A stretch of DNA of 64,000 nucleotides from assembly GCF_032854445.1 (NCBI RefSeq), contig NC_088303.1, positions 16,437,501 to 16,501,500 of the forward strand, given 5' to 3'. Made by a program: the position numbers and the translations under genes. Of this stretch, positions 1 to 64,000 are shown in pieces. Position 1 is the first letter of the stretch. Every line of letters begins with the position of its first letter. The notes under the pieces are model-generated. The model was not told where the DNA came from. It saw only the letters and a list, made by a program, of their open reading frames with translations, and made no database searches. This stretch comes from Liolophura sinensis (taxonomy: Eukaryota; Mollusca; Polyplacophora; Chitonida; Chitonidae).

Positions 1-2560
1 GAGTGGATGAATATAAACTCAAACATTTTTAGGTTTGACCTACCTTGCCTCTATCATCATTGCGTCTCTCCTGGCCCGTGACATCTGGGGAGTGGGAAGC
101 CCTAGCCCAAGAATAAGCACAACTCTACAAAGGGCAAAGGGTAAAGGGTACCCTGGTCACAGGTCAGCTCTGCCACATGAACTGACCCATTCCTGCCAGG
201 TCTTTATGCCCTGTCAGCGTCTGTTGCGTCACCCTGGGCAATGTATTTACTGGGCTAATTCTCATATCAGTTAGGCTCAGTGAACTCCCAGCAGCTCAAT
301 CCTGGAAATAAATGCAAGCAAAATGTCTGTGGGGGAGGGGTAATCTGAGTGAGTATCTGCTATGTTTAGTAAATTCCCTGATGTTGGTACAGCCAGCTAG
401 ACCAAATGCTTACCCCCATTCAGGACGAGGATGAGCAGAACCGTTAAAACACGACGCTTGTGTCCAAGAACATTACACTGACCCAGCGCCAAACTGAAAG
501 AAATATCGGCCCTTTGAACATAGAACAGAGCTGATACTCTTTGGTTGGGTATCAGGTGTTTTTGTTTGTATTTTCTCATTGCCACATTGTTTATACCGAT
601 AGTACAAGAGAGCAACTAGGTTTTTGTGACCTCGCTTTAAATAGCTATAACATGACAAAATGGCATCACTAAATGAGTCGCTAGGTATTGACGTTAATTT
701 ACTATTTATTTTGTTATTAATTGGTGCAAAATTTTAAAAATATTTTTAGAACATTTCTGGAATACTACTTTATTAATTAATTTAGCTTTAGTGGCTGACT
801 TTATGTTCACTTTAAAACACCACCCATTATTTTGTTTAACACTGCTTTCCCTGAACATTATTGGATACCGACACTGCTCAACTGAACTTCACAGTATTCA
901 CCATTTGAGCTCCTGAGCCACACATGCCTACCATCTACAGTTTCTAGACTTGGAAACTAGGATAGTCAGTTATCCTGCATCCTAATGCACAGAACACATC
1001 GGCCATTTTCAAAACCTGAATTCAGCACATGGTTAAGCTTCTGAAATGTGGGTGGATATCTGTGCGTGTGTGCACCTGATTCTTACATTGTATCTGTATT
1101 TATCAACCCCATCAACATACTGTAGCTCGTAGCGTAAGTGATATTTAATTTCCACATCCACTTAATACATGGTTTGTGCTCAAGTTAAGACATTTAAGAA
1201 CCCTTTCCAACCACTGACACTGACCTTTATCAGACATTTCCTCGATCTAACTATAACATACATCTTTTTTCAGCTTCTCACCGTGTAATGCTGTTTATCT
1301 GAATGACGTCAATCATGCTGACATATGTTAAGAATCTTACATCATGAAGAAATATTTCACGTTATTTAGGTACTCCAATAGAACAGGCCAATGCTCAATG
1401 GTGGATTGGTAATTCTAGAGTGAAGTATAAGTAGGCCTATTAAGTGGCATATGCTTTTAAAATGACAAGAAATTGTCTGCACAATAGCTGCACATGTTAA
1501 ATGACAGTGTGGTGACATTTGTGTGTAGGACTCAAAAGTGAGATATCATGGAATTACCACTCACATATGTCGCGGAATGAGATAAAAATGGCCAGAACAC
1601 CAAGAAGCCCTCCGCAAAAGTAATTCACCTGACCACTGCCCATGAAACTTAAGTTTTGGCTCGTATTCAAGACTTGGTCTGTCCCCATACCCATATTTAA
1701 ATTTACTTTGGATAGCTTCTCGATTGTGATCTTACCAAATATTCACAGCCGATTTTCTTGGCTAATGTCAATGCAATAATGTATGTGTCATGCTCACTTA
1801 TGTGTAGCTGCTGACCTCTAGCCCCCCACGGATACCCTCAACACACATGCAGTGCTGCTATTTCCAGGAAATAAATGTCCGTAAATTGTCAATTCAAGGT
1901 AGATCTCAACTTAGTAGTGAGGTGAAAGTTTTCTGTAACTACCTGTGTAGTAAAATTTCCACAACAAGTAGCTTTATAATTAGAAAAACGGGAAACCAAA
2001 CCAAACTCCCCGAAAGCAGAAATTTATGTTGTTGTTGTTTCACGTCTGAGTTAACTCCGACAATAAATCGACAATTGAGAATAAACACAGCAGTACACTT
2101 ACAGCTTAATACTAGAGCATGCTATGAGCAATTTTGCTGGAAAACACTCGTTAACAAAAGAAACACACAACCATTTAACCTTGTCAATTTTAACATGACA
2201 CTTCTCTTGCTTAACAACACTGACAGCCCAACATATCTGCAGCCCTCTGCCGTAGAACCACGGCTTAGATTGGTCGGGCGAGAGCCGGCTTTGTTGGACC
2301 TGATAAAGGACAGCGCAAATCACTTTGGGGGGCGACGGGATAGGCTAAAATTCTTAACCGTAGTTACGAACTTTCTTAAAATCACATCGGCTTATAAACC
2401 TAACCGTACAACCCATATTGTTAATTTCATACTACTTACTAACTAACCTTTTTGAATAAACTTTCAAAATAACAACGAACCAGGAACTTTAGTTTGTGGA
2501 ACTCATAAACAACAATGTTCGTAAAAAAGAACTAATTAAGCTATATGTAAGTTCACACTC
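1..2560. other. Left-edge region without a supportable gene
   Basis: I see no exon, RNA gene or transposon here that I can support. The largest open frame (1847-2446 +, 199 codons) has low-complexity, cysteine-, leucine- and asparagine-rich composition and no recognisable domain. Its GC-richer core at about 2220-2340 could be part of an exon, but no splice borders or homology are apparent. Confidence 0.5.
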
Positions 2561-2692
2561 AAGCGATGTGTCCATGTCTACAATGTGCTTATAGGTCTAC
2601 GTGTATGTGGTACCAAGTTTTCAGTCATATGACGACCAGAAGCCATCGGGTGTGTGTACATATAGGCCTACTGTGCCGCCTTCTTGTACCAG

Positions 2693-2860
2693 GGCGAGTC
2701 CATGTCGCCAAAGTGTCGGCACCGAAGGATCATGGTGACACCACCGACCAGACATGACGCCCCTACTCCCCTACCAGTTGCGGAATGTAACTCTGAAATG
2801 GAGCAACGCAGTTGCGATCGAAAGCAGGAGAGAAACAGGCCCGAATATGTCGAACTGACG
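2693..2860 (+). other. Possible internal exon (weak; strand uncertain)
   Basis: A GC-rich island stands out from AT-rich surroundings. On the plus strand a pyrimidine-rich tract ending in AG at 2691-2692 is followed by exactly 56 open codons and then a GTATGT donor at 2861. The product would be basic, proline- and charge-rich (it contains KCRHRR and SCDRKQERNRPEY) and matches no family I recognise. The minus strand is open as well, through 2668-2883, and would end in a peptide containing FGDMDSPWYKKAAQ followed by a stop, so strand cannot be decided. No partner exons were found. This may be one exon of an unrecognised gene or chance. Confidence 0.2.
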
Positions 2861-3108
2861 GTATGTAGAGTACCGCTGTTCACACTAAAAAATTCCCTAT
2901 AGCATAGGCCTCAATCAATGTCATGACAATAACTCAAGTTAAAAAAAGCACATTTTTAGGGTCTTGAAAACTCACCAAATGCTATGGTATAGGCTCGAGG
3001 AATGTGATAGCTTTTCATGAACAGACGTGATTGCCATGAACCCTTTCGGTTCTGCGAATCTCACAACAAGTCAACTACGAGCACCAAATGCTGTTTCTCT
3101 CCGTTTCA

Positions 3109-3465
3109 AGTACGAAAATAGGACAGAATTATGTAAGGAGAAGCAGTATAAAGTTTTCAGTGATGTTGGAAAGAAGCAAGGTATGTTCTAAGGGGTTGAG
3201 TGAAAACAGTATTCAAATCGTGTACCATGCTAGAATATAGCTTGTCGATAACAAAATATGCATTCCAGTTGCACTTTGATTGCAACTGTTCATGTATCCA
3301 ACGTGGCGATCTAATTCAACACGATGAATATATCGTCCCCTTGCCACGGGTTAAGCAGAATTAGACACAATCATGATGCAGAGCGCAAGAGATTCTGCAC
3401 GTTCTGTCCATATTTACTTACAAGACAATTATACTCATTGTTAAACACCAGAAACTTGGAGTGAA
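3109..3465. repeat. Dispersed repeat, copy 1 of 3 (about 350 bp)
   Basis: The segment aligns by eye with 16321-16677 and more loosely with 16977-17230. Shared landmarks are 'tacgaaaatagga', 'aaggtatgttcta', 'ttcaaatcgtgtaccatgct', 'cgataacaaaatatg', 'gtggcgatctaattcaacac' and a terminal 'tttggagtgaa'. No open frame survives across copies. It could be a non-autonomous transposon or the outer edge of an older duplication of the array at 10-24 kb. Confidence 0.6.
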
Positions 3466-3974
3466 CATAATTAAGACGCACAGTATAGAGAGAAAAACCA
3501 GAGCAGACCACTCAGATGGGGTGAGCTTTACTTTCACGCATGCGTTGTCGACAGAAACCCTTTTTGGGGACAAGTCAGTGATTGGGTAAAATTCCAGTTT
3601 TGTTCGTTCAAGCTCATTCGTTTACTGGGTTTACCAACCTTCATTTTGACCATTCTTCCGTCAATGACCTTGGAGACACGTTAGCGACCTGCCTTGAATA
3701 ACCATTTTTTGTCTACTTACTGACAATAGAGTGTTCTTAAATATGATCATGAAAATCAAAATGGGCAGTATGTATTCGATCATGGAAGAACAATATGTTT
3801 ATATCTATGCACAGTTACTTTGTTGATTATAGGATGTGGGCGCAAAATAAGCCAGGTGATATTTTGGCTTGAATTACGCGATATACTCTCTAAGAACGTG
3901 TGTGTACAAATTTGAACATCCATACTGACTTGCGTATCAGCGGTACACCTATATATACAGGTCACTGTGAATGC

Positions 3975-4306
3975 ACAGTTGGTAGAGCGTCCACTTCGGG
4001 AGCGGTAAATCCAGGGTCAATCCTGGGTCGAGTCACACCTAAGACATTAAAAAAGAGGAAGTTGTAACTTCCTCGATTCCTCGACGAAGGGGATAGTGCA
4101 ACCACTGGTTGACTTGTATCTGTATAATGTCTCGGGCGGTGAGGCTCACCTGCTTTCGGTAAGGCGTCTCAGTGAAGCAACACTAGATAAAAGAGCGGTG
4201 GAAATCCGTCCTGCAACAAGGAGGCACATTACATGCACTCTAAGGATTCCTTCGTCGTCATTTGACTGAAAAATTGTTAAGTGCGACGTTAAACACCAAG
4301 CACTCA
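3975..4306 (+). mobile_element. tRNA-derived SINE with CACT-type tail, near full length
   Basis: The head carries a pol III A-box-like 'ggtagagcgtcc' and a B-box-like 'gggtcaatcc', giving a tRNA-like 5' part. The body matches the element at 26926-27265 (minus strand) along its length, and the 3' end is 'gttaagtgcgacgttaaacaccaagcactcaa'-type. The (CACT)n tail is short. No clear target-site duplication was found here. Confidence 0.8.
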
Positions 4307-5000
4307 ATATGGATGTTTTTACATGGATTACACTATTTGTGTACTGCTGGTACAGAAAATAATGTAGATGTGCATTTTTGCCACAACACTGTGTATCACT
4401 AGTACACACTAGTTTTTAGGGAGTAGCCACTCGCCTTCGCCTCCGCTATATATAGCGTTATCTTTTCCAAACATCATATAAATTATCCTCACGAGACTAA
4501 GGGTTGGGTCTGGACAGGTAGGACATTTTATTTTTCCTTCCGGAGAATTCTAAACCGGTTTTATTCTGTGTTAAGCAAACACAACACTTCGTCTCTGTTA
4601 GTGTCGATCAAAATAAAATCATCGGAGAGAATATTTAAATTATACTGCTCTCGCTGTTCTTGGAGTGTTGTGATCCTACTGCAGCCCTGGTTGAGCCCTT
4701 AATTGCAGTGTTCATGCATGAAGTGTGGATGGGTGTGTCCCGCGTGGGAATGTTCGTTAGAGATCTACAAAGGCTAGTGCAGTTTACTCCAGATTCTTTG
4801 ATTTCCCCATCATACGATGACACTGACGATAGCAGTATATGAGTGAAGTATATACTCTTTGGTTCGACACTAAAAGCCAATAAATTTTCTATCCAGCCAG
4901 TCAGTATAAATAAAATGTCAGGCACTCAATGTTTGAACGTCAGTCCGTATTATGGATGTAAAACACAGAAAAAAGGACGAAGACGTGGATGCTTGTACAG
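4307..5000. other. Unassigned DNA downstream of copy 1 of the gene array
   Basis: Open frames on both strands at 4635-4925 are antisense overlaps with no recognisable domain. I see nothing else supportable. Confidence 0.4.
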
Positions 5001-5006
5001 TTATAT

Positions 5007-5028
5007 TTTATTGCCACATAAATTTATT
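5007..5028 (-). terminator. Candidate poly(A) signals of gene copy 1
   Basis: Two AATAAA hexamers on the minus strand (TTTATT at 5007-5012 and 5023-5028) lie about 90-110 nt beyond the exon 4 stop codon at 5117-5119. This suits 3' end formation of the old transcript. Confidence 0.45.
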
Positions 5029-5221
5029 GATGAACACTGGGCCAGAACACCTTTGTTACGTAGTAGTTGTCTTGTAAGAAACTGCCAAGATACAGCTGTG
5101 TTCAGTGTCTAGTATACTATGAATCGCTGTTGTATATTCTTATCCAAAGTTTTACCTGTCCATCTTCTATCTTGTATAACGTAACACCTCTGTAAATATC
5201 ACAGAATGACTGTTGTAACTA

Positions 5222-5461
5222 TCTCGCTTGGCGTTCAGCATTAAAGGGGATAGTGCAACGACTAGTTGACCGGTATCAGTATAATGGCTCGGGTGGAGCG
5301 GCTTACTTGCGTTCGGTAAGTCGTCTGAGTAAAACAGCACTAGATAAAAGAAAACCCGTCCTGCAACAAGCAGGCATATGCACTCAAAGGATTCCATCGT
5401 CGTCATATGACTGAAAAATTGTTAAGTACGACGTTAAACCCCAAACACTCACTCACTCACT
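5222..5461 (+). mobile_element. 5'-truncated CACT-tail SINE
   Basis: It begins at 'tctcgcttggcgttcagca', an internal point of the full element at 26926-27265, and continues to 'gacgttaaaccccaaacactcactcactcactc'. The tRNA-like head is absent. It lies in intron 3 of gene copy 1, on the opposite strand to the gene. Confidence 0.8.
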
Positions 5462-6506
5462 CTCTATTATAACGATATGCGTCGTTAATAGTTATGTCCA
5501 GGCAAAGTTAGCGAATCATTGTGACTAGAATGCAATCATGTTTGATCATATACAGTACTGAGAGTGATGCCCTTTTAGAAACCATTGAAACATTACATAA
5601 ATCGAAAAGACAATAAGTGATGAATATATTAATTTATCACTTCGGTAATATTGCAGTAGAACGCAAGTCAACAAAGACTCAATAATACATTTATTACATT
5701 AATACATTTGCTAAAGTTCATATTACCAGTCTTTTAAAGTGAAAAAACATAGTATATCAATTGCATAAAATAACACATTACACGTTTGGACAATTTGTAT
5801 TATTTATGCAGAACAAATACATTTAATGTACTTGTATTATGTACTATGGCCGACATATTCGAACAAATGTCAAATTATAGTTGCAAGTTTTGTTGGAATC
5901 ATGAATTTCGGTCAAACGCACGGACTTACATCTTGTCCGTTTTCTATCTTGAATAAACAGATACCTCTGTTGATAAAACAACAATTACATCAGCCTCATC
6001 ATTGGTTCGAGAGAAAACAAAAACATATGTTAAACACAGCAAAGGGTTTTCTAACATCGTTCCCGTGTCTATCAATATCACCTCATAGCTTTCATTTCCA
6101 GATGAGCATTACGCTATACAGTAGCTATAGATGGAATGCAAACTTACTTGTACGTTTTCTGGTTACCATTCTTTGACCGCCCAACGACGACATCCCGTGA
6201 CACGGCTATATCCTCGTTACTGTACACTAGCTCCACATTTCCCTTTTAAGTGGAATGGCTCTCAATTCCTACTGGATAAAACTTGCGACGTTCTGTAAAA
6301 GACAAATGACATGAAATCGATATCCTCGCAAGAATGTGAAAATGAAAATTACCATTAATGTCAATCTTCCAAGAAGAGAGACTTCCTTTTGAGATAAGTA
6401 AAATTTACTTTTAATCTTCCGCATGGGTCGCGAGTTGGTTGGAAACTTATTGCCTAACCCATCATTTTGAAAAACAAAAATGGAATACCACCAATCCAAA
6501 ACTGTC

Positions 6507-6586
6507 AAAAAAAAACAAAAAAACAAAAAAAAAAACAACAAAAAAACAAAAAACAAAAAACAAACAAAACAACAACAACAAATAAA
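6507..6586. repeat. A-rich (CAAAAA)n-like simple sequence
   Basis: About 80 bases of A runs interrupted by single C residues, ending in CAA repeats. The minus-strand open frame over it (6269-6592) is a low-complexity phenylalanine/leucine artefact. It lies inside intron 2 of gene copy 1. Confidence 0.9.
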
Positions 6587-7054
6587 TAACACTACTATAC
6601 GCTTCCGGTATCCAGTACCGCGTGATAACTTTGGTCTGGCATTTTCAACACATTAGCATTGGCTTGGTTTTGTGTTACTTAAACGTACATGTACAGACCA
6701 TACAGCGTAAAATCGGGGCGAATATCACTGTGCATGGTTTGTTTCTGGTCAGCATAATCCTTTCCTAGTGTGCTTATACAAGATCGATATTCTAGCTCTA
6801 CTCTTCGACTCGAGGATTCGATCAGCTGCTCAACTATATAAATACCTGTTTTGACAGGCAAACAGTGATTACTTTACCACCGTCAGGATAAAATGCATAT
6901 GAAGCATGCAAATAATGACGTATACAAGTGTATTTTATTTTGGGATCTGTGTTCATAAAAATCCAAATAAAAATGTTATTTAAAAGTAAAACAATTCAGG
7001 AATGTATATCTACAGTAATAATCTGAAATTTGTTATGTTTGTCATGGTTACACT

Positions 7055-7213
7055 TTATTTATTTATTTATTTATTTGATTGGTGTTTTACGCCGTACTTA
7101 AGAATATTTCATTGATACCACGGCGGCCAGCATTTTGGTGGGAAGAAACGGGGGAAAGCCCGGGGGAAACCCACGACCATCCGCAGGTTGGGGCCAGACC
7201 CTCCCACTTACAG
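7055..7213 (-). mobile_element. SINE (AAATAAAT-tail family), 5'-truncated
   Basis: On the plus strand it reads '(ttta)n ttgattggtgttttacgccgtac...aagaatatttc...acggcggccagcatt...gggggaaacccacgaccatccgcaggtt', the reverse complement of the 3' half of the full SINE at 9098-9387. It is inserted in intron 2 of gene copy 1. Confidence 0.85.
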
Positions 7214-8916
7214 TCATGCTTATATGGTATTGCAATATTGTTGTTCTTATGGAAACACACACGTGATTGTGATATTCAGATGTTGAGTTAAGATTATGGC
7301 CACTACATTACCATAGTTTTATGGATTATTACACTGATATTATATGGCATACAATGCATTTGAATTTAAGGATTGTAAGTTAATCATTTGATGATTTTTC
7401 TTAGAAACCTATACTATTTTCCGGCGTATAGTGGAACGTGGCGGGTTTCGGCGTAAAGCCTGTTTACCTTCGTAATTCACCACAGGCTTATCTGGTGCAA
7501 AATGGATAGCGTCTTTTGAATACAGATTCCAGAACTCGTCTTCATCTCCACTATTGGGGGCGAGAGTCCAGTTTGCGGCGGTTTCTTCCACGGCATTTTT
7601 CCACTCTAAAATAGTAAAATTTTTACAAACGTAAATATACCCAGATTAACATTCTTGAAAACTTTGACTAGTGTCTGGAATACATCTGTTTATTAGTTAA
7701 AATCGTGTAATTAATTACCAACCAAACAATTCGCAGCATATACAGCAAGCAGAACCCGATTTTCACGCTTCATGTATGATGTTGCGTAGATTTACATTTC
7801 ATTCTTTTATCTTCTTAAAAAAATGCTTCCTCGCCGGTTTTTAAATTGGGTGTTGTTTTGCCAATACTATTTTGCAAATCATTGCAGTGTGTAAGAAGAC
7901 TACAGTTTCCCATAAGCAGAAGGTTACACACAAGAATCGACGATATACAAAAGAAGGCTGGAGACTTCGTGTCCTCTCCCGGGGTTGGGAGACGTTTGAA
8001 AACATGGCGTATAACTTCGCCTACAACTCAGATATCCCACAAATTTCCGATGGAACACATGCTTTTACAAAGGCCACAACACAGAGATGCTGCTCTGACA
8101 ACTGCCTAAAATCCCTGTTAACGTACAAGTAAATTTGTAGCTGTAACTGTAAAGACTTTACGCGAACCAATATTTCATTCCGGTCTTTATAGGCCTTCGC
8201 TATACTCGGTCTCCTTCAAATAGCACATTTGAGAAAGAATGCATAATACATACATTCGTGTATAGCTTTTTTGTAATATTGCATTTCCAACCTTTCGCAA
8301 TGCAGTTGCATATAAAATGCAAATCATTCTTACCTTTTTCATTCCAGCTAACGACACCAAGGTAAGCAGAATTCCTGTCCACATTTTCAGCTCCTTTTGA
8401 CAAGACAATCAGATAGAAACTGTAACGAAATTGTTTCGGAGGGATACAATGCATAGTGTCTGATTGGCTGGTATGAGAAAAGAGATCAGGTTATACATGT
8501 GGGTTAAGCTGAATTTAAGGAGGAGTATACGCCTTTTTAACCGTTAAAAATACAGTTACTTTGTAGAGCAGGGAATACGCTGCGACCGTTTTACTATACC
8601 GTTTAACAGTAGTCTGTAGAGAAGGAACGAAGCTTATATATATACTCACTGCTATGCAGAGTACTATGCTGCAGGCTTTAACCCGGGAAATATTGTCCGC
8701 GTGGATTCTTTAAGTATCAGATATACTGTGTTCAGATCATTACCATACAACATTAATTCATCAGGTGTAAATACCGATATAATTTTTTGTAGTTAGTTTA
8801 CCCTGGGTTTTTAGAATGGAAATACTTTACAGCGTATCACACAAATGACATGACTGTCCTAGAAATCACAGAGTAGGCCTAGCTGGTTTGAGGCTCTGGG
8901 CAAAATCTTCGTCTTA

Positions 8917-9094
8917 CCCAATGCGTAATGCGCACATTATTGATAATGAAGACAACAATGCGTAATACGTACATTATTGGTAATGCAGACACCAATGGGT
9001 AATGTGTACATTATTGATACTGAAGACAACAATGCGTAATGTATGCATTATTGATACTGAAGACAACAATGGGTAATGTGTACATTATTGATAC

Positions 9095-9137
<43 letters not shown>

Positions 9138-9407
9138 ATTGGTGTTTTACGCCGTACTCAAGAATATTTCACTTATACGACGGCGGCCAGCATTATGGTG
9201 GGTGGAAACCGGGCAGAGCCCGGGGGAAACCCACGACCATCCGCAGGTTGCTGGCAAACCTTCCCACGTACGGCCGGAGTGGAAGGCAGCATGAGCTGGT
9301 CTTGAACTCACAGCGACCGCATTGGTGAGAGGCTTCTGGGTCATTACGCTGCGCTAGCGCGCTAACCGACTGAGCCACGGAGGCCCCTATTGATACTGAA
9401 GACAACA
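8917..9407. repeat. 37-bp minisatellite interrupted by a SINE
   Basis: Units of 37 bp of the form 'aatgcgtaatgtgtacattattgatactgaagacaac' (variants) repeat about four to five times from roughly 8917 to 9097. The last partial unit resumes at 9388-9407 after the SINE. The monomer itself alternates ATTATTGATA-type segments. Confidence 0.85.
9098..9387 (-). mobile_element. Full-length tRNA-derived SINE with poly(A) tail and TSD
   Basis: On the minus strand the element runs from GGGGCCTCCGTGGCTCAGTC (tRNA-like head with A box) through the B-box-like region 'gagttcaaga' and the conserved body to '...cggcgtaaaacaccaatc' and about 40 A residues. A 12-bp target-site duplication, TATTGATACTGA, is at 9086-9097 and 9388-9399. 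The same word also recurs in the host minisatellite, so the duplication is supported but not unique. This is probably a MetaSINE-like mollusc family; that label is inference. Confidence 0.9.
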
Positions 9408-9628
9408 AACCAGCGACAGGTAGATGTGTGTGCCATTGGCTTCAGTTGGGTTCAAATTAATGTAAATATATATGTTTTATTAGATTCCATGTTTTCAAAG
9501 TTGAGCATGAATCCAAGTCAAAATATACTGTTGTTGTAAACATCCACTTGTCGGCAAAGTCACCGTTACAATCTGGAACCGTCCTCTATCTGATTTGAAA
9601 TGCGTCGCAAAGGAAGCTGGCCAGAACG

Positions 9629-9932
9629 CCTCAGACCCATATATTCTTTTCCAGTGATCGACAATGTTAACGTTGTGGTCTGTAACTTAGTCACAAGCAT
9701 TACATGATCGGTAAGCATTGGCGCCTACCTTGCCCAACCGCTGAGACAGCAACCATTAAAATATCGACCAACGTTGACCGTCAAAACCTGAAACCTTCAT
9801 GTGCCAGTAGGTTGGGGGGAGGGGGTATTCAGGGATGTCAAGGGCACTCAACTGTCTGACTCCATGTGTAATACTTTCAAACTTTATAACTGCACAAAGT
9901 TCGGACAGTTTCCATTATTTTTATAATGGCAT
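9629..9932 (+). mobile_element. Decayed copy of the 452-bp inverted-repeat element
   Basis: It aligns loosely with 39878-40329 and 42780-43231. Shared words in order are 'cgacaatgttaacg', 'tgaccgtcaaaa', a G-rich 'gttgggggga' corresponding to 'gctgggagggg', 'actttcaaactt' corresponding to 'aatttcaaactttcacc', and 'gacagtttccatta'. Ends are eroded, and the inverted terminal repeats are not clear. Confidence 0.6.
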
Positions 9933-11119
9933 CACATTTAGTACATTTTTTTCCGTATCATACAACCTAGCCGATTATACGGAAACTGCCTCGGAAGTGG
10001 AACAGCCTGAGTAGACATGACGTCACAACGCAATTCCATAATTTCGACATGCTGAAGCTCTGTCAACATTAATTTTATTAAACTTTCATTCGCTGGGGAA
10101 AAAATCCAAAATCTATCCAATACCAGTATGAGAAACTTCAAATTGTAGTCTTTCGTGGGAGATAAACATTAACCAGGTGATGTGTTGTCTTTTATGTTTT
10201 TTTTTTCATATGTAGACCTATCTTGTGATGAGCGATTGTTTACTCCAGCCTCTCTGCTTTCCTCCACGCATGAATATGGCCCTATCATAATAATCAAATC
10301 AACATATAAATAATTAATATACCATTACTTGAAAAAAGGTAGAGTTGTTAGGTGAGGGCCCTGTGCAAATATAAATAATAAATTAGAGATGAAATTTCAA
10401 ACAATGTAGACCGTGTCATGCAACACACCGACCGGTATGTTTACCTCCCCGAATTTTTTTCGTTTCATGCGGATTTATTTCTACAGATAAAAGAATTTGA
10501 GATGGTTTACTTGTTAGATTTGTTATATGATTTATATAAAGATAAACCAGTGTTATTAGTGCGTTTGTTCTTATATTTTGATACTTCACAACCACACGCC
10601 CCCAGGAAGTGAAAAAAGAAACATTTGTTTCAAGACGTTCCAATCTGAGCTTAGCAGTATGACGTCATAACACTACAGACGTGCAACTTTTTTATTGTTG
10701 TGACACCCAGCAATAAAACGTGGTGTTTATACACAGATAAGTTTATTTCTCAATTATTTTCTCTTGCACTCAGTTTGCAATTATTTTGACGTTTACAGAT
10801 TGGATTTAACATTGACAGCCCAACGCACTGTGTATAATTTGTTAACCAGATAAAGTCAGCAATGTAATAACACTAATGTAAATTCCTACATTTATTTGTT
10901 TGTTTTTATTGTGGTATAAGTTACGTTTTGCTTCCAGCATGTGGCAAATGGAGAATATATCTACATATCCGTAATCCCTGGGGGGTTTGTATACAAAGAT
11001 GGAATCTTTTCCAAATTATTTTGAATAACAGGCTACTAATCAGTTATGAAGTTTATGGTTATTGTGAAGTTTAGATAGCATTTTAGATACAATATTACTG
11101 TAAATTGTTTTATCTTCAG

Positions 11120-11389
11120 GGGGCCTCTGTGGCTCAGTTGGTTAGCGCGCTAGCGCAGCGCAATGACCCAGGAGTCTCTCACCAATGCGGTCGCTGTGAG
11201 TTCAAGTCCAGCTCATGCTGGCTTCCTCTCCGGCCGTACGTGGGAAGGTCTGCCAGCAACCTGCGGATGGTCCTGGGTTTCCCCCGGTCTCTGCCCGGTT
11301 TCCACCCACCATAATACTGGCCGAGGTCGTATAAGTGAAGTATTCTTGAGTACGGCGTAAAACACCAATCAAATAAATAAATAAATAAA
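11120..11389 (+). mobile_element. Full-length SINE with exact TSD, inserted after the segmental duplication
   Basis: Complete element: head 'gggcctctgtggctcagttggttagcgcgc', B-box-like 'gagttcaagtcc', body, and an (AAAT)n tail. A perfect 12-bp target-site duplication TTTTATCTTCAG flanks it at 11108-11119 and 11390-11401. The matching site in unit B (about 18510-18520) is empty. Confidence 0.93.
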
Positions 11390-11484
11390 TTTTATCTTCA
11401 GCAGTTTTGATCGATAGCCTCTCCGAATTTTATGTTTCTTTCACGTCAAGTTCAAGTTCATTTATTCACTCTTTCCACACTCGG

Positions 11485-11610
11485 TGGCACCAGAGACATA
11501 CAGGTTGGCACTAGAGGCACACAGGGTGGCACCAGAAGCACACAGGGTGGCACCAGAGACATACAGGGTGGCACCAGAGGTACACAGGGTGGCACCAGAG
11601 GCATACAGTG
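11485..11610. repeat. 21-bp minisatellite, about 6 monomers
   Basis: Monomer 'ggcaccagaggcacacagggt' and variants. It is the short counterpart of the large array at 18581-19650, and the flank 'cacgtcaagttca.gttcatttattcactct' is shared. Because 21 is a multiple of three, both strands show open frames; these are not genes. Confidence 0.95.
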
Positions 11611-11649
11611 GTTTACATGGATGGCGTAATGAATTCTCAATCTATAGGC

Positions 11650-13840
11650 CTACATATGATCATCTAAACAATACTAATTCTTAATATACAGGCTTCAGGA
11701 TCACGAAGCTATCTTTGACTTAAGTCAGAATTTCATTTATTATACTTGATTGTTCCTTTCAGATATTTCAGCTAAAATTTGTTGTGCAAAAACATAAACA
11801 GAATTTTTTTTAAGTTGTCAAGCATTATTTTGACCTTGTTACATTATAAATAAGAATTTAAAAATGGGCTGAAATTTTGACTTAAGTCTAAGATCGTTTC
11901 GTGATTCCGGGGCCAGGATTTCCGAACACCTATTATTCTCTGTATATTGCTGTTGCTTCTAACATAAACCTACACACATTATGTAAGATATATTTGCTCT
12001 TAGATTTAGACAGCTTTTGAAAGGCAAAAACACTATTTATTTTCACTTTACTTTAAATTATATGCTTTAAATTATTAAACTTGGGGTAAACGAGTAAAAT
12101 ATGTAGTTCACCCCCAGGCTGCTAGTATTACAGTTCTTCCACAATCGTTCCTGTTTGGTTTGGTTACGCCATCTGCCAGTCCTTATAGGTAAGCGGTGAT
12201 TGCTTGTTCTAAATTTTGCTAATAGCTTATATACTTTCCGGCTTAAAGCTGACAAATAAAATTCTAATTCAGTTTTAACCTTAAAAACTTAGATGAGGAT
12301 GACAGTTCGGTCTGTCAGTTTCGGATAAACTGGTATTTAAAACGTTGTTTAAATAAAGCTAAAACTGTGGAATATTTCGTACAAATTGGTTATTCCGAAC
12401 ATACTCGAAGCCAGTCATACAAAGTATGTTCTTGCACAAACATTCCTCGTAGATAACATAAATTTATACATAATATGTGACAGTTTACTTTGACTGGAAT
12501 TGTTAAATAGTTTAAACCAGTATGAAACAGTACGTTTATAGATATGAGTATACATTGGGAACACACCCATTTCACCATAGACAGCACAGTTTTGAGTAGT
12601 TCCAAGTGCATTCTTTAGATATTTAAGAGAAAATATTTCACACAGTTTTAAGCACTCGAAGCCCCGAATTTCACATTCGAATAAACATACTAGGCTAACC
12701 ATTTAATCAAGGAGTTATATTGTACAAGCTAATGGCAGTAACAGCGCGGAACACTTGCGGCTCATTGCAAACAATGCTTTTGAGGACTGGTTAATTAACT
12801 GCTTTTCAGCTTATAAAAACGAGCAATATTTCGGTAGCAATCGACTATTTCAATTTCATGACCTTTAAATAATAAATGCAGGACATACGTTCTATGATTT
12901 CGTTTTTACGTTGAATAGTGAGTGAAATAACACCCACATTGTTGGCCTCTAAAAACTCTTCAACATCGTTCAAAAACAACGAAAACAAGAGAGGCATGTA
13001 TTTTCCTTTGTTCTTGCATATCTTAGGAGGGCATATATTGTCGAATGGGTTTGATTTTTATCTTATATGCATACTATAAAGGACGTTATTTTATCATTAC
13101 AGGCCTAGAAAAGCAAAGGATGGGCAAGGGGCAATGTCCCCGTCTGTATTACTTAGTGGTTATTTCGCCGTTTTGCATTGTGAATGGGCTAAGTGGTCAG
13201 CGCTTGACATAGAGCAAGGTTGTTTACATGGGAGGTCCTGTCTTTTGGACTGTTGGAGTGTATTTAGATCGAGCTATCTTTCTGGATGCTGACTTTCAAT
13301 GCTGATGATTTTTCTGTATAGTAAATTGGTCATCCTTTCGAGAGTCTATTACGTATTGTTGTAAATATTATTTCTCTCCATCGAAACTAGGGGATTCTAG
13401 TGTAGGGCTCAGGCGTATCTCGCAAGGGTTAGTTCGCATTCTATAGTCGTCAGATGAAAACAATCAGCTTTCACATCACAGGAAAGTACATTTTAAAAGG
13501 TAGGAATTTTGTTCTTTGCAAGTAACTAGGCATTGGCACCATGTGACGCTGAAATTTCGAAAGCTCTATTTTTACTGTGCAAACAAACATCGAGTGAGCG
13601 TTTCATCACGTTGGATCGCTTAGATTGCGGACTAGATGACCGCTATCAGCCCCCATAGAAAACAGTCCTTGACAGAGTTTGTTTTGATATTTTAGAGAAT
13701 CTAAATTTTCTTTAATGTGTTCAGAGTGGTAAATTTTCTGTTATGGCGTTAATCATTGTACCTGATAAATTATTGAAAAGCAACAATAGTTTTAACCACC
13801 ACCACCTCCCTAAATTCGTAACAATCTTACGAACCAAACG
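11650..13840. other. Unit A-specific stretch, no gene seen
   Basis: AT-rich sequence with no counterpart in unit B and no recognisable exon, RNA gene or transposon. It may be an insertion in unit A or a deletion from unit B. Confidence 0.4.
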
Positions 13841-13844
13841 TAAA

Positions 13845-13945
13845 ACGTAATCCGAGTAGATGACTCGAGGATCGGCTTGATCCCGGTCTCGCGATTTCGA
13901 GATTGACGCTTTAACCATTACGCAACCGAAGCGATCCAGCTAAAA
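13845..13945 (-). mobile_element. tRNA-like SINE head, isolated
   Basis: The minus strand has an A-box-like 'cgtaatggttaaagcgtc', an arm 'ctcgaaatcgcgagacc' and a B-box-like 'gggatcaagcc'. It resembles the head at 37349-37425. The acceptor stem does not pair well, so I call it a SINE head or tRNA relic rather than a functional tRNA gene. Confidence 0.5.
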
Positions 13946-14119
13946 TTACTGAAAATGCCATGTTGGCATCACATTTGGAACATTTTAAGTGAAAACAATG
14001 CCAAGGGGCCAGGCCTAGGGGACTTGTAGCCCATCAGCAGAACTGTGGATTGCGCAGGAATACAATATAACACTAGAGTATGAAACCAGAGGAGCTACGA
14101 AAGTAGGAGAGATGGTTTA

Positions 14120-14194
14120 TTCATTTATTTGATTTATTTCATTGGTGTTTTACACCGTACTCAAGAATATTTCACTTATACGACGGCGGCCAGC
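14120..14194 (-). mobile_element. Short 5'-truncated SINE with TSD
   Basis: Only the last ~60 bases of the SINE plus tail are present, in reverse orientation ('attggtgttttacaccgtactcaagaat...cggcggccagc'). It is flanked by AGATGG(T/C)TTA at 14110-14119 and 14195-14204. The paralogous position in unit B (about 20672-20682) has a single AGATGGCTTA and no insert. Confidence 0.88.
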
Positions 14195-14323
14195 AGATGG
14201 CTTAGGTTCACATGTATAACTAGTGAAATCCAGCCTCCTCTAGCCTATCTCATTCAGTTACAGTGTCAGTACAATTGATTCTTGCATACTATCAAACCGT
14301 GGTTGAAATTTGAGCAGTTAGAT

Positions 14324-14329
14324 TTTATT
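14324..14329 (-). terminator. Poly(A) signal of gene copy 2
   Basis: AATAAA on the minus strand, about 42 nt beyond the stop codon. The same hexamer and flank are kept in copy 3 at 20803-20808. Confidence 0.55.
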
Positions 14330-14370
14330 CTCACATATATTCACGGATATACACTGAATACTTTTGTTTA

Positions 14371-15766
14371 TCAGCCTTTGTTTAAGATTCCCATCCATTC
14401 TTTCACCTGTCCATCTTCTATCTTGTAAAAGCGAACGCCTCTGTAAATAACAATGTTGAAAAAAAAACATTGTCATGAATATTAAGACGCGAAAAAGCTT
14501 TTTGTTTGGCCTTACATATATATACTTAATACTGAAATAAATACATAGCATTTAGTTCTAGGAAAAAAACCCATTTTAAATCGATAGTTTAATACATTTG
14601 CTGCATGCATTCAGCTAGAGGTTTTGACATTCTCATTTCTTTTATGTAAGTAGAATAGCGCAAAAACAAACTTACTTCAAATGCACCTGAACACCCTCCT
14701 TTGTCCGCGATACGCCTAAGTGTCTGGCGACTGCCATCTCCTCGTCACTGTACACCAGCTCCACAAAGCCCGTGTATAACCAAAACGGGAGATAGCCCCT
14801 TTTCGTCATATATTGTTGGAATTCTTTAAAAATAAGAAAATTTGTTGAGGCTTTCCATTTTTCATTACTACAGACAGCGCAATGGGTGTAAAATTGTCAG
14901 CTCACATTTCATGGCTGTCAAGGGAAAATGTAAGAAGTTAAAAACGCAAGATACACGCTTAATTAAGATAGATTAACGTTTTCTGCTTCAAAATCGTCCA
15001 GCTGTCAATAACATTGCATAATTTAACCCAAAGCTGAAAGGTCCAAACTCTAAATTCTGTGTGATTGCACTGCGCCGTATCAGTGACGTTATCAGCGGTG
15101 GCTTCCTGCAATGGAATATCCCATCCCTATTTTAATAATCTATACGTGTACAACCAAGGTATTGGTCTCTATGGCGTATTCGCTAAAGGTTGCTGATGGT
15201 TTTAAGGTTGCCTGTTCACATCCTTTTCTCTTGTTCACATTCTTTCATTCAACCGCAGGTTTACAGTAAAATGCATGTGTGCCTAATACCTGGTGAAAAT
15301 TTCTCGAACTATCAAATCGACAAAACAAAAAAAAAAAAAAAATAAACATTGATTGCATATTTTCCGACATGAATTATCACGTTTGGAATTCTTTTGTAAA
15401 CGCCTGTTTAAAACCAATTTGGTATTACCTTGATGATTCATGGCAGGCCTTTCATCTCCCAAATGGATAGCGTCTTCAGTATACAAACTCCAAAATCCGT
15501 CATGCTCTGGAGTGTTGACTGCAATGGTCCACTTTGCGTAGAATTCTATCACGGCAGTTCTCCATTTTAAAAATTCAAGCTTGTATCATTTAAATTGTTA
15601 ACCTGACTTTCACAATCGAGATTTAAACGAATATTATAAACTCACTTAACGTTTACTAGTATAACATTTTAAACGTTGTACACAAAAGGAAATCATTCTC
15701 ACCCTTTTCATTCAGAGCAAATGTTCCAGCTGACACGACCAAGGTAACCAGAAGTCCTGTCCACAT
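14371..15766 (-). CDS. Secreted NTF2-like (SnoaL/DUF4440-like) protein, copy 2; exon 2 acceptor mutated
   Basis: Four exons on the minus strand: 15703-15766 (64 nt), 15429-15566 (138), 14676-14823 (148) and 14371-14440 (70, stop TGA at 14371-14373), together 140 codons. Phases 1, 1 and 2 join without a stop. Residues 1-17 (MWTGLLVTLVVSAGTFA) form a signal peptide, so the product would be secreted. The domain follows: W and a helix with FYAKW, then FWSLYTEDAIH, the strand FVELVYSDEEMAVAR, and a final VRFYKIEDGQVKEW strand. That is the layout of NTF2-like/SnoaL proteins of about 120 residues, which bind small ligands in a cone-shaped pocket; the ligand is unknown. The donors are GTGAGA, GTAATA and GTAAGT. 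The predicted exon 2 acceptor reads TTTTAA instead of TTTTAG (15567-15568), so normal splicing may fail. Skipping exon 2 (46 codons) would keep the frame. It could be functional, alternatively spliced or a young pseudogene. Confidence 0.6.
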
Positions 15767-16249
15767 CTTGGGCTCTTTCTGATTAGAAAGTAATGCCGAG
15801 ACTGTAGCGAGAAGGTGTTAAGCACACTATCATAAACTATTTCATCAAGTGTAAATTCCGACATCCAAACATTCGTCAGCTAACAGGACAAGCAGATTTT
15901 TTTAGTTGGTAATCACTCGTAGACACGTGGTGATTAATTTCACGATTGCACATTCATCATTGTGTGCTGGATCGACATGTTGTGTACAAGCTACGGTCGC
16001 ATATCGTGCAAAGTTGATTAAATATTTCGAATATCAAGGTACAATATTATCTGGTGTTAAAGCCATGAAACCTAGTTCATTATATGTTACAAGGTACACA
16101 TTCAACAAGGCGAAATCGTGGTCTTTTGACAGAAAATCTGTAGATTTCCCCGTTAGCAATAATCGTAAATACTTGGTGACAACAATCGGACGACAACAAT
16201 CGTGTCTATGCGTCGAAACAGACCAGCCGTCAACCAATAAGGGTGCTCC

Positions 16250-16680
16250 GTGTCAATAATTGCAAGGCCAATTCCCAAAACGACGTTTAACACATTACCG
16301 AAGAACTAAGAAAGTATATAAAGTACGAAAATAGGACGGAATCATACAAAGAGAAGCGGTCAACAGTTTCAAATAATGTTTGAAAGTCGCAAGGTATGTT
16401 CTAGGCAACTGAGTAAAATCATTATTCAAATCGTGTACCACGCTAGAGTATCAGTTATCGATAACAAAATATGTATATCAGTTGCGCTTTGATTGGAACT
16501 GTTCATATATCCAAGGTGGCGATCTAATTCAACACGATGAATACAGAGTCCATAACCCCGAGTTAAGCGTAATTAGACACAGCCATTAAGCAGGGCGCCA
16601 GAGATTCTGAACGCCCTGTCCACATTTACTTATAAGAGAATTGCAGTCCTTGTAAAACTTAAGAAATTTGGAGTGAAGGC
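16250..16680. repeat. Dispersed repeat, copy 2 of 3
   Basis: It matches 3109-3465 from 'tacgaaaataggac' to 'tttggagtgaa' and matches the next copy at 16900-17230 in tandem, about 650 bp apart. The upstream part, 'acgacgtttaacacattaccgaagaacta', is also shared with 16935-16965. Confidence 0.65.
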
Positions 16681-16899
16681 GTTTGATGCAATAGCCTTGT
16701 TGTTTTGGAAATGGATCTTGCGATTATCGACTTGGAACGCCCTTTACGGACTACGAATGGTATAGGAATGTCGGACTTGACGCTTATATTGTCACACGTT
16801 TGGGTATGTAGTCTTGCATTTGTCACAATCATACCGTAAACTGCACTAATCTAATCGACACACATACACGCATTGACATTCGTATTCCAGCCATCAACC

Positions 16900-17230
16900 A
16901 AATTCGATGGCCAAATCGCAAGGACAATTCCACAGCGACGTTTCACACAAACCACCAAAGAACTTAGAAAGTATATGAAGTACAAAATTCGGACCGAATC
17001 ATGCATAGAGAAACAGTTAACAGTTTTCATTGATATTGGAAAGGTGTTGTTCTAGGCAAATGAGTGAAATCAGTATTCAAATCGAGTACCATGCTGGTAA
17101 ATAAATTGTCGATAATAAAAGATACATCTCAGATGCGTTTTGATTGTAACTGTTCATATATTCCACGTGGCGGTCTAATTCAGAACGATGAATATACACC
17201 CCCTACCACCGGGTTGAGCACTGTGAAACC
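16900..17230. repeat. Dispersed repeat, copy 3 of 3, in tandem with copy 2
   Basis: Shared words with copy 2 are 'gcgacgtttcacacaaaccaccaaagaactta', 'gaaagtatatgaagtac', 'attcaaatcgagtaccatgct', 'gtggcggtctaattcagaacgatgaat' and 'gggttgagca'. It is more diverged than copies 1 and 2 are from each other. Confidence 0.6.
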
Positions 17231-17840
17231 ATTTGCATAGATGCGAACACTGTGCAATTATATTAACAGATATGTGCCTTAAACATGCGGAATAACATTT
17301 ACTAACTGTACAATTTAAAAAACACACTCATACAAACACACAACTACGTGTCGGCCATCTACCGTACCTACAGACGAGAATCATTCACACCTCTGATTCA
17401 GCTTTATCCATACACCGTCATTTATACAGAACGGAGAAAATTACTTTTCAATGACAATTGACATAAACATTTAGCTGTTTTTCAACACTGTGTTTTTTTT
17501 ATTAAAAGACAACCACTTTTGTTTCAGACAGTTCTAAAATTATTGATCTAACTATTCTGACTATCATGAAATGTCTAATTCATGCCTCCAAGTACCATAT
17601 CTCAAGTACAATCTCCTTATATATCTACATAAGATATTTCATTATAGAGGTTATTAGAACTTATTCATTTATATATCATTTGAAGAGAAAAAAGATATAC
17701 GGTAATTATTCATCATTTTTATGTTATCCTTTTTTTACCTTTTATGTTTTTCTTTCATGTATAGGCCTACCTTGTTATGAGCGATTGTTTAATCCAGCCT
17801 CTCTGCTTTCCCCCGGCCATGAGCATGACCGACATCACTA

Positions 17841-17884
17841 TAAAAAAATTACCATATAAATAAATAAACAAATAAATAAACAAA

Positions 17885-17943
<59 letters not shown>
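17841..17943. repeat. (AAAT)n microsatellite
   Basis: About 100 bases of AAAT units with occasional AAAC variants. The equivalent place in unit A (about 10305-10320) has only 'aacatataaataattaata', so the run expanded in unit B after duplication or was seeded by a lost SINE tail. Confidence 0.95.
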
Positions 17944-17944
<1 letters not shown>

Positions 17945-18580
17945 ATACCATTCTCTCCAGCTGTGAGCTTAGGGTCGTCTGCAAGTATGCATAATAAATA
18001 ACAGATGAAATTTCAAACAATATCGAGTGTGTCATGCAACACACTGGCATTTCAGTCTGAGTTTATGGCGACATAATACGTGTACAGTAAACTTTTACAT
18101 TCCTATGACACCCAGCAACAAGAGACGACGTGTGTACACAGATAAGTCTTTTTCTTAATTAGTTTGTCTAACGTTTATTTTGCAGTGATTTTGACGTTTA
18201 TAGATTGGATTTAAGATTGACAGCGTATAATCTATTTTCCAATAATTTGATAAAGTCAGCAATGTAATAACGCCGATGTCAATTCCTAGGTTTACTTGTT
18301 TGTTTTTATTGTTGGTTTAAGCTACGTTTTGTCTCCAACATGTGGCAGATGGAGAATATATCTACATATCGGCACTCACTGTGGCCTGTATACAAAGATG
18401 TAATCTTTTCCAAATTATTTTGATTAGCTGGCTACTAATCTATTATGAACTTTAGGGTTATAACGAAGTTTGGATGGCATTTTAGATACAATTTTAGTGC
18501 ACATTGCTACATCTTCATTAGTTTTGACCACGTTTTTTTCACGTCAAGTTCATGTTTATTTATTCACTCTATTCCACACA

Positions 18581-19650
18581 AGGTGATACCAGAGGCATGC
18601 AGGGTGGCACCAGAGGCATACAGGCTGGCACAAGAGACACACTGGGTGGCACCAGAGACACTCAGGGTGGCACCAGAGGCATACAGGCTGGCACCAGAGA
18701 CACACTGGGTGGCACCAGAGACACTCAGGGTGGCACCAGAGGCACACAGGCTGGCACCAGAGACAGACAAGGTCGCACCAGAGACACACAGAATGGCACC
18801 AGAGGCATACAGGGTGGTACCTAAGGCATACAGGGTGGCAGCAGAGGCATACAGGCAGGCACCAGAGGCATACAGGCTGGCACCAGAGACACACTGGGTG
18901 GCACCAGAGACACTCAGGGTGGCAGCAGAGGTACACAGGCTGGCACTAGAGACAGACAAGGTCGCACCAGAGACACACAGAGTGGCACCAGAGACACACT
19001 GGGTGGCACCAGAGACACTCAGGGTGGCACCAGAGGCACACAGGCTGGCACCAGAGACAGACAAGGTCGCACCAGAGACACACAGAATGGCACCAGAGGC
19101 ATACAGGGTGGTACCTAAGGCATACAGGGTGGCAGCAGAGGCATACAGGCAGGCACCAGAGGCATACAGGCTGGCACCAGAGACACTCAGGGTGGCAGCA
19201 GAGGTACACAGGCTGGCACTAGAGACAGACAAGGTCGCACCAGAGACACACAGAGTGGCACCAGAGGCATACAGGGTGGTACCTAAGGCATACAGGGTGG
19301 CAGCAGAGGCATACAGGCAGGCACCAGAGGCATACAGGCTGGCACCAGAGACACACTGGGTGGCACCAGAGACACTCAGGGTGGCAGCAGAGGCACACAG
19401 GCTGGCACTAGAGACAGACAAGGTCGCACCAGAGACACACAGAGTGGCACCAGAGGCATACAGGGTGGTACCTAAGGCATACAGGGTGGCAGCAGAGGCA
19501 TACAGGCAGGCACCAAAGACACACAAGGTCGCACATACAGAGACATACAGGGTGGCACCAGAAGCACATAGGATGGCACCAGAGTCACACAACGTGGCAC
19601 CAGAGACATACAGGGTGGTACGAGAGGCACACAGAGTGGCACAAAGGTCA
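18581..19650. repeat. 21-bp minisatellite, about 51 monomers, with higher-order structure
   Basis: Monomer 'ggcaccagagacacacagggt' with variants such as ggcagcagaggcatacaggca. A marker variant 'ggtacctaaggc' recurs at 18821, 19115, 19283 and 19472, spaced by 294, 168 and 189 bp, exactly 14, 8 and 9 monomers. Blocks around the markers are nearly identical, showing multi-monomer amplification. The apparent 411-codon frame on the plus strand (18445-19680) and the 363-codon frame on the minus strand come from the 7-codon period and are not supported as genes. Confidence 0.97.
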
Positions 19651-19756
19651 CACAAGTTTGAAACTGCACTTGGAATATAACAGAATGTAGAAAGTTGAGA
19701 AGGAGTTTTATTATTTTTTTACCTATATATATGACAGCACAATAACTCCGGAGCCT

Positions 19757-19872
19757 TTGCTGGCTTCCTCGCCGTTCATACGGAGGATGGTCTCCCGGAA
19801 ACCTGCGGATGGTCGTGGGTTCCCCAGGCCTCAGCATGTTTTAATCCCACCATAATTCTGGCCACTTTCTAC
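19757..19872 (+). mobile_element. SINE fragment
   Basis: Middle and 3' body only: 'tgctggcttcctc.ccgt', 'aacctgcggatggtcgtgggtt', 'ccaccataattctggcc'. Head and tail are missing, and about 10 bases ('ggaggatggtctccc') are rearranged. Confidence 0.8.
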
Positions 19873-20081
19873 ATCGCACAGCTTGATGAATACTGGATTT
19901 AATCTTCTCTATGACTATATCCATTTGCGAAACGTCAAGGCAGCTAGGAATCACCTTGGTATAGTTTATTGGTTTAAAGCATGGAATTACACTCCCTTAC
20001 AACACCAACATCAACATCCCATAGCACCGAGTCTGGTATTCCTAAACACGAAAATGACACGTAAATTTAGCACTTTTTGCA

Positions 20082-20145
20082 CGAATGATTATGACTGAAT
20101 ACCACATCGACAATATTTCAGTCATATCGTGGCGCGAGTGAAACA
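20082..20145 (-). mobile_element. Third SINE-type tail (GCGTTAAACCATAATCATT family), relic
   Basis: The plus strand reads 'aatgattatgactgaataccacatcgacaatatttcagtcatatcgtggcg', the reverse of the conserved 3' tail seen intact at 58745-58801. Only the tail is recognisable. Confidence 0.6.
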
Positions 20146-20802
20146 CTGTTTCACATGTGAAGAAGTTTTGTCAATTAGTTGTGAAAAGTCCGGGGTGTGC
20201 TCCAGGCATTCCAGTTTCCACAACCATTCAAAATGGCCGCTCAAAATTCAAAATCATTAAATATAAATAACATGAAAAAGTGAGAAAACATGAGTAAATC
20301 CAGTGAATGCACGACAGTGTATTAGCTGGCAAATGAATATGCGTGAAAGGTGAAATCCGGCCTCTTGTCAGTTTATCTCAGTTTATTTATTCCAACTGGT
20401 CATGTAAATGCTTACATAATAGCAACTCAGACATCCTTAGCACTAAAGCTTAAGCAGAGTTCCATAGATATTAATTGCAATTTATTAGATGTCATTGATC
20501 TAGAATTACTCAAAATACCATGTTGGCATTACATTTAGTAAATTGTCAAATGAAAACAATGCCAAAAGACCAGACCTAGGGTACTTGTAGTCCACCAGCA
20601 AATTCCTGGGTTATATAGGAATACAATATGAGATGAGAGCATGAGACCAAAGCAGCGACGAAAGTGGGAGAGATGGCTTATGTTCACATGTATATGTAAT
20701 GAAATTCGGCTGCATGCTAATTCCACATTCATTCAATTACAGTGTCAATACCATTGATTTATGCATGTTATCAAACCGTGGTTGAAGTTTGAGCCATTAG
20801 AT

Positions 20803-20808
20803 TTTATT
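20803..20808 (-). terminator. Poly(A) signal of gene copy 3
   Basis: AATAAA on the minus strand, at the position equivalent to that of copy 2 (14324-14329). Confidence 0.5.
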
Positions 20809-20850
20809 CTCATATACATTCAACGATATACACTGAATACTTTCTGTTCA

Positions 20851-22169
20851 TCAGCCTGTGTTGTAGATTCCCATAAATTCTTTCACCTGTCCATCTTCTA
20901 TCTTGTAAAAGCGAACACCTCTGTAAATATCACACAATGACCAGTTAGTATGAATCTTTCCTCCACCCATTAACCTTACCACGCCCAGAAATATTTAGGT
21001 GAATTGCCTTCACCTTAAATATATGGCCTTAAACACATATATTTAATACTGAAATAAATAAACAGTATTTATAGAAATAAAATAAATAAAAAGCATTCCG
21101 TAGTCACAAATCGATAGTTTAATGTATTTATTACATGCATTCACCAAGATATTTTGAAATTCTAATTTCTTTTATGTAAGTAGAATGCTAGTAGCTCAAA
21201 ATCAAACTTACTTCCAGTTCAACTATTTATTTATTGCAGGCAGTGCGGTGAGTGCAAAATTGTCAACTCACATTTCATGGCTGTCAAGGGAAACAGTGTC
21301 AGAAGTTAAAAACGCAAGACACACGCTTCATTAAGATAGTTATTAGTTGTTTAAATCAATGCTAATTAATTATAATTTTTCAGGACTCTTGAAAAGACAT
21401 GCAACGTCTTCTCCTTTAAAATCGTCCAGCTGTCAAAAACATTGCATATTTAGCCTAAGGGTCCAAACTCTAAATTCTGTGTGATTGCACTGTGTCGTAT
21501 ATCCATAACATTGTTAGCGGTGGCTTCCTCTAATATAATATCCCGCCCTTTTAATAATTTTAATAATCTATACGTGTAATAGCCCAGAAAGTCAGATACT
21601 GGCATCTATGGCGTTTATATTCGCTAAAGATTGCTGATGGTCTTTAAGGTTACCCGTTCAAATCAGCATTCTTTTATTCAACCGCGGGTTAATATCAGAA
21701 TGCATGCTTGCCTGGTGCCTGGTAAAATTTGTCGAACAATCAAATCGACAGAATAAAAAGTAAACCTTGATACGAAAATTATCACGTGTGGAATTCTTGT
21801 GTAAACCCTTGCTTAAAACCAGCTGGATATTACCTTGATGAGACATGGTAGGCATTTCGTCTTCGAAATGGATAGCGTCTTCAGTATACAAACTCTAGTG
21901 ACCGACATGTCCTGGAGTGTTGGCTGCAGTGGTCCACTTTGCGTACGATTTGGTCACGGCAGTTCTCCAATCTAAAAAAGTTTATACATTTAAATTGTTA
22001 ACCTGACTTAAGACATTTTCACGAGCAAGCCTTAAACGAATATAATGAACTCACGTAACATTTACTAATATGACATTTTCATACACAAAAGGAAATCATT
22101 CTCACCCTTTCCATTCAGACCATATGCTCCAGCTGACACGACCAAGGTAACCACAATTCCCATCCAAAT
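20851..22169 (-). pseudogene. Secreted NTF2-like protein, copy 3, pseudogene
   Basis: Exon 1 22106-22169, exon 2 21834-21971 and exon 4 20851-20920 are clear; exon 3 is absent. Three lesions are seen. First, the start codon corresponding to copy 2 is ATT (22167-22169), although an in-frame ATG lies two codons on at 22161-22163. Second, the Trp of the conserved FWSLY motif is TAG at 21895-21897. Third, the sequence jumps at about 21213 from the exon 3 donor flank ('aaacttacttc') to intron 2 sequence ('gcaggcagtgcggtg'), removing exon 3. Its exon 2 acceptor is a normal TTTTTTAG. Exon 4 keeps its acceptor, GVRFYKIEDGQVKEF and the stop TGA. The pattern fits a copy that was once functional and later decayed. 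Confidence 0.85.
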
Positions 22170-22667
22170 CTTGGCCCTTTCTAATCAGCAAATATCACCG
22201 AGACTGTAACGAGATTGTTTTAAGCACTAGATATAAGGTTCACTACCCTTAATCATTTCATCAAGTGTAAATTCCGATATCCAAACATTCATCATCTAAC
22301 AGAAGACACAGAGTTTTTCGTTGGTAAACGAAAACGACTGGTAGACACATGGTGTTTGTCTTCACGGCTCTGCATGCTTCATTATAGCCTGGACCGACAA
22401 CCTGTGTACAAGCTACGGTTGGTTAAATCTTTCGAATATCAAGGTAGAATATCGTTTAATTCTAAAGCCCTGAAAACTAGTTCGTCATAGGTTACATGTT
22501 ACTCATTCAAGGCGAAAGCGTGGTCTTTTGACAGAAAATCTTTACATATATCCCCGTTAGCAATAATCGTAAATCCTGTGTGACAACAAGCGGCCTACAA
22601 TCGTGTGGCCGTTTGGGTATGTAGTCTTACAGTTGTCTTTTACAGTGGGGATATGTTAAAGGCCGGT

Positions 22668-22836
22668 AGCAGGACCTTGACGTCATCTTACTGACGTCAA
22701 ATGTTCCTGTCTGACTTCATCATGATGACGTCACACCAAAGACAGTTCGACATTACAATAGAAACTGATACATCGTAACGGCGTAGACGTTACGTTACAA
22801 TCCATTCTTGACAAAACAATAACTCGAGGTCCTGCT
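22668..22836. mobile_element. MITE-like element with 10-bp inverted ends and three CRE octamers
   Basis: AGCAGGACCT at 22668-22677 is mirrored by AGGTCCTGCT at 22827-22836, giving a 169-bp unit without coding capacity. Inside it are three perfect TGACGTCA palindromes at 22678, 22692 and 22726. A target-site duplication is not clear, so mobility is inferred from the inverted ends alone. Confidence 0.5.
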
Positions 22837-22989
22837 TAACACTAGCGCCCCCTAACAGGATTAAAAAACATGCCGCCTCTCTTATGCATACTTACAAATA
22901 GCACGCGAAATTCTTTAGTAATTGAACAAAGTTCTTTAGTTTACACGCCTTTTCCCCATTCATATTAAACACTTACAGCCATCGCAAAA

Positions 22990-23335
22990 ATGAGAAATAA
23001 ATGAGGATAGAGTTAATCTACAATCAAATAAATAAATAAATACACATGGACAATAGTGAGATTGCAGCGTACATTGTGTCGAAAACAGCTTGAAAACGAA
23101 GTGATCGGTAATCACAGTTCACAGCACTCAGTACCGCGTGTGTCCACCGTTAGCATCACGAACAGTGTAATTACCGACCACCCTGTTTTCACGCTGCCAT
23201 AGCTCCTGGTTTATTGCCCTAAAATTGATAATGCATACCTACCCTGATTGTTAAGATAACACGTTATTTAATACTGAGGGAAAACAATATAAAATTGCTT
23301 TGTGCGTTTATATTTTTGTTGAGTATATGTCCTAA
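22990..23335. mobile_element. Degenerate relative of the 33.2-kb MITE
   Basis: The right part aligns with 33330-33494: 'gctgccatagctcctgg.ttat.gcccta', 'gataatgcataccta.cctgattgtt', 'aatactgagggaaaacaatataaaattgctttgtgcgtttata', then 'ttgttgagtatat'. The left inverted end is not recognisable. Confidence 0.6.
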
Positions 23336-24271
23336 ACATGCAGTGTCACATTTTTACGACTGTGTAATTTGTATAAGAACGCTAAAATATGAAGTAAGAT
23401 TATCGTAGAGACAACTTAAAACTATGCATAAATATACTTTTATTTTATTTTATTTTTAGATTTTTGTGAAGAGAGTTGAAGCCGTTTAAATCTCCGGATT
23501 TTAAGGTGGCTTTATGGACCATACTATCAGAGGTTAGGAACTCAAGTCACAGGAAGTTTTTCCACTTCTAATCAAGACACTGAATGTTATAATGAGTAAT
23601 AACTCTTTTAACCCATGAGTAAAAGATTACTGATAAAAAATTCCCAAAACATCAGAAGAACATCAGGACAAAAATGTCCTGTGAGGTGATGTGAATATAT
23701 ATCGTCGGTATGGCCCATAAAGCCCAACATAGAATTCAAATATTTGAATGCCTTTCAACACTCTAAAAATATCTATAAAAATAAATAAAAGTATTTTTAC
23801 ACATAGTTTTCAGTAGTCTGGATAATGAACCTTAATTCACATTTTACCTTCCTTTTACTTTATAAACAACAGCTACCTACACTTCACACAGACGTGAAAT
23901 CGCCCACAGCTTGGATTAAGCTTTATACATGTCGTCCATGGTACATTATGGAGAAGATTACTTTTCAGTGATAAATGACCAGGGATTTACCTGTTTTCTT
24001 TGTGCGTTTATGTGTACAGCAGCGGTGTTTTTTTTTTTTTGATTTAAAGATAACCATCTTTGTTTCATACAGTTCTAAAATTGATGAACTCATACGTCTA
24101 GATAAGATATTTCATTATATATGTTATTAGAACTTGTCAATTTAGATATAATTTGATGAGAAATTACATATGCAGTGATTATTCATTCTTTGAATGAGTT
24201 TCAAGCGACAAAACTGTTTACATTAAATGACTTTCCATCGGGAAGATAATTATGTCGATTCCGAGTCGATG

Positions 24272-25690
24272 TCATGCCCGATTATCCACTGACGCAGGGG
24301 AATTTCCAACCATCAAAGGTTTTAAAGTGGATGGTCAGCGCATGGATACAGGGTGAATCTCCGATCATCGATGACTCGTCAGTGCATGGATGCAGGGTGA
24401 ATCTCCGATCGTCGATGACGGTGAGTGAATGGATGTCGAGTAATCTCCGATCGTCGATGCTTGGTCAGTACATGGATGCCGGGTGAATCGCCGATCGTCG
24501 ATGGTTGGACGGTGGACACAACGGAATCTCCGACCATCGATGGTTGGACGGTGAACACAACGGAATCTCTGATCGTCGTTGGTTGGATGGTGGACACAAT
24601 GGAATCTCCTACTATCAATGGCCTGGTCAGCGCATGGATGCAGGTTGAATCTCCCATCGTTGATGGTTGGACGGTGGACACAACGGAATCTCCCATCATC
24701 GATGATTGGACGGTGGACACAACGTAATCTCCCATCATCGATGCCAGGTCAGTGCATGGATGCAGGTTGAATCTCCGATTGTATATGGTTGGACTGTACA
24801 CACAACGGAATCTCCGATCATGCCCAACTATCGATGGCAGCACTGTGGACGCAGGAATATCTCCAGCCATCAATGATAGGACCACCGGCACATGAGAATA
24901 TCCGACCAGTGATGGGTGCACAGGTCGACGGACTGTGGGCATAAGGGATACGCCAACTATAGACGTCTGAACGGTGGCCACAGGGAAATCTCCAGCTACA
25001 GATAACTGGACCTTGGACACAAGGACATCAACGATCGACGCCTGGATAGCAGAAGCGCAGTAAAATATTGATCACTGGACGATGGAAATCATCGATATAC
25101 ACAGTAGAATATCCAATGTTCCCCCGTGTCCACCGTCCAATTATGAATGACTGGAAAGAGGACGCGATTGGTTGGTGGGAATCTCCAACCATCGATGGGA
25201 GGACGCAAGACGAAGGGGAATCTCCAACTATCGATGTTAGGACGCAGGGCAATCTCCAACTATCAATGGTATGACGCAGGACGCAGGGGAATCTCCAGCT
25301 ATTAATGGTAGGACGCAGCGGAATCTCAAATGTGCAACTAACTATTGATGGTCTGTGGACAAAAAGAATCGGTCACTAAGGATGACTGTATGATGGCTTC
25401 AGTGCCACCCCTCAACTATCGATGCCATCAGGTGGGCGTAGAAGAATCTTCAAGTATCTACTGCTGGGCTGTTGACACAGAGATATCTCTGTCTTAGATG
25501 ATTGGGCGTGGGGGGCAGGAGAATCTCGAACTGGACATTGCAAGCTGAAGGAAGTCACCAACTATCGGTGACGGACGGAGGGAATACGGGGAATCTCTAA
25601 ACATCGATGGTTTGACTGTGGACACAAAGGAATCTTTTCTTATAGGTGACTGGATGATGGAAGTAAGGAGAATCGCCAATCACCATTGAT
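24272..25690. repeat. Degenerate 39/45-bp minisatellite
   Basis: The core 'gaatctccgatcatcgatggttggacggtggacacaacg' (39 bp) repeats, interspersed with a longer form carrying 'ggtcagtgcatggatgcaggtt' (about 44-45 bp). Register is clear from 24480 to 24830 and decays to the right, where units are recognised by 'gaatctcca.c.atcgatg' and 'gacgcaggg'. The long minus-strand frame at 24379-25020 is a by-product of the 39-bp period. Confidence 0.9.
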
Positions 25691-25699
25691 GACTGATTG

Positions 25700-26912
25700 A
25701 CGCATATGTCTGGTGGCCAAACTTAACAGATCATATAACAGATAATGTAATCCTCGGCCTCTGTCCTTCCTAAACAAGCTGTCTATTTTGGCTGTGGTGC
25801 GTGTCTTGGTCTATTTACCAGAGGCCACTGTCTTTCAAATGCTATAGGACATATGAGGCACGGGTTTGAACTCGTATAGAGAATTTGGAGAATCCCATGC
25901 TCTCTGTACTTGTGATGCCTTGATAGCAATAAGCCGTTTGCGCAATCAAACATTCGAATAGTCTGGTGTCCTCACTGATAAGATATGCACATATGGCATT
26001 TGGGATAACATGTTAGTAAGTTTTGTCAGCAACTTGCCAAAATCTGGCCACTCCGATTTCCCCCACCCATAAAAGCAATATAAAATATAAGTATATTTTG
26101 TCTTCTTTTTGAGCTCTTCTTTCCCTATGGGGAGTCAAGACACACTGACTGACTGCCTGTTAAGGGAAATAATCGCCATGTGTTTGTTATGGGAGCAGTC
26201 ACCATGTGTTTTGAGAATCTCATAGAACAGGGAAGTTCCGGGAACAAGGAATAGGTAGTCTACATCTCTTGCTGGCATCAGATGCATATGGTATTAATAA
26301 AAAGGTAATGTTTTCAAACTGTTCTTCATAAAAAAGCAGTAGAATCTAAAAATACATTTATCGGTTAATTTATCGGTGACTGCTTTAGCTTTGGGTCATT
26401 CAAATAGTGTAACCATATGATAGTTGTTCATTGGATAAAAATGTTATCAAGAAAATTCCCGCGATTAATCTAAACCTCTTTTTATTTATACATAACGATT
26501 GAGGTATCGATACAGATTCACTGTTTTTATGTAAAGATATGGATATACGCTTCACTGCTGCCATTTCACTGACATCCGCAAATTACACGTATGCAGGTTT
26601 CATGTAACGTACTTAAGTTGCCTTAGCTAAGTCAATAAACTTCGAATGACTGTCAAATAACTACTCGACAGCAGCAGATGAGAAACTGTTTCATTTGAGT
26701 ACAGGAGCCCTCGGGATTCTAGATCTATATAAACCAAACCCCGTCTGTCACACTTGGAGCTATGCGAAGAAGAATGTCATTGGGGATATGATTGGGAATA
26801 TCCGGTATAATCAGTTAAGATCTGTACATGTGCCGACTGCATTGTACGTTTCAAAGGTTTATTTGTTAAGTGATGAAATTCTATCTATTAAATCCGTGTG
26901 AAGAACAGTGGA
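25700..26912. other. Unassigned DNA
   Basis: No exon, repeat or RNA gene that I can support. There are short AT-rich stretches only. Confidence 0.4.
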
Positions 26913-26925
26913 ATAGAGAGTGGAG

Positions 26926-27265
26926 TGAGTGAGTGAGTGCTGGGGATTAACGTCGTACTTAACAATTTTTCAGTCATATGGCGATGAAGGAATCCTAACA
27001 GTGCATGTAATGTGCCTCCTTGTTGAAGGACACGGATTTCCACCGCTCTTTATCTAATGCTGCATCACTGAGACGACTTGCCGAAGGCAAATAAGCCGCC
27101 CCGCCCGAGCCATTATGCTGATACAGGTCAACCAGTTGTTACACTATCTCCTTCATGCTGAACGCCAAGCGAGAAAGTTTACAACTTCCTCTTTTAAAGT
27201 CTTAGGTGTGACTCGACACAGGATTGACCCTGGCTCTACCGCTCCCGAAGCGGATGCTCTACCAT
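26926..27265 (-). mobile_element. Complete CACT-tail SINE with 13-bp TSD
   Basis: From the right end (minus strand) the element has the tRNA-like head 'tggtagagcatccgcttcgggagcgg', B box 'gggtcaatcc', 'gagtcacacctaagac', the central body, and the tail '...gttaagtacgacgttaatccccagcactcactcactcac'. ATAGAGAGTGGAG is duplicated exactly at 26913-26925 and 27266-27278. This is the best type copy of the family in the window. Confidence 0.95.
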
Positions 27266-28029
27266 ATAGAGAGTGGAGAAATCCCAAGTAAATGTGTCCA
27301 TATAAGATACGTGTATTAGAGCGTCTAGTTCCTCAGTGAGACGTTTAGATTTTTGATTAACCATATACAGCTGACGCCTGTGTTTTATAATTGCAAAACA
27401 GTACCTGTTCCAAAATAACTCCACTTCTTGTAGTGCCTTCGTTAAGAGAGTGGATACAAGTTGATGTTACAGTTTTTGGTCCCGCGATAAAGCGAGCTTT
27501 CTATTTGGATTTATGCATTTTTGGAATCCAGTAAAGCAGTATGTCTTTGTGACGGAAAATTACAGACATACTTCTCTGTTTGTGAAAGAACTGATGTTTT
27601 TTTAAATAGTTTCTCCAGAGTCTTTATGGAATATGTTGACGTTCCCTACAAGAACTTGAAAGTAATAATTCTTGCAGACAAATATAATATTATTAGGAGC
27701 TTTTTCTGCAGGAACAATAACGTATTTTTTCTGATGGTCATCAGGTACCATTCGCACCGTAACATCTTTCAGAACTTCCTTGGGTGTCACATGAGCATTA
27801 GTACTGATATTGGTGGATTGCATTCACGATCTTTTGTTAGATAGGCACGACGAGGACACGGGCAAAGTGAACAATTATGGATTTGGACTCTTTGCAGTAT
27901 GAGCATGGGCGATTGAGCAGAGACTGTATGTTGGAAAGACAACCTGTCAAAACGTTAGTTCTAATGATTATCTGATAGCTAGTGGGAATGGGATGAAATT
28001 TATAATTCATTTTGTTCACGATTTTTGCA

Positions 28030-29700
28030 CATGCACTGCATCTTTTCGTTTTAATATATTTTCTGAAGAAAAACTAACTGAATTAGATGACGTAACATAT
28101 AGGCATGAAACTGCAAGTCATCAAAACAAACCTACGAGATGGAATGCAGAAAATTCGGATTCATATAATGAAAATATAGATGTACTTAATAGTGCGAACA
28201 ATTTTACAGAAGTGAATATTAATAGCGTTTCAAATGTGTTTTCAGAAGTTCTTGTTTCGGCAGCCTATGAAACTTTTGGTGTTTAAACTTCACACACTGC
28301 GTTTCCAGTATCAGACAAATGGCTTTTTAGACAGGAAAAAAAGAGAAGAGGAAATTAGATACATAATTAAAAATTTAATGACAAAATGACAAGTCATATG
28401 GAATCGATTTAGTTCTTAATGAATATATCAAAAATATCATTGGTACACTTATGCCTCTACATTTGAAATTGCTCTATGTAATATTGGATACTGGTTAATC
28501 CCCGAGAATTGGACAGCATCCCATTTACAAGCACAAAGGAGATATACAGAACCGTGAAAATTACCGACCCATATCGCTCTTAAGCTGTGTGGGTAAAGTC
28601 TTTTCTGGGATATTAAATAATAGAATTGGCGAATTTGTAGATAGTAATGATATTTTAACAGAGGCACAGCAGGATTTCATAAGGGTTACTCTGTGATAGA
28701 CCATGTTTTTAATTTAAACTGTTTGATAAACCTCTTTAAACAAAACAAGAAAAAATTATATTGTGCCTTGATTGAGTTGAGTAAGGCTTTCGACACTATG
28801 GGCAAAACTTTTGGAAACAGGAGTATATGGTAAAATTGTAGGTGTCATTAAGAATATGTACAAACATACCAAATCAGGTGTAGCAATGCATAATTCTCAC
28901 TCAGATGTGTTTGTTTGCATTGTTGGCGCACGCCAAGGAGAAATTTATCTCCAATATTCTTTTCTCTGGATACAAACGACCTAGGGAATTATTTTCGCAT
29001 CAAAGATGGCTTATTGATTCAGGTGGACTCTGATCCTCTTTCTTTATATATGAAATTGTTTATACTTATGCATGCGGATGACACCGCCCTACTGTCGGAA
29101 TCCTATGCTGGAATAAATACCATGCTAGAAGTTTATAGAGAATATTGTAAAATTTGGAGTTTTACTGTAAATATTTCGAAAAACTAAAGTAGGCCTATTC
29201 ATTATTCGTCGTAAGTGCCGCAGAAATTGTATCCCTTGGGGACAGAGTACTCTAGACATTGTCACAGATTTTAAATACTGAGGGGTGATTTTCAGTAAAG
29301 TGGGCGGTTTATAAAAATGATAAAGAATAATATAAACGAGCAAATGAAGCCTTTCATTGCATGATGAAAAAGGTTACAGGTCAAAATTTACCAATAGACT
29401 GTACTCTGCAGGTTTTTGATCAAAATATTTTACAAGTATTACTCTAAGGAAATGAGGTCTGGGGTTTTGAAACAGTGAAATGCTTGACAAAATTCCATAA
29501 AATTAATAGTAAAAAGATATATAAATCATTGTGTACTTTCTGTTCAGTTACTGGTGTCAATATATGTATATACTAAGACACCTAACCTATACATGTTTTT
29601 CATTTGGTGTCTTCGGCGTGTTGTTTCTATGAGGCAGCACAGAAAATATTCAGACGGGCCTGTTTTAATAAGACACCATCATAATAACGTTGAAACCAAT
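28030..29700 (+). mobile_element. Dead non-LTR retrotransposon (LINE) reverse-transcriptase region
   Basis: Broken frames in order give a linker-like, Asn-rich stretch (to about 28286); RT segments KGDIQNRENYRPISLLS, ILTEAQQDF and LSKAFDTM (about 28530-28800); then the catalytic box region HADDTALLSES followed by VNISKN (28915-29187); and a post-RT part around 29200-29600 with LYGNEVWGFETVKC-like and KFHKINSKKIYKSL-like words. The catalytic motif reads HADD where YADD or FADD is usual. Several frameshifts and stops mean it is inactive. No 3' tail or target-site duplication was found. Confidence 0.85.
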
Positions 29701-30348
29701 CTTAAACCACAAACAAACAAACGAAGAGAGACATGAGGAGAGCGGTGGGTAGAGACAAACCTCACTTCTGTCTTTATTAGTCAATTCCGTAGACCCTTGT
29801 TACCTCCAAGCGCCTGCATGACCATGTCCTTATAACCCATATGATGGGTTCGGAGCGTAAACATAAATCAGTTGCATGAATCTTGTACTTGCCATGCCAC
29901 TGAGGCAAACCATGCAATTGTTACTGCCTATATATAGTCCTCATCCATGGCTGTTTACAAATTGCTTGCCAATTTGGAGGGTGTCAATGTGATAACACGT
30001 CATAGAACATGCTGCGTAAGCTAAATATCGAATTCAACTCACAAGGTCGCCATGCTCTTGTTGCACAAATGCTGGTACAAGTTTATATCAGTGGTGAGCC
30101 TTGACAACGACCTGTGTACGTTACCGTCGCTGTGCTTTCAGAAATCTAGAGGAGGGTACACCTGTTGGCTCGGTCGTTTAGTATTCTACCAATTTTAAGG
30201 CAGAACATGGATTTCAGTGACTTGTAAAGGTCTAAATATTGCAATATTTCTAAAAATAAAAACAAGCTTTATTCTCTGTTTTTGCGAGGGAATTTCATAT
30301 ACCTTCTGTATATCAGGTTTAATCCCAAAGTCAGAGACACGGCTATCT

Positions 30349-31720
30349 AACCCTCCTGCGCCTCACCGTTGCTTGGTGTATTTCACAACACAGCGACATG
30401 GGTGAAAATGACCGAGGCTTATATATACGGACTTGTGACTCCCTACCTTCAGTATTGGCTGTTAACTCTGGTGACTTGCGGACAGTTCTGTGTCTACCCA
30501 ACTCACCATGGGGGCTGTGCTCACGCCTACTTCGGGACCCATGCGATCTGAAAGGCAACCGTAACGCTTACTTCGTTTTAAGATGCTTTCCAGCATCTTA
30601 GAATAACCTGTTTTCTTTTTTTTTTCGGGCCCACGGACTGAAATCTCCACAGCGACCACGCCAACACATTCTCGTGTGCTAAGTGGAGGGGATGGAGGTC
30701 ACGGGGCCCCCCATGTGTACAGGGCCTGGGCAGGGGTCAGAGCTATCTCTCCTCCCGGTCTTGTCCTCGTGGGGGAATCTAGATATCAACTGAGTGTGCC
30801 GTCTTATGGAAGAAGATGCCGGTGTTAGGCGAGAAAAGAAAACACGAGGTAGATTTTAACTTCGGAAGTCACTTGCATGTGAAATGTTGAACTTTTTAGC
30901 AGTGCCATATATAGGCCGGTTAAACAGCATTTGCAAAATAAATGTCATAGGTTAAACCTCCATGATAGTGTGTCTATAATTCCACTTAACCCGGGGTATA
31001 TAGGGAATGTACATGTATCATGTTGAAAACTGTCGTCACGTTGCATGGATGAAGAGGTGTAATCACATCGCATCTTAAATATATAGTTTGATTTACACAA
31101 CTCACAGCAACTCTAGTATCCTGGAGAATTAGTCCTGGAGCAAGTTGATGAAGCGATTTTGGGCTTTAACCAAACATTGTAATCCAAATTAAACTCGTAT
31201 TCGCAGGAAATCAATAACATTTTGAATGCTGATCCTATGATGTGGTAGTACAATTTCAGCAAAGTTTGAGTATCCAGCTTCAAATAATTTTGTTCTTTAA
31301 TGTAGATTAAAGTTTTTGAACTTCAACCCAAACTTGCATTGTTAAACAGGCCCCTGGTAGTCTGATGATTCGTGCTGATTTTGTACATGTAGGACTGCGC
31401 CAGCCTATCATATCCTCCCGGCTACAAGTTTTAGACGTAGCCACACGATTTGGGCACTGATTAAATTTACCCGAATTGAAACTCAATTACATTTCAAGCG
31501 TTTTTCGCGAATCATTGAAAACTGATCGACAGTTTCTGAAGACTCCGCCATCTTTTCTTCTTATATATAAAGCACTTTCTGAGGTCTATGGTGATTTGTG
31601 TTTAACGTCACTTTGTCTTGTGATTACTCACCTCGAACAGCCATTATGGTACACAGTTTGTGTATACGAATGTCTACTGGAGTTACTTCGCACCGCGCTG
31701 CGATGACCAGGCAATTAGTG
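30349..31720. repeat. 1.4-kb direct repeat, left copy
   Basis: It begins at 'accctcctgcgcctcaccgttgcttgg' and runs collinearly with 33975-35360 to 'gaccaggcaattagtgg'. Differences are scattered substitutions and small indels. Paired open frames on both strands at 30343-30660 reappear in the right copy but have no recognisable domain. The repeat contains a T-rich run (30606-30624) and a GC-rich block 'gggatggaggtcacggggcc'. Confidence 0.92.
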
Positions 31721-31792
31721 GCCGTAGTCACAAGTCTACCAATCTCTTCTGAAACACCATGCAAATCCTTGTACGAGAGATCTGGAGACCGC

Positions 31793-32041
31793 TTATCCAC
31801 ATTGATCAATGGAAACGAACCAAGCCGAAAAAGATTGTTGTAATTTTTTCATATCAGAAGGCGGATAGATTTTCTTCACCGCTTCAGCAATAAGGTTGTT
31901 ATTTAACGCCAGTAGATCATCAATATACCGCTTGGTAAATTGGAAAGGATCGAGCTTTAAAGATCTTAGTTTTAAGTAATTTCTGCATACAGTCGTATTC
32001 ATATGAAAACAGGAACAGGTCTGCCAAAAGGAGGCGCACAA
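31793..32041 (-). mobile_element. Reverse-transcriptase fragment with YIDD catalytic motif
   Basis: The minus-strand frame reads ...FTKRYIDDLLALNNNLIAEAV then KKIYPP. In RTs this is the D-D catalytic strand-turn-strand, and the 'RYIDDLLALNN...IYP' style recurs in animal RT relics of an uncertain, possibly Penelope-like, class. Upstream, a one-base shift restores words like CSCFHMN to a better frame, so the fragment is broken. It lies just inside the left direct repeat. Confidence 0.6.
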
Positions 32042-32069
32042 TTGGCACCCACCCTTTTTTCCAAGCTGT

Positions 32070-32345
32070 GTAAATGTAATACACCCTTTCCAAAAAACAT
32101 AAATACAGCTTTTGGAAAAGGTGTTAGTTAATAGGTGTTACATAACTCCTTTTTCAAAGGTGTGAATTGACTCCTGTTTCAAAAATGTGTTATTCTACAT
32201 CGTTTTCTTAAGGAAGTTAATTCACACCTTTTGGGAAAGGTGTTCATTCACACCTGTTTTGAAAGAGGTCTATTCACACCCATTTTAAAACGTGTTAATT
32301 CACATTTTTTTATAGTGTTAATTCACATCTTTTTAAGAGATGTAA
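32070..32345. repeat. Degenerate ~28-31-bp tandem repeat (TTAATTCACACCTTTT type)
   Basis: Words such as 'ggtgttcattcacacctgttttgaaag', 'ggtctattcacacccattttaaaa' and 'gtgttaattcacatctttttaagag' recur about nine times with variable spacing. There is no coding potential. Confidence 0.75.
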
Positions 32346-32490
32346 ACTTAAGGGCCTACACCTAATAAAGTGTACGTTCTGGGACAAGCCATTTAAACCC
32401 ACCATGGATGTATACTGACACCATTTTAGCTAAAAATGATATATCCACATCGCACACTATAGCTTAACCTGGCCCTGATAAAAGTTATAT

Positions 32491-32827
32491 GGCCGTGTGT
32501 CTGAAGGTCTTTCAGCAACATCCGGTCGGTCGTGCATGGGTTTCCCCCCGGGCCTGCAGATGGTAGTGGGGCCCTGGTAGGTCTCCTCCCCACCATAATG
32601 GTGACCGCCGTCCTATAACTGAAATATTCTTGAATATTTGCCGTAATATTTATATGTATTTTCCCCCATAATTTAGGGTCCCTTTATAATTTATGGTACA
32701 GGACCCGCACTAGTTTGAACCTGTACCCGATGTCTGCCAGATTTCCTCCCACCACAATACTGGCCGCCGTCGTATAAGTGAAATATTCTTGAGTACAGCG
32801 TTAAACACCAATCAAAGAAATAAATGA
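32491..32827 (+). mobile_element. Composite SINE with two 3' domains and 13-bp TSD
   Basis: The direct repeat ATAAAAGTTATAT at 32478-32490 and 32828-32840 encloses two successive SINE 3' parts: 32500-32650 (ends 'tgaaatattcttgaatatttgccgtaat') and 32732-32827 ('ctgccag.tttcctcccaccac...tgaaatattcttgagtacagcgttaaacaccaatcaa'). About 80 unrelated bases lie between them. A single insertion of a rearranged or dimeric transcript explains it. Confidence 0.75.
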
Positions 32828-33227
32828 ATAAAAGTTATATTTAGCCCTACACTAGAGGAAAACATCCAAATGCAGCTGGCATGAAGAAATGATAAATATT
32901 GAACCTGTTCAGCCAAATGCATGTTCACGTTGTTACATGTATAGCTAGCTATTTCGGTATTAATCCTCTAATTATGTAAATATGAGCAAACGAGTATTAC
33001 CCATGTCCAATCCTTTTGCACATCTATATAAAATTCTTTTATACATATGTCCAATTCTTTAGTACATATAAAACCAAATGCATAATTTAAACGTTGGGTT
33101 TACATATATAAAGCATCTGAGCATAGGCCCCTATATGTGCAAATGTTTTCCACATGTTTATGCAAAAATAAGCCGACATTTTTAGACATATATCCTGAAT
33201 ATATACGTAGGCCTTTATTTAGAAAAT

Positions 33228-33495
33228 ATACTCAACAAAAATATAAACTCTCTTCATGATGCTAATAGTGGACGCTCTCGGTGCTGACGGCTGCCAATTG
33301 TGATTATATCGACCTCTCGGCATGTTTTCAGGCTGCCATAGCTTCTGGATTATGGCCCTAAGCTGTGAAAATCTAGTGGAAATTGAAGCCACAACTGATA
33401 ATGAATACTTACCCTAATTGTTGAATAAACACGTGTTCTAATACTGAGAGAAAACAATACGAAATTACTTTGTGCGTTTATATATTGTTGAGTAT
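33228..33495. mobile_element. MITE with CTCAACAAAAATATAAAC inverted ends
   Basis: The left end 'tactcaacaaaaatataaac' (33229-) is mirrored by 'gtttatatattgttgagta' (to about 33494). The element is about 265 bp and has no coding capacity. The flanks share TA-rich bases, so the target-site duplication is unclear. A decayed relative is at 22990-23335. Confidence 0.8.
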
Positions 33496-33974
33496 ACATA
33501 CTTAAACGGCTTGCCATATCTAGGCATAGGACTGCCTGCATGGGAAAGTCTTTCAACTGTCGTAACCTAGACTAATCCTGTGTACATGTATATGCATGGC
33601 TTGTCAATTGCAAGGGTTACACCGGAACACATACATGCTCTAACATGTAGTACAAGATTAGAAACATGACATATACGCTCAAGTTAGATTTCGCAACGCA
33701 AATGCTGACACAGGCTGATATCACATCGTCAGCCTTGACGACGAGATGTCTACGTTACTGTCACCGTGGATTCGACATCGATCAAGATGGGGTATACACC
33801 TGTGGCCATCAGTTTAGTAGTCTTTTATTCTTCGATCTTTTACGCAGAAGGTGCATTTCATATACGCAGTGATAAATAATGACATCTTTCTGAAAACAAT
33901 TTCTGGTGTTTGCAGAGTTGCTCACTTGTTAAAATACTTCTATATTTCCCGTCAACTCCCCAGTTGTATTTCAC

Positions 33975-35360
33975 CCTCCTGCGCCTCACCGTTGCTTGGC
34001 GTATTTCGCAACACGGTGACATGGGTGAAAATCCGCTGAGCATAGCACTGACTGCGGCGTATATATACGGTACCTGTGACTCCCTACCTTCAGTATTGGC
34101 TGCTAACTCAGGTGGCTTGGGGACAGTTCTGTGTCTACCCAACTCACCATGGGGGCTGTGCTCACGCCTACTTCGGGACCCATGCGATCTGAAAGGCAAC
34201 CGTAACGCTTACTTCGTTTTAAGATGCTTTCCAGCATCTTAAAATAACCTGTTTTCTTTTTTTTTCCGGGCCCACGGACTGAAATCCCCACAGCGACCAC
34301 GCCAACACACTCTCGTGTGCTAAGTGGAGGGGATGGAGGTCACGGGGCCCCCCATGTGTACGGGGCCTGGGCAGGGGTCAGAGCTATCTCTCCTCCCGGT
34401 CTTGTCCTCGTGGGGGAATCTAGATATCAACTGAGTGTGCCGTCTTATGGAAGAAGATGCCGGTGTTAGGCGAGGAAAGAAACACGAGGTAGATTTTAAC
34501 TTCGGAAGTCACTTGAATGTGAAATGTTGAACTTTTTAGCAGTGCCATATATAGGCCGGTTAAACAGCATTTGCAAAATAAATGGGTTCATAGGTTAAAC
34601 CTCCATGATGTGTGTCTATAATTCTACTTAACCCGGGGTATATAGGGAATGTACATGTATCATGTTGAAAACTGTCGTTACGTTGCATGGATGAAGAGGT
34701 GTAATCACATCGCATCTTAAATATATAGTTTGATTTACACAACTCACAGCAGCTTTTAGAATTAGTCCTGGAACGAGTTGATGAAGCGATTTTGGGCTTT
34801 AACCAAACATTGTAATCCAAATTAAACTCGTATTCGCAGGAAATCAATAACATTTTGAATGCTGACCCTATGATGTGGTAGTACAATTTCAGCAAAGTTT
34901 GAGTATCCAGTTTCAAATAATTTTGTTCTTTAATATAGATTAAAGTTTTGAACTTCAACCCAAACTTGTATTGTTAAACAGGCCCCTGGTAGTCTGATGA
35001 TTCGTGCTGATTATGTAGGTGTGGGACTGCGCCAGTCTATCATATCCTCCCGGCTACAAGTTTTAGACGTAGCCACACGATTTGGACACTGATTTAATTT
35101 ACCCGAATTGAAACTCAATTACATTTCAAGCGCTTTTCGCGAATCATTGAAAAACTGATCGACAGTTTCTGAAGACTCCGCCATCTTTTCTTCTTATATA
35201 TAAAGCACTTTCTGAGGTCTATGGTGATTTGTGTTTAACGTCACTTCGTCTTGTGATTACTCACCTCGAACAGCCATTATGGTACACAGTTTGTATATAC
35301 GAATGTCTACTGGAGTTACTTCACACCGCCGCTGCGTCGATGACCATGCAATTAGTGGGC
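33975..35360. repeat. 1.4-kb direct repeat, right copy
   Basis: Collinear with 30349-31720, offset about 3.6 kb. The alignment stops at 'gaccatgcaattagtggg' (about 35359), where the left copy continues into the RT-fragment side and the right copy into unrelated sequence. Confidence 0.92.
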
Positions 35361-35619
35361 CGTTCAGTCAGACGAATACACGCAATAGGGAAGAGTTCAC
35401 AGTACGCAAGAGGCCATGTCCGGTTTTACCTAGCTCAGCAGTGTTGGAAAGTTCCCATGCATGTGTTAACCTGATGTCAGTATACTGTATTGAGTGTCAT
35501 GCGTGGTGTTCTTGGCATGGTGATCCAGTGAGGCGGCAGCATAAATATGTTGCCAGTGAGTTCAAACCGCTATAGAGGCGATGAAAAGACGACCTCAAAA
35601 TTGTTAAAAAATTCTTTAC

Positions 35620-35890
35620 CTATTTATTTGATTGGTGTTTTAAGCCATACTCAAGATTATTTCCCTTACATGACGGCGGCCAGCGTTATGGTGGGAGGAA
35701 AGCGGACAGAGGCCGGGGAAAACCACGTTCATCCACAGGTGGCTGGAAGGCCTTCCCACGCGTACGTCCAGAGAGAAAGCTAGCCTAAAAGTGGACATGA
35801 ACTCACAGCTGCGGAAAGCATTTGTGAGTGCTCCTGGGTAAATGTACCGCGCTGGCACGCAATAATCAACTCTGCTACGGAGACCCCCCA
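35620..35890 (-). mobile_element. Full-length SINE, diverged
   Basis: Reverse orientation: '(tatt)n gattggtgttttaagccatac...cggcggccagcgttatggtggg...' through the head '...tctgctacggagacccccc'. Many substitutions across A and B boxes make it an old copy. No target-site duplication is evident. Confidence 0.88.
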
Positions 35891-35939
35891 TCTGTAAATT
35901 ATTGGTCTCTAAATCTATTATACGAGGAGCCGCATGAAA

Positions 35940-36010
35940 TTAGTTGATTTACTTGATTCTTGTGTAGCGCCATATACTCAAAAATGTTTCACTTATACAC
36001 GATGGCAATC
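35940..36010 (-). mobile_element. SINE 3' fragment
   Basis: 'tagttgatttacttgattcttgtgtagcgccatatactcaaaaatgtttcacttatacac' resembles the reversed SINE 3' end. It is strongly diverged. Confidence 0.5.
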
Positions 36011-36309
36011 AGTTTTGTTTGGAAGTCAAATTAAGACTGCAGAACTATTGGTTGTACCCTAATGTTGAGTTCATTATAGACAAAACTGTACAGAGCTAGG
36101 CCTTGTGCGTTACCGTAGCATTATTGTTAGTTTTTTATGGTGACACCATGGAAAAACAGATATCAGTAAACCGCGAAAGTTAAATTCCAAGTAAGCCACC
36201 TTTTGGATAAATTCAAACGTACATTTTAATCTCCAACAATTGTCTGCCAGTGTCTTTTTTTTGTGCGCTAAGTCATATAGTGGCGTGATATCCGATTCTG
36301 TAAACTACC

Positions 36310-36450
36310 TTAACAAACCTGCGACTGGTCGCCGGTTTCCTTCGCTGTTTGCCCGGTTTCCTAGCACCATAATGTTGGCCGCTGTCGTGTAAGTGAAATA
36401 TTCTTGAGTAAGGTGTAAAACACCCGTTAAATAACTAAATAAATAATTAT
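36310..36450 (+). mobile_element. SINE 3'-half fragment
   Basis: Includes 'tgcccggtttcctagcaccataatgttggccgctgtcgtgtaagtgaaatattcttgag' and an (AAAT)-like tail. The head is missing. Confidence 0.85.
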
Positions 36451-37348
36451 CACAACGAAGCTACTCTATGATTCCCTTCGCTTGAAATGAATTAGGTATA
36501 TAATTCAAAATTCAGTAGTGTATAGAAGATTTAGTCCAGAAAATTCAGCTCTTATATATGTGGCGAAATTTCGGCGTGTAAGCCGCTATAGACAATATCT
36601 TTTAAAACTACGTGAACATAATTATATTCATTTTTACCCGTTATTGCTTCAGCAAAGAAGGTCGTTTAAAAGTGAATCAATGCATAATTATTCTAAATCA
36701 AAATGGTTTTTATATATACCATATTTAGTTTTCTTAGACTATACATCAGATAGTTAAATACACAGTATTAACATCCCATGAATCTGTAGACGTCATGCAG
36801 CAGGTCACAATACAGGTTGAGTACATCAGTACTTGCAACGTTTGAGTGGCGTACTATATACCATAATAATGTCAAAGGCTCTTTCGCCATTATAGCTTTA
36901 CGAATTTTAATGTGAGTCATTAAGTGTCAATTCACTGTAAAATTATATTATATATTGGCTTGCCGTAAGATTTAATCTCTTGGTAAAGATGACATTTCGC
37001 GCTTCACAACAGAAATATCCACCGATTAATAAAATTAAACCCGCTTTGTAATGTCGATATCTGATGTTCTCTTCTACTCGATAAGTTTTATATTTTACCT
37101 TTCCATATATCTATAGTTTCATTATATTTAATTTTGGAAAAATACAAAATGACATCATTTTTAAATAAATTCAAATTATTGCAGCAAATATTGCATGCTA
37201 ACGGAAGTAGGTTATATTAAATAAATTATTCCAAAACAGTTTATATGAATTCTTTATGCATGCTATACCCTTTTTTAAATTTATCATCACAATGTCATAG
37301 TAACGAGTGTCACTGGATTTTCTGCTGAACAGTTACATCCAAGTTTGA
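36451..37348. other. AT-rich unassigned DNA
   Basis: I see no gene or recognisable repeat. The frame at 36518-36757 has no known motif. Confidence 0.4.
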
Positions 37349-37425
37349 GTCCGCTTCTTGGCCTAATGGTTAGAGCGTCCGTTTTGAAATCGGGAGACCG
37401 AGGATAAAACCTGCTTCCGGCCATA
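37349..37425 (+). mobile_element. tRNA-like SINE head
   Basis: 'ttggcctaatggttagagcgtcc' (A box), 'tttgaaatcgggagacc' and 'ggataaaacctg' (weak B box), then 'ggccataccaaagac', which in SINEs of this style follows the tRNA part. Related to 13845-13945. The body is not preserved. Confidence 0.55.
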
Positions 37426-37559
37426 CCAAAGACTTGGTATATATAGGCCTAACGCGAACAACAGTGCGATGGCCGAACAGTATGCCTATACTTATACATT
37501 GTCCGTCTCATGGCGGAGACCTGGGTTCAGGTTAGGCCGAGGAGACCACACGTTGTACA

Positions 37560-38380
37560 TGTACCTAAGATTTCGAAACCCTCTTTATGTGGCTCTTAAA
37601 GTAATTGGTATCCCCTCTGAACGCGCGTGGGTCCAGAATGAGGTAGCACTTATTACATTTATAGATCATCGTAATCGGCCAGCTGCAAACATGTGACTTC
37701 GAAAACGATAATGCTTCAAAAAAGTATTGTACGATTAATAGCCGTGTCATGCAGGGATACTAGTTCACGCTGAACCTTTGTTTAGAGATTTAAAACTACT
37801 AAAAATTAGTCGAGGTTAGCACACTTCAAACACTGCAATTTGTTCAAAAAGTATATATCATTACCATCTTCTGCATGCGAATGTCAACAATACGTTCATA
37901 AATATCAGTGAACTTCCCATACCCCACTAGAAACGCGAAAGTTAATTTGTTTTTACCATTGTACCTTTCTAACCTTTTTATATTACTAATAACAGGACCG
38001 AGGATGTGGAATAATTTATGAAACGAGCTTAAACAGATCCAGACGTATCATAATATTATGTATTTAGAAAGTATATATCTTGTTGTGGATGAATTGGTTC
38101 TCCTTCTCAGTTTCATTCTCGCCATTTTTTTTTATACCGTATTGTAACGCGATACATTGACAAATAATTATGTTAAATTGGTTGTTTTTTGTACTACCGA
38201 TATGTCAAAATCGTCTGTATTGTAGACTGGTGAATAAATGAAAATGAAATGAAAATGTTTATTGGTGTTATAACGACCAATTGAATGAAGATCGAGTGAT
38301 CTTCAAGAAGATATTCATCAGGTTATTCAGCAGAACTTCCTATTCAGTATTGTTGCATGCAGTAGGTAATCTTTTGAAGA
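37560..38380. other. Unassigned AT-rich DNA
   Basis: Nothing supportable apart from a small hairpin, GAAGATC/GATCTTC, at 38287-38304. Confidence 0.4.
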
Positions 38381-38383
38381 AGA

Positions 38384-38450
38384 ATGAATGAATGATTATG
38401 GCTTAACGCCACATCGGCAATATTTCAGCCATATCATGGCGATTTGAAGA
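38384..38450 (-). mobile_element. Third-type SINE tail
   Basis: 'gaatgaatgaatgattatggcttaacgccacatcggcaatatttcagccatatcatggcg' is the reverse complement of the tail at 58745-58801, with the ATTC repeat at its end. Confidence 0.75.
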
Positions 38451-38571
38451 AGATGAAGTGTTCAACAACGGATTAATGGGGTTACGGTCTGGCAGATTTT
38501 AGGACTGCCGTGTTGAAGAATAACAATTTTATAAACACGGCTACTCTCCCTAGGCAGAGGCCGTAGTATTC

Positions 38572-38695
38572 AGTCTACCAACCTCTGCTGAAACACCATG
38601 CGAATCCTTGTACGAGAGATCTGGAGACCGCTAATCCACATTGATCAATAGAAATGAACCTACTAACACCTATCCGAAAAAGATTGTTGTTGTTT
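38572..38695. repeat. Copy of the segment at 31725-31845
   Basis: 'agtctaccaacctctgctgaaacaccatgcgaatccttgtacgagagatctggagaccgct...ccacattgatcaat.gaaa.gaacc' matches 31732-31840 with a 12-base insertion. This sequence lies next to the RT fragment at 31793-32041, so it probably belongs to the same element. Confidence 0.85.
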
Positions 38696-38999
38696 TAGAA
38701 GTCGGTTTGAAATGTTTGAACCACTGGATTACATGTATGTTAGAAGAGGACATAATTTTTTTTTTATCATGAACTGGGGATTCTTAGGGTGGGCTCTGCG
38801 TGGAGGTATGAGGCTGCTTCCTTGTTTCTGTCTTCAGCGGTAACTGATAGATAAAATATCTTTTCCGTGAAGAAAATGCCTGGAAGACTTTATCTCTGAT
38901 GAATGCACAGAGATGATTGACCCTAAATTTTTCACACACATTAACGTCAGCTTGTCTACGAATTTATTTAATTTAGTGTTCAGTGGTCAACGTCTTACT

Positions 39000-39877
39000 G
39001 CTTGGTTACTCATGAATATTAATAAAAACACACCCCACCTCTACCAATGAAAATTTGTAGCCTTTCGCGAAGGCTTTCTGCTTGTACGAAGTGCATGTTG
39101 GCTCACAATGATTGCGTCAATCACCACTTGTACCAGAAAAACGGGTGCCTTTCGGCAGAGCCAGAAACCATAAAGTTATAGGGGTCTGTAATGGAGGGAG
39201 TAGAGCACGGCATGTAGGACCCGCGAATTCACTGTGGCCTTGAACGTCAAAGGCAAAGGGGCAGTTAACTCTTGCTATTTTGACAGCTCGTGCAAACATA
39301 CTCCTTACAGCACAGCATCTAACTCCTGTTACCAAGGCGGTTCGTGTTCCCACACGTTTCACTTGAAGACGGCGACTAGCCATGTCTTCACGGCGCCTCT
39401 GAGCTTAGCGCTGCAGCTGACATCTTGGTTATGCTCGGTTATGCAACCATTTACCTTACTTGTTTCACTTTATTTGCATTATTTACTTTCTTCTGGATCC
39501 TTCGAAGGCAAGCAGAATTCGCATTTGGTCTGCCAGCATAGCGGAAAAGTGAAAGCATACTTTTCAGGGGAGATAACCTATCAACTGCTGGCTTCTCGGA
39601 AGGCTGGATTGTGAAGAGAATGTAAGCCGTGTGAAGGTGGTAAATCGTCGTGTTTCACGGATATATTTTTTCATACCGGTATGGTAAAATGAAAGACGTA
39701 GTTTGAAATACCTGATTGTCTGATACGTGAGATTATCTTAAGAGAATGCTATCATTTATCATAAGTGAGTTATGTATGTGATGGTGAAAAGTGGACACTG
39801 CATCATTCCTAAAGACCATGGGTGGACTATAAAATGTGAAGAGTTATCTCCCCTCAGAACCCAAGCTGTATTAAAAT
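39000..39877. other. GC-richer single-copy stretch, possible promoter or exon, unresolved
   Basis: Composition rises compared with the previous 10 kb, and open frames overlap on both strands (39117-39383 minus, 39234-39614 plus). Neither has a recognisable domain. The minus frame starts MASRRLQVKRVGTRTALV. I could not find matching exons, so no gene is called. Confidence 0.25.
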
Positions 39878-40329
39878 GGCCACAGACCCCCATTAGTTTT
39901 CCATAAGCGACAATGTTAACGTTTAGCGCTGTAGCTCAGTCCCAAACATTCCGAGGCCAATAAGCTTTGGTGCATACCTGGCCCAGCCTGAGAGAAAGAA
40001 GCTGTAAAAATCTTGACATAGGTTGACCGTCAAAATCTGGACCTTTACATGCCGGCAGCTGGGAGGGGTGCTTAGCAACGCCAAGGGGACGTCACTCGCA
40101 GCCTCATCACCACCTGTCTCCTTGTGTCCTCTCGCCCAGAATTTCAAACTTTCACCATTAAAACTCATACCTGCCCAAAGCTTAGACAATTTCCATCATT
40201 TTGATACCAAGCATGCACTTGTACACCAAAAACGGCAGGCTGCAGCAAAAAAAGACTTTACACCCTAAAATACACAGAACTACAATCATCCCTACTGAAA
40301 AACGCAAGTTGTAATGGGGGTCTGTGTCC
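39878..40329 (+). mobile_element. 452-bp inverted-repeat element, copy A
   Basis: The left end GGCCACAGACCCCCATTA is mirrored by TAATGGGGGTCTGTGTCC at the right end, with one mismatch near the tip. The interior has no convincing ORF (81- and 88-codon frames are incidental). Nearly identical to copy B, with the same length. No flanking target-site duplication is visible. Confidence 0.88.
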
Positions 40330-41486
40330 TATCACACCAGCCAACTTTTTTTAAAATCAATCATTTTTGCACCACATAATGCTTACTACCTCTAAACCTC
40401 ACACATAAAGTTACAGCTTGATGCATGCAAAAACTTTTCAGTAGGAGGAATTTAACTTGGGGTACCCCTATCTTGGAAATGTGTCTGTTTGTCCGTCCTC
40501 AAGCACCAAGTTCAAAGCTCTGTAGTGCACATACCGTTGAAAATATCTTAACCAGGTCAAATGTTTTGGAAAGCTGGTATGTATATCTGCAAGAAAAATG
40601 AAAAAATTCCAATGACAAAGTATTTTACATTTTCCATTGACAAACATTTAGAAAATTATGGATTTTCAAGTAGATTTTCTTGTTTACAGCAGTGTTAAGA
40701 AAATACTTAAAAGCCAAAAGTGTCAAAATATACATCAAAAGACAGGTAATTTATCTGACAATTCCACTTACAAAATATAGGACATACCTTTTAGCAACTT
40801 TGTGCAAAATTTGACTTAAAGTGATACAGGTGGGTAGCAAAGCGGAGTTTCAAAATTCCAGAAAAGTACATTTTGATCACCATCAAAGTAAACATATGCA
40901 TCCAAATTGATATAGAAATGCTCATAGGCAGAGTTTCCATGGATAGGGCTAAAGAAAAGACTAGTATCCCTTTTACATAGTGATTCACATGATAAAACCC
41001 TTCAAAAGATCACCCACTCCCCCCCCCACACACACTACCCCCCCTTTCCCGTCTCCCCCATGGCTGCCATTGGTTGGCTGGCTTACCTCAACTCACAGTG
41101 CAAAAGAATCCCACCACCTGTGTTGTTGCCTCAGACTAAATTAGTACTTTCCACATAACAAACACCAAAGTGTGACACTGGCATCTACAAGAGATAAGTA
41201 GAGGGGAGAAATATGAATTTGCCACTTACACAAAAATAAAGCCACACAGTACATGCACATTGGTCATTCAGACAGTCAGCAAGGCAACCCTCCCAAGACA
41301 TGTTGAAGGGACCCAAGAAGAGGGGAAAAGCTATACTTTTTAACCTGTAACAACACAGAAATCCTCAAATAATCAGTGAGAAATTACATCCGTAATCAGG
41401 TTCCACACTGGGTGTTGCTGGGTGGGCATGAGGAATGGACATTCAAACTGTCCGTACATATATGAGAAACCTGTGACGTTTCCCCG

Positions 41487-41513
41487 GTTGGGGGGGTGGG
41501 GGGGCCGGAGGGG
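41487..41513 (+). other. G-rich run, possible G-quadruplex
   Basis: 'ggttgggggggtgggggggccggaggggt' holds several G runs of three or more, separated by short loops. This is only a sequence-based possibility. Confidence 0.5.
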
Positions 41514-41634
41514 TATGTGTCATGGTGTAGTACCGGACCAATGACGGGGATTCTAGGTCGGCCAAGGGAGTGGAAGACTGCATCCGAATGGTCAGGCCTT
41601 TGAGGAAGCTGAACGGCTAGCAGACCCCACTCAC

Positions 41635-41706
41635 CTAGGTAGATCCCAGTTCAATATATGCATAAACCAGGCAAAGTTCACTGACGCCATGTTTGGGAGA
41701 CAAGAT
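41635..41706 (-). other. Candidate exon with start codon (weak)
   Basis: On the minus strand a pyrimidine-rich acceptor CCCTCTTTAG (ending at 41707) is followed by 72 bases and a strong donor AG|GTGAGT (at 41634). Within it AAACATGG (ATG at 41688-41690) opens a frame MASVNFAWFMHILNWDLPR to the donor. It has good splice context but is short, has no recognised family and no downstream exons were found. It could be a first coding exon or chance. Confidence 0.22.
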
Positions 41707-42779
41707 CTAAAGAGGGAAACCAAGACAAAAGCTCAATAGGTATTAAACTAGGATGTGAAAGACATATGTAGCTGTCTAATTTCTAACTTGTGTGTGAGGA
41801 CATTGGAAACATAAAAAAAATCCCAGTTGCCCAGGGAGGTGGATAGCCACACTGGGCCACATACTAAAACAAAAACTCCTTTGAGATGTCGCAGGAACAG
41901 CGTACTATGTTCTGGTGGAAAAACAGACACCTGGTGGGGCAGAGACTCATTTTCACAAGGGCAATATTCCAACAGATCACACTCACATGTATGCTAGAAA
42001 CTTGAAATTGATCATTTTTGTTCCAACGCCACACATACTGTGTGAGTGCACATGTAACTTGTCAGAGGAATGAATATACACATGCAATGAAAACTACATG
42101 CCTACAGTGGTTTATTTTTAAGTTTAAAGAGGAAAATTTACCTTGTCCACTTCAAGTCTATGCCCAAAACAGCAGACAGTGTTTCAGCAGAGATGCCTGT
42201 TTTTAATGTTTTGTGACCTGCAGGATGATTTGAAGCACATTTACCTAGTGTGTGGTGGCACACATGGGAGGAACCTGACTTGGTTTGTAAATTAAATGCA
42301 CACTGGCCCTCTCTACTACTCTAGCCAAGTAAATTAATCTGCTGATGTGTTTTTATCCACCTGTGTGAGGCTGGGCCCTTATATGTGATGCAAGGCCTTA
42401 TTGACCATCCTTAATCACACCACCCTATCTATCAGCCACATACTCCAATTTCACTCGCAGCACTCAAATTTTGCATTATTTATCAAATGTCAGCCCCAAA
42501 AGAGACATTTTAAAAACCAGGAACAATGAAACATTGTCTGTGTTTGTTCCAGTCTGTTTATACTCCTGTACTACCCTTGACCACAGAGCGTTTTAGCCGA
42601 TTTTTAGACAAAATGGATATGTGGGGAAAATATAGAATTAAAAAGCTTTAAAACTGCTCAATCAAGTTCCATGTCAATGCAAACCACATCGCAGATGTAC
42701 CCACCAAATATTATCAGGCTGTTGCCAAATCTGAGCACACAGTGACATATTACATGTTTTGGCACAAGTGGACAGATCA

Positions 42780-43231
42780 GGCCACAGACCCCAATTAGTT
42801 TTCCATAAGCGACAATGTTAACGTTTAGCGCTGTAGCTCAGTCCCAAACATTCCGAGGCCAATAAGCTTTGGTGCATACCTGGCCCAGCCTGAGAGAAAG
42901 AAGCTGTAAAAATCTTGACATAGGTTGACCGTCAAAATCTGGACCTTTACATGCCGGCAGCTGGGAGGGGTGCTTAGCAACGCCAAGGGGACGTCACTCG
43001 CAGCCTCATCACCACCTGTCTCCTTGTGTCCTCTCGCCCAGAATTTCAAACTTTCACCATTAAAACTCATACCTGCCCAAAGCTTAGACAATTTCCATCA
43101 TTTTGATACCAAGCATGCACTTGTACACCAAAAACGCAGGCTGGCAGCAAAAAAAGACTTTACACCCTAAAATACACAGAACTACAATCGTCCCTACTGA
43201 AAAACGCAAGTTGTAATGGGGGTCTGTGTCC
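42780..43231 (+). mobile_element. 452-bp inverted-repeat element, copy B
   Basis: Same length and orientation as copy A, differing at only a handful of positions by eye (for example CCCCCATT versus CCCCAATT near the left end and CAATCATCC versus CAATCGTCC near the right). This points to a very recent burst or gene conversion. Confidence 0.88.
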
Positions 43232-44138
43232 AAATGTAAACTTGAAAAAGTAAAATCATACACACCATGAAACTTAGCCTTATTTCTTAGTGTCCACTAT
43301 CAGGCAGAGAGAGGTAACACCTGGCCATCAGCCAAGGAATCTTAAAGAACAGAACCCTTGCTAAGAATTAAGTCTTGAGTTTTTGTAGAAATTATTTCCT
43401 TATTATATCCAGATAGTTGTACCATGACATCACTTTGAATCAGTCAGTACAGTTGCATGTATTATAAAAAGTAACCTTAGCTAACATGTGTTAGCATGAA
43501 TAATCATGACAAGGATCACTGGATCACTGATGTCCAGAGAGTTTAGATACTGGTAGACCTACATGGCTTGTGTGCTTGTAATGAGTTTGAGTTTTAAATG
43601 TTAATTAAACAGAGCATTTAGATGTACCTTGCTTGATGGAAGGAAAGTTTAAGTTAGAATACACTTGAATTATAATCTTGGCTGTGTGTGTCTTCCCTAA
43701 TGTTATTATCTTACCGGTACCATAATATTACTTTTACATACTGGTATTTGTCATGTTTATAAAGTTGCCATGTTTGAACTTTGTTTGTATTTGTGCTATA
43801 CTCTGCATGGATTTACCAGTAACCATAAATTGGTGTATATTCTTGCATGTAGTCAGGACTTTACCTTTGCTGTCTTGAATAGCTTGTCTAGTGCAGGGTA
43901 GACCTGAGACAAAGGAAGCTTATTGTTTGGGTGGGGGGACAATGTAGGTGTTGGGTGGGTGGGGGTGGTTGTGTGGCAACCATAGGTCATAGGCTGGCCC
44001 TTGGACCCTCACCTATTTTGATACTTAGTAATACTGAGACATTACCCCCACACCACCATCAGAATGACTCTGCTGCATCCAGTTTTGTTCATCATTATTG
44101 CATTCTGGGGCATTATATGTGGTGATACGTAGTGATCA
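43232..44138. other. Unassigned DNA with a G-rich run
   Basis: No gene is seen. 43928-43972 contains 'gggtggggggacaat...ttgggtgggtgggggtggttg', a possible G-quadruplex on the plus strand. Confidence 0.4.
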
Positions 44139-44411
44139 AGGGGGCCTCCGTGGCTAAGTAGGTTAGTGTGTTGGCGCAGCGTAATGACCCAGGAACCTCT
44201 CATCAATGTGGTCACTGTGAGTTCAAGTCCAGTGCTGGCTCCCTCTCTGTCCGTAAGTGAGAAGGTCTGCCAGCATCTTGAGGATGGTTGTGGGTTTCCC
44301 CCATGCTCTGCCTGACTTCCCCCACCATAATGCTGGCCACTGTCGTATAAGTGAAATATCCTTGAGTATGGTATGAAACACTAATTAAATAAATAAATAA
44401 ATAAATAAATA
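44139..44411 (+). mobile_element. Full-length SINE
   Basis: Head 'gggggcctccgtggctaagtaggttagtgtgt', 'gagttcaagtcc', body and an (AAAT)n tail of about 28 bases. TG/CA replacements at CpG sites indicate age by methylation-type decay. Confidence 0.93.
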
Positions 44412-45529
44412 ACATAAAGATTAAGGACTGACATAAATATAATTAAAGCCTGCTTGGTTTTTAGGTCAGCCCAGTTTTCCAGTCTATTAAGCGTTTATAG
44501 GCTATCTGCGTACATTGAGTGGGCAAGATTCATCTGCTTTTTATTGAAGCAAAAAGATGACAGAGTATCGTAATATGTGTCAAAATAATCAACCATTAAA
44601 ATACCATATAAATTCTGTAACAACACATTCTACAAAGAGAGGGATTCTTTGTATTAGTTGAACACCAATCCACTCCATGACCTTTGTGTTGCCAGTGCAT
44701 GCTTCTACGGTTCTACCACTAGCATGACTATAGACTGAAGGGAAATTTTCCTGAGCCCAGAAGTATGTAGCGCTTATATCACTCTTTTTTCATGCACTTG
44801 TAAAGAATTGCATACATGTAGTGCTGATTACAATTTTTGAGAGTCAGTTAGTTTTGTCAGTTGGCTGAATACATAAATTTGGAGACCATGATACAAGTGA
44901 AACGTTTTTAGTGTGCCATTAAACATATGTGAAATAAATAAATAAATTATTGTTAGATACTACAGGAATATGAGTAATACCTTTTTATTAGCTGGTAATC
45001 TGGCTAACTAGCTGTCAGAAAACACTTGGCTACATGTATGTGGCACAAATGCTGTGTTTGATTGGTTAAAACCTCATCATGTTTCAGGTGATGAACTGAA
45101 AACTCGGACCATACATGTCTGTATCACATGAGTTCAGAGGTAAGTGTTCGGTGCCGCATTTGTTTGTAGTGTAAGCTCTGATTAACTGTTTTCTGGCTGA
45201 GGGTGCATTGTCAGGTTTGTGGGTGGGGGAAACTGAGCCAAGTGCAAATGAAACCTCCACCCCTGGTAATGTACGTGTACTTAACAATCCCTCTGATCCA
45301 AGGCCACAACAGGCCTAGGGAAAGTTGCCTTTGGACACACAGCCGCATTGTTTAAGGGCTATAAAATATGTACAAGGTATGTCATAGCCCCATAGGATCA
45401 CTGCTCTTAGCTGCATTGAGTACATGTACAGTGAAGATATCATCGCAAGAGCAGTTATTATTCTCTTCATCTGCCATAGAAATCTAATCTGATTCCTTTT
45501 ATAAATTCTTAAATCATATAATGATTTAA

Positions 45530-45776
45530 GGGGCCTCCATGGCTGAATTGGTTAGCGCACTAGCGCAGCATAATGACCCAGGAGCCTCTCATCAATGCGG
45601 TCGCTGTGAGTTCAAGTCCAGCTCATGCTGGCTTCCTCTCCGGCCGTATGTGTGAAAGTCTTCCAGCAACCTGCGGATGGCAGTGGGTTTTCCCCCGGGC
45701 TCTGCCCAGTTTCCACCCACCATAATGCTGGCCACCGTTGTATAAGTAAAATATTCTTGAGTAAAACACCAATTTA
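45530..45776 (+). mobile_element. Full-length SINE with 14-bp TSD
   Basis: ATATAATGATTTAA is repeated exactly at 45516-45529 and 45777-45790. The head is intact ('gggcctccatggctgaattggttagcgc'). The 3' end is shortened ('gagtaaaacaccaatttaa', missing 'tacggcg'). Confidence 0.93.
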
Positions 45777-45790
45777 ATATAATGATTTAA

Positions 45791-48423
45791 TGATTTAATC
45801 AGTATTTGATGAGACATTTGTTTAAACCATGTAGAAGATCTTTACTCACACTTTTGTTTGTTTGTGTGCTTGAATGTTCTGCTGTAGGTGGCTGAATAGT
45901 AGGTTAAGCCTTGATAAGTTAATTGGCAGTAACATGTACATGTTTTACATGTATTGTTAGGCATGCTGTAGAGATATACCATATATGGCATAATCCATTG
46001 AACTTAGAAGTCACAAAAGGTCAGAAGTCAAAAACACATGTCTATACATTTGGAGCCAAGGAAAGATACACTGTTCTCAGACTTTGGTGTGAAATACAGA
46101 GGTCACATTCAACTAGCAGGTCATTTGACTAATCTGCTAGATTCTCTACTTGTCATACATATTTATGTGTTTATAATCAGAGACTAACAACTTGCAGGTT
46201 TGTTGCTGGTTAAAGTTAGGTGGCCATTCAAACTGTTCCTGTGTTCATGTACATTATTCTTATGATGCTATACATAATGTATTCTTAAAATATTATATAT
46301 TATAGTGATGGAAATAAGTCTATACAGATTTGGGTAAACTGCATACAAATGTAGCTTGACATGTGACTTTGTTTTATTTTCATTTTCCACCTTTCCATTA
46401 AGTCAGCATTTTAAGAGCATATGCACTTCACATGAGTACTTTTGATAATATTATTTTTGTAATGATTGTAGGTTGTTTGCACAAATTCAACTGAAAAAAA
46501 CGTTGAAGGTTTACAGTGTGTGAGAGTGTTGACTAATGGAGAACAAGTAACCATCTTAACAGGTATTATAATGGTGTAAAACATAGACAGTCTAAAGGAA
46601 AAAGTTGTCTGACAAGACCAAAAATAATAATGCCTACATTATAAGTCTGCAAGATGTGAAGAAATGATGGGATTACATTATTTTGACAACATTGATTAGC
46701 GACCAATCTTTAGAACAATGGCGTCATTAGGCAAGTTATCAAGTCACAGTAATGGGAAAGTGCACTGTGTGTGAAATGACATACATGTATGTGTTCAGGG
46801 GTTAAAAATGGTTGTTAAACCGGTAACCTGTACTACTTTTGGGTTGTCCATTTATAGGCGTCCCTGACACATGATTTTTTCAGTCCCTGATCAAGCTATC
46901 CTGCATGTCTCTCAGTCTCCCAACCCCAAGAGACTCACCTGACACTCTCAGTAATTAAGTCATAACTGGTTCCGCACAGGTCCGGGTCACTTTAACCTCT
47001 GTATTAATTATTAAATCTTAGCCAAGCATATTTACATGCATAATTTTATATTTCATTGAAACTGATGGCCATTGAGAGTATACACATGTATTACAAACTG
47101 TGAGAACATGCAGTGTATATATACTTAGTAGTTTTCTTATTATCATCATTCTCTTTTTTGACCTTCATGATGTGAACATCTCCTTCTGAGAATATATCTT
47201 ACACTTGCAGCAAAACGTTTCTGTACGTAACTCCTAAGTACAGTTGCTAAAATCCTATAACTATTTACACCTACTTGTATTATGTAGTAAAGTTTCAGAA
47301 ATTTAATTTTTTAATTTTTTTGTTTTAATTACAAGCTAACAATTTGGGATAAAGTCAGTGTTTCAAAATCTTTCAGCTGTTAATTTAATTGTCTGGAAAA
47401 CACTCAAATATGTAATTTTTGATTATACATTCTTTTTGGATTCTTATCACTGACTTAAAGAAAATCCCTCCAATCGATATGTATCAATCTTCTTCACCTG
47501 AGCAGAAGTTTGGATTTGTGTGAACAGTGACACAGTCCTGGTCCTAATCCTGATAAAATTCTGTTATCTTTTTGATGAGAGTATGGTGTCAACATCAAAC
47601 AACCAGGATCTCTCTGCCACTGTATGTTCTTGCCTCCAGCATGTATTTAATCTGATGTCTTCCAGTCAGAGGCTTTCCCGTCTTATGGTTAGAGTAAATA
47701 TTTGTATAACCTCATGGACGTAAAACGTGACAGTTTTTCTTGTCAGGACATTGGAGGTTAAATGTTCAGGAGCCAGGGTCATTCAGCATTTATCTTTCGC
47801 ATCAGACAATTTGTCTTGTATTGTAATATGAGATCATGAAAACCATGATGACTTTCTTTGAAATCAATAGACGTAAAATGAGTTTTGTCCATGTGGGCTG
47901 TGAATGATTACCTTATTTCTTTTACTGACCTTTCTGTCTCTGAGAGATTCTGAGAGAACTAAGTGATATAGAGAAATAAATTTGCACAGTTTTACAAAGC
48001 TTGCATCTTTAGTGACACATATAAATCATTTTTAGTGTAGCATAAATTACACTGAAAACACTGCTTTAGAGGTAGAAAAGGTTGAGGATTTAAAGTGAAG
48101 AAAGCTTAATACTTTGTGGTGTCTGATATATATAATATAAGTCTGCAAAACGTTAAAAATATAAACATGTATTCTATGAAGTGAATTGGCTGATATGAAA
48201 CTTGCAAATTAGACAGGCAAATTTTTATGGTAATTAAACAATTGAGAGCAGTTTTGTTATCACTGTTAATTACATGTATTTATATTTTCATGGCAGACAT
48301 GTTTTACAGGTTTCCAATCTATACATTTCTGTAGAACATGAACCTGTAACACAAAGGTGTATTTATACATAACATGTTTATTACTGACTATTTTTGCAAG
48401 AGATGTGTTAACTCTTTTATAAT
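45791..48423. other. Intron-like or intergenic AT-rich DNA
   Basis: No supportable exon or repeat. Short TACATGTA-type palindromes are frequent. Confidence 0.4.
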
Positions 48424-48632
48424 ATGCAGCGTAATGACCCAGGAGCCTCGCACCAATGCGGTCACTGTGAGTCCAGCTCATGCTGGCTTCCTCTGCGTGG
48501 GAAGGTCAGCCAGCAACCTGCAGATGGTCGTGGGTTTCCCCCCGGGCTATGCCCAGTTTCCTCCCACCATAATGCCTCCTCCCACAATATTCTTGAGTAC
48601 AGCTTAAAACACCAATCAAATAAATCAGTAAA
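48424..48632 (+). mobile_element. SINE lacking the tRNA-like head
   Basis: It starts at 'gcagcgtaatgacccaggagcctcgcacc' and has two internal gaps (in the 'gtgagt..cagctc' region and near 'ccaccataatgc[..]tcccac'). It ends in 'acaccaatcaaataaatcagtaaat'. Confidence 0.9.
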
Positions 48633-50790
48633 TAATACAAAGCTGAGGGGTTGTGTGGTGGTGTGTGGTGGTGAATGTTGGTTTACATCTGTATTTGATC
48701 ATCATATTTATAGATGAAGCACATGATTTCTTGCTTCCCATCACTGCCCACATGTCTTTTTGCCCACTGCACCAGAACTCATTCATTCACCTATAGGCAG
48801 AAATTCAGATTGAAAACAAGGCTGCAAAGACTCAGGTGTCAGTTTTGAAATAGCATAATTTAATGAATTTTTAATACAGGCATTGGGATCTTCTAATTAA
48901 GCACTGTGGTGCAAGAGAATTACATACTGATGATTACCAGTTGTCCTACTTTAACAGAGCTGCCGACCTGTACACAGGTCAAACTATCGCACATGCATGA
49001 AGAAAAAAGAAAATATCTTATTACCCATTTAAGTGAAGAAGATGTTAGATAAAGAAGATGTTAGATAAGAGTTCAGCTTCACAAAAAGCATGAATCAGTT
49101 TGTTCATGTAGCTGGCGTGTTTTGTTCTTGTGAGAGGAGGAAATGTTGGTCTACAGATCTGTTCAAGTCGCTGTTTAATTGACATTTGCTGTGCTGTTAA
49201 TGAGTGGAGGTTAAATTCCCCCCCTTCCCCAACCCCCACACCAGCCCTGTCTTTACACATGTGGATAAAGCACAGGTTCAGGACTCCAGTGTTCGCTACA
49301 TGTAGTTTCATAAACTTCAGTTCACTCTGAAATGGAAGGACCTTCCTCGTTAAAACAGGTGTTTTAAAGTAACTGTTACACATTATTTTGTCATGTAAGT
49401 TACAATTACAGTTTCTTTCTATAAAAAGGTATTGCATGTACTTATAACTTTCTGTGCTTTCTGTTTCACATTTAATACAAAAATATAAAGCAATAAAACA
49501 AGCAATGTACATGTATATTTTATTCATATATATTTTTGTGGGCATGAAATCTTGGACAAAAGTTGGTGTTAAAGTTTAATGACACAGATCAAATAACTCT
49601 GCTTGAACGAAACTTGCATTTGAAGTGGTGACTTTTGTATTTTTTGATCAGTATGGGAGCCCTGTTGATTAGAGCATGTTACGAACTAGATATGTTCTTA
49701 TAGCTGTCTTCATTGCTGTCAAGGAAAGTCAGCCTAAGTGGACTTTCACGAAGAAGGCTGCATTATGTTTTAAACCAGCTCAGACCTGTATCAGGGGGAT
49801 GGGTTTTGAAGGTAGGTTAGGTTTTGTCATAAAAATATGTTGTGATGACGTTTAGGTTTCCGAATTTAACTGTTTGACTTCATCATGGATTAGTAGTGAG
49901 TTGCTTTTACTGCAGCATGTCAGCCCTTGTTAACCAGTATTGACATTGAATAAGGTTGTGTGGTCAAATAATCAGTGCCAGCTGGTTTGGCTGGCTTCCT
50001 TAATAACATGCCTAAGTCTGGAGGTGTGTCAGTGCTTTGGGTTGTCCAGGCGTTGTCCAGGTGTTGTCCAAATCTACCTTGCACGTGTATCCCAGAAGTC
50101 TTCAGAATACACGGTTGATAAATATTCTGAAATATAGTATTATTAAACATATGGTAAGTCAGATAAACACACAAATATGTCACATGATCCGGCTAATAAA
50201 TACTCTAAGAAATGATTCTAGACACTTGTTTAAAATGCCAAATCAGTAATAGTAGAAAACATTGAGGAAGTTGATAAAGTGTATAGTTGAACAAAACCAT
50301 ATCTTGAAGATAAGCTATCAGTTTACTGCATGAAGCCACATGACTTCACAGTTCATAGGAATTCCCTTAGGCGCAGTCTTTCTAACGTGCTTGTGTCAGG
50401 TGAGTGGCATTCAAGTATAAGCACTATACACACCAGATCCTGTTACTGTGTTGTTGAGGGACCTGATGTGAGCACAGTATAACCTGATGTAGAACAATGT
50501 CTTTTTAGGGAAGCAACCAGGATACATCAGCAAGTTTGTCAAATCAGAACTATAACAGACATTTCCTCCTGGTGAGTACATGCAGGACTCGATGGAGAAG
50601 ACAGTACAACAGTTGTGTGTAGAATTTGGTCAGACAAGTGCTCACGATATTCTGGACAAGTCATTTTGACACAAGTAGCACCTAGCTGTTCCTGCTTTAT
50701 AATACATGTATTGCAGATTAATTCATGACAGTTTCCTTGCAAGATGTTATATCCCGGTAAGTTCAATTCACTTTAAATACTGAAGTAATT
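48633..50790. other. Unassigned DNA
   Basis: The 166-codon minus frame at 49045-49545 has no domain, and its first part is AT-rich Tyr/Lys/Ile/Cys-biased. A hydrophobic stretch (IACFIALYFCI) near its start could mimic a signal anchor, but no splice or family support exists. Confidence 0.35.
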
Positions 50791-50880
50791 ATATATTTAT
50801 TCATTTATTTGATTTTATGAGTGGAGGAAACCGGAGTAGACCCCTGGCCATTGACAAATTTTTCACCTATGACACACAGG

Positions 50881-50960
50881 TTTTATTTATTTATTTATTT
50901 GATTGGTGTTTTATGCAGTACTCAAGAACATGTCACGACGGCCTGCATTAAGGTGTTCTG
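50881..50960 (-). mobile_element. SINE 3' fragment
   Basis: '(ttta)n ttgattggtgttttatgcagtactcaagaacatgtcacgacggcctgcatt' matches the reversed tail. A further degraded piece lies at 50797-50850. Confidence 0.8.
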
Positions 50961-51002
50961 TGTGTATGCTGTATACTGGTGGAAGGGTAAAGTTCATGCA
51001 AG

Positions 51003-51142
51003 TCCAACCTGAAGGGTTTAATGAGAACTCTCCAACCTGAAGGATCCAATGAGAACTCCCCAACCTGAAGGGTCCAATGAGAACTCTCCAACCTGAAGGT
51101 CCAATGAGAACTCTCCAACCTAAAGGGTCTAATGAGAACTCT
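51003..51142. repeat. 28-bp minisatellite, 5 copies
   Basis: Unit 'ccaacctgaagggtccaatgagaactct' occurs at 51003, 51031, 51059, 51087 and 51114. The fourth unit is one base short. Confidence 0.95.
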
Positions 51143-52985
51143 CATTTGCTTTATAATTACACAGTACATGGAGATATGAAACTCCCAGTTAATTTTTATA
51201 GACACACCAAAGGAACTAGGATGTCTGCAGCAAATGGAATATTCCATTCAAAGATTTAGAATGTCTTTCCAAAGAGCTGGGTAAAAGGAATTGTCAGAAG
51301 CAATATTATGCGCAATTCTGTGTAAAAATCATTAATGGTTTTGCTTGTTAAGTAAAGGTATTTAAATAGTTGAATTAAAAATCCAGAGTAAAACACCTCC
51401 AATCAATTCACAATGACATTTCTGACTTAAGTCAAAATTTTAAATGTCGCAGTTGAAATTTACTGAAAAGATAAACGCCTTTCTTATTGAATCAGGATGC
51501 AGTGAACTTCTTCATTTATCTATCTTGGTATGCTGTTTTAGTGATTTAGTGCTATATAATTAGTTATCTATAAGGTCAGAAAAAGAAAAGAAATCCATAT
51601 TAACATGTAGATGTTTTCAGAAGAGCATTGATCTCCAGTAACCCCTGAATATTTGCAAATATTTAAAGCTTCATCAGCAGAAGGATCTTATGTAACATGG
51701 GCTGCAGCTTTTGTCATGTATAGATGTAAAAGCCAGTGTGCCTGCTGTACTCTAGCTATCATAAACCTTTGAACTAGAGGGTATAGATTCATATGTGTAC
51801 AGAGAGAGGTAGCTAGGCAGGAAACTCCATCGCAGCCAGAATGGAGCTATATGCCATATTACACATCACTTTAGCCATCCATCATTCTTCATAATGTAAG
51901 TCAATTTTAACCTGATTGACTCAAAAAATATTTGTCAGCGTCTGTATAAAGTGTGGATTTCTCACAGGTGAGCCGAGGCGTCTTTGGTACAGGTAACTCG
52001 GGCTGGAGTTTACCTGAGCGCATTGTGGGGCTGACCTAGATTCAGCTTTTGTGTGGCCAGTTAAGAGACTCAGCTCATGGGTAATGTCAGTTATATAAAT
52101 ACAGAAGTGCAGTGATGTCTAACCACGTTTTTGCACCAGGTAAGACATTTGACATAGCTTGTCTGTGAAGGATGTGTGTACATGTGGCTTGAGTTGCGTT
52201 GTAAAGCTGTTAGTTCCTGGGAAAAGATAGAGCTATCGTTTGAGAAGTCCGACCCAGCTGATTGCACATACAGGTAAGCTCTGCCATTATACGTGGCTAC
52301 TGGGAAATGGATTCATCTTCTACCTGTACGTTGTTTTAACCTGTTGCTTGGTAAATGTTGAGCAGGTGTATATGCCCCAAAAAAAGATGAAGCTGTGCCA
52401 CCAACCGGGTATACATGTGGATACCATTTACAGTACAGTACAGAAAATGACTTAGACTACATGTACATGTACCTAGAGTTAGCTTTTGTTTGTTACCTGG
52501 CTATGCCTGCATGGCTTTGTCGTGTGACTGAGACGATATTTGTACACTGAGAACGTGAGTTGTGGATTTTAATTTAACTGACAAAGTCTCTTTTACAAGT
52601 AAAATATATATCTCATGATCTGATGTGGATGATTTTAATAAAGTGCATCAATTGTGGCATCACTGGAGTCTAAAATGAGTTTGTGCATAGCCATGGAACG
52701 TAGGATATGACCAAATGGTTTTGTCCAGTAAGGGTAGTTTATGGGTAGCTGGATTGTCGGATATCACTTGTACCTGAATGAAACTGGGGGCACGAGGCTG
52801 AGCTCCATTAAATTGTGAGAATTTACACCTGAGTAGTGTCAGTACTTGGAGGTCATTACCAACAGACTGCACTGTAAACTAATAGGAACAGTAACCTGGT
52901 TGCACCTGTATGTAGCAGGTGAATTTATTGTAGACCTTCATGACAGTTATACATCTGCATGATATGGGTACTTTAATTGTTACAC
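51143..52985. other. Unassigned DNA
   Basis: No supportable gene. There are several GT-AG-like words, but no open exon with recognisable content. Confidence 0.4.
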
Positions 52986-52987
52986 AT

Positions 52988-53163
52988 GGGGGCCTCCCTG
53001 GCCGAAGGCGTTGGCACTGTTAGAAGGGAAGATTTGTCAGCAATCTGCGAATAGTCCTGAGTTTCCTCCGGGGTCAGCTTGGTTTCCACCACCCATAACG
53101 CTGGCCGCCATCATATAAGTGATCTATTCTTGAGTACAGCGTAAAACACCAATCAAATAAATG
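52988..53163 (+). mobile_element. SINE with internal deletion
   Basis: Head 'gggggcctccctggc', then a direct jump into the body ('gaagatttgtcagcaatctgcgaatagtcctgagtttcc') and the 3' end 'gagtacagcgtaaaacaccaatcaaataaatg'. The flanks ATTGTTACACAT and ATTATTACATAT may be an aged target-site duplication. Confidence 0.85.
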
Positions 53164-53324
53164 AAGAATTATTACATATAAGATGCGTGTACATTAAGTT
53201 AATGGTTTACTGTACACCACTTGTTTCTGTAAAACTTTCATAAACAATGTCATCTGTTCATGGTTCTATCTTTTTGTAAGTACATGTTCACTTCGTTGAC
53301 TGTTTACTGCTCATACATCTACAC

Positions 53325-54115
53325 CTACAGGTGTGAACTATCACCTCTAAATAGTTGAACATACATGTACAATACATGGTACAAGTACATGTAACGGTGA
53401 GGTGACGTTTAATGTATACCTGTGTGTGTAAGAGATGAGTTGATCATTTAATGGTACACCTGTGTGAACTGTCTACACCTGTATATGTGAGCTAACTCAC
53501 ACCTTCATGAATAGTTTAATACCTGGTTACATCTATGTTTTAGGCGAAATGACTTTTTATTGCGTACCTGTGTATGTAAGAGGTGAGCAGACCATTAACT
53601 CTAAACCAGTGTGAACAATTACTTGGTTACACTTGTGTAACAGGTGAAATTTATGACTGAATATTCTTCTGATTACTCATGAGGGTGTAACAGGTGAGAT
53701 GACCATTACAGGTGATTGTTACCTGGTTTACAGTCTATGTACATGTAAAAAACTCATGAGGGTGTAAGAGATGAGGTGACCATTTCAGGTACAGCAGTCT
53801 GAATTGTTACCTGGTTTACAGTCTATGTACATGTAAAAAAACTCACGAGGGTGTAACAGGTGAGGTGACCATTACAGGTACAGCAGTCTGAATTGTTACC
53901 TGGTTTACAGTCTGTGTACATGTAAAGAAACTCATGAGAGTGTAACAGGTGAGGTGACCATTACAGGTACAGCAGTCTGAATTGTTACCTGGTTTACAGT
54001 CTATGTACATGTAAAAAACTCATGAGAGTGTAACAGGTGAGGTGACCATTACAGGTACAGCAGTCTGAATTGTTACCTGGTTTACAGTCTATGCACATGT
54101 AAAAAAAAACTACAC
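53325..54115. repeat. 89-bp tandem repeat, clean at right and decayed at left
   Basis: From 53684 to 54110 about five units of 'gtgtaacaggtgaggtgaccattacaggtacagcagtctgaattgttacctggtttacagtctatgtacatgtaaaaaactcatgaga' type lie about 88-89 bp apart. To the left, at 53325-53680, the same words (ggtgag.tgacc, acctgtgtgaa, ttacctggttac) recur in degraded form. There is no ORF. Confidence 0.92.
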
Positions 54116-54235
54116 GACTGTACACCTTTATGAACAGTCATCTGATTTATAGTTATAACTACATAATTGGTACCGGTGGAATTTAATTGCAAGCAGTGTA
54201 CATCTATGTATTTATTCTCAGCTTATAGATTTGGA

Positions 54236-56822
54236 ATCTGGCACAAAACTGGGTGATGGCACAAACATGACAAAACTCTGTGATGGCACAAACATGACAA
54301 AACTCTATGATGGCACAAACTCTGTGATGGCACAAACATGACAAAACTCTGTGATGGCACAAACATGACAAAACTCTGCGATGGCACAAACATGACAAAA
54401 CTTGGTGATAGCACAAGCATGACAAAACTCGGTGATGGCACAAACATGACAAAACTCGGTGATGGCACAAACATGACAAAACTTGGTGATGGCACAAACA
54501 TGACAAAACTCGGTGATGGCACAAATATGACAAAACTCGGTGATGGCACACAAAGGACAAAACTCAGTTGGCACACACATGACAAAACTCGATGATGGCA
54601 CAAATATGACAGAACTCTTTGATGGCAAACACATGACAAAACTCTATGATGGCACAAACATGACAAAACTCTGTGATGGCACAAACATGACAAAACTCTG
54701 TGATGGCACAAACATGACAAAACTCTGTGATGGCACAAACATGACAAAACTCGGTGATGGCACAATCATGACAAAACTCGGTGATGGCACAAACATGACA
54801 AAACTCGGTGATGGCACAAACATGACAAAACTCGGTGATGGCACAAATATGACAAAACTCGGTGATGGCACACACATGACAAAACTCTGTGATGACACAA
54901 GCATGACAAAACTCGGTGATGGCACAAATATGACAAAACTCAGTTGGCACAAACATGACAAAACTCGATGATGGCACAAATATGACAAAACTCTTTGATG
55001 GCAAACACATGACAAAACTCTTTGATGGCACAAACATGACAAAACTCGGTGATGGCACAAACATGACAAAACTCGGTGATGGCACAAACATGACAAAACT
55101 CGGTGATGGCACAATCATGACAAAACTCGGTGATGGCACAAACATGACAAAACTTGGTGATGGCACAAACATGACAAAACTCTGTGATGGCACAAACATG
55201 ACAAAACTAGGTGATGGCACAAACATGACAAAACTGTGATGGCACAAACATTACAAAACTCGGTGATGGCACAAACATGACAAAACTCTTTGATGGCACA
55301 AATATGACAAAACTCAGTTGGCACAAACATGACAAAACTCGATGATGGCACAAATATGACAAAACTCTTTGATGGCAAACACATGACAAAACTCTTTGAT
55401 GGCACAAACATGACAAAACTCGGTGATGGCACAAACATGACAAAACTCGGTGATGGCACAATCATGACAAAACTCGGTGATGGCACAAACATGACAAAAC
55501 TTGGTGATGGCACAAACATGACAAAACTCTGTGATGGCACAAACATGACAAAACTAGGTGATGGCACAAACATGACAAAACTGTGATGGCACAAACATTA
55601 CAAAACTCGGTGATGGCACAAACATGACAAAACTCTTTGATGGCACAAATATGACAAAACTCAGTTGGCACAAACATGACAAAACTCGATGATGGCACAA
55701 ATATGACAAAACTCTTTGATGGCAAACACATGACAAAACTCTTTGATGGCACAAACATGACAAAACTCGGTGATGGCACAAACATGACAAAACTCGGTGA
55801 TGGCACAAACATGACAAAACTCGGTGATGGCACAATCATGACAAAACTCGGTGATGGCACAAACATGACAAAACTTGGTGATGGCACAAACATGACAAAA
55901 CTCTGTGATGGCACAAACATGACAAAACTAGGTGATGGCACAAACATGACAAAACTGTGATGGCACAAACATTACAAAACTCGGTGATGGCACAAACATG
56001 ACAAAACTCTTTGATGGCACACACATGACAAAACTCGGTGATGGCACAAACATGACAAAACTCGGTGATGGCACAAACATGACAAAACTCGGTGATGGCA
56101 CAAGCATGACAAAACTCGGTGATGGCACAAACATGACAAAACTCGGTGATGGCACAAACATTACAAAACTCTGTGATGGCAAACACATGACAAAACTCGG
56201 TGATGGCACAAACATTACAAAACTCTGTGATGGCACAAACATGACAAAATTCGGTGATGGCACAAACATTACAAAACTCGGTGATGGCACAAGCATGACA
56301 AACTCGGTGATGGCACAAACATGACAAAACTCGGTGATGGCACAAACATGACAAAACTCGGTGATGGCACAAACATGACAAAACTTGGTGATGGCACAAA
56401 CATAACAAAACTCTGTGATGGCACAAACATGACAAAACTCGGTGATGGCACAAATATGACAAAACTCAGTTGGCACACACATGACAAAACTCGGTGATGG
56501 CACAAATATGACAAAACTCTTTGATGGCAAACACATGACAAAACTTGGTGATGGCACCAACATGACAAAACTCGGTGATGGCACAAACATGACAAAACTA
56601 GGTGATGGCACAAACATGACAAAACTCTGTGATGGCACAAACATGACAAAACTCGGTGATGGCACAAACATGACAAAACTCGGTGATGGCACAAACATGA
56701 CAAAACTCGGTGATGGCACAAACATGACAAAACTCGGTGATGGCACAAATATGACAAAACTCTTTGATGGCACAAACATGACCAAACTCTATGATGGCAC
56801 AAACGTGACAAAACTCTGTGAA
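54236..56822. repeat. 27-bp satellite, roughly 95 monomers, with higher-order repeats
   Basis: Monomer 'ggtgatggcacaaacatgacaaaactc'. Variant monomers mark larger blocks: 'cagttggcac' occurs at 54565, 54941, 55315, 55662 and 56467, spaced 376, 374, 347 and 805 bp, and 374 and 347 differ by exactly one monomer. Blocks 54941-55315, 55315-55662 and 55662-56000 are near identical. Because 27 is a multiple of three, frames up to 285 codons are open on both strands. The implied peptide repeats (MTKLGDGTN; on the other strand FVMFVPSPS) have no supporting gene structure. Confidence 0.97.
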
Positions 56823-58740
56823 GATGTAAATATATGGTGCTGTATGGTCAGTAATTTATACACTTTCTATCCTGGTAGCATGTACTACCCTGTGCTATGG
56901 TTTGTCAGTAGTGTGATAGACACAGACAGTGTGATATAAACAGTCGTGTGTTGTTAGGTAACCAGGTGTCAGTATAAGTGTTGTGTGCTATAATGGTCAA
57001 AAACTGTGACCATACAGAGTGTGGCCTTTATGCTTCCTGCTTGGTACTAAAGGGTAGACTCGAAAAATCAAGTCAAAAACTTGACCCACTAATGTCTCTG
57101 AAACTTCCTGCCAGCTTGCCTCCAGTCACCTGTGACCAAGCCCCTGAGGTAAAACTAATGTTTTCTTCTCTAACAATAACCCCACCCTGTGTATTAGAGA
57201 GAGTAAAGTGTGCTGGCTGTCAGTAGTTTTGTACAGCCATGGATAGTGTTTACCTTCTGGGTAAAGATGTTCCCTAATATATCCATTACAGGTATATTTA
57301 GCCCACTGTGAATGTAAGTCATGTTGTACTGTACAGTATGTAATTATCATTTTGCCACGTGCCTTCATTCTAATATGGACTTTTTGTTGTAGATATAGCA
57401 TTTTAAACACAAATTTTTTATACAAGCATGAAGAATAAGTATATATCTGGTGACAACATCTCACCGTAAACATGGTAAACCTCAGGTAATGGTGCTCAAC
57501 AACATCCAGGTAATTCAGTTACCAGGTGTGTGGAGTTCTATGTAGATGACAAAGTCTTGTGAGCAATGGTTATACAAACTGTAAATCTTCAACCTTTTCA
57601 ATCACTAAAGCACTTTCAATCAATAAAGCACCCCATGATTCTCTCAGAATGTTTCAAAACATTGGGCGCAGAGGCAATTGAAAAGGTTTAAGAATTAGGC
57701 TATAGCTCAGGACAGCACATACATGGAAATTACCTTTTCTTTAATAGTATTAGCCGTCAGAATTAAAATTTCCTGATAGATTATCACTTAATTGCCCTAT
57801 CTTTTTTACACACACAGTATTCCCCTATTCCATGTGTACTGTACAGTAAGAATGAATGAAACAGTAGTTAAAAAGGAGTATTTAGGTGCCATTGTTACCG
57901 CCTCACATATCCCACCCATAAAATTTGACAACGTTCTGAGGTATTTGGTTACACAACAAACACCCCTACGGCAGTGTTTAAGCCTTAAATCTTTAAGGCT
58001 GACCTAATGACTCCGGTGTATGAGAGAAGTCACCAACATGACTTCAAGGCCCTTAAGGGGTTTGTTTGCTTAAAGAGCTAATTTAGTGTTAAGACATGTA
58101 TGTCTTAAAGACAAAGTTAAATGATAAGGATCGAGATAGTTGGAATTGCTATCTTAAATTGTAGAAAAAGCACATTGTATTAAAGCTGTAGTTGGTAGTT
58201 TGGAGTTTCCAATTTTGCCTGGCGTGACGTCCTTCAAAAACACTTGACGTCACCCATCACTAACTTACAGCAACAAATAACGTCGTACTTTCAAACGCAC
58301 ACGCAGTCATTCCAGCCTAACGGCATTACGCGATGTCATATCAGCCTGATTCATCGTCACATTAGGAATATTACTACGTCACATCACGAAAATTTTACAG
58401 AAACTGCTGAAGATTTTGTTTATCAGGACTCTTGTAGGGGTTAAATAGCGTTGTTCAGCGTAAATTTTTTTGAACCCTGGTGCTAACTATATTCCATATC
58501 CTTCATATCAGCCTAATATTTCAACCTGGCCTCTCTTAGGACTGAAGTATTCTCTTGAACATTGAAGGAAATTAACTACTGAATTTAACAAATTACTTTG
58601 TGATCATTAACTTCTCATCATTTGCTGTAAATCAGCATTCATTAGGTGTAATTGTGTTCCATGTCAGTGTATAGCTATACGTATTTATACAATATTGTTA
58701 CACACCCAGCTGTATAGATGTATATATTAGTGATGTAGGT
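56823..58740. other. Unassigned DNA right of the satellite
   Basis: No supportable gene. Frames at 56978-57226 (plus) and 57126-57473 (minus) overlap and lack domains. TGACGTCC (58225), TGACGTCA (58245) and a TACGTCA (58375) form a loose CRE-like cluster. Confidence 0.35.
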
Positions 58741-58744
58741 GGCC

Positions 58745-58801
58745 ACAGTATGGCTGAAATATTGCTGATTGGGCGTTAAACCATAATCATTCATTTATTC
58801 A
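58745..58801 (+). mobile_element. Third-type SINE tail, best copy
   Basis: 'cacagtatggctgaaatattgctgattgggcgttaaaccataatcattcatttattc'. Only the conserved tail is present. The same tail is found reversed at 20082-20145 and 38384-38450. Confidence 0.75.
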
Positions 58802-59265
58802 GTGAGGGAGGTTTACTTTCTAACTATATTCAGAAATATTTTCAGATTTGTGTATATTTCACTTGGATGTTTAGCTTTAAGCAGTTAAGTTAATATTCAG
58901 TTCACTCAGGCGGAATGTAGATGATTTTCTCAGATAGAAAAGCACATCATACACACAAATATGTTAATTAATTATCGTTTAATATTCATGAACTGCTCAG
59001 GTGAGATACTGTAAAAGTTTGCGTCCGTTTTGCCACATTATCTGAAACCATCTCGGATGATACATATGTATATTTATAATGCAATCTCCTTCTCCGCCCC
59101 CCCTCCCCCAAGAGATTTCAGTCAGGTAAAGAAATACTTTTGATCATTAGGAAGCTGTGATAGCAATATGAATTGCAATAAAGGCAAATAGACAAGTGCA
59201 TTTCTAGTTTTTGACAAAATGTCATGATGGCTTTCTTTATTATGATTGTTCATACTGGTTGGATT

Positions 59266-59496
59266 TCATGGCTGAGGTGGTTAGCATGCCAGAACGGCGT
59301 AATGGCCCAGGATGCTTTCAGCCTCTCGCTGTGAATTCTCTGGCCATACGTGGGAAGGTCTGGCAGCAACCTGCAGATGATCATGGGTTTCCCCCAGGCT
59401 CTGCCCGGTTTCCTCTCATTATAATGCTGGGAATCGTCGTATTTAAGTGAAGTATTTTTGAGCACAACATAAACACCAATCAAATAAATAAATGTA
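59266..59496 (+). mobile_element. SINE, nearly full length, diverged
   Basis: 'ttcatggctgaggtggttagcatgcc', 'gcgtaatggcccagga', 'ctgtgaattc', 'acgtgggaaggtctggcagcaacctgcagatgatcatggg' and 'cataaacaccaatcaaataaataaat'. The B-box region is shortened. Confidence 0.9.
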
Positions 59497-62400
59497 CAAG
59501 TAGCTATACATGTATTAAAACATAATTATTTTTAATAAATATTACATATTCACATTGTTGGAATGGAAAACATTCAGTGTTTGAATGGTAAGGCAGTCTG
59601 ACTGTTGTGCATTTGACATTATATCCATTTATATTTATGAACATGCAGATTTTAATAGCAGTCAGGTGATTCAGAATAAAATGGTGAAACACATCCATTG
59701 TTCCAAATACACAAGTAAACATTTTATTGTCCTGTCTGTTTCAGCATTATATGACCGCTAGAGTCTGCACTTGGTTAGCCAGCTGTTACAGGTTTATTGT
59801 AGTTTTGTACAAGTTTGGCAATTTTCCAGCCAGGATGGTTTTCAAATGCAATTTACAATGTGCAGAATATTAGCTTTAAACGGTAAAGAACAATAAAGGA
59901 ATTGTTTTAACTACTATTACATCTGTTTTATATTGTCAAGCAAAGTGCTAGTTTTCATGTCACATGTGACTTGATTTGTATCACAGCTAGCGTACATGCA
60001 TATGTCTATTTGGACAATTATTCTACACGAAGATACATGCATGTATGTGAACATATAGAATAAACATCAGTATTCTGTGTGGAAATATGTGAAATGAATT
60101 GGTAATCATTTATCAAAATCACTCTACACACATATCTCTGATATAACAGAAAGCCAGAGCATATGCCAGGTAGGCCTACGCTGAAATATTGCTTTTAAGC
60201 AATGATTATCAGCAACTTTCTTGAAATTAAAGAAAAAGTATGCACAGTTTGGTATATGTCATATGTTATTTTGTATAACTGAAGTATATTATATCTGTAA
60301 TGAATGGCTACACTGGCTTCCAGCTGTTGCTTAAATGAAGAGGTCTTGAGTAGAGCGTAAAGCACTAGTCAAACAAACAAATTACTGGATTAAGCATGTA
60401 GTATATGCTTTTGGTAAATTTAGATGCACTTTGCTGCCTTTTAATAATTAGCTGTAGCATGTGAGGGGTAAAATATTTGGATAACCATTACTTGGTATGA
60501 AAATGTGCAGTATTTTGTTTGTATTTTTTTGCCTACTGTCATTATCATGACCACCATAATTTGTATGTTAATGGAAAATATTTTTGAGCTCAGCATTAAA
60601 TGTATTTTATGTAAGTAGTGTATTTATTTAATTAATTGGGACATGTCAATTTATAATGCTGCATTAAATAAAATTTCACTTATGTGACATTGGCCAGGTT
60701 TATGGGAGGGTATAAGAGTGCCTGGGGTGAACAACTGACCTTTGCTAAGTGCCTGACAAAGCTTTTGACCAAAACTGTAAAAGCTGGATTTGAACACACA
60801 TCCCCATTGGTCTGAGTGGCCTGATATTTGCGAGGTCCCAGCTATTCAAAGTTTCATCTTCATAAAGCAGAATTCATGAAAAAAGTGTCCCTAGATACGG
60901 CGCATGCCAGAGTAAACAGTAGTGCTCTGTGTGTGGTGCAAGAAGTATTGACGCATTGAAATATGGTGTCAGGTGAAGCCTGCCTGTAGGGTGACTGTAG
61001 TGTGTGTCGTTGTGGGTGTGTGCTAGCCAGCCCGAGATATTCACTTAATTCTTACGCTGTGTACATAATAACAACGCAGCTATTGATCACAGGAATCAGT
61101 GAGCTCCATCTATCAGTGCAATTAGGTCTTCAACAGTAAATCACACATGGCTGGCAGGAAGACAATCAGACCGCCTTCAGCTTCATGAGGCTGTAATATT
61201 CACACTGAGCTACATCCATGTATATAGCTAGGCGAGCTGCAATAGTTGTCAATATATTGGGGTGCTGCAGCCTTTCTGTATGGCTGTGGTCGTGGCTGGG
61301 GTATTGGAGTTTTCTGCCGTACTCAAGAATATCTATTTGCCGTAAGTCACTTGCATGCATGCATGTTTCTGTACATGTAGGTCTGGATTCTATACCAGGG
61401 ACGTTTAGTAAAGTCTGATGATCATCACTGCATATTGCTTTATCCAATACTACTAATCTCTAAGATATGCATGGGTGCTAGGGGCCATGTGTTTCGCTAC
61501 TACTTAAGCATTTACATGAACAGTTAGAATATAGCCCTAGAGGGCATGTATTTTGCTACTATTTAAGCATTTACATGAACAGTTAGAAAAAAGCCCTGAC
61601 GTAAATTGACTAGGCCATCGCGGGTAAAGTGTGACCATTTCCTGTGTAGCACGTTTGGTCGCTGCTCTGGTTTTACTCTCTCTCTATGCTGTATGTCTTT
61701 CATATAATGTACATGATTGTAATATGTTATGTATATAAACAAGTAACATGTTATGTCTGTTGTCTTTCAGACTATGGAAGTATGCGTGTGTTTGTGGTTT
61801 TGTCAGGATATATTTAAGGGTCCAGGATGCAGGAGTAATGTAACTTACAAAGCGGTAGGCCGATACTGTATATAGCTACTCCAGGCATGATGATGCAAAA
61901 AACACCGCTAAAACTGTGGTGGTGATTTGAAGGTGACGAATGATTCACTCTTATGTCTAGGTTTGAAGACTTAATTCACAAGATACTCCGTTATTATTAG
62001 ACTCTTTTTACCTTTGAATACTGTAGATCTATTTCTATATACTGTTCACACAGCGCCGTATACTCTCCAGTAAAGTGGTAGTTTCTGGAAGACCGTTTAT
62101 CTGAGCTTTAGTGAAGGTGAGTCATTGTGGTTATTTAGCATATGGTAGTGTTTGCAGTAAAGGCAGTCTTGTGGCCTGTAATATCTTTGCAGGTTACTTT
62201 ATATGCCAACCTTTATCAGCATATTAAGATTGTTTGATAGATTTACAATGTGCTAGACCTAGTTTTGCTGCTTGTCAACCGCCCATTAAAACATCCAGCG
62301 TTACCTGAGTGAGGCAGGTATCATTGGCTTGTACAGGTAGGGTGAGCTGACCTGTTCGTACACAGGTACACCGTGGTACATCGGCCATGTGCGCCAATCA

Positions 62401-64000
62401 GCCACCTGTATACCTTTGTTACATCTTATAGATGAGTATTGATTATCTAGTCTGGCTCAGGTATCAGGATATAGAGCTACACAGAGAGTTGTTAACACAG
62501 GAGATTTTGTGCAGGGCCACTGCTTCCTCAAAAACAAGCGCAGTTAGGCCTAAGTTCAGGTAGGAGATCATGAGAGATGTCATGCATGTTATTGTTGTAG
62601 CTTAAAGGCGCAGTGCATCGACCAGTTGGTGTAAACTCAGCTTTTACAGGTAACACGTAATATTAACAGGTAACTTATACATGCGCTCAGGTATAAAGTA
62701 TTGAGCAGGGTGTTGAAGAGATTTAGCTCTGTTTGTGTTGGCCCATTTTCAGTTAACCTGTAACACTGGAATATTCCATTATTATAATTACCGGTATATA
62801 TACCGTACTTTCTATTTTAAACATAACAGGATATTACGTGTACCTGGATTCATGAAGTGGAAGCTGCTTAATTGGGCACTCCTATTGACTAGCAGGTAAT
62901 GCTAGGAAGGCATATATATCATTAATTGGGAGTTTAATACAGGTAAATAATAGTGAAAGCTAATGGTGTGACCGGGTCAGCTTGTGCATGTGCAGTGGAT
63001 GGTATTATTAACCCAGTATTACAAGAAACTAACCATATTACAAATGACAAGACACAACTACATGTACGTATGTACTAACACAGTCTTTTATATATAAACC
63101 GTGTAGCATTGTCAGTTCAACTAGGTCATTTAAATCTAAGTATAGGAGTTATCCTGTACATCAGACGTTTCAGTCTAGAGATGTTGTGCACAAAAGCATG
63201 AAGGTAAACCTTGATTGTGGTGGCCTTTCTACCTGGTTTTAGTATTACCGTACAGCTGTAAATGAGGTGGAAGTTCAAAGTCCATGTACATAAGGTCGCT
63301 GTTACATGAGACTGTGTGGATTCAGAGTGCATGCTTATACTGCGTCATTTATAAAGTTAAAACAAGATTGTTTTGTTTATGAATATTAATTGCATCAAAT
63401 GGAAACACCACCTGCAAAGCAACCTTTTTTGGACTAATTTTTTATCCAGTAGATGCATGCCTTGCTCTAGCTTCTAATTACTCTCCCATGCAATCATCCC
63501 ACCCATGTCCCCAAGCAGCCAAGGGTGCATGTAAATCTTGGGCCAGCTGGTAAACAACCATGTGGACTAGCCCCCCTCTATCAGTGTACTGATGAGCATT
63601 TCTGTTATTTGATCCAGTCATTCAGCTCTTATCTTGAAGGTAATCAGTGGATTTTGCTGATTGTGGTGAAGCCATCATCAGCTGCTGGACCAGGGCTTTA
63701 TACACATGGATGAATGCACATGTATACAGTTAATTATAAACTTAAGTTGGAGATAATGGCAAAGTCAACCTGTACCCTTTTTTTTTGTGGATTTCTCCAC
63801 AAAGCAGTGTATTTAGGATTTCTCTCCGTCAGTATTTATAGAAGAAGTTGATGTATGTTGTCCTCACATCTCAAGGGTTTTCAAACAGACAAAAGATTTG
63901 ATGAACTCTCTCAGGTACATGTGACTGTTGCTGTTGTCATGTCACGAGACTGTAATATTAAAGAGTGGTGCATGTATTACAAAAAATTGTTATGAAGTAT
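59497..64000. other. Right-edge region without a supportable gene
   Basis: There are SINE scraps at 60335-60380 ('cttgagtagagcgtaaagcactagtcaaacaaa') and 61316-61335 ('ccgtactcaagaatat'). A possible 66-base exon at 62056-62117 is bounded by 'ttcacacag' and 'GAAG|GTGAGT', but it is not open in a way that suggests coding. Numerous ACCTGT/ACAGGT words are present. This could be a long intron. Confidence 0.35.

Follow-up and report, generated by a model that had tools for sequence, protein, structure and literature searches.

Between positions 5117 and 22169, the minus strand of the window (by which we mean the whole 64 kb stretch of DNA analyzed here) holds three copies of one four-exon gene. 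We consider it probable that they form a small birth-and-death array of a secreted NTF2-like gene, one built by an old duplication and a later tandem duplication of about 7.5 kb, with decay staggered among the copies (Table 1). The three four-exon copies had been proposed from the letters of the DNA, and they are real: when the copy 2 protein was run against the window with tblastn, it gave matches beyond chance to copy 1 exon 2 (E 1.2e-12), copy 3 exon 2 (E 9.8e-18) and copy 3 exon 4 (E 2.0e-9), and a tblastn search with the proteins of copies 1 and 2 detected no further convincing copy in the 64 kb. The peptide YKIEDGQVK, described earlier as a shared end, lies close to the exon 4 end in copies 2 and 3, and in copy 1 it falls within exon 4b. 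Shared exon lengths had been claimed as well, and this is true of copies 2 and 3, which are identical (64/138/-/70 nt), but not of copy 1 (51/138/145/73 nt). Introns are retained in all three copies, which rules out processed pseudogenes. The copies are homologous neighbors in the same orientation, with introns and disabling changes, as tandem duplicate pseudogenes are; in copy 2 the putatively disabling change is at a splice site, which makes that copy a candidate pseudogene.

Table 1. Exons of the three gene copies and the two units of the tandem duplication, in positions of the window.
Feature	Start	End	Strand	Remarks
Copy 1 exon 1	8334	8384	-	51 nt, 13 nt shorter
Copy 1 exon 2	7468	7605	-	138 nt from first AG, 136 from second; acceptor AGAG
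Copy 1 exon 3	6148	6292	-	145 nt; in-frame TAA
Copy 1 exon-4-like piece 4a	5912	5966	-	partly diverged
Copy 1 exon 4b	5117	5189	-	73 nt including stop
Copy 2 exon 1	15703	15766	-	64 nt, leader, ATG present
Copy 2 exon 2	15429	15566	-	138 nt; AA at acceptor
Copy 2 exon 3	14676	14823	-	148 nt
Copy 2 exon 4	14371	14440	-	70 nt including stop
Copy 3 exon 1	22106	22169	-	64 nt; ATT at start, in-frame ATG two codons on
Copy 3 exon 2	21834	21971	-	138 nt; TAG at FWSLY Trp
Copy 3 exon 4	20851	20920	-	70 nt; very little of exon 3 left between exons 2 and 4
Left unit of tandem duplication	10189	17723		contains copy 2; colinear blocks
Right unit of tandem duplication	17739	24196		contains copy 3; colinear blocks

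The sequence-only reading described a dying array with independent lesions. The damage does differ from copy to copy and no listed lesion is common to two copies, which supports independence, but for two of those listed a disabling effect is not clear. In copy 1, the 13-nt deletion leaves a shorter exon 1 and shifts the frame at the usual exon 2 border, but it is not clearly null, as the second AG of the acceptor, 2 nt downstream, restores an open frame up to the TAA. Because the second AG can offset the deletion, the TAA in exon 3, which is in frame as had been reported, is the one clear null change in this copy, a premature stop. In copy 3, the initial ATG has indeed been replaced, but given the in-frame ATG just downstream the loss is milder than was claimed. 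The TAG at the FWSLY Trp and the loss of exon 3 in the same copy were both confirmed, the latter with only 16 of 148 positions alignable. Copy 2 also agrees with its earlier description as an intact frame with a mutated acceptor: joined at the borders common to its sister copies it gives an open frame of 139 codons (139 aa), and its exon 2 acceptor is AA at the position where copies 1 and 3 have AG. That acceptor is the one candidate null change in copy 2.

We noted one feature of copy 1 that was absent from the sequence-only reading, the exon-4-like piece 4a, which lies about 720 bp before exon 4b and is followed by a donor-like GTAAGT. Over 42 nt, exon 4b is identical to copies 2 and 3 at 34 and 35 positions, respectively, and piece 4a at 26 and 27. 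We considered a fourth copy as a possible source of exon 4b, and the 42-nt comparison is too short to decide this.

Copies 2 and 3 arose by head-to-tail duplication of a segment of about 7.5 kb, a finding that goes beyond the earlier reading. In local alignments the left and right units are colinear, and the end of the left unit is 16 nt from the start of the right unit, so we interpret the two copies as a head-to-tail segmental duplication. The left-unit blocks that have a right-unit partner are 10189-10428, 10658-11118, 11434-11606, 13940-14120, 14195-14688, 14860-16205, and 17354-17723, the last of which has the poorest partner match (64% over 371 columns). The local alignments gave 11609-13939 no partner in the right unit, so large insertions or deletions also set the two units apart. 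The three copies are real, but the history of the array is one of an older copy plus a segmental tandem duplication, in which copy 1, outside the duplicated units, is the older one. Over the 138 sites of exon 2, copies 2 and 3 are identical at 115, copies 1 and 2 at 94, and copies 1 and 3 at 85. A 21-nt minisatellite is also present in both units, with about 6 copies at 11476-11608 in the left unit versus about 51 at 18575-19654 in the right unit, and the latter array contains open frames of 411 codons on the plus strand and 363 codons on the minus strand.

Copies 2 and 3 differ at 38 of 272 exon sites (14.0%; exon 3, missing in copy 3, is excluded), 116 of 861 intron sites (13.5%) and 95 of 581 sites in the flanks (16.4%); for exons compared with introns, Fisher's p is 0.84. 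Nei-Gojobori estimates are dN 0.160 and dS 0.136, for a dN/dS of 1.18 (88 codons, 2 stop codons skipped), and the chance of this many nonsynonymous changes is 0.025 at a dN/dS of 0.5 and 0.15 at 0.7. With copy 1 as the outgroup, 7 changes are placed on copy 2 and 19 on copy 3, with 9 unresolved (253 columns, p 0.029), from which we conclude that copy 3 was probably the first to decay; exon 4 by itself shows no acceleration of copy 3 (3 to 2 changes). Given its slower change, copy 2 may have died very recently or may even be expressed today.

The three shared exons of copies 2 and 3 have no indels in 272 nt, whereas the noncoding rate (32, 43, or 51 indel events in 1591 nt, depending on which of three gap settings is used) predicts 5.5 to 8.7. 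The chance of seeing none is 0.004 to 0.0002, or 0.065 to 0.013 if one lineage alone decayed freely, where these probabilities assume equal slippage and exons may be less slippage-prone. The lack of exon indels argues against free decay of both copies since the duplication, and the uneven split of changes likewise speaks against equal decay. Between copies 1 and 2, dN/dS is 0.52 at a dS of 0.71 (98 codons, omitting exon 1 and the beginning of exon 3, which aligns poorly), which suggests some constraint in the older history.

Exons, lesions, duplication, and rates were all computed here, and the history that they point to would run as follows. An older duplication would have given rise to copy 1 and to a common ancestor of the other two copies. 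Later, a unit of about 7.5 kb (10189-17723) would have been duplicated head to tail, which would have separated copies 2 and 3. Since no listed lesion is shared, parsimony suggests that this ancestor was probably intact at each of the features that are now broken. Copy 3 would then have drifted at an approximately neutral rate, with loss of its first ATG, the Trp codon, and exon 3, while copy 2 would have changed more slowly and had its exon 2 acceptor altered by what is its candidate null change, and copy 1 would have gained its premature stop. When intact, the protein would presumably have taken the secretory route, folded as an NTF2-like cone, and served as a non-catalytic binder of a small molecule.

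It is unlikely that copy 2 still works, either through another acceptor inside exon 2 or by skipping exon 2, so that only copy 3 and perhaps copy 1 are dead. Beyond the first 20 bases of intron 1 we examined six AGs upstream of exon 2, and with each of them the frame soon runs into a stop. With the AG at +21 inside exon 2 the frame continues to its normal end (132 aa), and four more AGs inside the exon give shorter in-frame products, but by eye the AG at +21 has no evident pyrimidine tract, and its product is missing 7 residues from the region of the first predicted helix. If exon 2 is skipped, the frame stays open for 93 aa, but at a cost of about a third of the protein. The open 139-codon frame and the fewer changes on copy 2 than on copy 3 are what a working copy would be expected to have. 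A different possibility, decidedly unlikely in our view, is a rapidly diversifying invertebrate family of secreted NTF2-like binding proteins that was lost recently in this genome. The frames have stayed free of indels since the duplication while amino acids changed at the rate of neutral DNA, a pattern that diversifying selection on an extracellular recognition protein would be expected to leave. We set diversifying selection aside as the main reading because drift, too, gives a dN/dS of 1.18.

Two further explanations would place the fault in the assembly or in the individual sequenced. Copies 1 and 2 carry one clear candidate null change apiece, each a single base, and these could be sequence errors or rare alleles, with intact copies segregating in the species; in keeping with this, a mussel is reported to have large gene presence-absence variation (PMC7653742). 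We find this very unlikely, as the lesions of copy 3 are several and include a large deletion, and decay in the array must accordingly be real. Nor is it credible, beyond the slightest chance, that the two units are haplotypes of one locus that the assembler set in tandem. They are colinear and abutting, as such haplotypes would be, but noncoding divergence in the aligned blocks is 13.5 to 21%, which is a lot for alleles, and the units have large unpaired stretches and different lesions. Staggered decay after an old and a more recent duplication remains the reading that we prefer.

The encoded protein is probably NTF2-like (SnoaL-like). The Pfam family SnoaL_2 (PF12680) matched copy 1 with E 1.9e-5 (25.6 bits, profile positions 8-100 of 102) and copy 2 with E 6.8e-4 (20.6 bits, profile positions 7-102 of 102), near-full coverage of the profile in both cases, with both scores below the gathering cut-off of 27 bits. 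The copy 1 protein used in Pfam was joined at the second AG, with an X at the stop, and it also had weaker matches to DUF4440 (E 0.02) and SnoaL (E 0.074), while the copy 3 fragment had no Pfam match to SnoaL_2, DUF4440, or SnoaL. As to the SnoaL / ketosteroid isomerase enzymes, a weak match to TIGR02096 of NCBIfam (E 0.0071 for copy 1 and 0.12 for copy 2) was far below the 97.1-bit cut-off of that model. None of 10 reversed or shuffled controls matched the NTF2-like families in Pfam, and two of them gave unrelated weak rows at E 0.054 and 0.17. The NTF2-like character claimed earlier for the family is therefore upheld as a similarity, by the SnoaL_2 matches of copies 1 and 2 and the clean controls, but the scores fall short of the cut-off, and for this reason we describe the protein as probably NTF2-like and do not assign it to PF12680.

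Searching the PDB with a single sequence gave nothing significant (2 rows, best E 0.41), and a profile of the three copies gave 6 rows up to E 10, none of them significant (best E 0.023). Three of these rows are NTF2-like by title (3g8z, 3hx8, and 6uad), 3hk4 is one that we take to be NTF2-like, and the other two are of another kind, so four of the six rows favor NTF2-like similarity. All three copies begin with a hydrophobic stretch that by eye resembles a signal peptide, so an N-terminal secretion signal is plausible, and the intact protein may have been both secreted and ligand-binding. Using the three-copy alignment as the query together with two exon 2 peptide patterns, we found no relatives at E 1e-3 in viral contigs (37 pattern matches) or in a prokaryote genome collection (48 pattern matches); these scans hinge on the two exon 2 patterns, so distant relatives may be missed.

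Several repeats are found in and around the array. Many copies of a SINE-like dispersed repeat, about 270 bp long, lie in either orientation (9118-9387, 11120-11389, 44139-44406, 45529-45800, and others), and another repeat, about 310 to 360 bp long, occurs three times, consecutively at 16258-16568 and 16914-17219, upstream of copy 2, and again at 3108-3465. A 27-nt satellite of about 93 copies at 54317-56821 has many long open frames on both strands. The look of the repeats suggests that the host may be a mollusc. In a sample of 10 hand-picked open frames of the window, which has at least 198 frames of 62 or more residues with four satellite stretches masked, one had a Pfam match at E 0.05 or better. 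This was a reverse transcriptase fragment at 28915-29187 (RVT_1, E 0.0014, below the cut-off), probably a LINE remnant. We detected no tRNAs in the window with ARAGORN under bacterial settings and no Rfam families at gathering scores.

As it stands, the array looks like ordinary gene turnover by birth and death in a little-studied family. What is added to the sequence-only reading is a clearer history and the knowledge that this array, whose protein family is little known, is real. For studying how a family is lost, it provides a series of ordered steps, from an old duplication through a later segmental duplication to staggered lesions. If intact relatives exist, they would amount to a small family of SnoaL-like proteins secreted by animals; in a narrow search of the open-licence literature we found no description of such a family.

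Birth-and-death tandem arrays have tandem copies, with old and young duplications side by side and unequal decay, and the present array is like them, the sole difference being its little-known protein family. Compared with SnoaL_2 (PF12680), copies 1 and 2 match the profile nearly end to end, but the array differs in its sub-cut-off scores, its probable secretory leader, its four exons, and its being an animal gene. Other NTF2-like domains that bear comparison are DUF3828, DUF3887, and DUF4878, which are absent from the Pfam matches of the array proteins. These domains are described as extracellular and, unlike the array, as bacterial and also fused to other domains; what they would have in common with the array is a secretory leader, seen by eye in the array proteins, and a proposed role in non-catalytic ligand binding (PMC3924330).
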